64,000 bases of DNA, taken from the NCBI RefSeq assembly GCF_018885305.1, contig NZ_CP076544.1, positions 1,798,001-1,862,000 of the forward strand, read 5' to 3'. The notes below the pieces were generated by a model. It searched no databases. It had not been told where the DNA came from and saw nothing but the letters and a program-made list of their open reading frames with translations. Below, piece after piece: positions 1 to 64,000 of the stretch; the stretch's first letter is position 1; each line of letters begins with the position of its first letter. This stretch comes from Curtobacterium sp. L6-1 (lineage in GTDB: Bacteria > Actinomycetota > Actinomycetes > Actinomycetales > Microbacteriaceae). The position numbers and the translations under genes are program-made.

Positions 1-442
1 CGGCGAACGGCACGTTGAGGCGCTTGGCGAGGGTCTGCGCCAGGTACGTCTTGCCGCAGCCGGTCGGGCCGATGAGCAGGATGTTCGACTTGGCGATCTC
101 GACGTCGTCGCGGTCCTCGGCGGCGGTGATCTGCCCCTGCGCCCGGATGCGCTTGTAGTGGTTGTAGACGGCGACCGCGAGTGCACGCTTCGCCGGGTCC
201 TGCCCGATGACGTACTCCTGCAGGAAGTCGAAGATCTCGCGCGGCTTCGGCAGGTCGAACTCGCCGCTGCCGGTGTCCTCGCCGGCTTCGGCCAGGCGCT
301 CCTCGATGATCTCGTTGCAGAGTTCGACGCATTCGTCGCAGATGTAGACGCCGGGACCGGCGATCAGCTGCTGCACCTGCTTCTGGCTCTTCCCACAGAA
401 GGAGCACTTCAGGAGGTCGGCGCTCTCTCCGATGCGTGCCAT
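1..442 (-). CDS. clpX: ClpX, ATP-dependent Clp protease unfoldase subunit (N-terminal part)
   Basis: ClpX is the AAA+ unfoldase that recognises substrates and threads them into the ClpP protease in the cytoplasm. Only the first 147 codons are present; the rest lies beyond the left edge. Reading from the ATG at 442, a four-cysteine zinc-binding domain is visible (C13, C16, C35, C38), followed by an ATP-binding P-loop, GPTGCGKT, starting at residue 125. The gene lies on the same strand as clpP1 and clpP2 but is separated from clpP2 by a forward-strand copper-type gene pair and a repeat array, so it probably has its own promoter; a candidate -10 (TAGGCT) is at 506-511. The family call is secure. 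Confidence 0.97.
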
Positions 443-496
443 GCTCTCGGCCTTCCCTGGTCGACGTGCGCCGCCAGTGCGGTACACGAGGTCGTC

Positions 497-528
497 GTGT
501 CACCGAGCCTAACCGCATCCGGTGACAC
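497..528. promoter_or_regulatory. Inverted repeat around a candidate clpX promoter
   Basis: Perfect 9-bp arms GTGTCACCG (497-505) and CGGTGACAC (520-528) flank a candidate reverse-strand -10, TAGGCT (506-511), about 65 bp upstream of clpX. The position suits an operator or an activator site. The sequence does not resemble the ClgR motif, so the binding protein is unknown. Confidence 0.4.
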
Positions 529-591
529 AGTCGGGGACCCCTGGCCGCGTTCGCCCACGGCGTCCCGGGACTGGTAGCGTGGACCCCGTTG

Positions 592-608
592 CTCTACAAG
601 TTGTAGAG
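592..608 (+). promoter_or_regulatory. Palindromic operator candidate upstream of ycnI (BlaI/CopY-like)
   Basis: CTCTACAAGTTGTAGAG is a perfect inverted repeat with 8-bp arms and one central base. It lies 21 bp before the ycnI start and just downstream of a possible -10, TAGCGT (575-580). The TACA-n3-TGTA core resembles operators of the BlaI/MecI/CopY repressor family, which often control copper genes. No such regulator is encoded in this window, so the assignment is inference. Confidence 0.55.
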
Positions 609-629
609 AACGGGCTCCCTGGAGGAACC

Positions 630-1385
630 ATGCAGAAGCGCCTCGCCGCCGGTGGCGTCGCGACCCTCGGTGTCGCCGCCGCGATCGTCCTCGGCACCGC
701 CGCCTCGGCCAGCGCCCACGTCGAGGCGGAAGCCACCTCGACGGCCGCCAACTCGTACACCACGGTCACCTTCTCGGTGCCGCACGGCTGCGACGGCTCC
801 CCCACGACGAAGCTCCGGTTCCACGTGCCCGAGTCCGTGATCGAGGTCACGCCGACCGTCAACCCGAACTGGACCATCTCGAAGGCGACCGAGCCCTACA
901 CCGCCGCGAGCTCCGCCGCCGGTGACGACGACGAGGCCGAAGCCGCCGCCGAGCGCGTCACGAGCATCACCTACACGGCGAAGACCCCGCTCCCCGCCGA
1001 CGAGCGCGACACGTTCTCGCTCTCGTTCTCGCTGCCGGACGGCAAGGCCGGCGACACGGTGTCGATGCCCGTCACGCAGACCTGCGAAGCGGGCTCCACC
1101 GAGTGGGACCAGGCGACGAAGGCCGGCCAGGCCGAGCCGGAGCACCCGGCCCCCGCCATCACCCTCACCGCGGCCGACGCAGCCGGCGACGAGCACGCCC
1201 ACGGCACCACGGAGTCGACCGAGTCCGACGCGGCGGCGGCGACCACCGCCTCCAGTTCGACCACGGCGGAGGCGGCGGACCCGGACCTGGTGGGCCGGTT
1301 CCTCGGGCTCGGCGGCCTGCTCCTCGGCGCGGTCGCGCTCGTCGTCTCGGTCGCGGCCACACGCCGACGCGGCAGCAGCAAGTGA
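630..1385 (+). CDS. ycnI: YcnI family (DUF1775) secreted copper-binding protein
   Basis: This 251-residue exported protein has a Sec signal peptide (about residues 1-28, ending ASASA). Predicted cleavage leaves a histidine as the first mature residue (HVEAEA). In characterised YcnI proteins that N-terminal histidine is part of a Cu(II) site. A DUF1775 domain is followed by an Ala/Glu/Thr-rich linker and one C-terminal membrane helix with a short basic tail, so the protein should be anchored on the outer face of the membrane. ATG at 630 was chosen because GGAGG precedes it and the signal peptide starts there. The stop overlaps the GTG of the CopC-like gene, so the two are probably translationally coupled. 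The likely role is copper acquisition or handling. Confidence 0.85.
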   Translation: MQKRLAAGGVATLGVAAAIVLGTAASASAHVEAEATSTAANSYTTVTFSVPHGCDGSPTTKLRFHVPESVIEVTPTVNPNWTISKATEPYTAASSAAGDDDEAEAAAERVTSITYTAKTPLPADERDTFSLSFSLPDGKAGDTVSMPVTQTCEAGSTEWDQATKAGQAEPEHPAPAITLTAADAAGDEHAHGTTESTESDAAAATTASSSTTAEAADPDLVGRFLGLGGLLLGAVALVVSVAATRRRGSSK

Positions 1386-2026
1386 GGTCGGCTGACCGGA
1401 CGCGACGCCGGGCCGGGAGGCTCGGGGCCGCGTCCGCCGCCGCCCTCGCGATCGCGGGCGGTGCGGTCCTCGGCCTCGCCGCCCCGGCCAGTGCGCACAA
1501 CTACGTCGTCTCGGCGACGCCCGCGGCCGACAGCACCCTGACGAGCCTGCCGAAGACCTTCGCCATCACGACGAACGACCGGCTGCTCGACATCGGCGAC
1601 ACGGACTCCGGGTTCGCGTACCGCATCGTCGGTCCGGACGGGAAGTACTTCGAGAACGGCTGCGTCGACGTCGAGGGGCCGACCATGTCCACCGCGGCGG
1701 CGCTCGGCGACTCGGGGAAGTACACCGTCGAGTGGCAGATCATCTCGGCGGACGGGCACACCGTCTCGGACTCGTACGACTTCACCTGGGACGCCCCGGC
1801 CGGCTTCTCCCCCGCTACGGGATCGGCCGAGCCGCCGAGCTGCGCGACCGACGGGGCGAGCTCGTCGGCCGCTGCGACGACGACGGGCACGGAGTCCGGC
1901 GAGTCCTCGTCGACGGCGTCCGACGCGCTGTGGATCGGCGCGGGCGGGATCGTCGTCGTCGCCGCGGTCGTCGCCGTGCTGCTGCTCGTCCGTCGTCGCC
2001 CGGCCCCCGCCAGCGACGAGGACTAA
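1382..2026 (+). CDS. CopC-domain copper-binding membrane-anchored protein
   Basis: This 214-residue protein has a signal peptide ending in APASA, a CopC-type beta-sandwich domain, a Ser/Thr-rich linker and a C-terminal transmembrane helix with a basic tail. The predicted mature N-terminus is again histidine (HNYVVSATP), the usual first Cu(II) ligand of CopC. A second family-typical histidine lies in ISADGHTVSDSYDF. The GTG at 1382 overlaps the ycnI stop by 4 bp. YcnI-CopC pairing is common in Gram-positive bacteria, often with a CopD membrane protein; no CopD is present here. The role is inferred to be extracytoplasmic copper binding or delivery. Confidence 0.8.
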   Translation: MRSADRTRRRAGRLGAASAAALAIAGGAVLGLAAPASAHNYVVSATPAADSTLTSLPKTFAITTNDRLLDIGDTDSGFAYRIVGPDGKYFENGCVDVEGPTMSTAAALGDSGKYTVEWQIISADGHTVSDSYDFTWDAPAGFSPATGSAEPPSCATDGASSSAAATTTGTESGESSSTASDALWIGAGGIVVVAAVVAVLLLVRRRPAPASDED

Positions 2027-2090
2027 ACCCCGCCGGGGCCGCGCGGCCCGGCGCCGTGCGGGGCCGGTGCGCCCCTGCCCTTCGGGCGCC

Positions 2091-2696
2091 GAGGTCGCAC
2101 GCCCCGCCGCCGCCCGACCGTCGACGTCGCACGATCGGCCGCCCGACAGCCCTCCCGGCGGCAGAACGGGCGACCTGGGCCCCGCCCGCCCCTCGCGCCG
2201 ACAGACCCCAACACCGCCGACCCCGACGGCTACGCCTTCCCCGAGGTCGCACGACGCGCCGTCAGAGTTCGGCCGAGGTCGCGCAGCGCGCCGCCGCCCG
2301 ACCGTCGACGTCGCACGATCGGCCGCCCGACAGCCCTTCCGGCGGCAGAACGAGCGACCTCGGCCCCGCCTCGGTTCGGACGGCCGAACGGCCCCGGCAC
2401 GACCCGACGCGACGCCCGATCCCGCTGCAGCTCGACCGCCCCCCTGCCGAAGTCGCAGGACATGCCGCCAGCAGTCCACCGAGGTCGCACGATCGGCCGC
2501 AGGAAAGCCCTTCCGGCGGCAGAACGTGCGACCTCGGCCCCGCCCCGGTTCGGGCGTCGACGGGCACGCCGCCGCTGGGCCTGGCTGGCGCCCCTTCCCC
2601 GAGGTCGCAGGACACGCCGCCGGCAGTCTGTCGAAGTCGCACGATCGGCCGGACCACGGCCCGTCCGGCGGCAGGACGTGCGACCTCGGCGGGCGG
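2091..2696. repeat. Array of four 96-bp palindromic modules
   Basis: The 884 bp between the convergent copC-like and clpP2 genes hold no convincing gene. Four related modules of about 96 bp start at 2091, 2275, 2449 and 2601. Each has two forward copies of a GAGGTCGCAC-like core (one often GACGTCGCACGATCGGCC) and one reverse copy, GGCGGCAGAACGTGCGACCTC. Either forward copy can pair with the reverse copy to form alternative hairpins. An extra forward core is at 2243. Modules 1 and 2 are nearly identical over about 90 bp. I saw no other copies in the window. Confidence 0.85.
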
Positions 2697-2798
2697 GCGG
2701 CCGGACCACGGCCCGTCCGGCGGCAGGACGTGCGACCTCGGCGGGCGGACGGCCGGACCACGGCCCGTCCGGCGGCAGGACGTGCGACCTCGGCGGGC
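2647..2798. repeat. Three tandem copies of a 52-bp unit
   Basis: The reverse half of the fourth palindromic module is repeated in tandem with a 52-bp period (starts 2647, 2699, 2751). Each copy carries GGCCGGACCACGGCCCGTCC followed by the GGCGGCAGGACGTGCGACCTC core. The copies differ at only a few positions near their ends, which suggests recent duplication. Confidence 0.85.
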
Positions 2799-2863
2799 TC
2801 ACCGCACGCCGACCACCGCACTCGGCGCCCCGCGCGCCCGTCCGCCCGCCCGCACGCCCGCGC

Positions 2864-2905
2864 ACGACGAAGGCCCCGTACCGATCGGGACGGGGCCTTC
2901 GTCGT
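2864..2905 (-). terminator. Intrinsic terminator after clpP2
   Basis: A perfect 16-bp stem (2864-2879 with 2890-2905) and 10-base loop begins 5 bp past the clpP2 stop codon. There is no clear U tract, as is usual in high-GC actinobacteria. Confidence 0.75.
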
Positions 2906-2910
2906 CTGCG

Positions 2911-3570
2911 CTACTTGACCAGCGCCGGCAGGTTCTTGCGGCTGGTGAGGACCTGGTCGATCAGGCCGTACTCCACCGCTTCCTGCGCGGACATGATCTT
3001 GTCGCGCTCGATGTCGTGGTTGATCTCTTCCGGCGTCTTGTTCGAGTGCTTCGACAGCGTCTCCTCGAGCCAGGTGCGCATGCGGAGGATCTCCGCCGCC
3101 TGGATCTCGATGTCGGACGCCTGACCGCCACCCTGCTGGGTCGCGGGCTGGTGGATGAGCACGCGGGCGTTCGGGAGCGCCAGGCGCTTGCCCGGGGTGC
3201 CACCGGCGAGGAGCACCGACGCGGCCGAGGCAGCCTGACCGAGGCACACGGTCTGGATCTGCGGACGGATGTACTGCATCGTGTCGTAGATCGCCGTCAT
3301 CGCGGTGAACGAGCCACCGGGCGAGTTGATGTACATGACGATGTCGCGGTCCGGGTCCATCGACTCGAGCACGAGCAGCTGGGCCATGACGTCGTCAGCC
3401 GACGCGTCGTCGACCTGGACACCGAGGAACACGATGCGGTCCTCGAAGAGCTTCGCGTACGGGTCCTGCCGCTTGTAGCCGTAGGCCGTGCGCTCTTCGA
3501 AGCTCGGCAGGATGTACCGATTGGACGGGGCCGGGACGTTCTGCGCGCCACCGAGCATGGGGAGATGCAT
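2911..3570 (-). CDS. clpP2: ClpP2, ATP-dependent Clp protease proteolytic subunit
   Basis: One of two serine protease subunits of the Clp machine; actinobacterial ClpP1 and ClpP2 assemble into a mixed two-ring chamber loaded by ClpX or ClpC. The 219-residue product has the nucleophile serine at about residue 115 in GQAASAAS, the catalytic histidine in LIHQP and the usual oxyanion-hole segment INSPGG. The ATG at 3570 follows a purine-rich AAAGGAA. A 26-bp gap after clpP1 on the same strand indicates an operon. It is read as ClpP2 because it is the downstream copy and has the longer N-terminal region typical of that subunit. Confidence 0.96.
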
Positions 3571-3596
3571 TCTCGATTCCTTTTCTTCGGTGGGGA

Positions 3597-4226
3597 TCAG
3601 GACTGGGCGTCGGGCTCGGCGGCCGGGGTCGGCGTCTCGCCGTCGGTGACGGTTCCGCCGCCGCCGATGACCTCGGCGGACGAGGCACGGAGGTGGTCGA
3701 CGAAGCCGTACTCGAGGGCTTCCTGCGCCGTGAACCAGTTGTCGCGGTCGTTGTCCTTGAGGATCTGCTCGATCGACTTGCCGGTCTGCTCGGCGGTCAG
3801 CTCGGCCATCCGCTGCTTCATGTCGAGGATGACCTTCGCCTGCGTCTGGATGTCCGCGGCGGTACCGCCGAAGCCACCGGACGGCTGGTGCAGGAGCACG
3901 CGGGCGTTCGGGGTGATGTAGCGCTTGCCGGGCGTGCCGGACGAGAGCAGGAACTGCCCCATCGAGGCGGCGAGGCCGATGCCCACCGTGACGATGTCGT
4001 TCGGCACGAACTGCATCGTGTCGTAGATCGCCATGCCGGCGGTGATCGAGCCACCGGGCGAGTTGATGTAGAGGTAGATGTCCTTCTCAGGGTCCTCGGC
4101 GGCGAGGAGCAGCAGCTTGGCTGCGATCTCGTTCGAGTTGTCGTCGCGGACCTCGGAGCCGAGCCACACGATCCGGTCTCTCAGAAGGCGGTCAAAAACA
4201 CTGGGGTTCAGTGTTGCTTCGGCCAT
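3597..4226 (-). CDS. clpP1: ClpP1, ATP-dependent Clp protease proteolytic subunit
   Basis: First of the paired ClpP subunits, 209 residues. The catalytic serine (about S88 in GLAASMGQ), the histidine (about H113 in LLHQP) and the INSPGGSI oxyanion segment are visible. The C-terminus carries a short Gly/Thr/Pro/Glu tail. The ATG at 4226 is preceded by GGGAGC. The gene heads a clpP1-clpP2 operon with its own leader between tig and clpP1, where a candidate ClgR box is found. In actinobacteria these subunits are usually essential and ClgR-activated; that is family knowledge, not shown here. Confidence 0.96.
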
Positions 4227-4293
4227 GGAAAAGCTCCCGTTCAGTTGTCGCTTGTTGTCGAACTTATCGGTTGCAACGCACGCGGTCTCGTGT

Positions 4294-4307
4294 GTTCGCT
4301 GTCGGCG
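4294..4307 (-). promoter_or_regulatory. Candidate ClgR box upstream of clpP1
   Basis: GTTCGC-N5-GCG, the form described for Streptomyces ClgR operators, lies 68-81 bp upstream of the clpP1 start. ClgR activates clpP1P2 in several actinobacteria. The motif is short, so position gives most of the support. Confidence 0.45.
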
Positions 4308-4324
4308 GTCAGCCGGTGCGGGAA

Positions 4325-4368
4325 CGGACAGGAGGCGCGGTGCCAGCTGGCACCGCGCCTCCTGTCCG
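4325..4368 (-). terminator. Intrinsic terminator after tig
   Basis: A 44-bp perfect palindrome, which folds into a hairpin of about 20 bp with AGCT at its tip, lies 15 bp past the trigger factor stop codon. Confidence 0.8.
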
Positions 4369-4383
4369 TGAGGGTGGTCGCGA

Positions 4384-5727
4384 CTACTTCGCGTCGGCCT
4401 CGGCCGACTCGTCGTCGGCCTCGTCGGACTCGACGTCGGCGTCCTGGGCGACACCCGCGGTGAACGCGGAGAGGTCGACCGGGTTGCCGGCGGTGTCCTT
4501 GACGGTGACCTTCGACAGGACCGTCGCGACGGCCTTCGAGCGGGCGACCTCGCCGACCATGCCGGGGATCTGGCCGTTCTGGTCGATCACCTTGATGAAC
4601 TCGGCGGGCTCCATGCCGTACTGCGAGGCGGCCTGGATGAGGTACTGCGTGAGCTCCTCCTGCGAGACCTGGATCTGCTCCTTCTCGGCGATGGAGTCGA
4701 GCAGGATCTGCGAGCGGAACGCCTTCTCGCTGGACTCGGCGACCTCCTTGCGGTGCTCGTCGTCCTCGAGACGGTTCTCCTGCTCGAGGTGACGGTGCAC
4801 CTCGTCCTCGATGAGCTTCTCGGAGATCGGGATCTCCACCGACTCGAGGAGCTTCTCGACGAGCTTGTCGCGAGCCGCCGCGCCCTGGCCGAAGGTCTTC
4901 GACTTGGCGATCTGGTCCTTGAGGTCGGCCTTGAGCTCGTCGAGCGTGTCGAACTGGCTGGCGATCTGGGCGAACTCGTCGTCGGCCTCGGGGAGCTCGC
5001 GCTCCTTGACGGCGGTGACGGTCACGGCGATCTGAGCGGTCTCGCCCTCGCGGTCGCCACCGACGAGCTTCGACTCGAAGGTGGTGGACTCGCCTGCGGT
5101 GAGGGACTCGAGCGCCTCGTCGATGCCCTCGAGCAGGTCGCCGGAGCCGATCTCGTAGGAGACGCCGGTGGCCGAGTCGACCTCGTCGTCACCGATGGTG
5201 GCGGTCAGGTCGAGCTGGGCGAAGTCACCGGACGTCGCCGGACGGTCGACCGTCACGAGGGTGCCGAAGCGGGTGCGCAGGTTCTGCAGTTCCTCGTCGA
5301 TCTCCTCGTCGGAGACCTCGACCTCGTCGACCTCGAGCTCGAAGGAGCCGTAGTCGGGGAGGTCGAACTCGGGGCGGACGTCCACCTCGAAGGTGAGGAC
5401 GAGGTCGCCGGAGAAGTCCTTAACGTTGGGCAGTTCGGCGACGTCGGCCTCGGCACGGCCGAGGATGCGCAGCTCCTGCTCGTCCACCGCCTGGCGGTAG
5501 AAGGTGTCGATGGCGTCGCCGACGGCGTGGTTCAGGACCTCGCCACGGCCGACGCGCTGGTCGACGATCGCCGGCGGGACCTTGCCCTTGCGGAAGCCGG
5601 GGATGTTGATCTGCTCGGCGATGTGCTTGTACGCGTGGTCGATGCTCGGCTTGAGATCTTCCGGCGTCACGTTCACGGTGAGCTTGACGCGGGTGTCGCT
5701 CACCTTGTCGACGGTGCTGGTGGCCAA
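4384..5727 (-). CDS. tig: Trigger factor, ribosome-associated chaperone and peptidyl-prolyl isomerase
   Basis: A 447-residue trigger factor, the first chaperone met by nascent chains at the ribosomal exit. The ribosome-docking signature GFRKGKVP is at residues 44-51. An FKBP-type isomerase domain occupies the middle and the substrate-cradling helical domain the C-terminal half, ending in a long acidic Asp/Glu tail. Length and domain order are normal for actinobacteria. The ATG at 5727 follows AGGAGAAC. It precedes clpP1P2 on the same strand, but a strong hairpin separates them, so the two are probably separate transcripts. A tRNA-Pro gene lies 36 bp upstream. Confidence 0.97.
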
Positions 5728-5763
5728 GGGATGTTCTCCTGTTGGTTGACGTTCGATGTGACC

Positions 5764-5840
5764 TGGTCGGGGCGACAGGATTTGAACCTGCGACCTCCCG
5801 CTCCCAAAGCGGGCGCTCTACCAAGCTGAGCTACGCCCCG
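5764..5840 (-). tRNA. tRNA-Pro (anticodon UGG)
   Basis: The reverse strand folds as a full cloverleaf: a 7-bp acceptor CGGGGCG/CGCCCCG, D arm AGCTCAGCTTGGTAGAGC, anticodon loop TTTGGGA giving UGG, and T loop TTCAAAT. The discriminator is A and the 3' CCA is encoded (5764-5766). Confidence 0.97.
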
Positions 5841-5967
5841 GTACGAGGGCCAGGATCGTCGTGTGCGCCGGACGGCGCGCGGGCAGGACGAGTCCGGCCC
5901 CACGACCTCGATGAGTCTAGCGGGCTCCGGGTGCGGAGAACCCGGCAGGACGCCCGGTTGTGGGAAG

Positions 5968-6231
5968 TCAGTCCTCCGCGGCCTTCCGGAGCCCCCGTCG
6001 CCAGCGCACGCCCACCAGGACCTGCACCGCCAGCGCGGCCACCCCGAGCAGCAGGCCGGCGACGATCCGCCAGACGTGCAGGAGCGCGTGCCACGGCTGG
6101 GCCTGCGGGTCGCCGAACAGCTCCGGCCGGAGGGACAGCACCAGCGCGGCGACGGCGACGAGCACGTAGGACAGGACCCGGGAGCGCCTGATCGTGCGCT
6201 GCGACGACTCGTCCGGCGGCGGCAGGATCAT
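5968..6231 (-). CDS. Small two-helix membrane protein
   Basis: An 87-residue protein with a charged N-terminus, two hydrophobic helices (about residues 20-40 and 53-75) and a basic C-terminus (VRWRRGLRKAAED). I do not recognise the family. ATG at 6231 was chosen because a longer frame would run into the divergent tRNA-Gly gene. It lies alone between two tRNA genes. Its codon use resembles that of its neighbours, which supports it being real. Confidence 0.6.
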   Translation of the reverse strand: MILPPPDESSQRTIRRSRVLSYVLVAVAALVLSLRPELFGDPQAQPWHALLHVWRIVAGLLLGVAALAVQVLVGVRWRRGLRKAAED

Positions 6232-6284
6232 GGGGGTGTCGTTCGTCCGGTATGGTGGTGGGGCTGCGACTCGTGCGCAGTCGC

Positions 6285-6358
6285 GGGGATGTAGCTCAAT
6301 GGTAGAGCCCCAGTCTTCCAAACTGGCTACGCGGGTTCGATTCCCGTCATCCCCTCCA
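6285..6358 (+). tRNA. tRNA-Gly (anticodon UCC)
   Basis: Cloverleaf with acceptor GGGGATG/CATCCCC, D loop AATGGTA, anticodon loop CTTCCAA giving UCC, and T loop TTCGATT. CCA is encoded at 6356-6358. Its 3' end is copied twice in tandem just downstream. Confidence 0.97.
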
Positions 6359-6393
6359 TTCCCGCCATCCCCTCCATTCCCGCCATCTCCTCT
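6340..6393 (+). repeat. 18-bp tandem repeat made from the tRNA-Gly 3' end
   Basis: Three copies of ATTCCCGYCATCCCCTCC start at 6340, 6358 and 6376. The first is the T-loop/acceptor end of tRNA-Gly itself; the others differ at one or a few positions. Confidence 0.85.
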
Positions 6394-6514
6394 GATCAGT
6401 CACGACGGGCTTTGTCCCCGATGACCGCATTTCGGAGGACTAGTGTGGCGGCACCCGGAAGGACGGCGACCGCGCGGTGGACCCCGCTGCCGCAGCAGAT
6501 CGATCGCGGGCCCC

Positions 6515-7240
6515 ATGTCACGAGTCCGCTCCATCCTGCAGACCGCCCTCACCCTCCCTGCCCGGAGCGCCCGGTTCAGCGAGTTCGTCTTCCGCCGCTC
6601 CGACGCCGCGTTCGACGTGTTCCCGGACGACCCCGCAGCCGGTGAAGTGCCCGGAGCCGGGCTCGACCGTGTCCTGTTCATCGGCGAGCGCGGCGAGTTG
6701 TCCCTGGGCGTCCGCACGCACGAGCTGTCGATCCCGGCGTTCTTCGCGCGACACCGTGCCGCTCAGTACGGCCGGGGCACCGCGTGGTCGATCGCGAGCT
6801 GCCCGTCGTCGAGCATCCGGCAGCTGCCGGCGGTCGTCCGGGGGCACCGCGAGCAGCTGCGGGAGTGCCAGCTCGTCGTGGTCATGGTCGGGATCACCGA
6901 CTCCCTGAGCGTGATGGCGCCGGCGACGTGGGAACGACACCTGCGGGACACCGTCGAGGCGCTGCACGAGGCACTGCCCCGGGACGCGCGGGTCATGGTC
7001 GGCGAGATCCCGCCCCTCGACAACGCCGGCAGCCTCTCCCGTGCGGCACGTGTCGCGGCAGGGGTGCACGGGCGGGCACTCAACGCCCGGTCCCGCGCCG
7101 TGGCGGAGGACCTCGACCGGGTCGACGTCGTCGACTTCCCCGAGGAACTGACCCGGTCGGTGTGGCGCCCCGAGGCCGAGGAGCACCGGTACCGGGACAC
7201 CTACGCCGTGTGGGGCGCCCACCTGGCCGACCACGTCTGA
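6515..7240 (+). CDS. SGNH/GDSL-like protein without a clear catalytic serine
   Basis: A 241-residue protein with an SGNH-hydrolase-like layout: a first block FIGERGELSLG where active enzymes have GDS, a central VVMVGITDS resembling the GxND block, then an IPPLD segment. The expected block-I serine and the terminal DxxH pair are not evident, so it may be catalytically dead or only distantly related. The start is uncertain: ATG 6515 gives a family-like N-terminus, whereas a GTG at 6443 preceded by GGAGGA would add 24 Arg/Pro-rich residues. It converges with the ligase-like gene, with 15 bp between them. Confidence 0.5.
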   Translation: MSRVRSILQTALTLPARSARFSEFVFRRSDAAFDVFPDDPAAGEVPGAGLDRVLFIGERGELSLGVRTHELSIPAFFARHRAAQYGRGTAWSIASCPSSSIRQLPAVVRGHREQLRECQLVVVMVGITDSLSVMAPATWERHLRDTVEALHEALPRDARVMVGEIPPLDNAGSLSRAARVAAGVHGRALNARSRAVAEDLDRVDVVDFPEELTRSVWRPEAEEHRYRDTYAVWGAHLADHV

Positions 7241-7255
7241 CCCCGGCCGGCCCCG

Positions 7256-8266
7256 TCAGCGCACGGACGGCTCCGACTCGACCGGTCCCGACACGACCGG
7301 CCCCGGTCCGACCAGCGCCGCCTCGACGAGTTCCGTGATCAGCTCCCCGTACCCCAGGCCGACCGCCGCGTACATGAGCGGCACCTGCGACCGCTCGGTG
7401 AACCCGGGCGTGGTGTTCACCTCGTTGAGCACGACGCCGGCGCCGGTGGCGAAGAAGTCGAAGCGCGCCACCCCCGAGCAGCCGAGCACCCCGTAGAGGA
7501 CCCGCGCCGCCCGGTCGACCGCCTCGTGCTCGTCCGGTGCGACCCGGGCGGGCACGGTGAACTCCGCGGTCCCGTCGTACTTGCGCGCCCGGTCGAACAC
7601 ACCGTCCCGGTCGACGCCGACCTCGAGCGTCGCTCCGGCCCGCAGCGCGCCGTCGCGGTCCCGGAAGAGGGCGATGTCGACCTCACGGCCGGTCACGAAG
7701 GACTCGACGAGCACGTCCTCCCCCGCGGCACGGGCGACAGCGATCGCCGGGCGGTACGCGTCCGCGATGGCGACGCGCGTGACGCCGTTGCTCGAGCCTC
7801 CCGTCGTGGGTTTCACCACGAGCGGCAGGTCGAGCGGCGGCGCTCCCACGCGCTCGCCCGGGCGGACGAGCACGGCGGGTGCGGTGGCGATCCCCGCCGC
7901 CTCGGCGAGGAGCTTCGTTGCCCACTTGTCCATGGCCAGGGCGCCGGCCCGCACCGGAGCACCGGCGAAGGGGACGCCGAGCATGGTGAGGAGCCCGGCG
8001 ACGGCACCGTCCTCCCCGTGCACGCCGTGCAGGAGCGGCAGGGCGACGTCGCACGTCGTGAGGTGCCGGACCGCGTCGGAGGCGGTGCGGGCCTCCCCGT
8101 CGTCGGTGCGCCAGCGGCCGTCCCGGTCAATGGTGAGCGCGACGACCTCGTCGCCGTTCCCGCGGGCTGCCCGGGCCGCCGCCGCGGCGGAGGCCAGGGA
8201 GACCTCGTGCTCGTCGCTGCGTCCACCACCGATCACGGCGATCCGTCGTGGGGTGTGTGCGCTCAT
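7256..8266 (-). CDS. D-alanine--D-alanine/D-serine ligase-like ATP-grasp enzyme (van-type cluster)
   Basis: A 336-residue ATP-grasp ligase of the Ddl/Van family, which joins D-Ala to a second D-residue for the peptidoglycan stem end. Visible are the GGGRSDEHEVS N-terminal motif, HGVHGEDG, the ATP-binding segment LPLVVKPTTGGSSNGV, an omega loop with KYDG and the metal-binding C-terminus FDFF...LNEVNTTPG. The omega loop keeps the KY pair of D-Ala and D-Ser ligases rather than the form I recall for VanA D-lactate ligases. It overlaps the racemase stop (ATGA) and has a good AGGAGGA site. With the neighbouring racemase, a D-Ala-D-Ser product is plausible; a second D-Ala-D-Ala ligase is the alternative. 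Confidence 0.85.
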   Translation of the reverse strand: MSAHTPRRIAVIGGGRSDEHEVSLASAAAAARAARGNGDEVVALTIDRDGRWRTDDGEARTASDAVRHLTTCDVALPLLHGVHGEDGAVAGLLTMLGVPFAGAPVRAGALAMDKWATKLLAEAAGIATAPAVLVRPGERVGAPPLDLPLVVKPTTGGSSNGVTRVAIADAYRPAIAVARAAGEDVLVESFVTGREVDIALFRDRDGALRAGATLEVGVDRDGVFDRARKYDGTAEFTVPARVAPDEHEAVDRAARVLYGVLGCSGVARFDFFATGAGVVLNEVNTTPGFTERSQVPLMYAAVGLGYGELITELVEAALVGPGPVVSGPVESEPSVR

Positions 8267-9438
8267 GCTGTTCCTCCTGTGTCCGTACCGACCACGGTCG
8301 TGCGGTGGACCCGCGCGACGCGACTGCCGATGTGGGTGACGATCTCGTGCGGGATGGTGGACGCCCAGCGCGCCCAGTCGGCGACGGTCGGTTCGCCGTG
8401 TCGACCGGGGCCGAACAGGGTCGCGACCGTGCCCGGGCGCACCTCGTCGCCGCCGGTGTCGACGACGAGCATGTCCATCGAGAACCGTCCGACGATCGGC
8501 CGCCGTCGTCCGTCGAGCAGCACCTCGGCGCGGCCTGCGGCAGCCCGGAGCAGTCCGTCGCCGTAGCCGAGTGGGAGGAGCGCGAGCGTGGTGTCGTGCG
8601 TCGCGGTGAAGTCGTGGCCGTACCCGACACCGGTCCCGGCGCGGACGGTCCTGGTGGACACGACCCGGGTGCGCAGGGTCAGCGCCGGGCGCAGGACGTC
8701 GGTCGTGCCCGAGGGGTCGATGCCGAACAGGCCCGCGCCGATGCGGTGCACGTACCCGGCACCGGCAACGGCACCGGCACCGGCACCGGCTCCGGCTCCC
8801 GCTCCCGCTCCGGTGAGGGTCGCGGCGGTCGCGGCGAGGTGCGCGACCGCCGGGGTGAGCACGCGGCGCCGGGCGGTCCGGAGCGCGGCGTCGAACACGA
8901 GACGCTCGCGGACGTTCTGCGGGTCGTCCGGGCGGTCGGCGCACGACAGGTGCCCCATGACACCGACGACCCGGACGTCTCCGGCCCCCTCGAACTCGCG
9001 GGCGAGGGCGCACAACGTCGGCCAGTCCGTGGACGGGCACCCGTCGCGGGCCATCCCGACGTCCACGTGCAGGTGCACCCGAGCCCGACGTCCGACGGCT
9101 CGCGCTGCCCGGGCGACGGCGGACAGGACGGCCGAGCTCGGCACCGCCAGGTCGACGTCCGCCAGCACCGCCGCTCCGAAGTCGGCGTCGACCGGGTTGA
9201 GCCAGCTGAGCACCGGCACGTCGACGTCTTCACCGCGGACGGCGAGCGCCTCGGCGATCGAGGTCACGCCGACCGAGCGGGCGCCGGCCTCGACGACCGA
9301 CCGGGCGAGGGCCCCGTGCCCGAACCCGTCGGCCTTGAGCACCGCCATGAGCCGACCACCGGTCCGCCGGGCGAAGAACGCCGTGTTCGCCCGGACCGCG
9401 TCGTCGTGGACGACCAGCTCCGACACCGGGGAGCGCAT
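8263..9438 (-). CDS. PLP-dependent alanine/serine racemase (Alr/VanT catalytic domain-like)
   Basis: A 391-residue fold-type III racemase. The PLP lysine lies in AVLKADGFGHG near residue 35 and the second catalytic base, tyrosine, in GVGYGHDF. Substrate-side motifs include LPLGYGDGL and the late segment GRFSMDM. It lacks the membrane domain of enterococcal VanT. A run of alternating Gly-Ala (around residues 210-227) is inserted before GYVHRIGAG and is encoded by a GGCACC/GGCTCC-type hexanucleotide repeat. It overlaps both neighbours by ATGA, so the three genes form one translational unit. Sequence alone does not separate alanine from serine specificity. Confidence 0.88.
   Translation of the reverse strand: MRSPVSELVVHDDAVRANTAFFARRTGGRLMAVLKADGFGHGALARSVVEAGARSVGVTSIAEALAVRGEDVDVPVLSWLNPVDADFGAAVLADVDLAVPSSAVLSAVARAARAVGRRARVHLHVDVGMARDGCPSTDWPTLCALAREFEGAGDVRVVGVMGHLSCADRPDDPQNVRERLVFDAALRTARRRVLTPAVAHLAATAATLTGAGAGAGAGAGAGAVAGAGYVHRIGAGLFGIDPSGTTDVLRPALTLRTRVVSTRTVRAGTGVGYGHDFTATHDTTLALLPLGYGDGLLRAAAGRAEVLLDGRRRPIVGRFSMDMLVVDTGGDEVRPGTVATLFGPGRHGEPTVADWARWASTIPHEIVTHIGSRVARVHRTTVVGTDTGGTA
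8757..8812. repeat. Hexanucleotide repeat inside the racemase gene
   Basis: About nine copies of GGCACC/GGCTCC/CGCTCC, read on the reverse strand as alternating Gly and Ala codons. The reading frame is kept. Confidence 0.8.
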
Positions 9439-10085
9439 CACTGCCGCATCCGGGGGTCCTGCGTCGGGTCGACGAACATCTCCGGACACCCCGACTGGAC
9501 GGCCTCCGGGCGGAGCTCGAAGTGCCACCCCTCATTCGCGTAGATCTGGCACAGGCCGTAGGCGTCCCCGTGGTCGGACAGCCAGCTCGCCGCGTCCCAC
9601 GACCCGATGTCGACGGCGTCACCGCGGACGTGTGCCGACGTCGTCGGGGTCGCCACCCAGCGGGCGGCCTCGTGCACCGAGCCGTACTCGTCGACCGCGT
9701 CGCGCAGGAGCTGCTGCTGGTACGCGGCAGAGCGCCACCCGCTGTTGAGGACGAAGGTGACGTCCTCGTCCGCGGCGTCCCCGGCAGCGTGCCGGAGGGC
9801 GGCGAGGAGCGCGGGATCGAGCCGCGTGACGGCGGGCAGCGTGTCGTCGAAGACCGAGGCGTCCGACGGGGTCTCCCCACCGGCGCGGCCCGTCGCCGAG
9901 GCCACCGACGGCCCGGAGTCGGCGCCCGCCACACCCTCGACGGTTGAGCGGACCGCGCACCCCGCCAGCAGGACGGCGAGCACGAGGAGGAGGACGAGGG
10001 TCAGGCCCGGCACGAGGACCCGGTGACGGGGACGGGCGGACTGCTCGGGACGCGGCGGACGGCGACGGCTCACGGGGAAGGACAT
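9438..10085 (-). CDS. vanY: VanY-like D,D-carboxypeptidase lipoprotein (peptidase M15)
   Basis: A 215-residue M15B zinc peptidase that would trim the terminal D-residue from cell-wall precursors outside the membrane. A hydrophobic N-terminus ends in the lipobox LLAGC, predicting a lipoprotein. The family motifs NSGWRS, SAHVRGDAVDIG (zinc His and Asp) and EGWHFEL (catalytic Glu/His) are intact. It is the first gene of the reverse-strand trio vanY - racemase - ligase and overlaps the racemase by ATGA. It is divergent from the response regulator gene across an 87-bp promoter region with repeats. VanY activity removes D-Ala-ending targets of glycopeptides; the role here is inferred from context. 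Confidence 0.87.
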   Translation of the reverse strand: MSFPVSRRRPPRPEQSARPRHRVLVPGLTLVLLLVLAVLLAGCAVRSTVEGVAGADSGPSVASATGRAGGETPSDASVFDDTLPAVTRLDPALLAALRHAAGDAADEDVTFVLNSGWRSAAYQQQLLRDAVDEYGSVHEAARWVATPTTSAHVRGDAVDIGSWDAASWLSDHGDAYGLCQIYANEGWHFELRPEAVQSGCPEMFVDPTQDPRMRQ

Positions 10086-10119
10086 GTGACCGATGCTCGA
10101 GCGAGCGGTGTTGCGAGGG

Positions 10120-10150
10120 CGTATGCGTTCCCGCATACGTTCCCGATACG
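10120..10150. promoter_or_regulatory. Repeats between vanY-like and vanR-like genes (regulator site candidate)
   Basis: CGTATGCG-TTCC-CGCATACG is a perfect 8-bp inverted repeat (10120-10139). It is followed by TTCCCGATACG, so TTCCCG(C)ATACG also occurs as a direct repeat (10128-10139, 10140-10150). Tandem direct repeats are typical OmpR-family sites, and this one lies just upstream of the regulator's own -10. Confidence 0.6.
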
Positions 10151-10160
10151 TCGGGGCTCG

Positions 10161-10166
10161 TAGCAT
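10161..10166 (+). promoter_or_regulatory. -10 box for leaderless vanR-like transcript
   Basis: TAGCAT ends 6 nt before the GTG start at 10173, placing the transcript start at or next to the start codon. No Shine-Dalgarno sequence is present, so the mRNA is probably leaderless. Confidence 0.5.
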
Positions 10167-10172
10167 CGTCCC

Positions 10173-10859
10173 GTGCGTGTGCTGATCGTGGAGGACGAAC
10201 CGTTGCTGGCGGAGGCCGTCCGCGACGGGCTCCGGCTCGAGGCGATCGCCACTGACGTCGCCCCGGACGGCCACACGGCCCTGGAACTGCTCAGCCTCAA
10301 CACGTACGACGTCGCCGTGCTCGACCGGGACGTGCCGGGCCCGTCCGGGGACGCGATCGCCGCGCACGTGGTCGCCTCGGGCAGCGGGACGCCGATCCTC
10401 ATGCTCACCGCAGCCGACCGGTTCGACGACAAGGCGTCCGGGTTCGCCGTCGGCGCCGACGACTACCTGACGAAGCCGTTCGACCTCCGCGAGCTGGTCC
10501 TGCGCCTCCGTGCCCTCGCCCGTCGTCGCACGCCCTCCCGCCCGCCGGTCCTGGAGTTCGGCGGGGTGCGCATCGACCCCTTCCGGCGGGAGGTCGTCCG
10601 TGACGGCCACTTCGTGGCCCTCACCCGCAAGCAGTTCGCGGTGCTGGAGGTCCTGGTCGCCGCCGCCGGCGGCGTCGTCAGCGCCGAGGACCTGCTCGAA
10701 CGCGCGTGGGACGAGAACGCCGACCCGTTCACGAACGCCGTCCGGATCACGGTGTCGACCCTGCGCAAGCGGCTCGGTGAGCCGGAGGTCATCGTGACGG
10801 TACCCGGCGTCGGGTACCGGATCGCCGCCTCCACGGCCGAGGAGGCCCGCCCATCGTGA
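10173..10859 (+). CDS. OmpR/PhoB-type response regulator (VanR-like)
   Basis: A 228-residue response regulator. The receiver domain has the acidic pocket near residues 8-9, the phospho-acceptor aspartate in VLDRDVPGPSGD near residue 50, and the conserved lysine in YLTKPFD. A winged-helix OmpR domain occupies residues 125-220. The VLDRD form is common in actinobacterial VanR relatives. The GTG start at 10173 fits a leaderless transcript, and its stop overlaps the kinase GTG (GTGA). Divergence from vanY-racemase-ligase suggests it controls that operon; copper, antimicrobial or other envelope signals remain possible. Confidence 0.85.
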   Translation: MRVLIVEDEPLLAEAVRDGLRLEAIATDVAPDGHTALELLSLNTYDVAVLDRDVPGPSGDAIAAHVVASGSGTPILMLTAADRFDDKASGFAVGADDYLTKPFDLRELVLRLRALARRRTPSRPPVLEFGGVRIDPFRREVVRDGHFVALTRKQFAVLEVLVAAAGGVVSAEDLLERAWDENADPFTNAVRITVSTLRKRLGEPEVIVTVPGVGYRIAASTAEEARPS

Positions 10860-11974
10860 CGAGACGGCCCGGCCTGAGCGTGCGGTGGCGTCTCACCCTC
10901 AGCTACGCGGCGGTGGTGGTCGTGACGGGCGTGCTCCTGCTCGCCGTCGTCTGGGTCTTCCTGCTGCGCTACGTCCCGACGGAGCAGATCTCCCTGCAGT
11001 CCGGGTCGGTCCCGAACCGGACCGACCTGGTGCGGGCCTTCGTCCCGCCCGCGGTGGGCGCCCTCGGCGCCCTGCTGGTGGCGGGCCTCCTGGGTGGGTG
11101 GCTGCTGGCGGGCCGGGTGCTCGCGCCGCTCGCCCGCTTGCGGACCGCGGCCCGGCTGGTCGGGACGGGGTCGCTGGCGCACCGGGTGCGGTTGCCGGGG
11201 CGGGACGACGAGTTCCGTCAGCTGGCGGACGCGTTCGACGCGATGCTGGACCAGCTGGAGGCGCACGTGGCAGCGCAGGAGCGCTTCGCCGCGAACGCGT
11301 CGCACGAGCTTCGCACCCCGCTGGCGATCACGCGCACGGTCCTCGAGGTCGCGCGCGACGACCCCGAGCACGACCACTCGGCGCTCGTCACGAAGTTGCT
11401 CACGGTGAACGCCCGAGCGGTCGACCTGACGGAGGCGCTGCTCCTGCTCAGTCGCGCGGGTCGCCGCCCGACAGCGCGGCAGCCCGTCGACCTGTCCCTC
11501 GCGGCCGAGGAGGCGACCGAGGCGTTGCTGCCGCTCGCCGAGGCACGCGGGGTCGCGCTCGAGGTGGAGGGCACGGCCGCACACGCGCCTGGCGTGCCCG
11601 CGCTCCTGCTGCAGCTCGTCGTGAACCTCGTCCACAACGCGGTCGTGCACAACGTCGAGCGTGACGGCGGCGGCGTGCCGTTCGTCCGGGTGACCACCGC
11701 CTCCGGCACGCTCGACGGCGGATCGGTAGCGGTACTGGTGGTCGAGAACAGCGGCCAGGAACTCCCGCCCGAGCTCGTCGCGACCCTGACCGAACCGTTC
11801 CAACGCGGGACCGCCCGGGTGCACCAGGACCAGGTCGGCGCCGGACTGGGGCTCGCGATCGTGGACGCCGTCGTCCGTGCCCACGAGGGGACGCTGCGGC
11901 TCGACCCGCGTGCGGGAGGTGGGCTCGTCGTGACGGTGCGGCTGCCGGGCGCGGGCACTCCCCCGACCCCGTAG
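10856..11974 (+). CDS. Membrane sensor histidine kinase (VanS-like)
   Basis: A 372-residue HisKA kinase with two transmembrane helices (about residues 15-40 and 62-85). Only a short extracytoplasmic loop of about 20 residues lies between them, which leaves little room for ligand binding outside. A HAMP linker leads to the phospho-acceptor histidine in SHELRTPLA (about residue 150) and an ATPase domain with N-box NLVHNAVVHN and G-box GAGLGLAIV. Translation is coupled to the response regulator. The layout matches VanS-type kinases of glycopeptide-producing and environmental actinobacteria, but the signal is not established. Confidence 0.85.
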   Translation: MTRRPGLSVRWRLTLSYAAVVVVTGVLLLAVVWVFLLRYVPTEQISLQSGSVPNRTDLVRAFVPPAVGALGALLVAGLLGGWLLAGRVLAPLARLRTAARLVGTGSLAHRVRLPGRDDEFRQLADAFDAMLDQLEAHVAAQERFAANASHELRTPLAITRTVLEVARDDPEHDHSALVTKLLTVNARAVDLTEALLLLSRAGRRPTARQPVDLSLAAEEATEALLPLAEARGVALEVEGTAAHAPGVPALLLQLVVNLVHNAVVHNVERDGGGVPFVRVTTASGTLDGGSVAVLVVENSGQELPPELVATLTEPFQRGTARVHQDQVGAGLGLAIVDAVVRAHEGTLRLDPRAGGGLVVTVRLPGAGTPPTP

Positions 11975-11986
11975 ACGAATCCGGCG

Positions 11987-12187
11987 TCAGCGCCGCGCGG
12001 AGCGGACGGCGTCGCCCCGCTCATGACGGTCGACCACGGACGCGATGTCCCTGCGCTGCCCGTCGACGGTCTCGTACCCGTCCGCGCGGACCGGGCTCCA
12101 CGGTGCCAGGAACGCGCGGTTGCGCACCAGCAGGTCGGCGAGCGCCGGCCCGTCGTCCGGCGTGACGAGACGGAGCGGAAGCGTCAC
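11987..12187 (-). pseudogene. Truncated RimL-type GNAT acetyltransferase fragment
   Basis: A 66-residue frame starting with GTG 12187 (GTGA overlap with the GNAT gene upstream) matches only the beginning of a RimJ/RimL acetyltransferase: LRLVTPDDGPALADLLVRNR and the FLAPWSP motif. It stops where the acetyl-CoA-binding core should begin. The sequence beyond belongs to the convergent kinase gene, so the remaining two-thirds is lost. It is most likely a remnant left by a deletion. Confidence 0.65.
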
Positions 12188-12726
12188 GACCGCACCGCCC
12201 CGCGCTCGACCTGCCCCAGGGGACGGGCCATCTCCAGCGTCGTCCCCTCCGTGAAGCCGACCGGCCGCGTCCGACCGGTCGGCACGAAGCCGTGCCGGGC
12301 GTAGAAGCGTCTGGCCGGTGTGCCGTGCTCGTGGACGTACAACCGGAGACGCGTCGCACCGCGTCGGTCCGCCCAGTCGACGATGCCACCCAGGAGCGCG
12401 TCGGCGACCCCGTGCGCACGACCGCGGAAGGCCAGCGAGACGAAGACGCCGGTCAGGACGGGATCGGTGCCGTCGGTGTCCCCGCTCTGCGCGCTCATCA
12501 TCCCGATCCACCGTCCGGACGTGTCGTCGACGGCCGCGAGGCTGGTCGCATCGACCGCCTGACCCCGGCGGGCCCGGAGCCGCCAGTCGTCCTCGGTCAT
12601 CGCGAGAGTGGTCTCGAGCGTCGCGCCGTACGAGATCGGGTTGTCGGTCGCGTTCTCGATCCGGAGCTCGCGGACCAGCGGCCAGTCGTCCTCGGTGGTG
12701 CGGTGGATGGAGAACGCGGTGCCCAT
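12184..12726 (-). CDS. GNAT family N-acetyltransferase
   Basis: A 180-residue single-domain GNAT enzyme. The acetyl-CoA-binding motif A is seen as GVFVSLAFRGRAHGVADALLGG (about residues 90-112), followed by LRLYVHEHGTPARRFYARHGF, which contains the conserved motif B. The substrate is unknown; amino acids, drugs and protein N-termini are all possible. The start at 12726 gives the expected N-terminal strand (FSIHRTTEDDW). It overlaps the truncated GNAT fragment downstream and is divergent from the CAT-like gene with 56 bp between them. Confidence 0.85.
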   Translation of the reverse strand: MGTAFSIHRTTEDDWPLVRELRIENATDNPISYGATLETTLAMTEDDWRLRARRGQAVDATSLAAVDDTSGRWIGMMSAQSGDTDGTDPVLTGVFVSLAFRGRAHGVADALLGGIVDWADRRGATRLRLYVHEHGTPARRFYARHGFVPTGRTRPVGFTEGTTLEMARPLGQVERGAVRS

Positions 12727-12782
12727 GCAACGACCGTACCGGCGAGCGGGAGCGTCTTCTGTGCCGCCCTAGGCTCGAGGGC

Positions 12783-13448
12783 ATGGACATCCTCCGGCCC
12801 ATCGACCTCGCGTCATGGCCGCGCCGCGAGCACTTCGAGCACTACCGCGAACGCGTCCCCTGCACCTACGCGATGACGGTGGACGTCGACGTCACCGAAC
12901 TCGTCGACACCCTGCGCGGTACTCCGGTCAGGAGTTCCGTGGCGCAGATCTGGGCCCTGTCGGCCGTCGTCAACAGGCACGCCGAGTTCCGCACGGCACT
13001 CGACCCCTCCGGTGCCCCGGCCGTGTGGGACGTCCTGCACCCGTCGTTCACGGTGTTCAACCCGGAGCGGGAGACGTTCGCGAGCGTGTGGACGCCGCAC
13101 CGCGAGGACTTCGTGACGTTCCACCGTGAAGCCGCCGACGTCCTCGACCAGTACCGCACGGCGTCCTCGCTCTTCCCGCAGGACGACGTGCCACCGAACG
13201 TGTTCGACGTGTCGAGCATCCCGTGGACGTCGTTCACGGGGTTCACGCTGGGCATCCGGGATGCACGGGACCACCTGGCGCCGATCTTCACCCTCGGCCG
13301 CTACCGGCGGATCGAGGACCGGGTCATCCTGCCCTTGGCCGTCCAGATCCACCACGCTGCGGCGGACGGGTTCCACACGGCCCGTCTCGTCACCGAGTTG
13401 CAGGAGCTGTTCGCCTCACCGCAGTGGGCCTCCGGACCCGCCAGCTGA
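12783..13448 (+). CDS. Chloramphenicol acetyltransferase-like (CAT) protein
   Basis: A 221-residue protein of the classical trimeric CAT family. The catalytic-histidine motif HHAAADGFH is at residues 190-198 and the structural motifs FTVFNPE and SIPWTSFTGF are present, as in CAT enzymes. Length is normal. Transcription may start at the ATG (TAGGCT ends 10 nt before it), so the mRNA may be leaderless. Many environmental CAT-family proteins do not confer resistance, so chloramphenicol as substrate is inference. The neighbouring genes give no further clue. Confidence 0.82.
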   Translation: MDILRPIDLASWPRREHFEHYRERVPCTYAMTVDVDVTELVDTLRGTPVRSSVAQIWALSAVVNRHAEFRTALDPSGAPAVWDVLHPSFTVFNPERETFASVWTPHREDFVTFHREAADVLDQYRTASSLFPQDDVPPNVFDVSSIPWTSFTGFTLGIRDARDHLAPIFTLGRYRRIEDRVILPLAVQIHHAAADGFHTARLVTELQELFASPQWASGPAS

Positions 13449-13706
13449 TCCGGTGCCGCGCTGGTCGGCCGCGTCCAGGGGCACCTCCGGCTCGCGGAAC
13501 GGCACCCCCAACTCCTGCGCGGCCTCGACGTACGCCCGGTACAGCGCCGTGTACCGCTCTCGCGCCTGCTCCGCCCGCGCCAGATCGGGCGGTCGCTCGA
13601 CGAACGTCTCGTACCCGATGGTCCGGCGGGCGGCCTCCTCGGCGGTGACGGCGTCGGACCACCGCCACACGTCGGCAGCGTCAGCACCGGCCGGCGCAGC
13701 TCGCAT
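13416..13706 (-). CDS. Hypothetical protein, 96 residues
   Basis: A reverse-strand frame whose end overlaps the 3' end of the CAT-like gene by 33 bp. It is mainly helical by composition, with a central stretch ERPPDLARAEQARERYTALY, and ends in a Gly/Ser-rich tail. I do not recognise it. No strong ribosome site precedes the ATG at 13706. It could be a real small gene or a gene remnant; apart from it, 13449-13754 holds nothing I can name. Confidence 0.4.
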   Translation of the reverse strand: MRAAPAGADAADVWRWSDAVTAEEAARRTIGYETFVERPPDLARAEQARERYTALYRAYVEAAQELGVPFREPEVPLDAADQRGTGSAGGSGGPLR

Positions 13707-13754
13707 GACGACGTCCGGGACGCGCGCGGGCGGGACCGTGTCCGTGTCCGACGC

Positions 13755-14327
13755 TCATCGTGCCGTGCCGGCGCGCAGGCCGCGGTCCAGGAAGTCGATC
13801 AGCCACGCGAAGCTCTCGTCGACGTCGGTCCCCATCTGGAAGCCGCCGGAGACCTCGAGCGTCGCGAAGCCGTGCAGCACGCTCCGGAGCATCCGCAGCG
13901 CGTGCACCTGGTCCGCCGGGTCGAGCCCGTAGTCACGGAACACCGCCTCGAACGAGGCCAGCGTTCGGTCCAGCGCGAGGGTGAGCGGGTCGTCGGCGTC
14001 CTCGGGACGGGCACCGGTCGTGGCTGCGTACCGGCCGGGGTGCTCACGGACGTACCGGCGGACCGCACCGGCGGCTGCGGCGAGGGCGTCCCTCCCGGCC
14101 CGCCCCTGTGTCGCGTCCCGCAGTGCATCGCCGAGTTCGGCGACCGCCACGACCGCGATGCGTCGGGTGAGGTCGGTGAGCCCGCCGACGTGCTTGTAGA
14201 GCGACGGCGCCTTGACGCCGAGCCGCTCCGCGACGGTGCTCATGCTCACCTGCGCGAGTCCGATCTCGTCGGCGAGTGCGGCGGCGGCCTGGGTGACGAC
14301 CGCCGCGTCGAGTCCGGCCCTAGGCAC
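13755..14327 (-). CDS. TetR family transcriptional regulator
   Basis: A 190-residue TetR repressor. The N-terminal helix-turn-helix has the family pattern VSMSTVAERLGVKAPSLYKHV (about residues 25-45); the rest is an all-helical ligand domain resembling the WHG/TetR_C_33 type. GTG at 14327 was chosen because it overlaps the hydrolase stop by 8 bp (GTGCCTAG) and gives a normal N-terminus. It is co-transcribed with the upstream alpha/beta hydrolase, so it probably represses that operon through the palindrome at 15203-15217. Confidence 0.88.
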   Translation of the reverse strand: MPRAGLDAAVVTQAAAALADEIGLAQVSMSTVAERLGVKAPSLYKHVGGLTDLTRRIAVVAVAELGDALRDATQGRAGRDALAAAAGAVRRYVREHPGRYAATTGARPEDADDPLTLALDRTLASFEAVFRDYGLDPADQVHALRMLRSVLHGFATLEVSGGFQMGTDVDESFAWLIDFLDRGLRAGTAR

Positions 14328-15180
14328 GGTCGGCGTCCGTCGTGGCGGAGGCGAGGGTGCGTCCGAGGAACGGGAGGAGGAGCGCCAGGACGTCACCCGG
14401 GGTCTCGGTGTGCGGGTAGTGGCCGGCGCCCTCGATGACGGCGAGTTCGCCGAGCCCGGCGGGCAAGTCGGCCAGGATGCGGCGTCCCTCGGCAGCGGGG
14501 TCCGCCCAGTCGGGGTCGGCGCTGCCCTCGACGACGAGCACGGGGCAGCGGACGTCCGCCAGCCGGGCGCCGGCGTCGGCCGGGGAGGTCTTCGTCATCG
14601 CGCGGAGGACCGCCATCCGCTCGGGCTGCCGCAGGGTCTCCTCGATGCGGGCGCGCTCCTGCGTCCAGTCGGCGGGCTTCGTGGGGACGGCGACGTCCAG
14701 GTAGGCGAGCCACCCGGGCAGGCTGCCGGTCGTCATGACCTTGAGCAGCTGGGACGTGCCGGAGCGGTGCCGGTTGCGGTTGCGGAGGAACCCGCCGAGG
14801 TCGAACGACTGCGCGCGGGTGAAGGGGGCGAGCTCGACGATGCCCGCGACGACGTCGGGAGCATCGGCTGCGGCGATCGTGGCCGCGCCACCGCTGATCG
14901 ACTGTCCGACGATGACGGCGGGACCGCCGAGGTGCCGGACGACGGCGACCAGGTCGGTCGCGATGTCGGCACGGCCGTAGCCGGACCAGCCGGTGCTCGA
15001 GTCGCCGCACCCGCGGATGTCGACGTTGGCGACCCGGTACCCGGCGGCGACGAGCTCCGGCTCGACGAAGCGGTACGAGTGCCGGCTGTCACCCATGCCG
15101 TGCGCGAGGACGACGAGGGGTCCGGTACCGCTGACGTCGACGGCGATGGTGCCGCCCGCGAGTGCGATGTGTTCGAGCAT
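14320..15180 (-). CDS. Alpha/beta hydrolase
   Basis: A 286-residue cytoplasmic alpha/beta hydrolase. The oxyanion segment VLAHGMGDS, the nucleophile elbow GQSISGG (serine near residue 95), a late acidic segment SADPDWADP and the catalytic histidine in GAGHYPH are in the usual order. The substrate is unknown; esters, lactones and C-C bonds are all possible for this fold. AGGAGG precedes ATG 15180. It is the first gene of a two-gene unit with a TetR regulator, an arrangement typical of an enzyme induced by its substrate. Confidence 0.88.
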   Translation of the reverse strand: MLEHIALAGGTIAVDVSGTGPLVVLAHGMGDSRHSYRFVEPELVAAGYRVANVDIRGCGDSSTGWSGYGRADIATDLVAVVRHLGGPAVIVGQSISGGAATIAAADAPDVVAGIVELAPFTRAQSFDLGGFLRNRNRHRSGTSQLLKVMTTGSLPGWLAYLDVAVPTKPADWTQERARIEETLRQPERMAVLRAMTKTSPADAGARLADVRCPVLVVEGSADPDWADPAAEGRRILADLPAGLGELAVIEGAGHYPHTETPGDVLALLLPFLGRTLASATTDADRA

Positions 15181-15202
15181 GAGCTCCTCCTGGCTACGAG
15201 TG

Positions 15203-15240
15203 TTAGCCAGAAGCTAATACCCGTAGCCAGGACGTGTCAA
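15203..15240 (-). promoter_or_regulatory. Promoter and operator candidate of the hydrolase-TetR operon
   Basis: On the reverse strand, TTGACA (15235-15240) and TAGCTT (15211-15216) are 18 bp apart. The palindrome TTAGC-N5-GCTAA (15203-15217) covers the -10, and related TAGCCAG/CTGGCTA repeats flank it (15190-15230). This suits a TetR repressor site that blocks initiation. Confidence 0.6.
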
Positions 15241-15250
15241 GGACTCTCCG

Positions 15251-15787
15251 TCAGGAGCGCCGACCGCCCACTGCAGCCAGGTACGCGGACCACTCCTTCG
15301 GACACCGTGCTGCGAGCCACCCGGCCAGCTCATCGGTTCCCGGGTACCCGATGAACGCCTGGAAGAGGCGCTTCTTCCGGTCCCCCCTACCGACGATGCT
15401 CGACCAGGTCATGCCGTTCCTCGACTGCACCTCGGACTGCAGCGCCCGGATGTCGGTCGGTCGCACGATCCGGGGCTTGCGGAAGCCGAACCGCACCGCC
15501 AGGTGGTCGTCGAAGCCCTCGATTCCCGAGCGCCGGATCGCTGCGGCGAGCAGCACAGCGAGGGCGCCGGTGCCACAGAAGAAGAAGACCGACAGCCCGG
15601 CCATCGTCATCGCGTCCGGCCGCCCGGACGTGGCGTCGCGCACGGCCGAGACGAGGCCGACCAGCACGATCACCAGTCCCGCGACGAACCACATCATCCA
15701 CTGCCAGGTGGGTCGCCGGGTCCGGAACAGCGCCTTCCTCGGCGCGTCCGGCGTGGCCCCGCCCCAGGTGTTCGTCATCTCGCTCAT
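15251..15787 (-). CDS. Hypothetical two-helix membrane protein
   Basis: A 178-residue protein with a polar N-terminus, two close membrane helices (about residues 30-50 and 65-85) and a cytoplasmic C-terminal domain of about 90 residues (GFDDHLAVRFGFRKPRIVR...). I do not recognise it. ATG 15787 lies 49 bp downstream of the GH92 stop on the same strand, so it may be the last gene of the glycan operon or an independent gene. Nothing in it points to carbohydrate work. Confidence 0.6.
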   Translation of the reverse strand: MSEMTNTWGGATPDAPRKALFRTRRPTWQWMMWFVAGLVIVLVGLVSAVRDATSGRPDAMTMAGLSVFFFCGTGALAVLLAAAIRRSGIEGFDDHLAVRFGFRKPRIVRPTDIRALQSEVQSRNGMTWSSIVGRGDRKKRLFQAFIGYPGTDELAGWLAARCPKEWSAYLAAVGGRRS

Positions 15788-15836
15788 CGTTCCCCCTCCA
15801 CGTCGACCGTAGCGCCGGGAGCGGTCGACCGTCCGG

Positions 15837-18800
15837 TCAGCGGGTCCCACCGTCCGCCGCGACGAGCTGCAGCTGTGTGAGCGCGACCGGCGTCAGCGCC
15901 AGGAACGTCAGCGTCCCGCCGTCGACCCCACCGGCGAAGGGGAACACCCGCGTCTGCCCGGCCCAGGCGAACTCCTCGTCGAGACCGTCGAGCGTGTGCA
16001 CGACGTACCCGTCGGCGCTCCGCAGCGTGATCCGCCACGACGCGGTGCCGGGTGTCGCCGCCGTCACCGTCACGAGTGAGGCCGCCGCCACCGAGACCGG
16101 CACGTCGACGGACTCCCCCGCGGCGAGCGACACGACGGTCCTCCCGGCGTCGTCCGTGAGCGGTGACGCCCCGACCGGTAGGACGTCGTCGGGGGTGTCC
16201 CGGTACCCGTGCTGCTCGGACGCCGAGGTCGGGCGCGTGTCCGCCGCCCAGCCGACCGGGGTCTCCGACAGCGCGACGACGATCCGCGAGGCGCCGACGA
16301 CGACCGCGTGCGGGATGCTGATCGACGTCCACGGCTCCCCGTCGACGGTGACGGAGGCGATGAACCGCCCGGTGCCGGCGGTCTCGATGACAGTGGGCGA
16401 TCCTCCCGGTCGGCGCAGCACCGTCCGCCGGACCGCCGGCGGCACGAGCACGTAGGTCCCGGTCGACGGCGCCAGCGGGTACAGCCCGATCGTCGCGAAG
16501 ACGTACCAGGCGCTCATCTCGCCGTTGTCCTCGTCGCCGGGGTACCCCTGGCCGAGGTCCGAGCCGACGAACAGCCGGTCGAGGCACTCGCGGACGATCC
16601 GGTGCGCGTCGTCGTGCCGCCCGGTGGCCATCGGGAAGAACGGGATGTGGTGCGCCGGCTGGTTCGACAGCCCGAGCATGCCCATCCGGACATCCCGGGC
16701 CTCGGTCATCTCGTGGATCGCGAACCCGTACGAGCCGGACCGGTCGGTGCGGCCGGTCTCGCGGCGCTCGGTGAACCGGTCGAAGGCGGCGTCGAACGCG
16801 GCCGGTCCGCCGTGCAGGTCGACGATCCCGGCACTGTCGTGGGGCGCGGTGAACATCGTCCCCCACGCGTTCGTCTCGGTGTAGTCGCTCCCCCACACGT
16901 CGGGGTCGAAGTCGGCACCCGCGCGCCACGACCCGTCGGGGGTGCGGCCGATGAAGAACCCCCGATCGCGGTCGAAGACGTTGCGGTACTGCAACGACCG
17001 GCGGGCGAACCACTCGTGCTCGGCCCGGTACCGTGCTCCGCCGGCCGTGTCCCCGGCCGCGGCCGCACGCTGCGCCATCGCGTCCGCCAGCACGGCGACG
17101 CCCCAGTCGTTGATGGCCGCGTCGAGGGTCCACGACATCCCCTCGCCGGTCGCGGTGTCGACGTACCCGCGGAACAGGCCCGGGAGGCTCCCCTTCCGTC
17201 CGACCCGTCGGTCCGGAGAGGGGACGGTCGCGTTCCGCAGTGCCGACCGGTAGGCCTGCTCGACGTCGAACCCGTCGACGCCCTTCGCCACGAGGTCGGC
17301 GAAGACCGTGTCGCTCGTCGTGCCGGTCATGACGTCCTCGGCGCCGGGTGCACTCCAGCGCGGGGTCCAGCCGCCGTCGACGAAGTGTCCGACGACGCCC
17401 TCGGCGAGGTCGGCCGCGGTGTCCGGGGTAAGGAGCGCGAGGAGCGGCCAGGCCGTGCGGTAGGTGTCCCAGAACCCGTTCGTCGTGGTGAGCGGCCCCT
17501 CGACGATCTCTGGACCGGGCTCGTCGCGGATCGGCTCCGACAGGACGGCGCCGTACGGAGACCGATGGCGCGGGCTCCCCGTCCGCGCGGTCTCCCCCGC
17601 CCGGGTCGGGTAGAGGAAGGCCCGGTACAGGCCGGAGTACAGCGACACGAGCTGGTCCTCGGTGGCGCCCTCGACCTGCAGCACGTCGAGTTCCGCGACC
17701 CAGCGTTCCTCCGCGTGCTCGCGCATCGCGTCGAAGTCGCCCGCGGCGGCGAGGTTCGCGACGGCGTCCTCGGCGGAGACGGTCGAGATGCCGAGCAAGA
17801 CGTCGGTGTCCCCGGCGACCTCGACCCAGCCGCGCAGCTCGCCGTCGACGAACGCGGTGTGCTCGGCGACGGCGTTCGCGATGCGCAGGTGCACGTGGTG
17901 CGGCGGGGTCTCGGCACGGTCGTCGAGCAGGGCGTCGACCACGGCGGTGCCGTCCTCGACCCGGACCGCGCAGGAGCGCAGGACACCGTGGTGGTCGAGC
18001 ACGACGCTGCGGGCACCGGTGAACCGCCAGGCCAGGGCGAACTCCCCCGCGGTCAGCTCGGCGGTCACACCCTCGTCGAGGGCGACCTGGTACCGGTGCG
18101 GGCCGTCGAGTTCGTCGACGTGGTCGAACCCGAGCGCGCGGGCGGTCCGGTCGGGGTCGGGCGAGGCGAGCGGCGACGGCATGACCTGGAACACCCCGCG
18201 GTCGGCCATCCACGGGGACGGCAGGTGGCTCGTGGCGAACGCCTGGATCGTCGGCCGGTTGTCGCTCGCCCGGTTGTGCTCCTGGTAGGCGTACGGCCAC
18301 CGGCTGTCGGACGCGTTCGTCATCGGCAGCCCGAACACGCCCCCGTGCGGGAGCCCGACGAGCGGTGCGTTGTTCCCGCGCGAGAACGTGCCCGACGAGT
18401 GCGTGCCGCGGGTGGTGCGGACGTGGTCGAGCGGACGCGCGTCCGCGGGGAGGGCGCCGGTGGCGGGACCGGCGGGCTCGATGCGGACGTCGTCGAGCCA
18501 CCCGCGCACCGACCGGGCCGACGGTCCGCCGACGGAGGCGGGCCGGTCTGCCCGGCCGAGCCGCGCCTCCAGGCGGTCCACCACCCGACCGGCGGCCGCC
18601 GACAGGTCGACGGTGCGGCGGTTCCACTGGTCGACCCACTGCTTGCCGGCGTCGTCCTGCCCGGCCGGGGTGACGACGTCGCCGTACTGGTCTCGGGCGC
18701 CGCCCTCGCTCAGTCGGGTGCCGTCGGTGAAGACGACGTCGAGTGCGAACGCCGTGGCGGCCCAGAACCCGTCGAGGTCCCGGACTGCCGGTTCGGTCTG

Positions 18801-19034
18801 CCCCTCGGGCAGCGACCGCTCCGGGAACCAGACCCAGGTCAGGACGTCGGTGGGGCCGACCTCCCGACCGGTCAGCCCGCGGAGGACCTGCACGGTCTCC
18901 CCCGGCCCGGTCTGCTCGACCAGGGTCGCCTCCTGCGAGACGAACCCGACCCCGTTCCGGGCCGCGACCGCGGTCACCGGACCGGTGTTCGTCGGGCTGT
19001 CAGTGGTCGGGCCGCCACGGCGCACGTCACTCAT
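15837..19034 (-). CDS. GH92 family alpha-1,2-mannosidase (cytoplasmic)
   Basis: A 1065-residue glycoside hydrolase family 92 protein. GH92 enzymes are calcium-dependent inverting exo-alpha-mannosidases, mostly alpha-1,2-specific, that trim high-mannose N-glycans. The N-terminal beta-sandwich region contains HNRASDNRPTIQ. The catalytic (alpha/alpha)6 domain has TNGFWDTYRT and the diagnostic GDEDNGEMSAWYVF near residue 835, including the acidic catalytic and metal-binding residues. There is no signal peptide, so it should act after glycan import. It lies 15 bp after the Endo H gene in the same operon. Family is clear; exact linkage specificity is inferred from family and context. Confidence 0.94.
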   Translation of the reverse strand: MSDVRRGGPTTDSPTNTGPVTAVAARNGVGFVSQEATLVEQTGPGETVQVLRGLTGREVGPTDVLTWVWFPERSLPEGQTEPAVRDLDGFWAATAFALDVVFTDGTRLSEGGARDQYGDVVTPAGQDDAGKQWVDQWNRRTVDLSAAAGRVVDRLEARLGRADRPASVGGPSARSVRGWLDDVRIEPAGPATGALPADARPLDHVRTTRGTHSSGTFSRGNNAPLVGLPHGGVFGLPMTNASDSRWPYAYQEHNRASDNRPTIQAFATSHLPSPWMADRGVFQVMPSPLASPDPDRTARALGFDHVDELDGPHRYQVALDEGVTAELTAGEFALAWRFTGARSVVLDHHGVLRSCAVRVEDGTAVVDALLDDRAETPPHHVHLRIANAVAEHTAFVDGELRGWVEVAGDTDVLLGISTVSAEDAVANLAAAGDFDAMREHAEERWVAELDVLQVEGATEDQLVSLYSGLYRAFLYPTRAGETARTGSPRHRSPYGAVLSEPIRDEPGPEIVEGPLTTTNGFWDTYRTAWPLLALLTPDTAADLAEGVVGHFVDGGWTPRWSAPGAEDVMTGTTSDTVFADLVAKGVDGFDVEQAYRSALRNATVPSPDRRVGRKGSLPGLFRGYVDTATGEGMSWTLDAAINDWGVAVLADAMAQRAAAAGDTAGGARYRAEHEWFARRSLQYRNVFDRDRGFFIGRTPDGSWRAGADFDPDVWGSDYTETNAWGTMFTAPHDSAGIVDLHGGPAAFDAAFDRFTERRETGRTDRSGSYGFAIHEMTEARDVRMGMLGLSNQPAHHIPFFPMATGRHDDAHRIVRECLDRLFVGSDLGQGYPGDEDNGEMSAWYVFATIGLYPLAPSTGTYVLVPPAVRRTVLRRPGGSPTVIETAGTGRFIASVTVDGEPWTSISIPHAVVVGASRIVVALSETPVGWAADTRPTSASEQHGYRDTPDDVLPVGASPLTDDAGRTVVSLAAGESVDVPVSVAAASLVTVTAATPGTASWRITLRSADGYVVHTLDGLDEEFAWAGQTRVFPFAGGVDGGTLTFLALTPVALTQLQLVAADGGTR

Positions 19035-19049
19035 GGATCGATCGTTCCC

Positions 19050-20027
19050 CTACTTGTAGACCGCGGACTGACCGTAGAGCACCTGCGTGAACTGCGACAC
19101 GTAGGGGCTGACGTCGCCGTCCGGCAGGTTGTACGTCATGAAGACGCCGTACCCGTCGGCCTTCGAGCGCTCGGCGAGCGAGACGGCCAGGTCCGCCGGC
19201 GTGTTCTGGATGTCCACCGCCGCAGCCGAGAGCTTCGACTTCGGCAGGCCCGGGATCGTCGGCGCCGTGTAGGTGCCGTAGTACGGGTTCCACGCGTAGT
19301 CGAGCTTCTTGCCGATCGACGGCTTCTCGTGCTGCAGCGACGTCGACGACGGGCCGATGTCGTAGAACGAGATGATCTTGCCGGGCATGTCCGCGCGGAG
19401 CGCCGAGACGAGCCATCCGATCGACTGGTCGTTCGGCTGCGGGGTGCCGTCCACGCCGTAGTCCGAGTACTCGTCGTCGAGGTCGACGCCGTCCAGCCCG
19501 TACTTCTCGACCGTCGCCGACACCTGGGCCGCGAAGTCCCGCGCGTCCGCCTTCGACGTGAAGTTGGCCAGACCCGTGCCCTGGTGGTTGCCGAGCACCG
19601 AGAGCGTGACCTTGATGCCCTTCGCCTGCAGCGGGCGGATCTGGGTCGCCGCCTGGTCGAGCGTGCGCTGCACGTTCTCGTTGGCGTACAGGACTGCGTC
19701 GCCGTCCGCGTCCCGGTTGATGTTCGCGGCGAAGATGATCGCCACGTCGAACGCGTTCGCGCCGTTCTCGAGCGTGTACCGGCCGACGTTCCGGAGCTCG
19801 TCGTTGTTCACCTCGACGTAGGCGATGCTCGTCGGCCCGGACTTCGTCGGGGCGGCGTGCCCCGGGCGTCCGTTCCCGTGGCCGTGGCCGTGGCCGTGGC
19901 CGTGCCCGTGCCCGTGGGATGCCGCTGCTGGCCCGCCCGGTGCTGCCGACGCGGCGGCGGGCACCATCGGCGCCGCCACCATGGCGACGAGCGCCGCCAC
20001 AATCCCGATCTTCATGGTCTTCTGCAT
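19050..20027 (-). CDS. Secreted endo-beta-N-acetylglucosaminidase, Endo H type (GH18)
   Basis: A 325-residue homologue of Streptomyces Endo H, which cuts the GlcNAc-GlcNAc bond of high-mannose and hybrid N-glycans. From memory, long stretches match Endo H, including AYVEVNN, FAANIN, TQIRPLQ, SVLGNHQG and YAWNPYYGT. The GH18 catalytic motif is DGVDLDDEY (residues 179-187), with D184 and E186 corresponding to D130 and E132 of Endo H. A signal peptide (about residues 1-31) is followed by an alternating His-Gly linker before the enzyme domain begins, so it should be exported. ATG 20027 follows GAGGAG. It is the only clearly secreted enzyme of the operon. Confidence 0.95.
   Translation of the reverse strand: MQKTMKIGIVAALVAMVAAPMVPAAASAAPGGPAAASHGHGHGHGHGHGHGNGRPGHAAPTKSGPTSIAYVEVNNDELRNVGRYTLENGANAFDVAIIFAANINRDADGDAVLYANENVQRTLDQAATQIRPLQAKGIKVTLSVLGNHQGTGLANFTSKADARDFAAQVSATVEKYGLDGVDLDDEYSDYGVDGTPQPNDQSIGWLVSALRADMPGKIISFYDIGPSSTSLQHEKPSIGKKLDYAWNPYYGTYTAPTIPGLPKSKLSAAAVDIQNTPADLAVSLAERSKADGYGVFMTYNLPDGDVSPYVSQFTQVLYGQSAVYK
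19875..19919. repeat. Hexanucleotide repeat encoding His-Gly in the Endo H linker
   Basis: About seven copies of CCGTGG/CCGTGC, read on the reverse strand as alternating His and Gly codons just after the signal peptide. It keeps frame. Confidence 0.85.
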
Positions 20028-20098
20028 GACACTCCTCTTCGAGTGGTGTCCGCGGCGACGAGGTGCCGCCGCGGTCCACGACCGGTCCGGCCGTGGGA

Positions 20099-20133
20099 CC
20101 CGCCGCCGGGACACCCGAAGTCCCGGCGGCGGG
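20099..20133 (-). terminator. Intra-operon hairpin between GH38 and Endo H genes
   Basis: A perfect 14-bp GC stem with a 7-base loop lies 18 bp past the GH38 stop and 71 bp before Endo H. It could terminate part of the transcripts or protect the upstream mRNA 3' end. Confidence 0.55.
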
Positions 20134-20151
20134 GGTCTCAGTGCTCCCCCG

Positions 20152-23100
20152 TCAGTGCGCTGCGGCCCGGCGAGCAAAGCGGAAGGTGCGGACCTCGAAG
20201 GCGTCGACCGGGAAGGCCGCCACCCCGTCCGTGACCGAGGCGACGCCGGGCAGCGCCGGGTTCGTCTCCTCGAGCAGCGTGACCTCGACCGGCTCGTCGA
20301 ACGGTCCGTCGACCGCCAGGCCTCCGGTGCCGCGACGACCCTCGGGCTCGTACACGCGGACGACCAGGTCACCCGAGCGGTCGTCGGCGAGCTTGACGGC
20401 CGAGACCACGACGTCGCCGGAGGCCTGCACGAGCGCGTCGAAGCCGTGCGCGCCGGTGATCCGTCGGACCGACGTGTTCATGACCGTGCCCGCAGCGGTC
20501 GCTCCGACCACATCGGTCCCGATCACCAGGCCGTACCGGTGCGTCTGGACGCCCTGGTCGGTCTCCGGGTCCGGGAACCGGGGCGCCCGGAGCAGCGAGA
20601 GCCGCAGCGTCGTGGTGACGTGTCCGTCGACCGAGTCGCGCGTGACGTCGAACCCGTGGATCGAGTCGTTGACGAGGGCGACGCCGAACCCGGGCTCCTC
20701 GACGAGCACGTACCGGTGCATCGAGGTCTCGAACTTCGCGGCCTCCCACGAGGTGTTCGTGTGCGTCACCCGCTTCTGCGCGCCGAACTGCGTCTCCGCG
20801 ATGGTGTGCTCGGCGCGGACGTCGAGTGGGAACGCGACCTTGAGGAACTTCTCGGTCTCGTGCCAGTCCGTCACCTGGTCGAACTCGAGCGTGCGGGTAC
20901 CGGGTGCGAGCGTGATCTCCTGCGTGACCGTCGACTCGCTGAACGACCGCGACACCGTCACCCGGGCGGTGCCGTCCTCGTCGACCGAGCCGCGCAGGGC
21001 GGTCACGTCGACCAGGTCGTCGACACGGTTCCGGTAGTACCGGTCGACGTCCCACGCGTCCCACATGTTCGGGAAGTCCTGGTGCAGCTGCAGCAGGTTC
21101 GCCACCTGGCCCGGTGCGATCGCGTCGCGGCCGGTGGACAGGTCGACGGCGCTCGTCACGAGCCCGCGGCCGTCGACGACGACGCGGACCAGGTCGTTCG
21201 TGAGCACGAACCCGCCGTCGGCCTCGGCGATCGCGACCGGGGTGGTCGCCTCGACGTCGGTGGTCAGGATCGCGCTCTGCGCGAGGGCGCCGCCCTGGAG
21301 GGACGGGGCCGGGTTCACGACGACCGTCGCGTCCCCGTCCCCGGCGAGGGCCGACAGGGCGGACGTGATCAGGGCCTCCAGCCGGGCCGCGATCTCCGCG
21401 TACCGCTCGACGGCCTCGCGGTGCACCCACGCGATCGAGGTGCCCGGCAGGATGTCGTGGAACTGCTGGAGCAGGACCTGCTGCCAGAGCGCGTCGAGCT
21501 CGTCGTACGGGTAGGCGAAGTCGGTGCGGGCGGCGGCCGTTGCACACCACAGCTCGGCCTCGACGAGCAGGTGCTCGCTCCGGCGGTTGCCCTGCTTCGT
21601 CTGGTGCTGGCTCGTGAGCGTCGCGCGGTGCAGCTCGAGGTAGAGCTCGCCGACCCACACGGGCGGGTTCTCGAGCTCGGACTTCGCCCGGTCGAAGAAC
21701 GCGTCCGGGTGCTCCCACGTGACGCGGGCACTGCCCTCGAGGTCGGCCAGCCGCGCGGCCGTGCCGGTCATCTCGCGGGTGGTGCCGCCGCCGCCGTCAC
21801 CCCAGCCGACCGGCGCGATCGACCCGGTGGCCAGGCGGTTCTCCCGGAACTGGCGGGAGGCCTTCGCGACCTCGGACCCGGACAGCCGCGAGTTGTACGT
21901 GTCCATCGACGGGAAGTGCGAGAACACCCGCGAGCCGTCGATGCCCTCCCAGAGGAACGTGTGGTGCGGGAACTTGTTCACCTGGTTCCACGAGATCTTC
22001 TGCGTGAAGAACCACTCGAAGCCCGCGCGGCGCATGAGCTGCGGCAGCGCCGGCGAGTACCCGAAGCTGTCCGGCAACCAGACACCCTTCGGTCGGATGC
22101 CGAACTCGCGCTCGAAGAACCGCTGGCCCTGCGAGAACTGCCGGACGATGCTCTCACCGGTCGGCATCACGGTGTCGGACTCGACCCACATCCCACCGAG
22201 GGGCAGGAACCGGCCGGCGGCGACGGCGTCCTTGACCTTCGCGTACACCTCGGGGCGGTGCTCCTTGATCCAGGCGTACTGCTGGGCGCTCGACATGCCG
22301 TAGAGGAAGTCGTCGGTCTGGCCGATGAGCTCGGTCATGCTCGAGGTGGTGCGGGCGACCTTGCGGATCGTCTCGCGGACCGGCCAGAGCCAGGCGGAGT
22401 CGATGTGCGCGTGGCCGACGGCGGAGATCCGGTGCGCGGAGGCCTCAGCGGGCGCGGCGAGCACCTCGGCGAGCGCCGCACGGGCGTCGGGGGCGGTCTC
22501 CGGGATGTGCTGCAGGTCGAGGGCGTCGAGGGCGTCGTCGAGCGCCTGCAGGATCCGCATGCGGCGCGGGCCCTGGGGCAGCTCCTCCTGCAGTTCGAGC
22601 AGGACGTCGATGTCGAGTGCGAGTTCGTGCACCTCGGACGCGAACACGGCGAGGTCCATCCGTCGTGACGTGTAGAGCCGCTTCGGGGACGAGGTGCGGA
22701 CGTCGCCCTCCTGCGTGACGAGGAAGGGGTGGTAGTCGAGCAGCACCGGGTTGGACGCCGCCTCGACGAAGAACTCGACGGTCTCGCCGCCGACGGCCTG
22801 CTCGGCGACGAGCACCCACTGGTTGCGCGGGTTGATCGACTTCACCGGGGTGCCGTCGGACAGGTACACGAGCCCCTCGCACTGGAAGCCCGGCATGTTC
22901 TTGTCGAACCCCAGGTCGACGAGCGCCTCGACCCGCTGCCCGGCCCAGGCGGTGGGGACGGTGCCGGACAGCCGGAACCAGGTGGTGCCCCACGCGGCGC
23001 CCCAGGGTGTGCCGACCTCGTACGGCTCGAAGTCCAGCGCGAGTCCCTCGGCTGGGGCGACCGGCTCACCGGGCAACTCGTGCCAGGCGGTGTCGAGCGG

Positions 23101-23187
23101 GACGGCGGTGGCGTGCACCTCGGGCAGGATGCGCTCGTCGAGGACGCGGCGGGCGCGGCCGATGGTGAGCGGGATGTCGTCGTGCAT
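20152..23187 (-). CDS. GH38 family alpha-mannosidase (cytoplasmic)
   Basis: A 1011-residue GH38 alpha-mannosidase, a zinc-dependent retaining enzyme that removes alpha-linked mannose from N-glycan arms. An N-terminal domain precedes the catalytic barrel, which has the zinc and nucleophile motifs GHAHIDSAWLW (about residue 260) and LPDSFGYSPALPQL (about residue 370). The middle three-helix and C-terminal beta domains complete the usual length. There is no signal peptide, so it acts on imported glycans. ATG 23187 with GGGAGGA seven bases upstream is preferred over a longer frame that would run through short repeats. The gene lies between the GH5_18-like gene and Endo H. Linkage preference cannot be read from sequence. 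Confidence 0.95.
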   Translation of the reverse strand: MHDDIPLTIGRARRVLDERILPEVHATAVPLDTAWHELPGEPVAPAEGLALDFEPYEVGTPWGAAWGTTWFRLSGTVPTAWAGQRVEALVDLGFDKNMPGFQCEGLVYLSDGTPVKSINPRNQWVLVAEQAVGGETVEFFVEAASNPVLLDYHPFLVTQEGDVRTSSPKRLYTSRRMDLAVFASEVHELALDIDVLLELQEELPQGPRRMRILQALDDALDALDLQHIPETAPDARAALAEVLAAPAEASAHRISAVGHAHIDSAWLWPVRETIRKVARTTSSMTELIGQTDDFLYGMSSAQQYAWIKEHRPEVYAKVKDAVAAGRFLPLGGMWVESDTVMPTGESIVRQFSQGQRFFEREFGIRPKGVWLPDSFGYSPALPQLMRRAGFEWFFTQKISWNQVNKFPHHTFLWEGIDGSRVFSHFPSMDTYNSRLSGSEVAKASRQFRENRLATGSIAPVGWGDGGGGTTREMTGTAARLADLEGSARVTWEHPDAFFDRAKSELENPPVWVGELYLELHRATLTSQHQTKQGNRRSEHLLVEAELWCATAAARTDFAYPYDELDALWQQVLLQQFHDILPGTSIAWVHREAVERYAEIAARLEALITSALSALAGDGDATVVVNPAPSLQGGALAQSAILTTDVEATTPVAIAEADGGFVLTNDLVRVVVDGRGLVTSAVDLSTGRDAIAPGQVANLLQLHQDFPNMWDAWDVDRYYRNRVDDLVDVTALRGSVDEDGTARVTVSRSFSESTVTQEITLAPGTRTLEFDQVTDWHETEKFLKVAFPLDVRAEHTIAETQFGAQKRVTHTNTSWEAAKFETSMHRYVLVEEPGFGVALVNDSIHGFDVTRDSVDGHVTTTLRLSLLRAPRFPDPETDQGVQTHRYGLVIGTDVVGATAAGTVMNTSVRRITGAHGFDALVQASGDVVVSAVKLADDRSGDLVVRVYEPEGRRGTGGLAVDGPFDEPVEVTLLEETNPALPGVASVTDGVAAFPVDAFEVRTFRFARRAAAH

Positions 23188-23238
23188 GGGTCCTCCCGGG
23201 GACGGCCGTGACCGTCCGGGTCGTCGGGGCGTGGGGCG

Positions 23239-23345
23239 TGGGGCGTGGTGCTGGTCGTGCCGGTGGTGCTGGTCCTGCTGGGTCGTGCTCGTGTGGTGCT
23301 GGTCCTGCGGGGTGGTGCTGGTGTGGTGCTGGTCCTGCGGCGTGC
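23239..23345. repeat. Degenerate tandem repeat upstream of the GH38 gene
   Basis: Repeated GTGGTGCTGGTCCTGC-like units about 30 bp long fill the 172-bp gap between the GH5_18-like and GH38 genes. Read on the reverse strand they would encode 10-residue repeats (PQDQHHTSTT), but the frame lacks a start with a ribosome site. Confidence 0.7.
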
Positions 23346-23359
23346 TGCTCGTCGTGCGG

Positions 23360-24799
23360 TCAGGGCATCGTCGCGGGGTGGGCGACCGAAACGGTGGCGG
23401 ATGCGGTGTCGCCGGGCACGTCGATGCACGTGGTGATCCCCCGGTCGCGGAGGAGCACCGCGTCAGGCACCCGGGAGCGGAGCACGACCTGGGGACCGCG
23501 GCCGTCCTGCTCCGCGATCGCGAGCCACGCCGCGGCGAAGCGACCACCGGGAGCGGAGTCGGCCCGCGTCCCGCCGAGCGGTGTGCCGTCCGGGGCGACG
23601 TCGTCGAGCACGAGTGCGGTCGTCGGCGGGGTCGGCGCCCGGTACGCGCCGTCGCCGAACGCCGCGGCCATCTCGCGGAACCGCTCCCCCGTCGGCTTCA
23701 CCCGACCGTCGTTCGTGAGCAGGCCGAGGTCGTACTCGAGCTCCGGGAAGTCGGCGAGCGAGCGGGAGACGTCGTGGGAGCACCACCACGTGATGCCGAA
23801 CAGCCCCTGCACGTCGAGGGCGTGCCGGATCGTCTGCTCGGTGAACGTCGGGGCGTCGGCCACGTCCACCACGTTGGTGGGTGCGCCGACCTCCTGCAAC
23901 CAGTTCGGCCGGTCCGCGCTGGTGTTCCACGCGGCCGCGAGCTGGAGCAGGTACTCGCCGTGCCGGACCGACCCGGGACCCAGGGCGCCGTGCACGCGGG
24001 CCGCGCCGTTGAACACCCACGAGTGCGTGACCGTGGCGTCGCCGTGCTCGGCGGCGTGCTCGGGGCCGAAGGGCTGCGCGTCGTCGTACCAGGCGGCGTC
24101 GTACTGGGCGAGGGTGACGAGCGGTGCCGGGCGCTCGCCGGTGGCGGGGGCGGGTCGGACGCCGGACGCGGGGCGGGCCTCCATGCCGGACGACCCCGAC
24201 GACCCGGACCTGGCTGACGCAGCTGACGGCCCGGACGCGGCGGACGGTGCGAGCCCACCGGACTCGCTCGTCCCGAGACCCGCCCGCGCTGCCGCGACCA
24301 TCGTGGCCGCCCACGCGTGCCCCTGCTCGGGCGTGGTGGGGAACGGTGCCGGGTGCGGGGCGTGCGCGAACTGGTTGACCTCGTTGCCGACCGTGACGCC
24401 GAGCAGGTTCGGCCGTCCCGCGACCGCACCCGCCAGCGCCTGAACGTACGCGGCCGTCGAGGCGACCACGTCCGGGTCGGTGAACATGTTCCGCCGGTGC
24501 CAGCTGTCCAGCCACGACGGCAGGAAGTCGAAGCTCGACAGGTGTCCCTGCAGCGCGTCGACCGTGACGTCGAGCCCGAAGGACGCCGCGATGTCGACCA
24601 CGGTGGCGACGTCGGCCAGGGCGGCCGGGCGGATGAGCGTCCGGTTCGGCTGGACGACCGGCCAGAGCGGGAACACCCGCACGTGGTCGGCCCCGAGCCC
24701 GGCGATCGCCTCGAGGTCCCGCGCCGTGTCCGACGGCGAGAAGTCGAGCCACGAGTGGAACCACCCGTTGGACGGGGTGTGGTTGACGCCGAAGCGCAT
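23360..24799 (-). CDS. GH5_18-like beta-mannosidase (Man-beta-1,4-GlcNAc acting)
   Basis: A 479-residue (beta/alpha)8 glycosidase resembling GH5 subfamily 18, whose Bifidobacterium member removes the core beta-mannose of N-glycans. The N-terminus FGVNHTPSNGWFHSWLDF and HVRFPLW-type strand VRVFPLWP are seen, with the acid/base glutamate E140 in TVGNEVNQF and nucleophile E303 in LQEVGAPTN. An Ala/Ser/Pro-rich insertion of about 50 residues lies after residue 165. There is no signal peptide. Its ATG overlaps the upstream permease stop (ATGA), tying it to the importer. The subfamily call is from memory of motifs and strong context; GH5 membership itself is firmer. Confidence 0.78.
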   Translation of the reverse strand: MRFGVNHTPSNGWFHSWLDFSPSDTARDLEAIAGLGADHVRVFPLWPVVQPNRTLIRPAALADVATVVDIAASFGLDVTVDALQGHLSSFDFLPSWLDSWHRRNMFTDPDVVASTAAYVQALAGAVAGRPNLLGVTVGNEVNQFAHAPHPAPFPTTPEQGHAWAATMVAAARAGLGTSESGGLAPSAASGPSAASARSGSSGSSGMEARPASGVRPAPATGERPAPLVTLAQYDAAWYDDAQPFGPEHAAEHGDATVTHSWVFNGAARVHGALGPGSVRHGEYLLQLAAAWNTSADRPNWLQEVGAPTNVVDVADAPTFTEQTIRHALDVQGLFGITWWCSHDVSRSLADFPELEYDLGLLTNDGRVKPTGERFREMAAAFGDGAYRAPTPPTTALVLDDVAPDGTPLGGTRADSAPGGRFAAAWLAIAEQDGRGPQVVLRSRVPDAVLLRDRGITTCIDVPGDTASATVSVAHPATMP

Positions 24800-25806
24800 C
24801 AGCCCTTCACCCCGCCCTCTTCGACGCCCTTGAAGAAGAAGCGCTGGAGCACGGCGAAGATCACGGCGATCGGGATGAACGCGATCATCGTGCCGGCCGC
24901 GATCATCCGCTGGTCGGTGGCGAACGTGCCCTGCAGGTACTGGAGGCCGACGGTCAGCGTCAGCTTGTCCGGCGACTGCAGCACGATGAGTGGCCAGAGG
25001 AAGTCGTCCCACGCGCCGATGAACGAGAAGATCGCGATGACGGCGATCGTCCCCTGCACGGCGGGCAGCGAGATGTACCGGAGGCGCTGCATCGCGTTCG
25101 CCCCGTCCATCACCGCGGCCTGGTCGATCTCCTCGGGCACCTGTCGGAAGGCGTTGAACATGAGCAGCACGTTGAGCGCGGCGATCATCCCCGGGAGGGC
25201 GACACCGACCAGGGAGTCGGCGAGGCCGAGGTCCTTCACGGTGACGAACTGGGAGATGATCGTCGCCTCACCGGGCAGCACGAGCGTGGCGAGGAACAGG
25301 CCCAGGATGATCTTCCGACCTCGCCACTGCAGTCGGGCGAGGGCGAAGCCGGCGAGCGTCGCGAAGACGATGTTCCCGATGACGTCGATCGCGGCGACGA
25401 TGAGCGAGTTGCCGATGTAGCCGAAGACCGGGATGGCCTCGCCGACGCGCAGGTAGTTGCCGAACGTCGGCTGCGACGGGATGAACGAGGGGTTCGCGGT
25501 GTAGATGTCCTCGCCCGTGCCCTTGAGCGACGTGGAGAGCTGCCAGAGGAACGGGCCGATCGTGATGAAGAGCACCACGACGAGCAGCACGTAGCGGACC
25601 GCCTTCTCGCGGGTGGACATGACGCCCCAGACCGCGCGGCGGCGCCGCTTCGGTCCGGTCGTCCCGTCCCGTCCGTCCGGCCCGTTCGGCCCCTTCGGTC
25701 GGGAGGCCCGGCCGGCGTCGGTCGCGCCGGTCACGTCCGGTGTCGGTGCGGCCGCGCCGGCGTTGCCGCCGATGACCGGTTCGCTGGTGTCCGTCGTGTT
25801 CGTCAC
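24799..25806 (-). CDS. ABC sugar importer permease 2 (MalG type)
   Basis: A 335-residue inner-membrane permease. A disordered Pro/Gly/Asp-rich N-terminus of about 50 residues is followed by six membrane helices. The EAA loop that docks the ATPase is EEIDQAAVMDGANAMQRLRYISLP. The GTG start at 25806 overlaps the stop of permease 1 (GTGA). MalG-type permeases pair with a MalF-type partner in CUT1 importers of oligosaccharides. No ATPase gene is present, as is normal for actinobacteria that share an MsiK-like ATPase. Confidence 0.92.
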   Translation of the reverse strand: MTNTTDTSEPVIGGNAGAAAPTPDVTGATDAGRASRPKGPNGPDGRDGTTGPKRRRRAVWGVMSTREKAVRYVLLVVVLFITIGPFLWQLSTSLKGTGEDIYTANPSFIPSQPTFGNYLRVGEAIPVFGYIGNSLIVAAIDVIGNIVFATLAGFALARLQWRGRKIILGLFLATLVLPGEATIISQFVTVKDLGLADSLVGVALPGMIAALNVLLMFNAFRQVPEEIDQAAVMDGANAMQRLRYISLPAVQGTIAVIAIFSFIGAWDDFLWPLIVLQSPDKLTLTVGLQYLQGTFATDQRMIAAGTMIAFIPIAVIFAVLQRFFFKGVEEGGVKG

Positions 25807-26681
25807 TTGTCCGCCTTGCTGTTCATCCGCGCGAGGGCGAGCATCGGGATCAGGGTCACGGCGAAGAGCAGGAGGCTCAGGGCGGACGCGTAGCCGAGGT
25901 TGCCGGTGAAGCCGCGGGCGTACTGCTGGATGAGCATGACGAGCGAGTTGTCCTGCCCGCCGGGGCCGCCCGTCCCGTTCGTCAGGATGTAGAGCTCGCT
26001 GAACACCCGGAGCGCCGAGACGCAGACCAGGATGCCGACGAGGGTCATGGTGCCGCGGACGCCGGGCATGGTGACCGACCAGAACCGGCGGACCGCACCG
26101 GCGCCGTCGAGCGCGGCGGCCTCGTGCAGGTCCTTCCCGACGTTCCCGAGGGCGGCCAGGAAGATGATCATGTAGTAGCCGAGTCCCTTCCACACGGTCA
26201 GGCTGATGGCGCTGAACAGCAGCAGCCACCGGTCGGACAGGAACGGGATCGCGCCCTGCACGACGCCGAGCGACTGCGCCATCTCGTTGACGACACCGCG
26301 GTCGTCGAGGATCCAGTTCCAGATGAGCCCGACGACGACCGCGCTCGCGATCACCGGCGTGTAGTAGGCCGTCCGGAAGAACGCGATCCCGGGCATCCGG
26401 TGCTGGACGAGCACGGCCATGAGGAGCGGGAGGATCGTCAGCAGCGGCAGGCACACCACCATGTAGATGACGCTGTTGAGCAGCGCCTCCCACACCTGCG
26501 GGTCCGCGAGCAGGGTGCGGAAGTTCGCGGTCCCCACCCACGCGCTGACCCCACCGAGCGGGCTGGCGTTCGTGAACGACAGCCGCACGGTGTTGATCGA
26601 CGGCCAGAGACTGAACGCGAGCAGCCAGACCAGTGCGGGCAGCACCAGCAGCCAGGGCGTGAACCAACGGTTCGCACGCAT
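25803..26681 (-). CDS. ABC sugar importer permease 1 (MalF type)
   Basis: A 292-residue permease with six predicted membrane helices and the EAA loop EAAALDGAGAVRRFWSVTMP that contacts the ATPase. It lies 36 bp after the binding-protein gene and overlaps permease 2. Together the three genes encode a CUT1-type oligosaccharide importer. The substrate is inferred from the neighbouring Endo H and mannosidases to be released high-mannose N-glycan. Confidence 0.93.
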   Translation of the reverse strand: MRANRWFTPWLLVLPALVWLLAFSLWPSINTVRLSFTNASPLGGVSAWVGTANFRTLLADPQVWEALLNSVIYMVVCLPLLTILPLLMAVLVQHRMPGIAFFRTAYYTPVIASAVVVGLIWNWILDDRGVVNEMAQSLGVVQGAIPFLSDRWLLLFSAISLTVWKGLGYYMIIFLAALGNVGKDLHEAAALDGAGAVRRFWSVTMPGVRGTMTLVGILVCVSALRVFSELYILTNGTGGPGGQDNSLVMLIQQYARGFTGNLGYASALSLLLFAVTLIPMLALARMNSKADK

Positions 26682-26717
26682 GACGATCCTCCCTCTTCCT
26701 TCGTGTGTCGGGCCGGA

Positions 26718-28013
26718 TCAGCCGTTGGCGAGCAGGGTGTTCATCTTGGTCTGCGCGGTCTGCAGCGCCTTCTCGGGGGTCGTGCCGCCCTTCATCGCCA
26801 GCGCGATCTGCTGGTCGAGGAAGTCCGTCATCGCTGAGTTCGCCTCGACCGGGTTGAGGTTCTTCGCGGTCTTCAGGGCGTCGTTGGCGAGGACGCGGGC
26901 CTTCGCCTGCACGGTGCCGTCGTCCTTCGAGAAGAACGGGTCGGACTGCGAGGACTTCGTCGACGGGAAGATGTTCACCAGGTGCGCGAACGCCTCCTGG
27001 TTCTCGGCGTTCGTCATGAAGGCCGCGAGGGCCTCGGCCGTGGCGATGTGCTTGCTCTTCGCCGAGACGCTGAGCCCCTGGACGTACAGCGGCGGGTTGT
27101 CCAGCGCCGGCGAGACGACGATGTTGCCCTTGAGCGACGGGTTGTTCTTCTCGAAGTCACTGATCGCCGTGGCGCCACCGGTCGTCCACGCGACCTTGCC
27201 CTGCGTGAACAGCGTCGAGTTGCCGAGGTAGTCGGTGTTGAGGACCGAGGACGGCATGAGGCCGTCCTCGTACGCCTTCGCGTACTTCGCGATGAGGTCG
27301 GCGGCCTTCGAGGAATCCGCGAAGGTGAACTTCGTGCCCTCGTCGTTGAGGATCTCCACCCCGGCGAGCGAGAAGTCGGACAGGCCGGGCTTGCGGCTCA
27401 TCAGGTAGTCGTCCGGGCACTTCTCGTGCATCGTCTCGGCCTGCGTGAACAGCTCGTCCGTGGTCGTCGGCGGGCTGGCCGGGTCGAGGCCGCACCGCTC
27501 GAACATCGTCTTGTTCCAGTAGTCGATGTCGGTGTTGAGGTACCAGGGGTAGCCGAATGTGCCGTCGACTCCCTTGTACTCGTACGCGGCGAGCCCGCCC
27601 TCGACGTAGGTCTTCGCGAGCGTGTCGTCGTCCTTCGCGATGTCCTGCAGGAACCCGCGCTTGGCGAGGGGCAGCGCGATGTCCGGCGGCAGGTTGACCA
27701 CGTCGGGCAGCGAGTTCGAGGACGCCTGGCTGAGCACCTTCTCGGCGTAGCCGTCGCCGGGCTGGTCGACGAGCTTCACCTTCGCCTTCGGGTACTTCTC
27801 CTCGAAGTCCTTCACGACGCCGTCGAGGTACTTCGTGTAGGTCGGCGTGAGGGCCCAGGTCTGCAGGGTGATCGACCCGCTGACCTCGCCGTCGCCGCCG
27901 CCGGTGGCTGCACCGCTGCCGCTCGAGCAACCGGTGAGGACGAGCGCTGCCGCTGCGGCGCCGGCGAGGATCGCGGCCACTCGGCCCGACGTCGTGCGTG
28001 GGGTGGTTCTCAT
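26718..28013 (-). CDS. ABC importer substrate-binding lipoprotein (probable N-glycan)
   Basis: A 431-residue extracellular solute-binding protein of family 1. The signal peptide ends in the lipobox LVLTGCSS, predicting a lipid anchor at the cysteine. The sugar-binding fold is seen in ITLQTWALTPTY near the N-terminus and FGYPWYLNTDIDYWN in the middle. ATG 28013 follows AAGGAG. It is the first gene of the operon, downstream of LacI-type operators. By analogy with NgtS of pneumococcus it may bind Endo H products, but sequence alone shows only an oligosaccharide-type binding protein. Confidence 0.92.
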   Translation of the reverse strand: MRTTPRTTSGRVAAILAGAAAAALVLTGCSSGSGAATGGGDGEVSGSITLQTWALTPTYTKYLDGVVKDFEEKYPKAKVKLVDQPGDGYAEKVLSQASSNSLPDVVNLPPDIALPLAKRGFLQDIAKDDDTLAKTYVEGGLAAYEYKGVDGTFGYPWYLNTDIDYWNKTMFERCGLDPASPPTTTDELFTQAETMHEKCPDDYLMSRKPGLSDFSLAGVEILNDEGTKFTFADSSKAADLIAKYAKAYEDGLMPSSVLNTDYLGNSTLFTQGKVAWTTGGATAISDFEKNNPSLKGNIVVSPALDNPPLYVQGLSVSAKSKHIATAEALAAFMTNAENQEAFAHLVNIFPSTKSSQSDPFFSKDDGTVQAKARVLANDALKTAKNLNPVEANSAMTDFLDQQIALAMKGGTTPEKALQTAQTKMNTLLANG

Positions 28014-28038
28014 CGTTGCTGACTCCTTCGTCGAGCTA

Positions 28039-28052
28039 CTGAACCGGTTCAG
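28039..28052 (-). promoter_or_regulatory. LacI-type operator in the glycan operon leader
   Basis: CTGAACCGGTTCAG is a perfect 14-bp palindrome with the central CG of LacI-family operators, 26 bp upstream of the binding-protein start codon. It lies downstream of the likely promoter, where a bound repressor would block elongation or initiation. Confidence 0.65.
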
Positions 28053-28082
28053 CCTTCTGCGCCGAACCGCTGCGTGACGGCG

Positions 28083-28111
28083 ACGATGCCTGACTAAAGC
28101 GCTATAGTCAA
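28083..28111 (-). promoter_or_regulatory. Divergent promoters with overlapping LacI operator
   Basis: TGACTAAAGCGCTATAGTCA (28091-28110) is a near-perfect 20-bp palindrome, with one mismatched pair and a central CG. On the reverse strand it lies between a -35 (TTGACT, 28106-28111) and a weak -10 (CATCGT, 28083-28088) spaced 17 bp apart. On the forward strand it contains the -10 of lacI (TATAGT, 28103-28108), which ends 7 nt before the GTG. Confidence 0.7.
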
Positions 28112-28115
28112 GCCC

Positions 28116-29159
28116 GTGGCCACAGGACGCCGGACGACGATCGCCGACATCGCAGCGCGGGCCGGCGTGTCGATCAGCGCCGTGTCCTTCGCCCTCAACG
28201 GGCGCCCCGGCGTGTCCGAGGCGACGCGCGAACGGGTGCGGCAGGCCGCTCGCGAACTCGACTGGCGTCCGCACACCGCGGCGCGCGCGCTCGGCGGAGC
28301 CCGTGCCGGGACGATCGGGTTCGTCCTCAACCGGCCGGCCCGGACCCTGGGCACCGAGTCCTTCTTCGGCGACCTCATCTCCGGCATCCAGCTCGGCCTC
28401 ACCGGGACGCACATCGGCATGACGCTCCTCGTCGCTCGCGACGCCGACGAGGAGCTCGAGACCTACCGCGACTGGTGGCGCGGGCACCGGGTCGACGGCG
28501 TCGTCGTCATCGACCCGCGCCGCGACGACGACCGCCTGCGCTTGCTCGCGGAGCTCGGGATGCCGTGCGTGGTCGTCGGTTCCCACCCGACCCCGGCCGG
28601 ATCGGCTCCGAGCGTGTGGATCGACGACTCGGACGCCACCGACACCGTGCTGCGCTACCTCCGCGCCCTCGGCCACCGGCGGATCGCACACGTGTCCGGT
28701 CCCCCGGAGTTCGAGCACACGGCGCTGCGCATCGAGCGCGTCCAGGCGTTCGCGGGCACGCTCGTCGATGCCGACCCGGACGACCGCACCGAGTCCGTGC
28801 CCACCGACTACTCGGCCGAGGCCGGTGCGGCGGCCACCCGACGGCTCCTGTCCGGGGCGACCCGTCCCACGGCGATCGTGTTCGACAACGACGTGCTCGC
28901 CGTGGCGGGCCTCGGCGTCGCGAGCGAGATGGGCGTGCGGGTGCCGCAGGACGTCTCGATCGTGTCGTTCGACGACTCGGCGATGATCCGGCTGGTCCGA
29001 CCGGCCATCACCTCGCTCACCCGTGACACCGTCGAGCTCGGGCAGCGTGCGGCGGTCCTGCTCCGCGAGCAGATCGAGGCGGACGCTCCGCTGCCGTCCC
29101 GGCCCGGGCCGGAGCTGACGTTGAGCGTGCGGGAGTCGACGGCGCGCGTCGGGGGCTGA
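28116..29159 (+). CDS. LacI family transcriptional regulator of the N-glycan operon
   Basis: A 347-residue LacI/GalR regulator. The N-terminal helix-turn-helix and hinge region (TTIADIAARAGVSISAVSFALNGRPGVSE) is followed by a periplasmic-binding-protein-like ligand domain. It is divergent from the binding protein-permease-glycosidase operon, and its own -10 lies inside a palindromic operator, so it probably represses itself and the operon. GTG 28116 is at the predicted transcription start, so the mRNA is likely leaderless. The inducer is probably mannose or a small mannoside, by inference. Confidence 0.92.
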   Translation: MATGRRTTIADIAARAGVSISAVSFALNGRPGVSEATRERVRQAARELDWRPHTAARALGGARAGTIGFVLNRPARTLGTESFFGDLISGIQLGLTGTHIGMTLLVARDADEELETYRDWWRGHRVDGVVVIDPRRDDDRLRLLAELGMPCVVVGSHPTPAGSAPSVWIDDSDATDTVLRYLRALGHRRIAHVSGPPEFEHTALRIERVQAFAGTLVDADPDDRTESVPTDYSAEAGAAATRRLLSGATRPTAIVFDNDVLAVAGLGVASEMGVRVPQDVSIVSFDDSAMIRLVRPAITSLTRDTVELGQRAAVLLREQIEADAPLPSRPGPELTLSVRESTARVGG

Positions 29160-29371
29160 GCGGCCCGTCCGCGTGGTCGGTGGAGCACGGCCGCCGGTCG
29201 CCCCGCGCCGACCGCGTGCGGGACCGCCGAGGAGACCCCGGCTGCGTCCCCGACGGCGGGCCGGTTCGTGTATGGTTCCGATCACCGAGGTAAAAGGCGC
29301 CGCCGTCTGCGACGCACCAGCACGCGGCATCGAACGAGTCGCCACTTCTTCCCGCGAAGGAGTGTGCCCCC

Positions 29372-30940
29372 GTGTCGTCCAACCCCGCTCTCCCCCGTGG
29401 TCGCTCGTCGACCGACGGCCTGCCACCTCGTCTCTCCGATGCCTGGATCGCCCTCGCCGGGCTGTCCGCGGTGTTCCTGTTCGAGATGCTCGACAACTCC
29501 GTGCTCAACGTCGCGCTGCCGACGATCGGCCGTGACCTCGGGTCGTCGACGACGGGCCTGCAGTGGGTGTCCGGCGCGTACTCGGTCGCCTTCGGTGGCC
29601 TCATGCTGCTCTTCGGCGCCGTCGCCGACCGCTTCGGCCGTCGCCGCGTGATGTTGTCCGGCCTCGTCCTGCTCGCCGTCGCGAGCCTGGCCACCGCGGT
29701 GGTCACGACGACCGGGGAGCTCGTCGCCGTCCGGGTCCTGATGGGCGTCGCCGCGGCGATGACCACCCCCGGATCGATGGCACTCGCCTTCCGCCTGTTC
29801 GACGACGAGGGGCTCCGTGTGCGGGCCCTCACCGTCATCTCGACCGCGGGGCTCGTCGGCCTGGCCGTCGGACCGACGGTGGGTGGCTTCGTGCTCGCGG
29901 TCGCCCCGTGGCAGGTGCTGCTGCTGGCCGACGTCCCGATCGCCCTGCTCGCCCTCGTCGGCATCCGACTCGGTGTCGCGCGCGACGAGTCCGCAGGACT
30001 CCGCCGCGACCCCGTCGACGTCGTCGGCGCGCTGCTCGGCACCGCCGCGACGGCGGGCGCGCTCGTCACGCCGACCCTCCTGGTCGACGCGGGGAGCGCC
30101 TCCGTCCCGGGGTGGCTCGTCCTCGTCCTGACCGTCGTGTCCGCGACGGGCTTCGTCATCCGGGAACGGACGGCGCGGAGCCCGCTGGTCGACCTGCACC
30201 TGCTGGCCCGACCGCTGGTGTCGAGCGGCCTCGCGTTCAAGGCCGCGTCGGGGCTCGCCGTCGGCGGGCTGTCGTACCTCGTGACGTTGCAGCTGCAGTT
30301 CGCCTGGGGGTGGCCGCCGGTCCTGGCCGCCGTGGGGACGCTGCCGCAGGTCGTCGTGCTGCTGGCCGGCGGCAGGTTCGTCGGGCCGTTCGTCCAGCGG
30401 GTCGGCCTCGGTCGGGCCGCGTGGACCAGCGCAGCCGCGGTCGTCTCCGGACTCGCGGTGTTCGGCGCCCTGAGCCGCCACGGCTACGTGTGGGTGCTCG
30501 TCGCACTCGTGCTCGTCGCCGCCGGCATGCGGGTCGTCGGCGTCGTCGCGGGCGCCTCCGTGCTCACCGGGCTGCCCGCCGACCGGACCTCCGTCGGTGC
30601 CGCGCTCGTCGACACGTCGAGCGAACTGGCCGGTGGCGCCGCGGTCGCCGTGGCGGGGACGGTCGTCGCGGCCGTCGTCACAGGCAGCATCACCACGACC
30701 ACCTGGTCGGCCGACCGCCTCGCAGCGTTCCAGGACGCCCTCACCGTCGCCGGGGTCGGCCTCGCCGTCGTGGCCGCCCTGCTCGTCGTCGTCGGGATGC
30801 TCCGGGCGCGGCACACCGACGGACCGGAGGACCCGGTCGACGCGCCCACCTCCGACGTCCCCCAGACCACCACCGACACCCCCGCCCCGACCGACCCGAC
30901 CCGTCCGACGACCCACGCCGAGGAGACCACCCGTGCCTGA
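29372..30940 (+). CDS. MFS multidrug exporter, DHA2 (EmrB/QacA) family
   Basis: A 522-residue major facilitator with 14 predicted membrane helices. The DHA2 signature after helix 1 is LDNSVLNVALPTIGRDL, and the loop 2-3 motif is GAVADRFGRRRVML. The motif C region (GPTVGGFVLA) is typical of drug/proton antiporters. A polar tail of about 45 residues, rich in Thr and Pro, ends the protein. GTG 29372 follows GAAGGAG. It overlaps the esterase gene by 8 bp, which suggests joint export and modification of one compound class. A 212-bp upstream gap holds a possible -10 (TATGGT, 29271) but no recognised operator. Confidence 0.9.
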   Translation: MSSNPALPRGRSSTDGLPPRLSDAWIALAGLSAVFLFEMLDNSVLNVALPTIGRDLGSSTTGLQWVSGAYSVAFGGLMLLFGAVADRFGRRRVMLSGLVLLAVASLATAVVTTTGELVAVRVLMGVAAAMTTPGSMALAFRLFDDEGLRVRALTVISTAGLVGLAVGPTVGGFVLAVAPWQVLLLADVPIALLALVGIRLGVARDESAGLRRDPVDVVGALLGTAATAGALVTPTLLVDAGSASVPGWLVLVLTVVSATGFVIRERTARSPLVDLHLLARPLVSSGLAFKAASGLAVGGLSYLVTLQLQFAWGWPPVLAAVGTLPQVVVLLAGGRFVGPFVQRVGLGRAAWTSAAAVVSGLAVFGALSRHGYVWVLVALVLVAAGMRVVGVVAGASVLTGLPADRTSVGAALVDTSSELAGGAAVAVAGTVVAAVVTGSITTTTWSADRLAAFQDALTVAGVGLAVVAALLVVVGMLRARHTDGPEDPVDAPTSDVPQTTTDTPAPTDPTRPTTHAEETTRA

Positions 30941-31904
30941 GACCACCACCCTGCCCCGCCCGCCGTTCGACCCCGAGTTCGTCCCGTTCCTCTCCGCCGC
31001 GGACGAGCGCGGCCGCTTCCACCTGACCGCCGAGATGCTGCCGCGGATGCGACAGCTCGAGGTGACGGAGGCCGAGCTCGACGACGGACTGCGCGCCCGC
31101 GGCCTCGAGCGGCGCAGCATCACCGTCCCCGGTCACCTCGGCGACCCGATCACCCTCGCCGTCGTCCAACGCGCCGGCCGGACGGGTCGGGCGGCCTGTG
31201 CGTTCGCCGTGCACGGCGGCGGCATGATGTTCGGCCACCACCTCGGCAACCTCGAGGCCTACGACGAGTGGCTGCTCGTGCACGACGTCGTCCTGGTCAG
31301 CCCGGACTACCGCCTCGCTCCGGAGCACCCGGACCCCTACCCGGTCGAGGACTGCTACGCCGGCCTCGTCTGGACCGCCGAGCACGCCGACGAGCTCGGC
31401 ATCGACCCGGACCGCATCGTCCTCGTCGGACAGAGCGCCGGCGCCGGACTCGCCGCCGGCACCGCACTCCTGGCCCGTGACCGCCGGGGGCCGGGCGTCA
31501 TCGGACAGGTGCTCGTCAGCCCCATGCTGGACGACCGGCTCGCGACCCTGTCCTCGCGGCAGTTCGACGGGGTCGGGGTCGCCGACCGCGAGATGACGTC
31601 GTTCGGCTGGGACGCCTACCTCGGCGAGCGTCGTGGTGGCGAGGACGTCTCCGTCTACGCCGCCCCGGGCCGCGCGACGGACCTGACCGGACTGCCGCCC
31701 GCGTACGTCGACTGCGGCAGCACCGAGGTGTTCCGCGACGAGACCGTCGCCTACGCCGGCGCGCTCTGGGCCGCGGGCGTCCAGGCGGAGCTCCACGTGT
31801 GGCCGGGCGCGTTCCACGGGTCGACGAGCATGATGCCGGACGCGGTCCTGTCCCGTCGGGCCGTGCAGGCCATGCGGGAGTTCACCGGGCGGCTCCTCGG
31901 CTAG
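30933..31904 (+). CDS. Alpha/beta hydrolase, hormone-sensitive-lipase-type esterase
   Basis: A 323-residue HSL-family esterase. The oxyanion HGGG motif (VHGGGMMFG) is at about residue 93, the nucleophile elbow is GQSAGAG, and Asp and His complete the triad near PAYVDCGSTEVF and GAFHGS. No signal peptide is seen. GTG 30933 overlaps the transporter stop (GTGCCTGA) with GAGGAG upstream. It may inactivate an ester or lactone drug whose export the MFS neighbour handles; this is a contextual guess. Confidence 0.88.
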   Translation: MPETTTLPRPPFDPEFVPFLSAADERGRFHLTAEMLPRMRQLEVTEAELDDGLRARGLERRSITVPGHLGDPITLAVVQRAGRTGRAACAFAVHGGGMMFGHHLGNLEAYDEWLLVHDVVLVSPDYRLAPEHPDPYPVEDCYAGLVWTAEHADELGIDPDRIVLVGQSAGAGLAAGTALLARDRRGPGVIGQVLVSPMLDDRLATLSSRQFDGVGVADREMTSFGWDAYLGERRGGEDVSVYAAPGRATDLTGLPPAYVDCGSTEVFRDETVAYAGALWAAGVQAELHVWPGAFHGSTSMMPDAVLSRRAVQAMREFTGRLLG

Positions 31905-33802
31905 CCCACGCTCCGCGCCTCCTCGTCCGCAGCGCGGTCCTCCTGCACCGCGAACTGCGTGCGGTGCAGTTCCTCGTACCGCCCGCCGGCGGCGAGCAGT
32001 TCCTCGTGCGTCCCGCGCTCCACGACCGAGCCGTCCTCGACCACGAGGATCAGGTCCGCGCTGCGGATGGTCGAGAGCCGATGCGCGATGACCATCGCCG
32101 TCCGGCCCTCGAGCGCCTCGCTCAGCGCGGCCTGCACGGCGGCCTCGGACGTTGAGTCCAGGGCCGCCGTCGCCTCGTCGAGGATCACGACGCGCGGCTG
32201 GGCGAGCAGGAGGCGCGCGATGGTCATCCGCTGGCGCTCACCGCCCGACAGGCGGTAGCCGCGCTCCCCCACCATCGTGTCCAGCTGGTCCGGCAGGGAG
32301 CGGACGAGCGGCTCGAGCCGCGCGCGGCGGACGGCGTCCCAGACCTCGTCGTCGGACGCCTCCGGCCTCGCGAGCCGCAGGTTCGAGCGGATGGTCTCGT
32401 GGAACAGGTGCCCGTCCTGCGTCACCATGCCCATGGTGTGCCGCAGGGAGGCGAAGGTGACGTCGCGGACGTCGGTCCCCGCCAGGCGGACGGCGCCGCT
32501 GTCGACGTCGTACAGGCGCGAGAGCAGCTGCGCGATCGTCGACTTGCCGGCGCCGGACGTGCCGACGAGCGCGACGGTCTGCCCCGGCTCGATCCGGAAG
32601 GACACGCCGTGCAGCACCTCCTCGCCGCCGCGGGTGTCCAGCGTGGCGACCTCCTCGAGGGAGGCGAGGGACACCTTGTCCGCGGACGGGTACGCGAAGC
32701 GGACGTCGTCGAACTCGACCGCGACGGGGCCGTCGGGGACGGTGACGGCGTCGGGCTGCTCCTGGATCAGGGGCTCGAGGTCCAGGACCTCGAAGACGCG
32801 CTCGAAGCTGACCACCGCGCTCATGATCTCCACGCGTGCGTTCGCCAGGCTGGTCAGCGGGACGTAGAGGCGGGTCAGCAGGAGCGCCAGGGTGACCACC
32901 GCGCCGGTGTCCAGCTGACCGGCGAGCGCGAGGACACCGCCGACGCCGTACACGAGCGCCAGGGCCAGGGCGGAGACGAGCGTGAGGGCGGTGACGAAGA
33001 CGAACTGCAGCAGGGCCGTGCGGACGCCGATGTCGCGCACCCGGGCGGCGCGGACGCGGAACTCCTCGGCCTCCTCGTCGGGTCGGCCGAACAGCTTCAC
33101 GAGGGTGGCACCGGGTGCCGAGAAGCGCTCGGTCATCTGCGTGCTCATGGCGGAGTTGTGGTCGGCGGCCTCGCGGCGTAGTGCGGCGAGGCGGCTGCCC
33201 ATGCGGCGCGCGGGCACGAGGAAGACCGGCAGCATGACGATCGCGAGCACCGTCACGAGCCAGGACGTGCTGAGCATCACGGTCAGCGTGAGGATCAGTG
33301 CCACGAGGTTCGTGACCACGCCGGACAGGGTGCCGCTGAAGGCCTGCTGCGCACCGATGACGTCGTTGTTGAGGCGGCTCACGAGGGCGCCCGTCCGCGT
33401 GCGGGTGAAGAACGCGATCGGCATCTTCTGCACGTGGTCGAACACCGCGGTGCGCAGGTCCAGGATCACGCCCTCGCCGATCCGGGCCGAGTACCAGCGC
33501 GTCGCCAGTGCGGCACCGGCGTCGGCCACGGCCACGAGGGCGATGACGACGGCGAGCGAGACGACCGTCGAGGCGGCGCCGCGGGCGACGATGACGTCGA
33601 CCACCCGGCCGGCGAGCACCGGCGTCGCGACGGCGAGGAACGCCCCCACGACGGAGAGCGCGATGAAGACCACCAGCTTGGCCCGGTACGGCACCGCGAA
33701 CGTCGTGATCCGACGGACGGACGCACGCGAGAAGCCGTTCCCACCGTCCCTGGCGCTCGAGATCTTGTACAGCGAGCTCCAGGCCGCGCCTTCCATGCTC
33801 AT
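31901..33802 (-). CDS. ABC exporter half-transporter (fused membrane and ATPase domains)
   Basis: A 633-residue type IV ABC exporter. Six membrane helices (residues 35-340) are fused to one nucleotide-binding domain with Walker A GTSGAGKST, signature LSGGERQR, Walker B VVILDEAT and H-loop IAHRLST. An insertion of about 20 residues (KVSLASLEEVATLDTRGGEE) follows the A-loop region. It probably works as a homodimer exporting lipids, drugs or peptides. ATG 33802 follows GGAAGGAA. It converges on the esterase gene with a 4-bp overlap. The substrate is unknown. Confidence 0.9.
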   Translation of the reverse strand: MSMEGAAWSSLYKISSARDGGNGFSRASVRRITTFAVPYRAKLVVFIALSVVGAFLAVATPVLAGRVVDVIVARGAASTVVSLAVVIALVAVADAGAALATRWYSARIGEGVILDLRTAVFDHVQKMPIAFFTRTRTGALVSRLNNDVIGAQQAFSGTLSGVVTNLVALILTLTVMLSTSWLVTVLAIVMLPVFLVPARRMGSRLAALRREAADHNSAMSTQMTERFSAPGATLVKLFGRPDEEAEEFRVRAARVRDIGVRTALLQFVFVTALTLVSALALALVYGVGGVLALAGQLDTGAVVTLALLLTRLYVPLTSLANARVEIMSAVVSFERVFEVLDLEPLIQEQPDAVTVPDGPVAVEFDDVRFAYPSADKVSLASLEEVATLDTRGGEEVLHGVSFRIEPGQTVALVGTSGAGKSTIAQLLSRLYDVDSGAVRLAGTDVRDVTFASLRHTMGMVTQDGHLFHETIRSNLRLARPEASDDEVWDAVRRARLEPLVRSLPDQLDTMVGERGYRLSGGERQRMTIARLLLAQPRVVILDEATAALDSTSEAAVQAALSEALEGRTAMVIAHRLSTIRSADLILVVEDGSVVERGTHEELLAAGGRYEELHRTQFAVQEDRAADEEARSVG

Positions 33803-33954
33803 GGCAGTTCCTTCCGTGGGCACCGGGCCCGGCTGCGGCGTCGGGGTGCCCGAGCTCGAGGTCCTCCCCTCGGCGGCGAACCGGGAGCCAGGATACGTCG
33901 CCGCCCGGACACCCGGCGCGGGTGGCCCGTCCGGACACGCCCTACGCTGCAGGA

Positions 33955-34569
33955 GTGGTGCGCGCGATCATCCTCGTCATGGCGGAGTTCTCGGTCGGCG
34001 ACTCACCGCTGTGGTACCGCGGCTCGCGTGAGGACGTCGGGGAGGCGGACGCGGAGCAGCTCGGGCTGAGCCGGTCGCTCCGGCAGGACCTGCTGGCGTG
34101 GAACGACGTCTACGAGTCGCGCGGCGAGCCGGACTTCGCCTGGCCGTCCGCCGCGGTCCACGACACCCACCGCGTCGACGCCTTCGCACTGGCCGCTCGG
34201 GTCCAACTGGAACTCGGCGACGACGTCCACGTCTGGTGCGGAGCCGGCGACGGCATCGACACGGTGCACGAGGCGGGGACCGCCATCGTGCTCCAGAGCG
34301 AGCGGGCCGGGACCGACGTCGAGTTCCTGCATGACGGGCACCGTGACGTCCGGACGGCGCTCGGAGCGGGCGCGTCCCACCGGGCGGCGCAGGCGATCGT
34401 CCACTGGCGTGCCCTCACCCGACGCGTCGACACGCCCTTCGGGGACGCCGAGACGCGCGCCCTCGGCCTCCGGACCGCCGGGCAGGTCCAAGCGGACGTG
34501 GGACCGCGGGCGCAGGTCGTCTCCACGGGCGGGGTCTCGGCGCCCTACCGGATCGACGAGGTCGGCTGA
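33955..34569 (+). CDS. Hypothetical protein, 204 residues
   Basis: An acidic cytoplasmic protein with no membrane segment. The sequence after the start reads MAEFSVGDSPLWYRG and later AWNDVYESRGEPDF; I do not recognise a domain. The start is uncertain: GTG 33955 or 33958 fits a leaderless transcript from TACGCT (33942-33947), and ATG 33979 is also possible. It stands alone between the ABC exporter and the LexA-box gene. Confidence 0.65.
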   Translation: MVRAIILVMAEFSVGDSPLWYRGSREDVGEADAEQLGLSRSLRQDLLAWNDVYESRGEPDFAWPSAAVHDTHRVDAFALAARVQLELGDDVHVWCGAGDGIDTVHEAGTAIVLQSERAGTDVEFLHDGHRDVRTALGAGASHRAAQAIVHWRALTRRVDTPFGDAETRALGLRTAGQVQADVGPRAQVVSTGGVSAPYRIDEVG

Positions 34570-34707
34570 CGCCCGGCCGCGCCGCGGCGACCACCCGCGA
34601 CGCAGCACGCGCAAGCCCGCGCAGACTCGTCCTGCACCACGCCCGACGCAGGTGCCCACGGGCGAGCCGTCGTCCGGTCCCGGACACGCCGACCGGCGCA
34701 CCCGGAC

Positions 34708-34736
34708 TTGACGCTCGTTCGAACACACGTTCGAAT
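34708..34736 (+). promoter_or_regulatory. Promoter with LexA (SOS) box
   Basis: TCGAACACACGTTCGA (34719-34734) matches the actinobacterial LexA consensus TCGAAC-N4-GTTCGA exactly. It overlaps a promoter with -35 TTGACG (34708-34713) and -10 TCGAAT (34731-34736) spaced 17 bp apart. The predicted transcription start is close to the GTG at 34743. Confidence 0.85.
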
Positions 34737-34742
34737 ACGAGG

Positions 34743-35114
34743 GTGGGACGGCGTCGCGAGAACCGGTGGCAGCCCCCGGAACACCCGGAGGTCGAACGTC
34801 CGCGCGCGTTCTCGCTCTCCGAGGAGGCGCGCGGCGGCGACGTCTGCCACGCCGTGACCCCGATCCCGGTGTGGGCGTGGGTGCAGTTCCCCACCTTCCA
34901 CGTCCGCGTGAAGGCGTTCGCCCGCAGCTGGACGCGCGACGCGGTGCTCGTCGAGTGGGCGCAGTTCGGCCAGCAGGCGGACGCGTGGATCTGGCGGTCC
35001 GCCGTCAAGCACCGGGCCCTGCGGGCGGTGGACCCGCGCACCGGACACGCGCCTCGGAACGGCGCTCGATCCGATCCGCGGCCGGTCCGACCGCGCTCAC
35101 CGGAGTCCGCATGA
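34743..35114 (+). CDS. Small SOS-regulated protein of unknown function
   Basis: A 123-residue protein directly under a LexA box, probably from a leaderless mRNA starting at GTG 34743. The N-terminus is basic and proline-rich (GRRRENRWQPPEHPEVERP). A core WAWVQFPTFHVRVKAFARSW and VLVEWAQFG-WIWRSAVKHR looks like a small beta-rich domain. The last 30 residues are Arg/Pro-rich and disordered. I have an uncertain memory of similar small proteins beside imuB/dnaE2 mutagenesis genes in actinobacteria; no such genes are here. DNA-damage induction is well supported by the site; the function is unknown. Confidence 0.75.
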   Translation: MGRRRENRWQPPEHPEVERPRAFSLSEEARGGDVCHAVTPIPVWAWVQFPTFHVRVKAFARSWTRDAVLVEWAQFGQQADAWIWRSAVKHRALRAVDPRTGHAPRNGARSDPRPVRPRSPESA

Positions 35115-35178
35115 CGCATCGCGTTGACTTCCGGAGCCGCGACGAGGATCGTTCCAGACACACCGGTTCGAGAAGATA

Positions 35179-35191
35179 CTCGATCATCGAG
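35179..35191 (+). promoter_or_regulatory. Small palindrome upstream of the 50-residue gene
   Basis: CTCGAT-C-ATCGAG, a perfect 6-bp inverted repeat 38 bp upstream of the start codon, lies where an operator would be expected. The binding protein is unknown. Confidence 0.3.
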
Positions 35192-35228
35192 CGATCTGAC
35201 CGGATCGAGCCCCTGGAGAGGAGGCACC

Positions 35229-35381
35229 ATGAAGAAGACCGAGGTGCCGTCCTGGGTTGCCCACGTGCTCACCCCACCTGAGGTCATCGCGGCCTACGTG
35301 GACCGACGGGTCAACGACCCGTCGCTCCTGTCGGGAGTGCAGGCGGAACCCACGTACGCGGACTTCCTCCGCGGCGAGTAG
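35229..35381 (+). CDS. Small protein, 50 residues, unknown
   Basis: A 50-residue frame (MKKTEVPSWVAHVLTPPEV...) with an excellent ribosome site, GGAGAGGAGG, ending 5 bases before the ATG, and a strong hairpin 40 bp after its stop. These signals mark it as a real gene. It has no membrane segment or recognised domain. The sequence VIAAYVDRRVNDPS suggests a short helical peptide. Confidence 0.65.
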   Translation: MKKTEVPSWVAHVLTPPEVIAAYVDRRVNDPSLLSGVQAEPTYADFLRGE

Positions 35382-35420
35382 ACGGATCGTCCGGCGCGAC
35401 CGCCGCAGGTCGCGCTGCTG

Positions 35421-35460
35421 ACGTGGGGTGCGCCTCCCGGCCGGGAGGCCCGCCCCACGT
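35421..35460. terminator. Bidirectional terminator hairpin
   Basis: ACGTGGGG...GCCTCCCGG pairs with CCGGGAGGC...CCCCACGT across 40 bp, with a small internal bulge. It lies between the convergent 50-residue gene and the DMT exporter gene. Confidence 0.7.
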
Positions 35461-35537
35461 CCCACACACTCCCCCGTCCGACGGGCCCCACCCTCCGGAC
35501 CGCGGCCCCGCCGGCACGTCGCGCCGTCGGGTGCGGC

Positions 35538-36389
35538 TCAGGCGGTCGCCGCCGCGCGACGTGCCGTCAGGGTGACGCCGGCGCTCGCCGCGGTGACGCA
35601 CACGAGCGCGACGACCTCGAGCGGCGAGAGCGCCTCGCGCAGGACGGCCAGCCCGGCCAGGGCCGCGATCGCCGGTCCCAGGCTCTGCAGCACCCCGAAC
35701 ACCCGGGTCGGCATCCGCCGGAGCGCCGTCATCTCGAGCGCGTACGGCAGCACGCTCGACAGGACCGCGACGACGCCGAACACGAGGAGCAGCACCGGGT
35801 CGGCGACGACGCCGTCGACCGCGGGCCGCAGTCCGAACGGCAGGGCGACGACCATCGCGACGAGCATCGAGACGCTGAGGCCGTCGATGCCGGGGATGGC
35901 CGCGCCGACGCGTCGGTTCATGACGATGTAGGCGGCCCAGCACGCGGCGGCGAGCACGGCGGCCACGACGCCCCCGACGTCACCGACCGCCGCGGGTCCG
36001 ACGCCGAGCAGCACGACCCCGGCGAGCGCGAGGACCGCCCAGAGCGCGTCCCGCCACCGACGGGTGTGCACGAGGGAGAGCGCCAGCGGGCCGAGGAACT
36101 CGATCGTCACGGCGACACCGATCGGGATGGTCGCGAACGCCACGTAGATGAACAGGTTCATGCCGCCGAGTGCGAGACCGAGCCCGACCGCCCCGACCCA
36201 CTGCGTCCGGGTCCAGTGCCGGACGCGGGGACGGACGACGAGGGCCAGGACGAGCGCGCCGATGACCAGGCGGAGGGTGGCGGCGCCGACGGACCCGATC
36301 TCCTCGAAGCGGGTCTTCGCGACCGCGGCGCCGAGCTGGACCGACACCATCGCGGCCAGTGCCAGCAGGGGTGCCGGGACCCGGGTCAT
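35538..36389 (-). CDS. EamA/DMT family exporter (RhtA-like)
   Basis: A 283-residue drug/metabolite transporter with ten predicted membrane helices arranged as two EamA repeats. The sequence resembles RhtA-type threonine/homoserine exporters (VTIEFLGPLALSLV in the first repeat, YALEMTALRRMPTRVFGVL in the second). The ATG overlaps the stop of the upstream response regulator (ATGA), so it belongs to the kinase-regulator operon and may be a target or partner of that system. The substrate is inferred only from family resemblance. Confidence 0.85.
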   Translation of the reverse strand: MTRVPAPLLALAAMVSVQLGAAVAKTRFEEIGSVGAATLRLVIGALVLALVVRPRVRHWTRTQWVGAVGLGLALGGMNLFIYVAFATIPIGVAVTIEFLGPLALSLVHTRRWRDALWAVLALAGVVLLGVGPAAVGDVGGVVAAVLAAACWAAYIVMNRRVGAAIPGIDGLSVSMLVAMVVALPFGLRPAVDGVVADPVLLLVFGVVAVLSSVLPYALEMTALRRMPTRVFGVLQSLGPAIAALAGLAVLREALSPLEVVALVCVTAASAGVTLTARRAAATA

Positions 36390-37048
36390 CCGAGGTACGC
36401 CAGGACGGCCAGGACGCGGCGGTGGTCCTCGCCGGTGTCCTCGAGCGCGAGCTTGGCGAAGATGCTCGACACGTGCTTCTCGACCGCGCCGGTGCCGATG
36501 ACCAGGGCGCGGGCGATCGCGGCGTTCGTGCGTCCCTCGGCCATCAGCCCGAGCACGTCGCGCTCCCGCGGGGTCAGTGCGGCGAGGGGGTCGCGGCGGC
36601 GGCTCATCAGCTGCGTGACGACCTCGGGGTCGAGCACCGTCCCGCCGGAGGCCACGCGCCGGACGGCGTCGTCGATCTCGTCCAGCCGGGTGACGCGGTC
36701 CTTGAGCAGGTAGCCGATGCCGGTGCTGCCGGCGGCCAGGACGTCCTCGGCGTAGGTGGCCTCGACGTACTGCGACAGGAGCAGGACACCGGTGCCCGGG
36801 GCGATGCGTCGGGCCTCGACCGCGGCACGGACCCCCTCGTCGGTGAAGGTCGGCGGCATCCGGACGTCCATCACGACGACGTCGGGTGCCAGGGCCGGCA
36901 GCGCGGCGAGGAACGAGGTCGGGTCGCCGAACTGTCCGACGACGTCGATGTCGGCCTCGTCGAGCACGCGGGCCAGCCCCTCGCGGAGGAGCACGGCGTC
37001 GTCGACGACGACGGCCCGGATGCGTGCTGCACCCGGGCCGTCGGTCAT
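36386..37048 (-). CDS. NarL/LuxR family response regulator
   Basis: A 220-residue regulator. The receiver domain has the acidic pair in VVVDDAV, the phospho-acceptor in VVMDVRMPP (about residue 60) and lysine in YLLKDRV. A C-terminal LuxR helix-turn-helix follows (LTPRERDVLGLMAEGRTNAAIARAL...VEKHVSSIFAKL). It lies 29 bp after the sensor kinase gene. The targets are not visible, although the DMT exporter is co-transcribed. Confidence 0.93.
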   Translation of the reverse strand: MTDGPGAARIRAVVVDDAVLLREGLARVLDEADIDVVGQFGDPTSFLAALPALAPDVVVMDVRMPPTFTDEGVRAAVEARRIAPGTGVLLLSQYVEATYAEDVLAAGSTGIGYLLKDRVTRLDEIDDAVRRVASGGTVLDPEVVTQLMSRRRDPLAALTPRERDVLGLMAEGRTNAAIARALVIGTGAVEKHVSSIFAKLALEDTGEDHRRVLAVLAYLG

Positions 37049-37077
37049 GCGGTCAGCCTAGCGGCGACCCGGGATCC

Positions 37078-38802
37078 TCACGCGCGCGGCGTCGGGACGC
37101 CGTTCAGCGCGCCGAGCGGGATGCGAGCGGTCGCCTCGGTCGGGCCACCGGCGGGGCTCGACACGGTCAGTTCGCCGTCGAGGGCGCGCATCCGGCCCAT
37201 CAGGCCCTGGATGCCGTGCCCCTCACGCGGGGTCGCCCCACCACGACCGTCGTCGGTGACGCTCACCGTGAGGAACCACGTGCCCGACGCGTCGACGAGC
37301 AGCCCGAGGTACACCCCCGCGGTGGAGGCGCCGGCGTGCTTCGCGGTGTTCGTCAGCAGCTCGCTCACCGTGAAGTACACGTTGCGCTGGACCTCGGTGG
37401 CGAGCTCGAGTCCCTCCGGCAGGCGGATGTCGAGGCCGACGGGGATCGGCGACCGGGCGCACAGGGCCTCGAGCGCCGCGACCAGGCCGCGGTCGAGCAG
37501 GATCGGCGGTGCGAACCCGCGGGACAGCGCCCGGAGCTCGTCGAGCGCGTCCTGGGCGTGGCCGGACGCCTCGGCGATGAGCTGCTTGGCGCGCTCCGGG
37601 TCCTTCTCGAACGACCGCTCCGCCGACGCCAGGTCCATCCGGAGCCGCACGAGCCGCTGCTGGGGGCCGTCGTGCAGGTCACGCTCGATCTGGCGGAGCG
37701 CCTGGCCCTCGGCCGTCACGGCACCGGCGCGGGAGGCCTGGAGGCCCGCCACGCGCTGCTCGAGCACCTCAGCGCGGAACCCACCGAGCAGGCCGTGGTC
37801 GATCCAGTAGTGCGCGAGCACCGAGCCGCGCAGCCACAGCGGGAACAGCACGACGCTGGCCGCCATCGACAGCAGGCCCAGGAAGGCGAGGCCCGCGAAG
37901 GACCCGACCTGGTACGGGTCGATGAGGTACGAGCCGGCGACGACATAGAAGAGGACGGCGGCGATCGGCCAGACGAACCCGGCCGCCAGGAGCACCCCGG
38001 CGCCGACGGTGACCACCGCAGCCATCGGGTAGACGACCACCGCGTGCAGCAGGTACAGCCAGTAGTGCGGGTTGGCGACGGCGGACCCGGTGCGCGTCCA
38101 CCAGTTCTGCTGCCAGCGGGGCGTCCAGTCCACCGGGCGGATCGGCCGCGGGTCGGCCCAGCTCATCCGGAGCTTCTCGAACTGACCGAGCCAGCGGGCG
38201 ATGAACAGGGCGACGAAGAACAGCAGCAGCGTGAAGGGGTTGAGCACGTCCCGCGACCCGAACCCGCCGATGCCCAGGACCGCCGGGAACGCGAAGTACA
38301 GCGTGCACAGCAGCACCGCGGTCAGCGCCATGTAGCCGAAGTCCCGTGGCGACCGACGCCACGCCTCGCGGTAGAACGCTCCGGCGGTCGTCCCGCCACC
38401 GCGACCGGCACCGCTGCGCACCGGTGCCATCGGTCCGCGGCCGGACGACGTGGGCGGCATCGGCGGGGTGGCGTCCCACGTCGGGGGCACGGCGCCGCCG
38501 GGGGCGGACTGGCTGGGCATCGGTTCCGTCGCTCTCGGGGTCTCGGTGGTCCGGTGCCCCTCGTCGGGCGCCGGGGTGTCGGCGGGTGCGGTGGTGGCTG
38601 CGGGTGCCGCGGTTCCGGCGGTGTCCGGCGTGCGGGTGGCCCCGACCGTCCCGCCGCGCAGGTCGCGCAGCGGGACGGTCGGCTCCTGCCCGGACGGGCC
38701 GGTCACGTCGTGCAGTGGAACGGTCTCGGCGTGGTCGGGCGAGGCCACCGCGTCGTCCAGGGGGACGGTGCGTGCCAGGTCGAGCCGGTCGGTGTCGGTC
38801 AT
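37078..38802 (-). CDS. Sensor histidine kinase (HisKA_3) with disordered N-terminal tail
   Basis: A 574-residue NarX/DesK-class kinase. The first 140 residues are disordered, rich in Thr/Pro/Ala, and carry three TVPL(D/H/R)D repeats (near residues 12, 28 and 42). Then comes a membrane domain with about six helices in pairs, the HisKA_3 phospho-acceptor in ERDLHDGPQQRL (near residue 385), and an ATPase domain with SELLTNTAKHAGAS and DDGRGG. ATG 38802 was chosen because the TVPL repeats follow directly. It is upstream of its response regulator and a DMT exporter. The signal is unknown. Confidence 0.9.
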   Translation of the reverse strand: MTDTDRLDLARTVPLDDAVASPDHAETVPLHDVTGPSGQEPTVPLRDLRGGTVGATRTPDTAGTAAPAATTAPADTPAPDEGHRTTETPRATEPMPSQSAPGGAVPPTWDATPPMPPTSSGRGPMAPVRSGAGRGGGTTAGAFYREAWRRSPRDFGYMALTAVLLCTLYFAFPAVLGIGGFGSRDVLNPFTLLLFFVALFIARWLGQFEKLRMSWADPRPIRPVDWTPRWQQNWWTRTGSAVANPHYWLYLLHAVVVYPMAAVVTVGAGVLLAAGFVWPIAAVLFYVVAGSYLIDPYQVGSFAGLAFLGLLSMAASVVLFPLWLRGSVLAHYWIDHGLLGGFRAEVLEQRVAGLQASRAGAVTAEGQALRQIERDLHDGPQQRLVRLRMDLASAERSFEKDPERAKQLIAEASGHAQDALDELRALSRGFAPPILLDRGLVAALEALCARSPIPVGLDIRLPEGLELATEVQRNVYFTVSELLTNTAKHAGASTAGVYLGLLVDASGTWFLTVSVTDDGRGGATPREGHGIQGLMGRMRALDGELTVSSPAGGPTEATARIPLGALNGVPTPRA

Positions 38803-38927
38803 GCATCGAGCCTCGCGGAGACGCGGGCCCGCTCCCATCCTGCCGTCTCCCGGACCCGTGGTGGGGTTACCCCCACCCCCTGGTCGGCGGTAGTGTGCGG
38901 CAACGGACGACGATCGGTGGGGGCACC

Positions 38928-39611
38928 ATGACGGACACGACGGACCACGCGGGGACGACGCACGGCGACGAGGCCGGACGGACGGGCACGGACGAGGCCG
39001 TCCGAGCACCAGTCCGGTCGGCCACGTCGGCGCGCTGGGCGGCGCTCGCCGCCGTGGTGGCGGCCCTCGTGCCCGCGCTCGGCGTCGTCGGGGTGTGGGC
39101 GGACCAGACGGTCGGCGGCTCGTGGACGTACGGGCCCGTCGCACGGGTGCTCGGCGTCGTCGGACTCCTCGCGGGCGTGGTCACCGCCGTGCTCGCCGCC
39201 CGTCGCGGTGACCGCGCCACCCTGGGCTTCGGGCTCGCGGCGGTCGCCCTCCCGCTCGGGGTCCTCGTCACCAGCCTGCTGAACCCCGTGGCGGCCGTGC
39301 TGCTCCTGCTGGCCCGCGTGCTCCTCGTCGCGTTCGGCGTCGTGGTCGCACTGCGGTCGACGGGTGCCCGGCGCGTCGCGGGCTGGTCCGTCACGGTCGG
39401 TGCCGGTGTCTGGCTGCTGTCCGAGATCGGGATGGACGTCCTGTTCCGGTTCTGGATCCCGTCGCAGGAGGCGCTGCTGCCGTTCTTCACGGTGCCGCAG
39501 GTCGGCCAGTTCGTCGGCTTCGTCGCCGCGGCCCTGCTGTTCGTCCCGCCGCTCGTCCGCCCGGTCGGCACCGGTCTGCGCCGCCTCTGGGCGACCGCCG
39601 ACGTCCGCTGA
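38928..39611 (+). CDS. Hypothetical multi-pass membrane protein
   Basis: A 227-residue protein with a polar Thr/Asp/Gly-rich N-terminus of about 30 residues and five to six hydrophobic helices. I do not recognise the family. ATG 38928 follows GGTGGGGGCACC. It is divergent from the sensor kinase operon with 125 bp between, so the two may share regulation. A double hairpin follows its stop. Confidence 0.65.
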   Translation: MTDTTDHAGTTHGDEAGRTGTDEAVRAPVRSATSARWAALAAVVAALVPALGVVGVWADQTVGGSWTYGPVARVLGVVGLLAGVVTAVLAARRGDRATLGFGLAAVALPLGVLVTSLLNPVAAVLLLLARVLLVAFGVVVALRSTGARRVAGWSVTVGAGVWLLSEIGMDVLFRFWIPSQEALLPFFTVPQVGQFVGFVAAALLFVPPLVRPVGTGLRRLWATADVR

Positions 39612-39619
39612 CCGCCGAG

Positions 39620-39662
39620 CCGCGGACACCAGGGCGTCCGCGGACCACAGGTGGCCGCGGAC
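39620..39662. terminator. Overlapping alternative terminator hairpins
   Basis: CCGCGGAC occurs at 39620-39627 and 39655-39662, on either side of one complementary GTCCGCGG (39636-39643). Two mutually exclusive stems can therefore form. They lie between the convergent membrane-protein and serine-hydrolase genes. Confidence 0.6.
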
Positions 39663-39671
39663 GCCACCCGC

Positions 39672-41078
39672 TCAGACCAGCGCCGCGGCGACCTCCGGCG
39701 TCTCCTCGGGCACCGACCACGGCCGCTGCGTCATCCCGCTGTCCCCGCGCACGGACACGACCGCGCCGGCCGCGTCCCGCGTGTAGACGATCTGTTCGTC
39801 GATCGACCCGAACCGGTTGCCCGAGGCCATGCGCAGGGTGTCGGCGTCCACGACCTCCAGCCGGACCGGTGACTCGGTCGGCACCGGCTGCGTCGGGTCG
39901 ATCGCGAGCAGCCGGTCACCCACGCGGGCGACGTCCGTGATGCCCTCGAACGTGGCGAACCGTCCGGTGTACCGCCCGGCGTCGACGTCCGCGGGGAGCG
40001 CCGTGCCGGGGGCGTGCTCGTCGGCCGCCGCGTCGAGCAGGTGCACGATGCCGTACGCGAGCATCGTCGCCGGACCGGTCGCGCTGCTCGTCAGGACGGA
40101 CACGACCAGCGAGGACGCGGGGTCGAAGACGGACTGCGTGATCTGGCCGGGGAACCCGCCGGAGTGGCCACGGACCTCCCGGCCGTTGATCCGGTCGACG
40201 ACGAACCCGGCTCCGTAGCCGCGCGCCGCCGGGTCGCTGTCCAGCGCGCTCCAGGCCCTCCGCTGCGCCAGTCGCTTGGCGTGGTCCGACAGCAGCGATC
40301 CGCGTCCGGGCACGTGCGCGGTGAAGTAGCGGACCAGGTCCGAGGCGGTGCCGTGGAAGCCGGTGGCCGCGGCGAGCGCCCCTGTCGTCACGTGCGGGAC
40401 GGGCTGCCGGGTGCGGGCGGTGTGCAGGCCGGTGTAGCCGACGACGAACTCGTCCGCGCGCGCCGGGTCGAACTCGGCGCCGGTGCCGGTCAGGCCGAGC
40501 GGCTCGGTGATCGCGGTGCGGACGTGCTCGGCGTACGAGGTGCCCGTGACGGCCTCGATGACGAGCCCGAGCAGCCCGTAGCCCAGGTTCGAGTAGTTGA
40601 ACGCCGACCCGACGGGCACCTTCGCCCCGCCGTCCACGACGAGCGCGACGAGCTGGTCGACGTCGGGGAACGGGTGCGCGAGCGCCCAGTGGTCGCCGTC
40701 CGCGCCGTCCCGGACGACGCCGGCGCCCATCTCCATGAGCTCGCGGACGGTGGCGTCGGCGATCGGGGACCCGGCCTCGGCGAGCGCCGGTACGAACGAG
40801 CCCACCGTGTCGTCGAGCCGCAGGGCGCCCTGGTCGGCGAGCCGGAGCAGCGCCGTCGCCGTGAACGTCTTCGAGTGCGACGCGATCCGGAACAGGTCCG
40901 TGGTGGTCAGGCGCCGTCCGGCCTCGACGTCGGCGTACCCCCACGCCTCGGAGAACAGCTCCTCGCCCTCGAAGCCGACGGCGACCTGCACCCCGGGCAA
41001 CCGCAGCTGCCACACCTTGTACGCGATCCACTCGCGGACGTAGGGCAGGACGGACTCGTAGGCGGCGCGCTTCTCCAT
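39672..41078 (-). CDS. Serine hydrolase, class C beta-lactamase/peptidase S12 family
   Basis: A 468-residue penicillin-binding-protein-type hydrolase. The active-site triads are visible: S-x-x-K as SHSK (about residue 67), Y-S-N in NYSNLGYG and H-S-G in RGHSGGFPG. A C-terminal beta domain of about 100 residues follows. No signal peptide is evident, so it is probably a cytoplasmic esterase or D-amino-acid peptidase rather than a secreted beta-lactamase. It is divergent from the PaiB gene across 33 bp containing the palindrome TGGCATGTGCCA (41090-41101). Confidence 0.88.
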   Translation of the reverse strand: MEKRAAYESVLPYVREWIAYKVWQLRLPGVQVAVGFEGEELFSEAWGYADVEAGRRLTTTDLFRIASHSKTFTATALLRLADQGALRLDDTVGSFVPALAEAGSPIADATVRELMEMGAGVVRDGADGDHWALAHPFPDVDQLVALVVDGGAKVPVGSAFNYSNLGYGLLGLVIEAVTGTSYAEHVRTAITEPLGLTGTGAEFDPARADEFVVGYTGLHTARTRQPVPHVTTGALAAATGFHGTASDLVRYFTAHVPGRGSLLSDHAKRLAQRRAWSALDSDPAARGYGAGFVVDRINGREVRGHSGGFPGQITQSVFDPASSLVVSVLTSSATGPATMLAYGIVHLLDAAADEHAPGTALPADVDAGRYTGRFATFEGITDVARVGDRLLAIDPTQPVPTESPVRLEVVDADTLRMASGNRFGSIDEQIVYTRDAAGAVVSVRGDSGMTQRPWSVPEETPEVAAALV

Positions 41079-41089
41079 GCCGACCAGCC

Positions 41090-41101
41090 TGGCATGTGCC
41101 A
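41090..41101. promoter_or_regulatory. Palindrome between divergent serine hydrolase and PaiB genes
   Basis: TGGCATGTGCCA, with 5-bp arms, lies in the middle of a 33-bp divergent intergenic space. PaiB-family proteins have been described as negative regulators, so this may be an operator, but the site is short. Confidence 0.3.
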
Positions 41102-41111
41102 CGCTCGTCGC

Positions 41112-41756
41112 ATGCGGCACACACCCTCCTTCCTGATGACCGAGGTCGACGAGGTCCGACGACTCGTCCGCGGGAACCCCTGGGCGACGATCGTGTCCTC
41201 CACCGCCCGGGGGATCGTCGCGTCGCACTACCCGTTCCTGCTCGAGGAGCAGCCCGAGGGCAGCGACGACATCGTGCTCGTGTCGCACGTCGGCCGGCCG
41301 GACGAGGTCGCCCACGAACTCGGTCGGCACGAGGTGCTCGTCGTCGTGCAGGGGCCGCACGGCTACGTCTCCCCCGCCTGGTACCCGCCGGAGCAGTTCG
41401 TCCCGACCTGGAACCACACCACCGCCCACCTGTGGGGCACGCCGGAGATCCTGTCCGACGACGAGAACTTCCGGGTCCTCGGCGACCTCGTGGACCACTT
41501 CGAGCGGGAGATGCCCGAGCCGGCGTCGCTCGACGTCGACGAGGCCACCGCCCGACGCATCGCGCGCGGCACCGTCGGCATCCGCCTCCGCGTGACGCGC
41601 TTCGACGCCCGTGCGAAGCTCAGCCAGAACAAGGCACCCGAGGTGGTCGAACGGATCATCGCCGGCCTGCGCGCCGACGGCCCCTACGCCTCCCCCGCGC
41701 TCGCCGACGAGATGGCGCGCGTCCACGACACCACGACCGGCCTGGAGGCACCGTGA
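41112..41756 (+). CDS. PaiB family FMN-binding/regulatory protein
   Basis: A 214-residue protein of the PaiB family, which has a flavin-reductase-like split barrel. The typical N-terminus with F-L-M-T-E and the signature WATIVSS...ASHYPFLL are present, followed by HGYVSPAWY and VPTWNHTTAHLWG in the middle. In Bacillus, PaiB affects sporulation and protease genes; biochemical activity is poorly defined. ATG 41112 has no clear ribosome site. It overlaps the amidohydrolase by 4 bp (GTGA). Confidence 0.9.
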   Translation: MRHTPSFLMTEVDEVRRLVRGNPWATIVSSTARGIVASHYPFLLEEQPEGSDDIVLVSHVGRPDEVAHELGRHEVLVVVQGPHGYVSPAWYPPEQFVPTWNHTTAHLWGTPEILSDDENFRVLGDLVDHFEREMPEPASLDVDEATARRIARGTVGIRLRVTRFDARAKLSQNKAPEVVERIIAGLRADGPYASPALADEMARVHDTTTGLEAP

Positions 41757-43222
41757 CCGCGACCCTGCTCCGCACCGTCCGACGGGTGGGCACCTCGGGC
41801 GCCCCCGCCGACGCCCTGGTCGTCGACGGGCGGGTTACCGCCGTCGCGCCGGCCGGCACCCTCGACCCGCTCGACCACGACACCGAGGTCGTCGCGGCGG
41901 ACGGCGCGTGGCTCGGGCCCGGGCTGCGCGACCACCACGTGCACCTCGACCAGTGGGCCCTCGTCCGCCGCCGCGTCGACGTGACGGACTGTACCTCGGC
42001 CGAGGACACCGCCGACCGCCTCGCCGCAGCCGCGCGGAGCGGGGTCCCGGACCGTGTGCTCGTCGGCCACGGGTACCGCGACGGGCTGTGGCCGCGCCCC
42101 GCCCGACGCGAGCTGCTCGACCAGGCCGCACCGGGCCTCCCGGTCGTCGTCGTGAGCGCCGACCTGCACGCCGTGTGGTGCAACACGATCGCGCTCGCAC
42201 ACTTCGGCGCGGTGCTCGGCCGCGCGCTGCCGGCCGGCGCCGACGGGGTCCTGCGGGAGCAGGACGCCTTCGACGTGACGGGCGCCCTCTCGCGGGTGCC
42301 CGACGAGGTCCTGGACGGCTACGTCGCCGACGCGGTCGAGGCCGCGGCCGCCCGCGGCGTGACCGGGGTGGTCGACCTCGAGATGGACGCCGACCTCGAC
42401 CGCTGGGTCCGCCGGATCCACGCCGGCACCGACGGTCTGCGCATCGCCTCCGGCGTGTACCCGGCCCGGCTCGACGAGGCGGTCCGCCGCGGCCTCCGCA
42501 CCGGGGACGTCGTCGACGGCACCCGCGGCCTGCTCACCGTCGGACCGTTCAAGGTCATCACGGACGGCTCGCTCGGCACCCGCACCGCCGCGACCGCCGA
42601 CGGCGAGGGCGTCCTCACCTGGGCGCCCGAGGACCTCGTGCCGCTGCTCCGTCGCGCGGTCGACGCCGGGCTCGTCCCCGCCGTGCATGCGATCGGCGAC
42701 CGTGCCGTCACGCTCGCGCTCGACGCCCTCGAGACCGTCGGCGCCCGGGGGTCCATCGAGCACGCGCAGCTGCTCGCCGCACCGGACGTCGAGCGGTTCG
42801 CGCGCCTCGGTGTCGTCGCGTCCGTGCAGCCGGAGCACGCGATGGACGACCGGGACATCGCCGACCGCTACTGGGCCGGCCGCACCGACCGGGCCTTCCC
42901 GTTCGCCGCACTCGAACGGGCGGGAGCCGCGATGGTCCTCGGCTCGGACGCCCCGGTCGCCCCGCTGGACCCGTGGGTGTCGATGGCGGCCGCGGTCGGC
43001 CGTGACCGCGACGGCCGGGAGCCGTGGCACCCCGAGCAGCGGATGTCGGCGCTCGCCGCGTGGCGGGGGTCGACGGACGGGCGGGTGTCGGTGTCGGTGG
43101 GTGACGTCGCGGACCTCGTGCTCGTGCCGTCCGACCCGCTCACGGTGTCGTCCGCCGAGCTCCGGACGATGCCGGTGACCGCGACGGCGGTCGCGGGGCG
43201 CTGGACCCACCGCGACCTGTAG
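41753..43222 (+). CDS. Amidohydrolase family protein (YtcJ-like)
   Basis: A 489-residue metal-dependent amidohydrolase of the amidohydrolase_3/YtcJ type. The metal motif after the first beta-sandwich is GLRDHHVHLDQ, later metal ligands lie in VPAVHAIGDRAV and GSIEHAQLL, and the terminal Asp is in VLGSDAPVAPLDPW. The substrate is unknown. Translation is coupled to the PaiB gene. No signal peptide is seen. Confidence 0.87.
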   Translation: MTATLLRTVRRVGTSGAPADALVVDGRVTAVAPAGTLDPLDHDTEVVAADGAWLGPGLRDHHVHLDQWALVRRRVDVTDCTSAEDTADRLAAAARSGVPDRVLVGHGYRDGLWPRPARRELLDQAAPGLPVVVVSADLHAVWCNTIALAHFGAVLGRALPAGADGVLREQDAFDVTGALSRVPDEVLDGYVADAVEAAAARGVTGVVDLEMDADLDRWVRRIHAGTDGLRIASGVYPARLDEAVRRGLRTGDVVDGTRGLLTVGPFKVITDGSLGTRTAATADGEGVLTWAPEDLVPLLRRAVDAGLVPAVHAIGDRAVTLALDALETVGARGSIEHAQLLAAPDVERFARLGVVASVQPEHAMDDRDIADRYWAGRTDRAFPFAALERAGAAMVLGSDAPVAPLDPWVSMAAAVGRDRDGREPWHPEQRMSALAAWRGSTDGRVSVSVGDVADLVLVPSDPLTVSSAELRTMPVTATAVAGRWTHRDL

Positions 43223-43259
43223 CGGCCGGCACCCACGCGGTGCCGAGGTCCGAGTCGCG

Positions 43260-44189
43260 CTACTTCTGGTCCTTCGGGCACCAGTAGAGCTTGCGGCCGG
43301 CCATGTCCGCCATCCGGATCTCGGTCCCGCACACCCGGCACGGCTCGCCCTGCCGGTGGTACACCCAGTGCCGGTCCTTGCGGGAGCGCACGGCCTTGGC
43401 GTGGTCGGCCGGGGACAGGTCGTCCATCGTCAGCATGAGCCCGTCGCGGACCCCGTCGTGCAGGAGCTTCGACCAGTCCTGCCACAGCGCCTTCGCCTGC
43501 TTCACGGTGATCTTCTTCCCCGGCTTGTAGGGGTCGATGCGCTGCCGGAACAGCAGTTCGGCGCGGTAGATGTTCCCGATCCCGGCGACGACGGCCTGGT
43601 CCATGAGCAGCTGCCCGATCGCGACGTTCCGCTTCCGCACGTTCTCGACGAAGGTCTTCTCGGCCTCGGGACCGTCGTCGTTGATCGGGTCCGGTCCGAG
43701 CTTGTCGAGTGCCCGCTGCACCCCGGCCGGGTCCTCGACCACGCAGGCCGTCGGACCGCGGAGGTCGGCCACCGTGTCCTCGGTCAGGATGCGGACGCGC
43801 ACCTGGCCCACCGGGTCGGGCGGGAACGACTCGATCGGGTCCTCGGCCTTCTCCTGCTCCGCCATCCGGTACCGCGCGAGCCGCGGGGCGCCGATCGACG
43901 ACAGCGACTCCTCGCCGTCGCCGTCCTCGGACAGCGCCTCGGCCGACGAGATCATGCCGGCGAAGTCCCACGCCCCGTAGAGCCCGAGGTGCACGCGGAG
44001 GAACAGGTCCCCCTCGAACTCGAGGAACATCTGCTTGGCCACGGCTCGGGCGGCGACCATGCGCTTGCCGTCGAGCTGGGCGGCACCGGCGGCGAACCGC
44101 CCCTGCGGGCTCGACACCTCGCAGCGCTTGCCGACGAAGTGCCGGGAGAACTGGTTCGCGATGCGGTGGACGGAGTGACCCTCTGGCAT
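43260..44189 (-). CDS. nei: Fpg/Nei family DNA glycosylase (Nei type) with atypical zinc finger
   Basis: A 309-residue base-excision repair glycosylase/AP lyase for oxidised bases. The N-terminus MPEGHSVHR supplies the catalytic proline and glutamate at positions 2-3, in the Nei-like PEGH form. The helix-two-turn-helix region contains DQAVVAGIGNIYRAELLF. The C-terminal zinc finger has CRVCGTE and WCPKDQK, so three of the four usual cysteines are present and the fourth position is aspartate. An insertion at about residues 85-115 is acidic. It lies 18 bp from rpiB, on the same strand. Confidence 0.92.
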   Translation of the reverse strand: MPEGHSVHRIANQFSRHFVGKRCEVSSPQGRFAAGAAQLDGKRMVAARAVAKQMFLEFEGDLFLRVHLGLYGAWDFAGMISSAEALSEDGDGEESLSSIGAPRLARYRMAEQEKAEDPIESFPPDPVGQVRVRILTEDTVADLRGPTACVVEDPAGVQRALDKLGPDPINDDGPEAEKTFVENVRKRNVAIGQLLMDQAVVAGIGNIYRAELLFRQRIDPYKPGKKITVKQAKALWQDWSKLLHDGVRDGLMLTMDDLSPADHAKAVRSRKDRHWVYHRQGEPCRVCGTEIRMADMAGRKLYWCPKDQK

Positions 44190-44207
44190 CGGTCCTGTCT
44201 ACCCGGA

Positions 44208-44696
44208 CTACTCGTCGATCTGCCGACCGGCGATGTGCCCCGTCGTCTCGTACTCAGCCAGCTGCGCGATGCGACGGGCGTGACGCTCCTCGCCCGAGAA
44301 CGGCTCGGCGACGAAGAGGTCGACGAAGCGGATGGCCTCTTCCTCGGTGTGCTGGCGGGCGCCGATCGAGATGACGTTGGCGTCGTTGTGCTGGCGGGCG
44401 AGGACGGCGGTCGACTCGTTCCACACCAGCGCGGCCCGGATGCCCTCGACCTTGTTCGCCGCGATCTGCTCGCCGTTGCCCGAGCCGCCGAAGACGACAC
44501 CGAGGGCCTGGACGCCCGCGCGCTGGTCCTGCACGACGGCGTGCGCGGCGTTGATGCAGAACGAGGGGTAGTCGTCGAGCGGCTCGTACGCGGTCGGTCC
44601 GTGGTCCACGACCTCGTGCCCGGCTCCGGTCAGGTGCGTTGCGAGGGTCTGGGAGAACTCGAGGCCGGCGTGGTCCGTTCCGAGGTGGATGCGCAT
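44208..44696 (-). CDS. rpiB: Ribose-5-phosphate isomerase B
   Basis: A 162-residue RpiB/LacAB-family isomerase that interconverts ribose 5-phosphate and ribulose 5-phosphate in the pentose phosphate pathway. The N-terminal DHAGLEF and the phosphate-binding GGSGNGEQIAANK motif are typical; the glycine-serine-glycine loop is intact. Length is normal. It is followed by the Nei gene in a probable two-gene operon, an arrangement I recall from several Microbacteriaceae. Confidence 0.94.
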   Translation of the reverse strand: MRIHLGTDHAGLEFSQTLATHLTGAGHEVVDHGPTAYEPLDDYPSFCINAAHAVVQDQRAGVQALGVVFGGSGNGEQIAANKVEGIRAALVWNESTAVLARQHNDANVISIGARQHTEEEAIRFVDLFVAEPFSGEERHARRIAQLAEYETTGHIAGRQIDE

Positions 44697-44724
44697 GGAC
44701 CGATCCTATTCCTGCACCCGTGTC

Positions 44725-44831
44725 GGGCCGGACCGGTGCGCCGGGGCGGGGCGGCGCGCGGGCCGGACCGGTGTGCCGGGGGTGGGGCGGTGCGCGGGCC
44801 GGACCGGTGTGCCGGGGGTGGGGCGGGCCTC
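44725..44831. repeat. 35-36-bp tandem repeat, three copies
   Basis: GGGCCGGACCGGTGYGCCGG units start at 44725, 44760 and 44796. They fill the gap between rpiB (upstream end) and the XRE-cupin gene (downstream end). Confidence 0.8.
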
Positions 44832-44834
44832 CCG

Positions 44835-45512
44835 TCAGCGCTGGCGGACCACGACCACGACGTACCGGCACGGCTCGTCCGCGGGATTGCGGTAGACGAC
44901 GTCGGCGGGCTCGCCGAGCTCGATGCGGTCCCCCGCGCCCAGCCGCGTGGTGGTCTCGCCGACCTGCAGCTCGAGCGAGCCGTCGACCACCCAGATGCAG
45001 TGCCGCAGGAACGCGTAGGCACTCGCGGGGTAGGCGACCTCGCGACCGCCGGGCAGGCGCACCTCGGTGACGTCCGCCGGGAAGTCCGCGCTCGACAGCG
45101 GTCGGCGGCGATACCCGGTCTCGGGATCGGTCCACGAGTCGGCGGAGGCGGCGCGCCGGACGCCGCGCGCCTCGTCGGGGTCGCTCGTGCGGGGCACCTC
45201 GGGCTCGAGGGCCTCGTCGAGGAGCTGGGACACGGTCAGGCCGAACGCCCCGGACAGTCGGCCGAGGATCGTGGCGGTCGGGCTCGAGACGCCCCGCTCG
45301 ACCCGGTTGATCATCGCGCGGGAGACGCCGGACTCCGCGGCGAGTTCGGTGAGGCTCCACCGCCGCTCGGTACGGAGGCGCTGCAGGCGTTCCCCGAGCC
45401 GCCGCTGGTCGGCGTCGTCCGGGCCCTCGAGCGCTCCGTCGGACGGCACGGCGGCACGCTCGTCCTGCTCGGTTGCGTCCGGGCGCTCCTGCTCGTCTAC
45501 GATGTGAGACAT
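44835..45512 (-). CDS. XRE-cupin transcriptional regulator
   Basis: A 225-residue regulator with an N-terminal helix-turn-helix (SLTELAAESGVSRAMINRVERG, about residues 53-75) and a C-terminal cupin domain (about residues 150-222) that probably binds a small ligand. The first 35 residues are acidic and disordered. Such proteins often control a neighbouring acetyltransferase or amine-catabolism gene. Its ATG at 45512 overlaps the ATG of the divergent GNAT gene by two bases. A -10 (TATGCT) lies within the GNAT coding region, so the mRNA is probably leaderless. Confidence 0.9.
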   Translation of the reverse strand: MSHIVDEQERPDATEQDERAAVPSDGALEGPDDADQRRLGERLQRLRTERRWSLTELAAESGVSRAMINRVERGVSSPTATILGRLSGAFGLTVSQLLDEALEPEVPRTSDPDEARGVRRAASADSWTDPETGYRRRPLSSADFPADVTEVRLPGGREVAYPASAYAFLRHCIWVVDGSLELQVGETTTRLGAGDRIELGEPADVVYRNPADEPCRYVVVVVRQR

Positions 45513-45524
45513 GGCGACAGCATA
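45498..45524. promoter_or_regulatory. Overlapping divergent leaderless promoters
   Basis: The forward -10 TACGAT (45498-45503) ends 7 nt before the GNAT ATG. The reverse -10 TATGCT (45519-45524) ends 6 nt before the regulator ATG. Each -10 lies inside the other gene's first codons. Confidence 0.55.
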
Positions 45525-46029
45525 TGCGACAGGAGCCGTCGGCATCCGCGACTGCACCCCGGCCGACCTCGACGTCGTGCACGCGCTGCACGTCGACGCC
45601 GTGCTGCACTCCACCGCGATCTGGCAGGAGGAGCCACACCCCCGCTCCTGGTTCGACAGCTGGCTCGCCGAACGACAGGGCGACGGCTGGCCGGTCCTGG
45701 TCGCCGTGGTCGACGGCGTCGTCGCCGGGTACGCCACCTACTCGCAGTGGCGCCCGCACCAGGGGTACCGCCACACTGTGGAGCACAGCGTCTACGTCGT
45801 CGAGGCCCTCCGCGGACGCGGTGTCGCCTCGACGCTCATGCGCGCCCTGGTCACGCGTGCCACCGACGAGGGCCGGCACGTCATGGTCGCGGGCATCTGC
45901 AGCACGAACACCGGGTCGATCGCGCTGCACGAGCGCCTCGGCTTCACGACGGTCGCCGTCGTGCCCGAGGTCGGCCGGAAGTTCGGCCGCTGGCTCGACC
46001 TGACGCTGATGCGGTTGCCGCTGGCCTGA
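45511..46029 (+). CDS. GNAT family N-acetyltransferase (PAT-like)
   Basis: A 172-residue GNAT enzyme resembling phosphinothricin/methionine-sulfoximine acetyltransferases: IRDCTPADLDVVHALHVDAVLHSTAIWQEEP, then YATYSQWRPHQGYRHTVEHSVYV and acetyl-CoA motif RGRGVASTLM. The family acetylates small amine compounds; the exact substrate is not provable here. Its start codon overlaps that of the divergent XRE-cupin gene, which makes it that regulator's most likely target. A strong terminator follows. Confidence 0.88.
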   Translation: MATAYATGAVGIRDCTPADLDVVHALHVDAVLHSTAIWQEEPHPRSWFDSWLAERQGDGWPVLVAVVDGVVAGYATYSQWRPHQGYRHTVEHSVYVVEALRGRGVASTLMRALVTRATDEGRHVMVAGICSTNTGSIALHERLGFTTVAVVPEVGRKFGRWLDLTLMRLPLA

Positions 46030-46074
46030 GCACCGCGCCTCCCGGCCGGCACGGCGCGCGTCGCGCCCCTGCAC

Positions 46075-46110
46075 GAACGCCGCGCCCCGTCGGAACGGGG
46101 CGCGGCGTTC
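46075..46110. terminator. Strong intrinsic terminator
   Basis: A perfect 16-bp stem GAACGCCGCGCCCCGT/ACGGGGCGCGGCGTTC with a CGGA tetraloop lies between the convergent GNAT and DsbA-family genes. Confidence 0.85.
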
Positions 46111-46141
46111 GCACCGGGGCGCGGACGGTCAACCGATGAGG

Positions 46142-46792
46142 TCAGTCCTCGACGGTGTCGAAGACCGGGCCGGTCGTGCGGGAGCGCTTGAGCTCGAAGA
46201 AGCCCGGGTAGCGGGCCGCGGCGACGACGCCGTCCCAGAGGTCGAGCGCCTGCTGGCCCTTCGGCGCCGGCGAGATGACCGGGCCGAAGAAGGCGACCCC
46301 GTCCACGGCGATGACGGGGGTGCCGACGTCCTGGCCGACGCGCTCGATGCCGTCGCGGTGGCTCTCGCGCATCGCGGCGTCGACCTCGTCGGTCCAGGCG
46401 GCGTCGGCGAGGTCGGCCTCGAGGCCGAGCTGGTCGAGCACGGCGGGCACGACCTGCTGCGGGTCCTGCTGCTGGCGGTGGTGGATCTGCTCGCCGAGCG
46501 CGTCGTAGAGCGGCTTCACGACCTCCTGCCCGCGGCGGAGCCGCGCGGCCGTCACCAGGCGTGAGTACACCTGGTTGCGCTCGGAGGCCTCCTTGTAGGC
46601 GGCGGGCATGTCCTCGTTGTGCTCGTTCAGCACGAACAGGCTCATCACGTGCCAGGTGACGTCGAGGTCGCGGTGCTGCTCGACCTCACCCACCCAGCGG
46701 CTCGTCATCCAAGCCCACGGACAGGTCGGGTCGAACCAGAACTCCACAGCGGTCCGGGTCGCAGGGGTCTTCTCCACAGTCGTGTCGGTCAC
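46142..46792 (-). CDS. DsbA family protein, Rv2466c-like (mycothiol-dependent) with CPWA motif
   Basis: A 216-residue thioredoxin-fold protein that matches, from memory, mycobacterial Rv2466c along its length (FWFDPTCPWAWMTSRW; HVMSLFVLNE; VGTPVIAVDGVAFFGPV; FFELKR). Rv2466c is a mycothiol-dependent oxidoreductase with a CPWC active site. Here the second cysteine is alanine (CPWA), leaving a single redox thiol. It would need an external thiol such as mycothiol to complete its cycle. The GTG start at 46792 lacks a strong ribosome site. It is divergent from pepN. Confidence 0.88.
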   Translation of the reverse strand: MTDTTVEKTPATRTAVEFWFDPTCPWAWMTSRWVGEVEQHRDLDVTWHVMSLFVLNEHNEDMPAAYKEASERNQVYSRLVTAARLRRGQEVVKPLYDALGEQIHHRQQQDPQQVVPAVLDQLGLEADLADAAWTDEVDAAMRESHRDGIERVGQDVGTPVIAVDGVAFFGPVISPAPKGQQALDLWDGVVAAARYPGFFELKRSRTTGPVFDTVED

Positions 46793-46916
46793 GGATCGCA
46801 GCGTACGCCCGCTCGCTAGGCTGGTCCCCGAGCCGTCCCACCGGTGCACGACGCCGGGTGGGACCACCGACACGCGGACATCGATCGTCCGCGTCCGCAG
46901 CGAAGATGGAGCGTCC

Positions 46917-49496
46917 GTGCCCGGAGAGAACCTCACCAGAATCGAAGCCCAGGAACGTGCCGGCATCGTCAGCGTCCAGACGTACGACGTCGAACTCGAC
47001 CTGACCCGCGGCGCCGAGAGCTTCGGCAGCACCACCCGCGTGCGCTTCACCGCCACCCCCGGCGCCAGCACGTTCATCGACGCCATCACGAAGGCCGTGC
47101 ACGCGGTGACGCTGAACGGCGTCCCGCTCGACGTCGACGCGGTCAACGACGGAGTCCGCATCCAGCTCGCCGACCTGCAGGAACAGAACGAGCTCGTCGT
47201 CGTCGCCGACGCGCTGTACACGAACACCGGCGAAGGCCTGCACCGCTTCGTCGACCCCGTCGACGACGAGGTCTACCTGTACTCCCAGTTCGAGGTGCCG
47301 GACAGCCGCCGCATGTTCGCCGTGTTCGAACAGCCCGACCTCAAGGCCGAGTTCTCCTTCACGGTGACCGCACCGGCCCGCTGGCAGGTCGTCTCGAACG
47401 CCCCGACGCCCGAGCCGCACGTCGACGGCGACCACGCCACGTGGACCTTCCCGCCGACCGCGCGCATCTCGAGCTACATCACGGCGCTCATCGCCGGCCC
47501 GTACGAGGTCGTGCGCAGCGAGCTCACCAGCCGCGACGGCCGCACCATCCCGCTCGGCGTCTTCGCGCGGAAGTCGCTGGCCGAGTACCTCGACCCCGAC
47601 TACGTGTTCGAGACCACCCGCAAGGGCTTCGCGTACTTCGAGGAGAAGTTCGACGTCGCCTACCCGTTCGAGAAGTACGACCAGCTCTTCGTGCCGGAGT
47701 TCAACGCCGGCGCGATGGAGAACGCGGGCGCGGTCACCTTCACCGAGACCTACGTGTTCCGGTCGAAGGTCACGGACGCCATCAAGGAGCGCCGGGTCGT
47801 CACGATCCTGCACGAGCTCGCGCACATGTGGTTCGGCGACCTCGTCACCATGAAGTGGTGGAACGACCTGTGGCTGAACGAGTCGTTCGCCGAGTGGGCG
47901 TCGACGATCGCCACGGCCGAGGCCACCGAGTGGACCGGCGCGTGGACGACGTTCCAGGCGATGGAGAAGTCCTGGGCCTACCGCCAGGACCAGCTCCCCT
48001 CGACGCACCCGATCGTCGCGACGATCAACGACCTCGAGGACGTCCAGGTCAACTTCGACGGCATCACGTACGCGAAGGGCGGCTCCGTCCTCAAGCAGCT
48101 CGTGGCGTGGGTCGGCATCGACGCGTTCTTCGCCGGCGTCTCGGCGTACTTCAAGAAGCACCACCACTCGAACACCGAGCTCAAGGACCTGCTCGTCGAG
48201 CTCGAGGCCACCAGCGGCCGCGACCTGTCCGAGTGGTCGAAGCTCTGGCTCGAGACCGCGGGCGTGAACACCCTGCGCCCGGATATCGAGACCGACGCCG
48301 ACGGCGTCATCACCTCGTTCGCCGTCCTGCAGGAAGCCCCGTCGGACTACCCGACGCTGCGCCCGCACCGTCTGGCGATCGGCGTGTACGGCTTCACCAA
48401 CGACTCGTCGGCACCGTTCGGCGCCGACACCGCGTACTCCGGCGGCAAGCTCGAGCGCGTGCACCGCGTCGAGATCGACGTCGACGGTGCCCGCACCGAG
48501 GTCCCCGAGCTGGTCGGCATCCACCGCGGCGACCTCGTGCTCCTCAACGACGACGACCTGGCGTACGCCAAGATCCGTCTCGACGAGCACTCGCGCCGCA
48601 CGGCGATCGAGCACCTCGCGGCGATCGCGGACCCGCTCGCCCGGTCGATCGTGTGGGGTGCCGTCTGGGACGCCACGCGTGACGCCGAGTCGCCCGCCAG
48701 CGACTACGTCACCCTGGTGCTCGGCAACATCGCGACCGAGACCGAGTCGACGACGATCCGCACCACGCTGTCGCAGCTGCTGCTGGCGGCGCGGAACTAC
48801 GTGGCCCCGGCGAAGACCGACGGCACCGTCCGCACCGTCGGCGACACCCTGTGGCAGCTGGCCTCGTCGGCGGAGTCCGGCTCCGACGCGCAGTTCCAGT
48901 TCGTGAAGTTCTTCGCACAGATCCCCTCGACGCCCGAGCACGTGGCGACGCTCCAGGGCCTGCGCGACGGCTCGGTCACGCTGCAGGGCCTCGAGGTCGA
49001 CACCGACCTGCGCTGGGAGCTCCTCGAGGGCCTCGTGCTCGCGGGCGCTGCCGGCAACGACGAGATCGACGCCGAGCTCGCCGCCGACCGGACCGCCTCC
49101 GGCGCGCAGGCCGCTGCCCGCGCACGGGCGACGATCCCGACCGCCGAGGGCAAGCTCGCGGCGTTCTCGTCGCTCGTCGACAGCGACGACGCGCCGAACG
49201 CGATCGTCCGCCAGACGACGGTCGGGTTCCAGCACGTCAACGCGCCGGTGGTGCTCGAGGGCCTCGTGCAGCGGTACTTCGACGTCATCACGCGCATCTG
49301 GGACGAGCGCAGCTACCACATCGCCGACACGGTGGTGACGGGCCTCTACCCGGCGCCGCTGGCCTCGACCGAGCTGCGGGACGCCGCTCGGGCCTGGCTC
49401 GACGCGCACCCCGAGACGCCGGCGCTGCGCCGCATCGTGACCGAGAACCTCGCGGGCACCGAGCGGGCACTCCGCGTCCAGGCGGCGGACGTCTGA
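46917..49496 (+). CDS. pepN: Aminopeptidase N (M1 family)
   Basis: An 859-residue zinc aminopeptidase that removes N-terminal residues from peptides in the cytoplasm. The substrate-anchoring GAMEN motif starts at residue 265. The zinc site is HELAH (H299, E300, H303) with the third ligand glutamate in NESFAEW. An ERAP1-like C-terminal helical domain completes the usual length. GTG 46917 was chosen because GATGGAG precedes it. A strong hairpin follows the stop. Confidence 0.96.
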   Translation: MPGENLTRIEAQERAGIVSVQTYDVELDLTRGAESFGSTTRVRFTATPGASTFIDAITKAVHAVTLNGVPLDVDAVNDGVRIQLADLQEQNELVVVADALYTNTGEGLHRFVDPVDDEVYLYSQFEVPDSRRMFAVFEQPDLKAEFSFTVTAPARWQVVSNAPTPEPHVDGDHATWTFPPTARISSYITALIAGPYEVVRSELTSRDGRTIPLGVFARKSLAEYLDPDYVFETTRKGFAYFEEKFDVAYPFEKYDQLFVPEFNAGAMENAGAVTFTETYVFRSKVTDAIKERRVVTILHELAHMWFGDLVTMKWWNDLWLNESFAEWASTIATAEATEWTGAWTTFQAMEKSWAYRQDQLPSTHPIVATINDLEDVQVNFDGITYAKGGSVLKQLVAWVGIDAFFAGVSAYFKKHHHSNTELKDLLVELEATSGRDLSEWSKLWLETAGVNTLRPDIETDADGVITSFAVLQEAPSDYPTLRPHRLAIGVYGFTNDSSAPFGADTAYSGGKLERVHRVEIDVDGARTEVPELVGIHRGDLVLLNDDDLAYAKIRLDEHSRRTAIEHLAAIADPLARSIVWGAVWDATRDAESPASDYVTLVLGNIATETESTTIRTTLSQLLLAARNYVAPAKTDGTVRTVGDTLWQLASSAESGSDAQFQFVKFFAQIPSTPEHVATLQGLRDGSVTLQGLEVDTDLRWELLEGLVLAGAAGNDEIDAELAADRTASGAQAAARARATIPTAEGKLAAFSSLVDSDDAPNAIVRQTTVGFQHVNAPVVLEGLVQRYFDVITRIWDERSYHIADTVVTGLYPAPLASTELRDAARAWLDAHPETPALRRIVTENLAGTERALRVQAADV

Positions 49497-49510
49497 GCCT
49501 GATGTGAGCA

Positions 49511-49556
49511 GCGGCGAGGCCTCGGCGTTCCTCCAGGGACGCCGAGGCCTCGCCGC
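49511..49556 (+). terminator. Intrinsic terminator after pepN
   Basis: A perfect 18-bp stem (49511-49528 with 49539-49556) and 10-base loop lies 14 bp past the pepN stop. Confidence 0.85.
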
Positions 49557-49573
49557 TTAGCATCGTCCGGATC

Positions 49574-50640
49574 ATGCTCTTGGCTGCAGACACCACCGAC
49601 GTCTCCAAGTGGGCGTCGAACACCTTCACCCAGTTCGTCGACACCTGGCACGTCCCGATCACCATCGTCGTCGTCCTGCTCGCGGCGGTCATCATCCGAC
49701 TGCTCCTCCGCCGGATGATCAAGCAGGTCGTCGACCGCATCGTCAACGGCGTGAAGAAGCGCCAGGGGGCCGCCGACACCCAGGCGCTCGTGGCGTCGCC
49801 GCTGCAGACCGCCCGGGTCGTGCAGCGCACCCGCACGCTCGGCAGCGTGCTCGAGAACCTGGCGACGGTCGTCGTCGCGGTGATCGCCTTCGCCATCATC
49901 ATCTCGACCGTCTTCCCCACGGCCGCCGTCGGCATCGTCGGTGGCGCCTCGGTCGTCGCGGCCGGTCTGGCGGTCGGTGCGCAGAGCATCGTTCGCGACA
50001 TCCTGTCCGGCATCTTCATGATCCTCGAGGACCAGGCCGGCGTCGGCGACGTCGTCGACACCGGGCAGGCGACCGGCGTGGTCGAGAACGTCGGTCTGCG
50101 GGTCATGCAGATCCGCGACGTCAACGGCATCCTCTGGTTCGTCCCGAACGGGCAGATCCTGCGCGTCGGCAACCTCTCGCAGGGATGGTCGCGTGTCCTC
50201 GTCGACATCACGGTCCCCTACGACACCGACATCGACGCCGTGCAGGACGCCCTGATCGGCGCCGCCGTGGCGATGTCGCAGGAGTCGCGGTGGCGGCAGC
50301 GCATCGTCGAGAAGCCGGAGATCTGGGGCCTGCAGTCGATCACCGACACGGGCATGGTCTTCCGCCTCGTCGTGAAGACCCGGGCGTCCGAGCTCGACGT
50401 CGTCGGGCGGGAACTCCGCATCCGCCTGAAGCACAGCGTGGACGAACTCGGCGTGACCCTGCCCGCGATGGCGATGATCATGCCCGAGGGGTGGGAGAAC
50501 GCCACCTCGGTGAACGGCCTCCGCCCGGTGCGGACCGCTCCGGTACCGGCGCCGACGAAGCCCCGCCGTGCGCGGAAGACCATCCTCGGCAAGTCGATCC
50601 GGACCGGCGAGGACACCACCACCGACGGCGAGGACTCCCC

Positions 50641-50644
<4 letters not shown>
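49574..50644 (+). CDS. MscS family mechanosensitive channel
   Basis: A 356-residue small-conductance mechanosensitive channel protein. It has an N-terminal helix (about residues 27-48), a second and third helix (residues 95-135) with the pore-lining pattern GIVGGASVVAAGLAVGAQSIVRDILSGIF, then the MscS beta domain (VGDVVDTGQATGVVENVGLRVMQIRDVNGILWFVPNG) and a cytoplasmic domain. The C-terminal 50 residues are basic and disordered. It protects against osmotic downshock. Its stop overlaps the GTG of the globin gene. Confidence 0.93.
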
Positions 50645-51165
<521 letters not shown>

Positions 51166-51184
51166 CACCACCGCGGGGTGGTCG

Positions 51185-51221
51185 GACCCCGGTCCGCTGG
51201 ACGGACGAGCGGCCCGGGGTC
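51185..51221. terminator. Terminator between globin and epimerase genes
   Basis: GACCCCGG (51185-51192) pairs with CCGGGGTC (51214-51221) around a 21-base loop, between two convergent genes. Confidence 0.5.
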
Positions 51222-51222
51222 G

Positions 51223-52065
51223 TCAGCGCCCGGCGGCCTCGGACCGGAGGTGCTCGACGAGTGACGGACGTGACGGTTGCCATCCGTAGTGGGAGCGGGC
51301 GTGGGATCCGGCGGCCACCTGGTCGAGGAGCAGCGCGTCGGCGAACGCCGCACCGAGGCGGTCGCGGGACTCGTCGACCGACTCGGTGACGACCGGGCTG
51401 CCCGCGGCCCCGGCTTCGGCGAGGTCGCGGACCGTCGGGGCCTCACCCGTCGCGGCCACCACGTAGCCGTCCTGGTCGGCGCGTTCGAGGGCGAGGACGT
51501 AGAGCTCCGCGAGGTCGTCGACGTGCACGGTGGTCCACCGCTGGGTCCCGTCGCCGACCGTCCGGACCGGCGCGGTCTCGTCGCCGAGGAACATCGTCGG
51601 GATGCCGGCACCACGGCCGTACACGATGCCCGGCGCGACGACGGTGGTGCGGACGGCGCTGGTCCTCACACGGTCCTCGTTCGGCGCACGCCAGGCGGTG
51701 AGGGCTGGCGGGGCGACCGGCGAGTCCTCGGTGATGTCCGCGGCGGCACCGAACGTGAAGATGCCCCCGGTGTGCACGAAGGGCCGGTCTGTGCCACCGA
51801 GCGCGTCGAGCACCGCGTCGATCAGACCCTGGTCGACGTCCTGCGCCGACGCGGTGTGGACGACGCCGTCGGCCTCGCGTGCCAGGCGGGCGACGAGGCG
51901 ACCGTCCGTCGCGTCGCCGACCACCGCCTCCCCTCCCGACCGTCGGACACGCTCGGCCTTGTCGTCGGAACGGACGAGGGCGGTGACCCGGTGGCCGTGG
52001 GCCACGAGGGCGTCGAGGACTGCGGAACCGATGTAGCCGGACGCGCCGGTGAGGAAGACGTGCAC
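51223..52065 (-). CDS. NAD(P)-dependent epimerase/dehydratase family (extended SDR) protein
   Basis: A 280-residue Rossmann-fold oxidoreductase. The dinucleotide site is FLTGASGYIGSAVL at the N-terminus, GDATDGR and VVHTAS mark the next strands, and a TVVAPGIVYGRG segment follows. The central YxxxK pair usual for SDR enzymes is not evident (the region reads PALTAWRAPNEDRV), so it may be an atypical or regulatory SDR of the SDR_a5/NmrA-like type. The GTG start at 52065 gives the best N-terminus. The substrate is unknown. Confidence 0.82.
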   Translation of the reverse strand: MHVFLTGASGYIGSAVLDALVAHGHRVTALVRSDDKAERVRRSGGEAVVGDATDGRLVARLAREADGVVHTASAQDVDQGLIDAVLDALGGTDRPFVHTGGIFTFGAAADITEDSPVAPPALTAWRAPNEDRVRTSAVRTTVVAPGIVYGRGAGIPTMFLGDETAPVRTVGDGTQRWTTVHVDDLAELYVLALERADQDGYVVAATGEAPTVRDLAEAGAAGSPVVTESVDESRDRLGAAFADALLLDQVAAGSHARSHYGWQPSRPSLVEHLRSEAAGR

Positions 52066-52118
52066 GACACGAGCCTTACACGTCCCGCTGCGCATCGTCC
52101 GGAGACGCTGTCGGAGCC

Positions 52119-52820
52119 CTACGAGCTCAGAGTCCAGGCCCGACGCTTGACCAGGACGTGCCCACGGGAGGTCGTCAGGCGGCTCCACGGGCCGGTCTCG
52201 AACAGCCGCACCGGTTCGGTGCCGAGGAAGCCGAGGCTCTCGGCTGCGAAGCCCGCCCCGGCCGGTAGGTGCTCCACGCCCGGGATCGGACGGCCCCAGA
52301 CCTCGGAGCGCACGCGGCGGACGATGGACTCCCCCGAGCTGGTCGGCACGGAGGCGGCGACTTCGTCGATGCCCTGCCGAGCGGCGCGGTGCAGGAGCTC
52401 GGCGGACACGTCGGGCTGCGGCGCCCAGCCGCCACGGGGCGGGGAGATCGCTGCCCAGGTGACGGTGTGGACCTCGAGGGGCAGCTCGACCTCGATCGGT
52501 GTGGCACGGGTCGGGTCGGCGCTGTGGGCCTGCTCGGCGTCCTGGGCCTCGGCGAGGAGCCGGAGCCGTTCCTGGAACGACCGGAGCGGCACCACGACGT
52601 CGATCTCCTCCGGCTGGGTGAGCGCGAAGGTCCGCAACCCGAGCACCGTCGGCAGTTCGTCGAGCAGTCCGAGCGGGTAGAGGATCGCCGTGTAGACCGC
52701 CAGCACGCCGGAGTCGGCGATGAGGCGCACCGAGCCGTCCTCGATCCGAGCGGCCCGCCCGAGGTAGGTGCGGAGGTCACCGAGTGATGCGGCGTCGGGA
52801 AGGGTGAACGAGCTGCTCAT
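52119..52820 (-). CDS. Conserved hypothetical protein, 233 residues
   Basis: A cytoplasmic protein with no membrane segment. Its N-terminal half contains LRTYLGRAARIEDGSVRLIAD and a strand-rich region; the middle has WAAISPPRGGW and the C-terminus reads GHVLVKRRAWTLSS. I recall similar proteins widely in Microbacteriaceae without assigned function, but cannot name a family. Its start at 52820 precedes the heat-shock promoter region of the divergent hsp20 gene. The epimerase gene lies 53 bp downstream. Confidence 0.75.
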   Translation of the reverse strand: MSSSFTLPDAASLGDLRTYLGRAARIEDGSVRLIADSGVLAVYTAILYPLGLLDELPTVLGLRTFALTQPEEIDVVVPLRSFQERLRLLAEAQDAEQAHSADPTRATPIEVELPLEVHTVTWAAISPPRGGWAPQPDVSAELLHRAARQGIDEVAASVPTSSGESIVRRVRSEVWGRPIPGVEHLPAGAGFAAESLGFLGTEPVRLFETGPWSRLTTSRGHVLVKRRAWTLSS

Positions 52821-52892
52821 GTCGTCACCGATCCTAGCCGCGACCGTCCGCGCACTCCCTGGCCCCGTTCTCGGCGATCTCCGAGCCCGTTT

Positions 52893-52922
52893 TTGGCACT
52901 CTCCGGGTTCGAGTGCTAGAAC
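52893..52922 (+). promoter_or_regulatory. CIRCE element (HrcA site) overlapping the hsp20 promoter
   Basis: TTGGCACTC-N9-GAGTGCTAG (52893-52919) is a two-mismatch version of CIRCE. Its left arm holds a -35 (TTGGCA, 52893-52898), and TAGAAC (52917-52922) serves as -10 with 18-bp spacing. Confidence 0.88.
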
Positions 52923-52931
52923 ATGACGCAG

Positions 52932-52950
52932 TTGAGTCGGAAGGACTCAA
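52932..52950 (+). promoter_or_regulatory. HAIR element (HspR site) upstream of hsp20
   Basis: TTGAGT-N7-ACTCAA matches the core of the HspR-associated inverted repeat (CTTGAGT-N7-ACTCAAG). It lies just downstream of the predicted transcription start. Confidence 0.8.
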
Positions 52951-52982
52951 CACGACCCACATCGTGAAGGAGTTGATGTCAG

Positions 52983-53468
52983 ATGGCCATGACCTTCGAT
53001 CCGTTCCGCGAGCTCGACCGTCTCGCCGGTTCCCTCCTCGGCGGAGCCACGACCGGTCCGCGCTCGATGCCGATGGACCTGTACCGCGCGGGCGACCACT
53101 ACGTGATGGACGTCGACCTGCCGGGCGTCGACCCGGGCTCGGTCGACGTGGACGTCGACGGCTCGGTCCTCACCATCCGCGCGGAACGCACCCTCGGTGC
53201 TCCGGACGGCGTGCAGTGGCTCACCCGGGAACGTCAGCCGGGGACCTTCGTCCGGCAGCTCACCCTCGGCGACGGGCTCGACGTGGAGCGGATCGCCGCG
53301 CACTACGACAACGGTGTGCTGAGCGTCACGATCCCCGTGCAGGAGTCGTCGAAGCCGCGCAAGATCGCGATCAGCACGAGCAGCAGGGCCGACGGAGGCA
53401 GCGGTGCGGACCGCGGCGGCCAGGGCGCCCAGCCGCTCGCCGTCGAGCAGGCGGCCCCCGGCGCCTGA
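52983..53468 (+). CDS. Hsp20 family small heat-shock protein
   Basis: A 161-residue alpha-crystallin-type holdase that binds unfolding proteins. The N-terminus (FDPFRELDRLAG) is typical, the crystallin domain runs from about residue 33 to 125 with DLPGVDPGSVDVDVDGSVLTI, and a short disordered tail follows. ATG 52983 has GAAGGAG upstream. Both CIRCE and HAIR sites lie in its promoter, so it should be repressed by HrcA and HspR and induced by heat. A terminator hairpin follows. Confidence 0.93.
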   Translation: MAMTFDPFRELDRLAGSLLGGATTGPRSMPMDLYRAGDHYVMDVDLPGVDPGSVDVDVDGSVLTIRAERTLGAPDGVQWLTRERQPGTFVRQLTLGDGLDVERIAAHYDNGVLSVTIPVQESSKPRKIAISTSSRADGGSGADRGGQGAQPLAVEQAAPGA

Positions 53469-53484
53469 GTCGGACGGCACTGGT

Positions 53485-53522
53485 GACGGCGGGCCGACCC
53501 TCGACGGGGTCGGTCCGCCGTC
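53485..53522 (+). terminator. Intrinsic terminator after hsp20
   Basis: A 16-bp stem GACGGCGGGCCGACCC/GGGTCGGTCCGCCGTC, with one G-U pair and a 6-base loop, lies 16 bp past the stop. Confidence 0.75.
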
Positions 53523-53591
53523 CCCCGTCCGGTCCGCCGTGCCTGCCGCGCCCCGTCCCCTTCCCGCTTCGTGCCCGCTCGGATCTCGTCG

Positions 53592-53909
53592 ATGCCCCAC
53601 CTGCTCAACGCCCTGCTGTCCGTCGCCGTCGTCGCCGGCCTGCTCGCCGGCCCCAGCCTCCGTCCCCGGCTCGCCCTGCTGCTCGGCCTCGGGGGCTCCG
53701 TCGTCGCGAACCAGTTCGTCTGGATGCTCGCGCCCGGCCTCTGGGCGCACCCGCTCGCACCGTGGGTCGCGAGCACCGCCGGGGCGATCACCGCGGTCGC
53801 GCTCTGGAGCCTGCTCCGTACGTCGCCCACGGTCCTGGACCTCGTCGGAGCATCGGAGCGCCAGGACCTGGTCGGAGCGCCGGAACGCCAGGACCCGTTC
53901 GTAGACTGA
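53592..53909 (+). CDS. Small membrane protein with C-terminal repeat
   Basis: A 105-residue protein with three hydrophobic segments (about residues 4-22, 28-48 and 58-75). The C-terminus carries two near-copies of DLVGA(S/P)ERQD encoded by a 27-bp tandem repeat. I do not recognise it. ATG 53592 is chosen without a strong ribosome site; GTG 53571 would add seven residues. Its stop lies 4 bp before the thioesterase gene, suggesting co-transcription. Confidence 0.55.
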   Translation: MPHLLNALLSVAVVAGLLAGPSLRPRLALLLGLGGSVVANQFVWMLAPGLWAHPLAPWVASTAGAITAVALWSLLRTSPTVLDLVGASERQDLVGAPERQDPFVD

Positions 53910-53913
53910 CGGC

Positions 53914-54774
53914 GTGAACCGCGAACCCGACTTCCTCTCCACCCTGCGACTCGAGGACACCGGAGCGAGCACCCGCGAGACGATCCTCACCGGGGCGAGT
54001 CACTGGTCCCCCGGCGGTCGCGTGTTCGGCGGCCAGGTCCTGGCGCAGTGCATCGTCGCGGCGCAGTCGACCATCGAGGGGCGCGCGATCCACTCCGTGC
54101 ACGGCTACTTCCTCCGCCCCGGCGCGACCGACGTACCGATCACGTTCGGCGTCGAGCGCATCCACGACGGCCGCTCGTTCGCGACCCGGCGGGCGCAGGC
54201 GTACCAGAACGGGGTGCCGATCTTCTCGATGATCGCGTCGTTCCAGACCCCGGACGTCGGCGCCGAGCACCAGGACCCCTTCCCCGACGACGTCCCGGAC
54301 CCGGAGTCGCTGCCGTCCGCGGCGTCAGTCCTCGCGACCATCGACCACCCGACGGCGCAGGCGTGGGCGGAGCGGTCGATCGACATGCGCCACGTCGAGG
54401 GCCCGGTGTACTTCGACGTGCAGGGCGCCCAGGTGGCGCACCAGGCGGTGTGGTTCCGGGTCGACGCGGACATGCCGGACGATCCCGCACTGCACCGCGC
54501 GGTCCTGGCCTACGCGAGCGACCTGTCGCTCCTCGAGCCGATCATGCGCCGGCACGGGATGGCCTGGGGAACGCCGGGCGTCAAGCTCGCGAGCCTCGAC
54601 CACGCGATGTGGTGGCACCGCGACGGGCGAGCCGACGACTGGGTGCTGTACGCGCAGGAGTCACCGAGCGCACAGGGTGGTCGGGGCCTCGCACTGGGAC
54701 GGATGTTCTCCCGCGACGGTCGGTTGCTCGCCACGGTCGCCCAGGAGGGGATGATGCGCGTCCCCACCGCCTGA
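53914..54774 (+). CDS. tesB: Acyl-CoA thioesterase II (TesB family)
   Basis: A 286-residue double-hotdog thioesterase that hydrolyses acyl-CoA esters. The first hotdog has FGGQVLAQ and SVHGYFLRPG; the second has LASLDHAMWWHR, which carries the catalytic aspartate, followed by the S/T and Q region ESPSAQGGRGLALG...VAQEG. Length is normal. GTG 53914 closely follows the small membrane-protein gene. No membrane segment is present. Confidence 0.92.
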   Translation: MNREPDFLSTLRLEDTGASTRETILTGASHWSPGGRVFGGQVLAQCIVAAQSTIEGRAIHSVHGYFLRPGATDVPITFGVERIHDGRSFATRRAQAYQNGVPIFSMIASFQTPDVGAEHQDPFPDDVPDPESLPSAASVLATIDHPTAQAWAERSIDMRHVEGPVYFDVQGAQVAHQAVWFRVDADMPDDPALHRAVLAYASDLSLLEPIMRRHGMAWGTPGVKLASLDHAMWWHRDGRADDWVLYAQESPSAQGGRGLALGRMFSRDGRLLATVAQEGMMRVPTA

Positions 54775-54805
54775 GGACACGGACGGCGGAACCCCGCGCA
54801 ACCGC

Positions 54806-54899
54806 GGTGCGCCGCCAGCCTCAGCGCACCGCGCACCACGGACCACGGACCACGGACCACGGACCACGGACCACGGTGCGCTGCCGGCCTCGGCGCACC
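54806..54899. repeat. Seven-bp tandem repeat flanked by duplicate 25-bp hairpins
   Basis: About six copies of ACCACGG (54836-54876) lie between two related hairpins, GGTGCGC...GCGCACC at 54806-54830 and 54875-54899. This is the 167-bp space between the convergent thioesterase genes; the hairpins can serve as terminators for both strands. Confidence 0.8.
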
Positions 54900-54941
54900 A
54901 CCGACCTCGGTACGGCGATCACCCGGACCGGTGCGACCCGA

Positions 54942-55424
54942 TCAGGGTCGGGAGAACGTGACCGGCGGCTCGACGTAGGTCTGGCACGCCGCGCGTTCCA
55001 CGTCCGTCAGCCGTCGCGGACGGTTGGTCTCGGCGTCGACCATCACCAGCGTCGTCGTCGCCCGGGTGTACAGCTCGGCCGGCTCGTGTCCGACCGGCGA
55101 CCACACCTCGTACGAGACGTCGATGCTCGCCCCACCGATCCGCCCGATCCACAGCTGGATGTCGAGCGGTCGGCGGAAGTACGGCGTCGACGCGAGGTAC
55201 TCGAGGCGCTGCGCAGCGATGACCGTCATCGTCCCGGAGCCCGGGCGTCCGTCGATCACCGGCTCCGGCGCGGACCCCGACTCGTCCACCTCGTCGGGGT
55301 CCGGCGCCCAGAACGCCAGCACGCGTGCTTCTTCGAGCAGCCGGAGCATCGCCGAGTTGTTCACGTGCCCGTAGGCGTCGATGTCACTCCAGCGGATGCG
55401 GACCGGCGCGTGCAGTCTCGCCAC
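54942..55424 (-). CDS. 4HBT-type hotdog thioesterase
   Basis: A 160-residue single-hotdog acyl-CoA thioesterase. The catalytic aspartate lies in RWSDIDAYGHVNN, the family signature at residues 10-23, and a helix LLEEARVLAFW follows as in 4-hydroxybenzoyl-CoA thioesterases. A loop of about 20 residues is inserted after the hot-dog helix. The GTG start at 55424 comes 6 bp after the EttA stop, so it is probably co-transcribed with it. The substrate is unknown. Confidence 0.88.
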   Translation of the reverse strand: MARLHAPVRIRWSDIDAYGHVNNSAMLRLLEEARVLAFWAPDPDEVDESGSAPEPVIDGRPGSGTMTVIAAQRLEYLASTPYFRRPLDIQLWIGRIGGASIDVSYEVWSPVGHEPAELYTRATTTLVMVDAETNRPRRLTDVERAACQTYVEPPVTFSRP

Positions 55425-55430
55425 GGTTGT

Positions 55431-57116
55431 CTAGTCCCGGGTGAGCTTGCGGTACGTGGCGCGACCGGGCTTGGCCGCGTCGGCACCGAGGCGCTCGACC
55501 TTGTTCTCCTCGTAGGACTCGAAGTTGCCCTCGAACCAGTACCAGTTCGGCGTGCCGTCCTCGTTCAGGCCTTCCCAGGCGAGGATGTGCGTCGCGATGC
55601 GGTCGAGGAACCACCGGTCGTGGGTGATGACCACGGCGCAACCGGGGTACTCGAGCAGTGCGTTCTCGAGGCTGCCCAGCGTCTCGACGTCCAGGTCGTT
55701 CGTCGGTTCGTCGAGGAGCAGCAGGTTGCCGCCCTGCTTGAGCGTCAGCGCCAGGTTCAGACGGTTGCGCTCACCACCGGACAGGATGCCGGCGCGCTTC
55801 TGCTGGTCCGGTCCCTTGAAGCCGAACTGCGACACGTAGGCGCGGGACGGGATCTCGGTCTTGCCGACCTGGATGTAGTCGAGCCCGTCGGACACGACCT
55901 CCCACAGGTTCTTGTTCGGGTCGATGCCGCCACGGCTCTGGTCGACGTACGAGATGTCGACCGTGTCGCCGATCTTCAGCACGCCACCGTCGAGCGGCTC
56001 GAGGCCGACGATCGTCTTGAACAGCGTGGTCTTGCCGACGCCGTTCGGGCCGATGACGCCGACGATGCCGTTGCGGGGCAGCGTGAAGGACAGGTCGCCG
56101 ATGATGACGCGCTCGCCGAACTGCTTGTGCAGCTTCTCGGCGTCGATGACCTGCGACCCGAGACGCGGGCCGACGGGGATGACGATCTCCTCGAAGTCGA
56201 GCTTCCGCGTGCGCTCGGCCTCGTTGACCATCTCCTCGTAGCGGGCCAGACGCGCCTTGGACTTCGCCTGGCGCCCCTTCGCGTTGCTGCGGACCCAGTC
56301 GAGCTCGGACGACAGGCGCTTGGCGAGCTTGGCGTCCTTCTTGCCCTGGACCTCGAGACGAGCGCGCTTCTTCTCGAGGTAGGTCGAGTAGTTGCCCTCG
56401 TACGGGTAGAGACGACCGCGGTCGACCTCGGCGATCCACTGGGCGACGTGGTCGAGGAAGTACCGGTCGTGGGTCACGGCGAGGACGGCGCCGTGGTACT
56501 GCTGCAGGTGCTGCTCGAGCCACTGCACGCTCTCGGCGTCCAGGTGGTTCGTGGGCTCGTCGAGGAGGAGCAGATCGGGCTTCTGGAGCAGGAGCTTGCA
56601 GAGGGCGACGCGACGCTTCTCACCACCGGAGAGGTGCGTGACGAGCTCGTCCCCCGGGGGGCACTGCAGCGCGGCCATCGCCTGCTCGAGCTGCGAGTCG
56701 AGGTCCCACGCGTCGGCGGCGTCGATCTCTTCCTGCAGCGTGCCCATCTCGGCGAGCAGGGCGTCGAAGTCGGCGTCCGGCTCGGCCATGAGGGCGGAGA
56801 TCTCGTTGAAGCGGGTCAGCTTGCCGTGGATCGCACCGACACCTTCCTGCACGTTCTCGAGCACCGTCTTCGACTCGTCGAGTTCGGGCTCCTGCATGAG
56901 GATGCCGACGGTGAAGCCAGGGGTGAGCTTCGCTTCGCCGTTGGAGGGCTGGTCGAGCCCCGCCATGATCTTCAGGATCGTCGACTTGCCGGCACCGTTC
57001 GGGCCGACGACGCCGATCTTCGCGCCGGGCAGGAACGACATCGTGACGTCGTCGAGGATCAGCTTGTCACCGACCGCCTTGCGGGCGCGGACCATCTGGT
57101 AGATGTACTCAGCCAT
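55431..57116 (-). CDS. ettA: EttA, energy-dependent translational throttle (ABC-F)
   Basis: A 561-residue ABC-F protein with two ATPase domains and no membrane part. It binds the ribosomal E site and controls early elongation according to ATP/ADP level. Walker A motifs are GPNGAGKST and GPNGVGKTT, signatures LSGGEKRR and LSGGERNR, Walker B LLLLDEPTN twice. The EttA-type arm and PtIM linker (about residues 245-300, basic, with SNAKGRQAKSKARL) are present. ATG 57116 follows GGAG. Length and motifs fit EttA rather than the resistance-type ABC-F proteins. Confidence 0.95.
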   Translation of the reverse strand: MAEYIYQMVRARKAVGDKLILDDVTMSFLPGAKIGVVGPNGAGKSTILKIMAGLDQPSNGEAKLTPGFTVGILMQEPELDESKTVLENVQEGVGAIHGKLTRFNEISALMAEPDADFDALLAEMGTLQEEIDAADAWDLDSQLEQAMAALQCPPGDELVTHLSGGEKRRVALCKLLLQKPDLLLLDEPTNHLDAESVQWLEQHLQQYHGAVLAVTHDRYFLDHVAQWIAEVDRGRLYPYEGNYSTYLEKKRARLEVQGKKDAKLAKRLSSELDWVRSNAKGRQAKSKARLARYEEMVNEAERTRKLDFEEIVIPVGPRLGSQVIDAEKLHKQFGERVIIGDLSFTLPRNGIVGVIGPNGVGKTTLFKTIVGLEPLDGGVLKIGDTVDISYVDQSRGGIDPNKNLWEVVSDGLDYIQVGKTEIPSRAYVSQFGFKGPDQQKRAGILSGGERNRLNLALTLKQGGNLLLLDEPTNDLDVETLGSLENALLEYPGCAVVITHDRWFLDRIATHILAWEGLNEDGTPNWYWFEGNFESYEENKVERLGADAAKPGRATYRKLTRD

Positions 57117-57169
57117 ATCGCTCCAAGTGTAGTGACGCAACCGCCCGCCCGTGGGCGAGGACGTCGAGA

Positions 57170-57751
57170 TCAGGCCGCATCGAGCCCCGATCCGCCGTCG
57201 GGGTGCCCGTGCGGCGGCTCGTCCAGCGCGGCGACGAGCCCGTCGTCGTGGTCGGGCTGCTCGTCCGGGTGGACGTCGTCGGGGGCCGCGTCGACCGGTG
57301 GGTGCGCCGCGTCCGGGACGTCGTCGTGGACCTCGCCGGTCTCGTGGTCGATGCGCGGCGACGAGCCCGGCGCCGTGGTCGCCTCGGCCACGTGCCGCGA
57401 CAGCCGCATCCAGTTGCTGATGCCCCAGGCCAGGTCGTGGCCCATGCCCTCGGCGTCGATCTCCACGCTGGTGCCGCCACGTCCGTCCCGCTCCCACGTC
57501 CGGATGCGCACCCGCCCGGTGACGACCACCCGGTCGCCCTTGCTGAGGGAACGGTTGACGTTCGTGGCCAGCGACCGGAAGGCCGTGACGGTGTACCAGT
57601 TGGTCGGGCCGTTCGTCCACGCGGACGTCTGGCGGTCCCAGCGGCGGGACGGCGAGGCGAGGCGGAGGCTGGTGATGGCGATGCCCGTCTCGGTGACGAG
57701 GTGGCGGGGTTCGGTGGCGACGATGCCGCAGACCGTGATCGTGTCGTTCAT
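57170..57751 (-). CDS. Single-stranded DNA-binding protein (paralogue lacking the usual acidic tip)
   Basis: A 193-residue SSB. The OB fold is complete (NDTITVCGIVATEP, NWYTVTAFRSLATNVNRSLSKGDRVVVTGRVRIRTWE). The C-terminal 80 residues are acidic and disordered but end in GSGLDAA, without the DDDIPF-like tip that recruits partner proteins in the main SSB. It is therefore probably a second SSB, of the type used in recombination, competence or special conditions. ATG 57751 begins the typical N-terminus. Confidence 0.88.
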   Translation of the reverse strand: MNDTITVCGIVATEPRHLVTETGIAITSLRLASPSRRWDRQTSAWTNGPTNWYTVTAFRSLATNVNRSLSKGDRVVVTGRVRIRTWERDGRGGTSVEIDAEGMGHDLAWGISNWMRLSRHVAEATTAPGSSPRIDHETGEVHDDVPDAAHPPVDAAPDDVHPDEQPDHDDGLVAALDEPPHGHPDGGSGLDAA

Positions 57752-57878
57752 GGCTCGATCGTCGGTCCGCGTCGCGCCGCCGGAGCCCGGTTCTCCCGAG
57801 CTGTGGACAGGAGGCCCGGCTCACGCTCCCTGTGCAGGGAAGGTGATCCGGGCCTCCCGACCGACGCCGCGGAGCGCG

Positions 57879-58118
57879 TCAGTGGGCGCGGAACTCCGGG
57901 CGCTCCGCGAGCGGCCCCATGGCCTTGTGGACGGCGCCCTTCGCCGACTGCAGCGTCGGGTAGGTACCACCCGGCCCGCGGCGTCCGTAGAGCTCGACCG
58001 CGAACCCGTCCGCGGTCCGGTGGATCGTCCCCACCGCGCCGGCCGGCCCGACGGCGACCCAGGTCCCCGTCGTCGTGTCGTTCGTCATCGTGTCGTTCGT
58101 CATCGTGTCGTTCGTCAT
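57879..58118 (-). CDS. Small protein with triple-repeat start region
   Basis: A 79-residue protein. The coding region begins with three copies of the 15-bp unit ATGACGAACGACACG, each giving an in-frame ATG (58118, 58103, 58088) and the peptide repeat MTNDT. The first ATG has GGAGG 10 bases upstream, so it is preferred. The rest (VGTIHRTADGFAVELYG..., TLQSAKGAVHKAMG) looks like a compact beta-hairpin plus helix of a kind seen in actinobacterial small proteins. Function unknown. It lies 37 bp from the msrA gene. Confidence 0.7.
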   Translation of the reverse strand: MTNDTMTNDTMTNDTTTGTWVAVGPAGAVGTIHRTADGFAVELYGRRGPGGTYPTLQSAKGAVHKAMGPLAERPEFRAH

Positions 58119-58155
58119 CGTGCGACCACCTCCTCGTGGCCCGGACGCCCCGTCG

Positions 58156-58683
58156 TCAGGACGCCAGGATGTACTGACCGTACGCCTTGCGCACCTTGTT
58201 GACCTTGGGCAGCGCGACCGCGAGGCAGTAGCCCTGACCGGGGTTCTTCGCGAAGAAGTCCTGGTGGTACTCCTCGGCGCGGTGGAAATCGGTGAGGGGC
58301 TCGAGCGTCGTGACGACCCCGCCGTCCCAGATGTCCGAGGCGCGGTCGATCGCACGCTCGAACAGGGCGCGCTGCTCGTCGTCCGCCGGGAACATCGCGG
58401 ACCGGTACTGGGTGCCGACGTCGGCGCCCTGACGGTTCAGCTGTCGTGGGTCGTGCAGCGTGAAGAAGACGTCGAGGACGACGTCGGCGGGGATGACGCT
58501 CTCGTCGAACGTGACGGCGACGGCCTCGGCGTGGCCGGTCGTGCCGGTGCACACCTGCTCGTACGTCGGGTGCGGGTCGGTCCCGCCGACGTAGCCGGAC
58601 ACGACGTCCTGCACGCCCTGCAGCGTGCGGTACACCGCGTCGAGGCACCAGAAGCATCCACCTGCGAGCACGAACGTGGTCAT
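58156..58683 (-). CDS. msrA: Peptide methionine sulfoxide reductase A
   Basis: A 175-residue MsrA that reduces methionine-S-sulfoxide in proteins. The catalytic cysteine lies in GGCFWC near the N-terminus; YVGG, GHAEAV and EYHQ complete the family pattern. A late recycling cysteine may be that in GYCLAVALPKVNK. TAGGTT is followed 6 nt later by ATG 58683, which suggests a leaderless mRNA; a GTG at 58689 would add two residues. It belongs to the oxidative-stress repair set, with the small-protein gene downstream. Confidence 0.95.
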   Translation of the reverse strand: MTTFVLAGGCFWCLDAVYRTLQGVQDVVSGYVGGTDPHPTYEQVCTGTTGHAEAVAVTFDESVIPADVVLDVFFTLHDPRQLNRQGADVGTQYRSAMFPADDEQRALFERAIDRASDIWDGGVVTTLEPLTDFHRAEEYHQDFFAKNPGQGYCLAVALPKVNKVRKAYGQYILAS

Positions 58684-58842
58684 GGCCACAACCTACCTTC
58701 CTGGGCTCCGCGGAGCCGGGTTCGGGACACTCCTCCACAACCACGGGAGGCGCGGCGGTGTTCCCCAGGTCGGCCGCCGGTCCGTCGGCGTGTCGGTGGC
58801 CCGCCGTACGGTCGTGGCACACCAGACGACCAGGAGGCACCC

Positions 58843-59109
58843 ATGCAGACCACGACGGACGCCCGGCTCAGCATCCACTCGCCGCGGCCGGTGGCGCGGT
58901 CGCGCGGCGACCTCCGCATCCTCGACGTCCGGGACGACCTGAGCCGCGTCACCCGGGCGAACGGCGAGATCGTCGGGTACGTCGACCGGGTCGACGTCGC
59001 CGGCGGCACCGCGTACCGAGCCCGTCGGTACGTCGCCGCCGAGCGTCGGTTCGTCGAGCTCCCGAACGTGTGGGACGCCGACGACGCGGTCGACACCCTC
59101 CGCTGGTGA
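58843..59109 (+). CDS. Small hypothetical protein, 88 residues
   Basis: A short protein preceded by CAGGAGG, with a charged N-terminus and a compact region RILDVRDDLSRVTRANGEIVGYVDRV...YRARRYVAAERRFVEL. I do not recognise it. The strong ribosome site and normal codon use support translation. It is divergent from msrA. Confidence 0.65.
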   Translation: MQTTTDARLSIHSPRPVARSRGDLRILDVRDDLSRVTRANGEIVGYVDRVDVAGGTAYRARRYVAAERRFVELPNVWDADDAVDTLRW

Positions 59110-59201
59110 TGGTGTCCCACACCGGGACCAGGTGCGATGGATGCGCGGCCCCGCCGTCCGTCCTCCGCCGGACCTGAACGATCCGTGGGTATGGTGCGCG
59201 C

Positions 59202-60620
59202 ATGCAGTGGTGGAACGACCTGATCGACTGGACCTCGTCCGACGAAGGATGGCGCGTGGTGTCGGGGGCGGTCATCCCCTTCCTCGCCATCCTCGTGGCG
59301 GGGATCGTCGCCGCGCTCATCGGCCGCGGCGCCACGAAGCGCGTCGTGACCCTCCACGAGCGCGAGGCGAAGAACGCCGCCGTCGCCGGTCTCGTGTCGG
59401 CAGCCCGCAAGGCCGCCACGTGGGGCTCGCTCGGCCACGACGAACGGGCCTACGCGGACCACCTGGCCGAGGACGCCGACGTGCGACTCCGCCTGCTCCC
59501 GGTCGCCGGCGCCTCGATCGCCGCCGACTGGGCCCAGCACGAGATCGCCGACATCAAGAAGAACTCGTCGACGTTCAACTTCCAGGCCGACCAGTCGCTC
59601 GTCGAGTTCCGCGACCGCATGCTCGAGTGGCAGGCGCGTCCGGCCCGTGCACGCAAGCTGTTCAAGAGCGACCTCGAGCGCTGGAAGTTCGACTCCCCGG
59701 ACCCGGACGCCGAGCTCATCTCGCGGCAGCAGGAGTGGAACGCCGACAAGGTGGACGCCAGCCGCGCGCCCGAGCCGGCACCGACACCGACCACCACTTC
59801 CCTGCGTCCCGCGCAGCCGAGCGTCCCGCGTGCGGCCGACGACGACCGTGGCGGCGCCGGCCGCACCACCTCGTCCGCCCGGGGCGACGAGGGATCGGCG
59901 CAGACGCGGCCCGCCGCTGCCGGTTCGTCCGTCCGTCCGGCCGCTCCGTCGTACGGTGCGGACGCGACCGTCCCGATCACCGACAACAGCACGCGCCCGT
60001 ACTCCGAGGGCGAGACCACCCCGATCCGTCCCGCGCTCGGCTCCCCCGCGTTCGGCTCGCCGTCCGTCGGGTCGACCGGATCGGGTTCGTCGACTGCCGG
60101 GTCGTCCGGCCCGGGCTGGTCCGCCGCACGGGGCGATGCGGGTGACCGGCCGTCCGGCGCCTCCGTCGGTGCGACGCGCACCCTCGACGCCCGCGGAGCG
60201 GACCCCCGCAGCACGGGCACCCCCGGTACCGGCAGCCCCGCCGCCGGAACGCCCAGCGCCGGAACCTCGGACACCGGAACCGCCAGCGCCGACTCCGACA
60301 ACGACGACGTGGTCGACGACGTCCGGATCGACGACCTCGGGCGCGCGTCCGACCGGTCCCCCGCCGTGCGCTCCGCCCAGAACGACCTGCCGGCCGGACG
60401 CTCCGCGGACTCCGACCGCGACCGCCGCGACCCGTCCGACGACGGCCGCTCCGGCAGCGCGCCGGTCGACCCCTCGAGCACGACGCCCACATGGTCCGTC
60501 CCGACCCGGTCCACCGGCTCCCCGGCCGGACCGGCGGACGCCGACGAGACCTCCGAGCCGCCGTACGCCAACCCGGTGAGCGCCAGCGAACTGCGCCGCC
60601 GCTCGGACGACGACGAGTGA
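59202..60620 (+). CDS. Hypothetical membrane-anchored protein with long disordered tail
   Basis: A 472-residue protein with one membrane helix (about residues 22-42), an alpha-helical region to about residue 185 containing REAKNAAVAGLVSAARKAA and NFQADQSLVEFRDRML, and then almost 290 residues of Gly/Ser/Thr/Pro-rich disordered sequence. The tail contains TVPI and ETTPIRP segments reminiscent of the TVPL repeats in the sensor kinase of this window. Function unknown; I recall similar proteins in Microbacteriaceae. Confidence 0.7.
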   Translation: MQWWNDLIDWTSSDEGWRVVSGAVIPFLAILVAGIVAALIGRGATKRVVTLHEREAKNAAVAGLVSAARKAATWGSLGHDERAYADHLAEDADVRLRLLPVAGASIAADWAQHEIADIKKNSSTFNFQADQSLVEFRDRMLEWQARPARARKLFKSDLERWKFDSPDPDAELISRQQEWNADKVDASRAPEPAPTPTTTSLRPAQPSVPRAADDDRGGAGRTTSSARGDEGSAQTRPAAAGSSVRPAAPSYGADATVPITDNSTRPYSEGETTPIRPALGSPAFGSPSVGSTGSGSSTAGSSGPGWSAARGDAGDRPSGASVGATRTLDARGADPRSTGTPGTGSPAAGTPSAGTSDTGTASADSDNDDVVDDVRIDDLGRASDRSPAVRSAQNDLPAGRSADSDRDRRDPSDDGRSGSAPVDPSSTTPTWSVPTRSTGSPAGPADADETSEPPYANPVSASELRRRSDDDE

Positions 60621-60636
60621 TCTGACCCCACGCACG

Positions 60637-60677
60637 CGACGACGGCCGCCACCCGGACAGGGTGGCGGCCGTCGTCG
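60637..60677. terminator. Intrinsic terminator hairpin
   Basis: An 18-bp perfect GC stem (60637-60654 with 60660-60677) and 5-base loop lies 17 bp past the membrane-protein stop and 5 bp from the 3' end of the convergent tRNA-Arg. Confidence 0.85.
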
Positions 60678-60681
60678 TCGG

Positions 60682-60754
60682 TGCCCCCGGCAGGAATCGA
60701 ACCCGCGGCACGGTGGGTAGAAACCACCTGCTCTATCCACTGAGCTACGGAGGC
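60682..60754 (-). tRNA. tRNA-Arg (anticodon UCU)
   Basis: Cloverleaf with acceptor GCCTCCG/CGGGGGC (one G-U pair), D arm AGCTCAGTGGATAGAGC, anticodon loop TTTCTAC giving UCU, and T loop TTCGATT. CCA is not encoded. Its 5' end overlaps the 3' end of the P-loop gene by 10 bp. Confidence 0.96.
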
Positions 60755-61329
60755 GGACGCCGACGATTGTATTCGGTGCCGACCACCAGACGCTCGACGA
60801 ACCGCTCGATCTCCCGCTGCGACCGGAGTCGGACGACGCGCAGGTGCGGGGCGTCCGGGACGAGCGCCGGGACCTGCTCCCGCATCGCGTTCCGGGTCGC
60901 GATCCCCCAGCGCAGGATGTGCTCCCGGCGGGTCAGGAACGTCCAGAGCGGCGGCTCGACGTTGCCGTTCCACAACACCGTGCGTCGCAGCCGCCGACGG
61001 AGCGTGCGCCGGAGCAGCCGCCAGAACGCCACACGCCGCGGCAGGTCCAGCCACACCAGGGTGTCCGCTCGTTCGACGAGCAGCGCCCGGACGGACCGGT
61101 ACTGCCACTCGGACACCCACGTCGGCGCCGAGGTGACGCGTCGGACCTCCTGCTCGAACGTCGGCAGGACCGTCCACCCCGGCCCGTGGTACAGCCCGTC
61201 GATCTCCGTGTGGGGAGCGCCGATCGCCGCCGCGATCCTGCCGGCAGTCGTCGTCTTGCCGACGCCGGCGGTCCCGGCGACGAGGACCCGTCGCGGCGGT
61301 GGGTCGAGGACGGCGTCGGCTCCGAGCAT
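60745..61329 (-). CDS. P-loop nucleoside kinase-like ATPase (topology-modulation/FlaR-like)
   Basis: A 194-residue P-loop protein. Walker A is AGTAGVGKTT near residue 20, and the region LYHGPGWTVLP and VWLDLPRRVAFWRLLRRTLRR resembles the small FlaR/adenylate-kinase-like family annotated as DNA topology modulation proteins. Function is undefined for the family. Basic residues are frequent in the middle. The last codons overlap the tRNA-Arg 5' end by 10 bp. Confidence 0.8.
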   Translation of the reverse strand: MLGADAVLDPPPRRVLVAGTAGVGKTTTAGRIAAAIGAPHTEIDGLYHGPGWTVLPTFEQEVRRVTSAPTWVSEWQYRSVRALLVERADTLVWLDLPRRVAFWRLLRRTLRRRLRRTVLWNGNVEPPLWTFLTRREHILRWGIATRNAMREQVPALVPDAPHLRVVRLRSQREIERFVERLVVGTEYNRRRPPP

Positions 61330-61483
61330 CCCCCGACCCTAGGACCGAGGCGGGCCGTCCGCCAGCGGTCGACCACCAGCAGCCAGCGATCGCCGGCGCG
61401 TCCCGCCCTCCTTCCGGAACGGTTCGTCACCCGTCCCCCTGGCGTTCCCCTCGGCGTCACCGCGTCTCCCTACGGTTCCCCAC

Positions 61484-62368
61484 ATGAGCTCCTCCCCCCG
61501 TGTCGTCGCGGTGATCCCGGCGCGGTCGGGCTCGAAGGGCATCCCCGGCAAGAACCTGCGACAGGTCGCCGGTCGCTCGCTCGTCGCGCGGTCCATCGAC
61601 GCCGCCCGCGCCGCCGAGACCATCGACGCGGTGGTCGTCAGCACCGACGGTGACGCGATCGCAGCCGAGGCGCTGTCCGTCGGCGCACGGATCGTCCGCC
61701 GACCCGAGGCGCTCGCCGGCGACGAGGCCTCGTCGGAGTCCGCGTTGCTGCACGCCCTCGACGTCCTGACGGACCCCGACACCGGTGACGCCGACACCGC
61801 CCCCGAGGTGCTCGTCTTCCTGCAGGCCACCTCCCCCTTCACCCGAGCGGACGAGCTCGACGCCGCCGTCGCCCGTGTCCTGGACGGCGGCGCCGACGCG
61901 GTCCTGGCCGCCGCACCGTCGCACGCGTTCATCTGGCGCGTCGCCGAGGACGGGTCGGCCGTCGCCGTCAACCACGACGCCGCCACGCGCCCCCGCCGCC
62001 AGGACCGAGCGCCCGAGTACCGCGAGACGGGGGCGTTCTACGTGGTCCGCGTCGCCGGCTTCCGGGAGGCACGCCACCGCTTCTTCGGCCGCGTCGAGTT
62101 GGCGGTCGTCCCGGCCCGCACCGCGGTGGACATCGACGACGCCGACGACCTCGCGCTCGCCGCCGCTCTGGCCCCCCTGGTCGAGGCCGACACAAGCGCG
62201 CAGGCGCCGACACAGGCACCGGCACCGGCACCGGCACCGGCACCGGCGCAGGCACCAACACAGACACAGACATCGACACCGGCACCGGGACGACCGCAAC
62301 CAGCAGCCCCTTCCGACCCCCATCCCCACCCCGCGCGGGCGACCGCCGCGGAGAACGGAGCACCATGA
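61484..62368 (+). CDS. neuA: CMP-nonulosonic acid (N-acylneuraminate) cytidylyltransferase
   Basis: A 294-residue nucleotidyltransferase that activates a sialic-type acid with CMP. The N-terminal IPARSGSKGIPGKN motif binds CTP, STDGDAIAAEA and LQATSPFT are typical NeuA blocks, and the metal-binding segment near VDIDDADDL closes the domain at about residue 230. The last 60 residues form a disordered tail of Ala-Pro and Thr repeats encoded by GGCACC-type units. It overlaps neuB by 4 bp (ATGA). Which nonulosonic acid is made is not decided. Confidence 0.92.
   Translation: MSSSPRVVAVIPARSGSKGIPGKNLRQVAGRSLVARSIDAARAAETIDAVVVSTDGDAIAAEALSVGARIVRRPEALAGDEASSESALLHALDVLTDPDTGDADTAPEVLVFLQATSPFTRADELDAAVARVLDGGADAVLAAAPSHAFIWRVAEDGSAVAVNHDAATRPRRQDRAPEYRETGAFYVVRVAGFREARHRFFGRVELAVVPARTAVDIDDADDLALAAALAPLVEADTSAQAPTQAPAPAPAPAPAQAPTQTQTSTPAPGRPQPAAPSDPHPHPARATAAENGAP
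62215..62250 (+). repeat. GGCACC hexanucleotide repeat in the neuA tail
   Basis: About five to six copies of GGCACC/GGCGCA encode alternating Ala and Pro residues in the disordered C-terminus. Confidence 0.85.
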
Positions 62369-63243
62369 GCGTCCGCATCGGCCTGTCCACCATCGGCGCG
62401 GGGAACCCCGCCTACCTCATCGGGGAGATCGGCCTCAACCACAACGGCGACGTCGAGATCGCCAAGCAGCTCATCGACGTCGCCGCCGACGCCGGCATGC
62501 AGGCCGTGAAGTTCCAGAAGCGCACGCCCGAGATCTCCACGCCCGAGCACATGAAGTCCATGCCGCGCAGCACCCCCTGGGGCGACATGACCTACCTCGA
62601 CTACCGGTACCGCGTCGAGTTCGACCGCGACCAGTACATCGAGATCGGCGACCACGCGACCCTGCGCGGCCTCGACTGGTTCGCGTCGCCGTGGGACGAG
62701 CCGTCGGTCGCGTTCCTCGAGGACCTCAACGTCGTCGCCTACAAGATCGCCTCGGCGTCCGTGACGGACCTCGGCATGCTCGCCGCCGTCGCCGCGACCG
62801 GCAAGCCCGTCATCCTGTCCACGGGTATGTCGACGCTCGAGCAGATCGACCGGGCCGTCTCGACGCTGGGCACCGAGCGCCTCGTGCTGATGCACGCGAC
62901 CTCGACGTACCCGCTCCCCCCGGAGGAGGCGAACCTCCGCATGATCGACACCCTCGCCACGCGCTACGCCTACGCGGGCGTCCCGGTCGGCTACTCGGGC
63001 CACGAGCCGGGCCTGCAGATCTCGCTCGCCGCGGTCGCCCTGGGTGCCACCGCGGTCGAGCGGCACATCACGCTGGACCGCACGATGTGGGGCTCGGACC
63101 ACGCCGCCTCGCTCGAGCCGCACGGCCTGCGCACCCTGGTCCGCGACATCCGCATCATCGAGACCGCGATGGGCGACGGCGTGAAGCGCATCTTCCCCGG
63201 CGAGGAGGCGCCCCTCGCCAAGCTCCGCCGGGTGGGTGCGTGA
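62365..63243 (+). CDS. neuB: N-acylneuraminate-type synthase (NeuB/SpsE family)
   Basis: A 292-residue synthase that condenses phosphoenolpyruvate with a hexosamine to make a nine-carbon acid. The TIM-barrel motifs are clear: GEIGLNHNGD, KFQKRTPE, FASPWDE, YKIASASVTD, LSTGMST, VGYSGHEPG and GATAVERHITLDRTMWGSDH. The usual C-terminal antifreeze-like (SAF) domain is absent, so the protein is shorter than many NeuB enzymes (about 340-350). Translation is coupled to neuA and to the next gene. The cluster makes a cell-surface nonulosonic acid, by inference. Confidence 0.92.
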   Translation: MSVRIGLSTIGAGNPAYLIGEIGLNHNGDVEIAKQLIDVAADAGMQAVKFQKRTPEISTPEHMKSMPRSTPWGDMTYLDYRYRVEFDRDQYIEIGDHATLRGLDWFASPWDEPSVAFLEDLNVVAYKIASASVTDLGMLAAVAATGKPVILSTGMSTLEQIDRAVSTLGTERLVLMHATSTYPLPPEEANLRMIDTLATRYAYAGVPVGYSGHEPGLQISLAAVALGATAVERHITLDRTMWGSDHAASLEPHGLRTLVRDIRIIETAMGDGVKRIFPGEEAPLAKLRRVGA

Positions 63244-64000
63244 GCACTGCGGAGCACGACCACGACGCGGTCGGTGACGGCCGGGAGGCACGGCACCCCT
63301 CCGGCGCCGCACCCCGCCGCCGCCGGGTGGTCGGTCTGGTCGACACCGACTCCTTCGCCAAGTGGGGCGCCCACCTGCTGTCGGCGGCCCCGCCGAACTG
63401 GTCACTCGAGCTGCGGACCGTGGCGACGCCACGGTCGGCGAGCCCGGCGCAGCTGCGGGCCGCGTTCCGTGACGTCGACGCCCGTCTGGGCCCGATCGAC
63501 CTCGCCCCTCCCGAGCCCCAGAGCGTGGACGAGGTCGTGGCGCGCCTCCAGGCTGACCCGCCGGACGCCGTGCTGGTGTCCTGCATCGGCCCGGTGGCGG
63601 AGGTCCTCATCGACGTGATCAGCCGGGCCGTGCCCCGACGGCCGGTCCTGCTGAGCGGGCTGCCGGGCATCTCGTTCCCGGCGAAGTGGAAGGGCGTGTT
63701 CCTCCGCGCCCGCGCGGACCTGTTCGTGTTGCACAGCCACCGCGAGGTCCGGGAGTACACGGCCCTGGCGACGGCGGGCGGTGTGGAACCGGCGTTCGCC
63801 CTCGCGACCCTGCCGTTCGCCCGACCGGCCGTCACGACACGCAGCCCGGTGCCACGCGACGCCGTGGTCTTCGCCGCGCAGCCGAGCGTGCCGAAGGAGG
63901 AGGACGAGCGTCGCCGCGTGGTCGGGTGGCTCGCCGACACCGCACGCGCGCACCCGGAGTGGCGCGTGGTGGTGAAGACGCGCGCGGCCGCCGGTGAACA
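63240..64000 (+). CDS. Putative glycosyltransferase of the nonulosonic acid cluster (partial)
   Basis: The first 253 codons of a gene that runs off the right edge. The GTG at 63240 overlaps the neuB stop (GTGA). After 30 polar residues, a Rossmann-type strand RRRVVGLVDTDSFAKWGAHLL begins, followed by AVLVSCIGPVAEVLIDVI, LLSGLPGISFPAKWKGVFLRA and LFVLHSHREVREY, consistent with a GT-B-like glycosyltransferase. From memory it resembles proteins annotated as DUF6716 putative glycosyltransferases beside neuB in actinobacteria. It may transfer or polymerise the sugar made by NeuA/NeuB. Confidence 0.7.
   Translation, partial: MSTAEHDHDAVGDGREARHPSGAAPRRRRVVGLVDTDSFAKWGAHLLSAAPPNWSLELRTVATPRSASPAQLRAAFRDVDARLGPIDLAPPEPQSVDEVVARLQADPPDAVLVSCIGPVAEVLIDVISRAVPRRPVLLSGLPGISFPAKWKGVFLRARADLFVLHSHREVREYTALATAGGVEPAFALATLPFARPAVTTRSPVPRDAVVFAAQPSVPKEEDERRRVVGWLADTARAHPEWRVVVKTRAAAGE

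What the first reader, a model, noticed from the sequence alone, without database searches (positions are those of the whole stretch)
15837..29159. Complete high-mannose N-glycan foraging operon with Endo H
One reverse-strand operon encodes a lipoprotein-type sugar importer, a GH5_18-like beta-mannosidase, GH38 and GH92 alpha-mannosidases without signal peptides, and a secreted Endo H homologue, divergent from a LacI regulator. This order predicts extracellular release of high-mannose glycans, import, and intracellular stripping of every mannose, including the core beta-mannose. Pneumococcus and bifidobacteria have comparable sets, but usually with different endoglycosidases (GH85) and without this exact arrangement. 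In a plant-associated actinobacterium the substrate could be plant, fungal or insect glycoprotein.
Basis: partly seen in the sequence, partly recalled or inferred. Interest (0 to 1): 0.75.

Follow-up and report, generated by a model that had tools for sequence, protein, structure and literature searches.

The report
Curtobacterium operon for eating high-mannose N-glycans
This bacterial gene cluster looks built to cut mannose-rich sugar chains off foreign glycoproteins, import them and take them apart inside the cell; the pathway type is already known from related bacteria, and this is a clear member with some new details of gene control.

Summary
Minus strand, 28013-15837: sugar-binding lipoprotein, two permeases, GH5_18 beta-mannosidase, GH38, secreted Endo H, GH92; divergent LacI at 28116-29159. 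Each enzyme matches a family with solved members and keeps its catalytic motif. No ATPase lies in the operon; one MalK-type ATPase is encoded elsewhere. The nearest named relatives are Curtobacterium.

The pathway reading holds by homology, but two claims need trimming. The arrangement is not special to this genome: 34 of 37 named Curtobacterium Endo H loci, and one Streptomyces, show the same seven-gene order. And GH92 is optional: 3 of 18 fetched relatives have it in the operon, the other 15 elsewhere.

New details: two operator-like palindromes 55 bp apart in the divergent promoter, conserved in the genus and nearly unique in the genome; a covarying hairpin between GH38 and Endo H in 32 of 56 loci; and, in 24 of 24 genomes of the genus, exactly one GH92 of this type, either in the operon or at a solitary site with another operator-like repeat.

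GH38/GH5_18 N-glycan loci are a known kind, so this is a new member of moderate interest. Nothing was tested at the bench.

The parts
26718..28013 (-). extracellular solute-binding lipoprotein (SBP), 431 aa, lipobox Cys29
   Evidence: PF13416/PF01547; closest PDB sequence 6wpm, a substrate-binding protein, E 5e-24; lipobox by eye
25803..26681 (-). ABC sugar permease 1, 292 aa
   Evidence: PF00528
24799..25806 (-). ABC sugar permease 2, 335 aa
   Evidence: PF00528
23360..24799 (-). GH5_18 beta-mannosidase, 479 aa, no signal peptide by eye; Glu140 and Glu303; variable low-complexity loop about residues 175-223
   Evidence: 7lr7/7lr8 ScGH5_18, 6mp2 BlMan5B, 6gvb; positions; loop
20152..23187 (-). 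GH38 alpha-mannosidase of the Ams1/7ufr type, 1011 aa, no signal peptide by eye; His261, Asp263, Asp338, His577 (catalytic roles recalled)
   Evidence: PF01074, PF09261, PF07748, PF17677; 7ufr E 2.1e-237
20100..20132 (-). hairpin between GH38 and Endo H, 12-bp stem, loop CTTCGGGTG
   Evidence: 32 of 56 loci examined, 9 distinct stems
19050..20027 (-). Endo H-type GH18 endo-beta-N-acetylglucosaminidase, 325 aa, signal peptide by eye and His-Gly linker; Asp184, Glu186
   Evidence: NF045482 over cut-off; 1edt E 6e-95; invariant columns
15837..19034 (-). GH92 alpha-mannosidase, 1065 aa, no signal peptide by eye; Glu720 and Asp834/Asp836 in the acid and base motifs
   Evidence: PF07971, PF17678; 7nsn GH92 alpha-1,2-mannosidase E 5.1e-191
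28116..29159 (+). LacI-family regulator, 347 aa
   Evidence: PF00356, PF13377
28039..28052 (.). operator-like palindrome O1, CTGAACCGGTTCAG
   Evidence: only exact copy in the genome; conserved
28092..28109 (.). operator-like imperfect palindrome O2, GACTAAAGCGCTATAGTC, containing a possible lacI -10 (TATAGT 28103-28108, inferred)
   Evidence: no sigma-70 hit by the scanner

Best explanation
It is a LacI-controlled N-glycan utilisation operon. Step 1 (inferred from family): secreted Endo H cuts between the two core GlcNAc residues of high-mannose or hybrid N-glycans, freeing Man(n)GlcNAc. Step 2 (inferred): the SBP and two permeases import it, powered by a MalK-type ATPase encoded elsewhere. 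Step 3 (inferred): in the cytoplasm GH38, with GH92 where present, removes the alpha-mannoses. Step 4 (activity shown for family members, not for this one): GH5_18 splits the remaining Man-beta-1,4-GlcNAc. GlcNAc then enters the general amino-sugar pathway (nagB is present). Because Endo H leaves the protein-linked GlcNAc and any core fucose behind, no fucosidase or hexosaminidase is needed. LacI probably represses in both directions through two operators 55 bp apart and lets go when an imported glycan fragment binds.
For: Family and catalytic motifs of each enzyme. Order LacI-SBP-perm1-perm2-GH5_18-GH38-Endo H kept in 18 of 18 fetched relatives (fetched were 18 of the 20 other Endo H-positive genomes of the genus, G009 and G022 left out) and in 34 of 37 named Curtobacterium loci (the two sets share genomes). 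All 4 other named Microbacteriaceae Endo H loci have GH5_18 and GH38 within 10 kb, in other orders. In 199 family genomes the 5 with Endo H (E<=1e-20) all have GH5_18 (E<=1e-30), against 11 of 199 overall (3 of 3 genera against 7 of 85). Signal-peptide-like start on Endo H by eye in 20 of 20 loci shown, and none on GH92 in 5 of 5. One OB_MalK ATPase and nagB over cut-off. Both operator sites in 43 of 45 distinct Curtobacterium promoter sequences; the motif CTNAANCGNTWNAG occurs at 3 places in the genome, 2 of them here. Described relative: GH38/GH5_18 locus with permeases, SBP and GH18 in C. acnes (PMC6160142 passages).
Against: No activity, binding or expression data. The SBP has only distant solved relatives (best E 5e-24), so its ligand is unknown. 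Outside Microbacteriaceae Endo H is seldom near GH5_18: 1 of 35 other actinobacterial loci (29 of 35 with full flanks). In 4 of 21 of those genomes searched no GH5_18 was found at E<=1e-20, and there is no baseline for GH5_18 in genomes without Endo H. Two Curtobacterium have Endo H on another contig than the operon (L128, L129). Three genomes of the genus (G003, G020, G023) keep a GH92 of this type without the operon. The hairpin may lower or separate Endo H-GH92 transcription. The promoter scan found no sigma-70 site.
Confidence: 0.82

Rival explanations
1. The operon mainly serves other alpha-mannosides, such as fragments of yeast or fungal cell-wall mannan, and Endo H is an accessory that loosens mannoproteins.
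For: GH38 and GH92 act on fungal alpha-mannan in B. thetaiotaomicron (PMC10154615 passages). The genome has a second GH38 beside an SBP gene and permease-like genes and a second GH92, so alpha-mannosides in general may be used.
Against: GH5_18, whose characterised members act on Man-beta-1,4-GlcNAc, has no evident use on alpha-mannan side chains. No GH76 or GH99 gene is among the operon's genes; the rest of the genome was not searched for them.
Confidence: 0.12
2. Endo H and GH92 form a separate transcription unit behind the hairpin, with its own function (for instance changing surface glycoproteins of a host or fungus), and only the upstream part is a nutrient operon.
For: Hairpin with covarying stem after GH38 in 32 of 56 loci. 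No GH5_18 or GH38 beside Endo H in 34 of 35 other actinobacterial loci and in two Curtobacterium. Other Microbacteriaceae have Endo H in other places of the locus.
Against: 24 of 56 loci lack this exact hairpin; 11 of these have only 19-62 bases between the GH38 and Endo H matches. Gene order is fixed in 18 of 18 relatives. The hairpin has no T tract and the terminator scan did not list it.
Confidence: 0.15

Closest known systems
C. acnes N-glycan locus 1 with CaMan5_18 (PMC6160142, passages)
   Same: GH38 and GH5_18 neighbours without signal peptides, sugar permeases, SBP, regulator, a GH18 in the locus
   Different: its GH18 is listed without signal peptide and closest to EndoT; it has a GH20 and an ATP-binding gene; the text holds no mention of GH92. 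Here a secreted Endo H, no ATPase and, in this genome, a GH92
GH5_18 loci of gut and soil actinobacteria (Higgins 2021; not held; seen only as a reference and one citing sentence; further content recalled)
   Same: GH5_18 core; a protein named ScGH5_18 is the best PDB match of the window's enzyme
   Different: I could not check which endoglycosidase and GH92 genes that paper lists
B. longum high-mannose operon (Cordeiro 2022; not held; as described in PMC10154615 passages)
   Same: glycan released outside, mannoses removed inside by GH38; the closest PDB relative of the window's GH38 is 7ufr (that it is from B. longum is recalled)
   Different: three GH38 and a GH125 there; one GH38 and a GH92 here
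S. pneumoniae EndoD/NgtS system (PMC5215778, passages)
   Same: endoglycosidase, N-glycan SBP with two permeases and no nearby ATPase, GH38 and GH92
   Different: GH85 EndoD, GH125 and GH20; GH92 proposed to act outside; genes in three places
Streptomyces Endo H (1edt; S. plicatus origin recalled and in titles)
   Same: Endo H-type GH18 over the whole catalytic domain
   Different: His-Gly linker; encoded in one operon with the other steps

Membership tests
Endo H-type GH18 | equivalog model score over cut-off | tested here: met
   NF045482 389.5 bits, cut-off 300
Endo H-type GH18 | DxxDxDxE catalytic motif | tested here: met
   DGVDLDDE with Asp184 and Glu186; these columns invariant in 6 of 6 aligned
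Endo H-type GH18 | cleaves high-mannose N-glycans | not testable with these tools
   needs enzyme assay
GH5_18 | closest to characterised GH5_18 enzymes | tested here: met
   8 of 10 PDB hits named GH5_18, BlMan5B or exo-beta-1,4-mannosidase; 9y4v only 'glycosyl hydrolase'; 7bob a mannanase at 7e-16
GH5_18 | both catalytic glutamates | tested here: met
   Glu140 (Ala in the 7lr8 chain) and Glu303; roles recalled
GH38 | domain set, catalytic Asp and metal ligands | tested here: met
   residue roles recalled
GH92 | catalytic domain, acid Glu and base Asp | tested here: met
   PF07971; TETNAW (Glu720) and GDEDNGEMSAW (Asp834, Asp836) align with 7nsn; acid and base named for Bt3990 in PMC5215778, matched here by motif only
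Gram-positive N-glycan utilisation locus | GH5_18 and GH38 with SBP and permeases | tested here: met
Gram-positive N-glycan utilisation locus | supports growth on N-glycan | not testable with these tools
   needs growth test
ABC importer | ATPase | tested here: inconclusive
   none in the operon; one OB_MalK ATPase at 3313810 of the genome; pairing not shown
LacI-regulated operon | palindromic operators with central CG in the promoter | tested here: met
   O1 and O2
LacI-regulated operon | regulator binds them and responds to a glycan | not testable with these tools
   needs binding assay

The most novel reading that the evidence does not exclude
In Curtobacterium one alpha-mannosidase step has been switched between two regulators. 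Each of 24 genomes examined has exactly one GH92 of this type, either in the LacI N-glycan operon or at a solitary site under a different 23-bp inverted repeat, never both; two redundant copies (or a copy exchanged between species) were resolved in favour of the operon copy in at least two lineages.
Probability: 0.5. Interest if true: 0.45.

Novelty: new member of a known kind. Interest (0 to 1): 0.38.

Why it matters
Endo H is a standard laboratory enzyme. In 34 of 35 actinobacterial loci outside Microbacteriaceae examined here (among the best 80 kept of 195) no GH5_18 or GH38 gene lies near it, so its setting there says little about its role. In Curtobacterium it sits in a conserved, repressor-linked operon with the other steps of high-mannose breakdown. 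That makes the nutritional role of Endo H testable by gene removal, and offers a matched set of enzymes.

Tried and rejected
Rejected: chance clustering (order kept in 18 of 18 relatives). Rejected: operators as chance palindromes (motif at 3 places in 3.4 Mb; reversed-pattern control 0 forward, 2 reverse). Not supported: a wide regulon by O1 (one exact copy; up to two mismatches 14 places against 12 for the control). Led nowhere: Rfam on 15700-29300 (one match, E 1, 20.5 bits against a gathering score of 40); Pfam and NCBIfam for GH5_18 (none); papers holding Curtobacterium, N-glycan and mannosidase (1 paper, on Mariniflexile); native Endo H operons (15 of 19 listed, none by title or start of abstract). 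Alignment A2 of LacI had rough coordinates for two rows and is not used.

A simple recent move of the solitary GH92 into the operon is not my preferred reading: operon GH92s are one clade (100/100) apart from the solitary clade (92/98, which warns of long branches for L085, L086 and L132), while G015 lies apart from G000, G007 and G019 on a polA-like marker tree and on the GH38 tree, at least two changes in each (in the marker tree 14 of 17 genomes gave a row and G003 and G020 were short). One Curtobacterium, MCBD17_013 (G259), has its GH92 in a third place, beside lacI (L232), outside both clades; it was not among the 24 genomes.

Mended at the self-check: wording on PDB names, the flank distances at the empty GH92 site, the -10 distance, the count of covarying pairs, and the distance of the second mannoside locus.
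Full report
WHAT IS THERE. From the divergent promoter leftward on the minus strand: SBP lipoprotein 28013-26718, permease 1 26681-25803, permease 2 25806-24799, GH5_18 24799-23360, GH38 23187-20152, Endo H 20027-19050, GH92 19034-15837. LacI runs rightward, 28116-29159. Junctions are tight or overlapping from SBP to GH5_18 and at Endo H-GH92, with 172 and 124 bp on the two sides of GH38. The window is G000:C1:1798001-1862000 of a 3.40-Mb one-contig genome.

WHAT THE PROTEINS ARE. Endo H passes the curated Endo H equivalog model (389.5 bits, cut-off 300) and matches 1edt at 6e-95. GH5_18 has no Pfam or NCBIfam match but aligns with ScGH5_18, BlGH5_18/BlMan5B and an exo-beta-1,4-mannosidase, 6gvb, which PMC6160142 names as the C. 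acnes enzyme; the 7lr8 chain has Ala where ours has Glu140. GH38 is closest to 7ufr (2.1e-237) and then to Ams1. GH92 is closest to 7nsn, a GH92 alpha-1,2-mannosidase (5.1e-191). The SBP has only distant solved relatives. Positions are; roles of the GH38, GH5_18 and Endo H residues are recalled.

IS THE ARRANGEMENT CONSERVED. Of 24 genomes of the genus (window included) 21 have Endo H and an operon-type GH5_18; G003, G020 and G023 have not (G003 has only a 47-55% identical GH5_18). I fetched 18 of the 20 other positives (not G009 and G022): all 18 have LacI, SBP, permease 1, permease 2, GH5_18, GH38 and Endo H in the same order and strands, and 3 of 18 have GH92 next. With Endo H as bait 195 named stretches matched and the best 80 were kept, so near relatives are over-represented. 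Of 37 Curtobacterium loci (one titled only Microbacteriaceae bacterium) 34 are collinear, 1 is a short contig, 2 have Endo H without the operon; 6 of 37 have GH92 there. In the latter 2 genomes the rest of the operon lies on another contig. All 4 loci of Leifsonia, Frigoribacterium and Labedella have GH5_18 and GH38 nearby in other orders, 2 of 4 with GH92. Of 35 loci from other actinobacteria only Streptomyces tateyamensis has the set, and in the same order; 29 of the 35 have full flanks. Serinibacter (1 locus) has only GH92 beside Endo H, with the rest about 20 kb away on the same contig; 3 Mucilaginibacter loci have neither GH5_18 nor GH38. The named set shares genomes with the 18. In 21 of the 35 genomes I looked for GH5_18 elsewhere: 17 have it at E<=1e-20; the baseline is not known. 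In 199 genomes of the family Endo H is in 5, GH5_18 in 11, and all 5 have both (11 and 8 candidates per genome scored at most).

REGULATION. The 102-bp divergent region holds O1 CTGAACCGGTTCAG (28039-28052) and O2 GACTAAAGCGCTATAGTC (28092-28109). Both fit CTNAANCGNTWNAG, which occurs at three places in the whole genome, two of them here. Of 51 distinct promoter sequences 45 are Curtobacterium. In 43 of the 45 both sites fit the motif (not L103, L231); in 43 of the 45 the best matches to O1 and O2 lie 55-57 bp apart, start to start (66 in L231 and L232). Two of two Leifsonia have one fitting site; Labedella, G202, Serinibacter and S. tateyamensis have none. O2 contains TATAGT seven bases before the lacI start codon, which suggests a leaderless lacI transcript, and, on the other strand, TTGACT reading toward the operon; the promoter roles are inference, and the promoter scan found nothing. 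Between GH38 and Endo H, 32 of 56 loci (window included; some genomes are in twice) have a hairpin with the loop CYYCGGGTG. It was picked by that loop and at least 9 of 12 pairs; all 32 have 12 pairs, G-U included, and among the 9 distinct stems seven of the twelve pairs change on both sides. Four further loci (L083, L112, L114, L115) show a similar hairpin with another loop, by eye. Of the 24 without it 11 have a plain junction of 19-62 bases between matches; two of the 24 (L231, L232) have no Endo H there. It has no T tract, is not in the terminator scan and matches no Rfam family.

THE GH92. Each of the 24 genomes of the genus has exactly one GH92 of the lower-scoring type (342-389 bits; open frame of about 1040-1200 residues except in G009 and G022, which lie on short contigs): 4 in the operon, 20 elsewhere. 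In 13 solitary loci fetched the protein start is not signal-peptide-like by eye, and in 13 of 13 a 23-bp inverted repeat TTTSSTCCAG-N3-CTGGASSAAA (up to two mismatches) stands upstream; none is in the window, and the O motif is absent from those 13 loci. In the four operon genomes the solitary site is empty: the matched flanks lie 133 (G000), 126 (G015), 9 (G007) and 181 (G019) bases apart. The operon copies form one clade, yet their genomes fall in two places on a polA-like marker tree and on the GH38 tree. Two old copies lost in turn, or transfer followed by loss, both fit. GH92 near Endo H in Frigoribacterium, Labedella, G202 and Serinibacter makes an old link plausible. Against a strict tie to the pathway: G003, G020 and G023 keep the solitary GH92 without the operon.

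REST OF THE PATHWAY. One OB_MalK-type ATPase and nagB are present; nagA and mannose enzymes were not searched. A second GH38 (48% identical) lies at 3.23 Mb beside an SBP gene and two genes weakly like the permeases, with nagB and a second GH92 about 8-12 kb further on.

COMPARISON. GH38-GH5_18 loci with transporters are described for C. acnes, with the pair noted in Bifidobacterium, Dermabacter and Arcanobacterium (PMC6160142 passages). A Curtobacterium genome paper lists two GH38 and two GH92 genes in each of five strains and files them under animal polysaccharides, without an N-glycan reading in the passages seen; the word glycoprotein does not occur in it (PMC8565777 passages). Higgins 2021 on gut and soil actinobacteria is known to me by its title and one citing sentence and recall. 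So the kind is known. In the paper searches I did not see a secreted Endo H described as part of such an operon; the library lacks most subscription papers, so this says little.

Noticed in passing
window 20100-20132 (-): Covarying hairpin between GH38 and Endo H, present in 32 of 56 loci and absent or different in the rest; role unknown.
   Followed up: partly
window 23360-24799, residues about 175-223: A loop of GH5_18 is a hypervariable low-complexity insert across Curtobacterium; for example L111 has repeated VDA units.
   Followed up: partly
window 19050-20027, N-terminus: His-Gly repeat linker after the Endo H signal peptide, differing in length and make-up among relatives and missing in some; a metal-binding role is possible.
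   Followed up: no
G000:C1:3230000-3258000 (L228, L229): Second GH38 beside an SBP gene and permease-like genes, with nagB and a second GH92 of another type nearby.
   Followed up: partly
L215-L227: Solitary GH92 preceded by a 23-bp inverted repeat TTTSSTCCAG-N3-CTGGASSAAA in 13 of 13 loci.
   Followed up: partly
L232 (Curtobacterium sp. MCBD17_013, G259): GH92 beside and convergent with lacI, a third place for this gene.
   Followed up: no
L168, L170 (Mucilaginibacter): Endo H relatives 54-55% identical, with a weak GH92 match (25% identity) within a few kb; possible transfer between phyla.
   Followed up: no
window 12318-13448 (+): ORF with a chloramphenicol acetyltransferase-family domain (PF00302).
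   Followed up: no
window 23188-23359: Intergenic GH5_18-GH38 stretch made of imperfect CACGACCAGCACCAC-like repeats, by eye.
   Followed up: no
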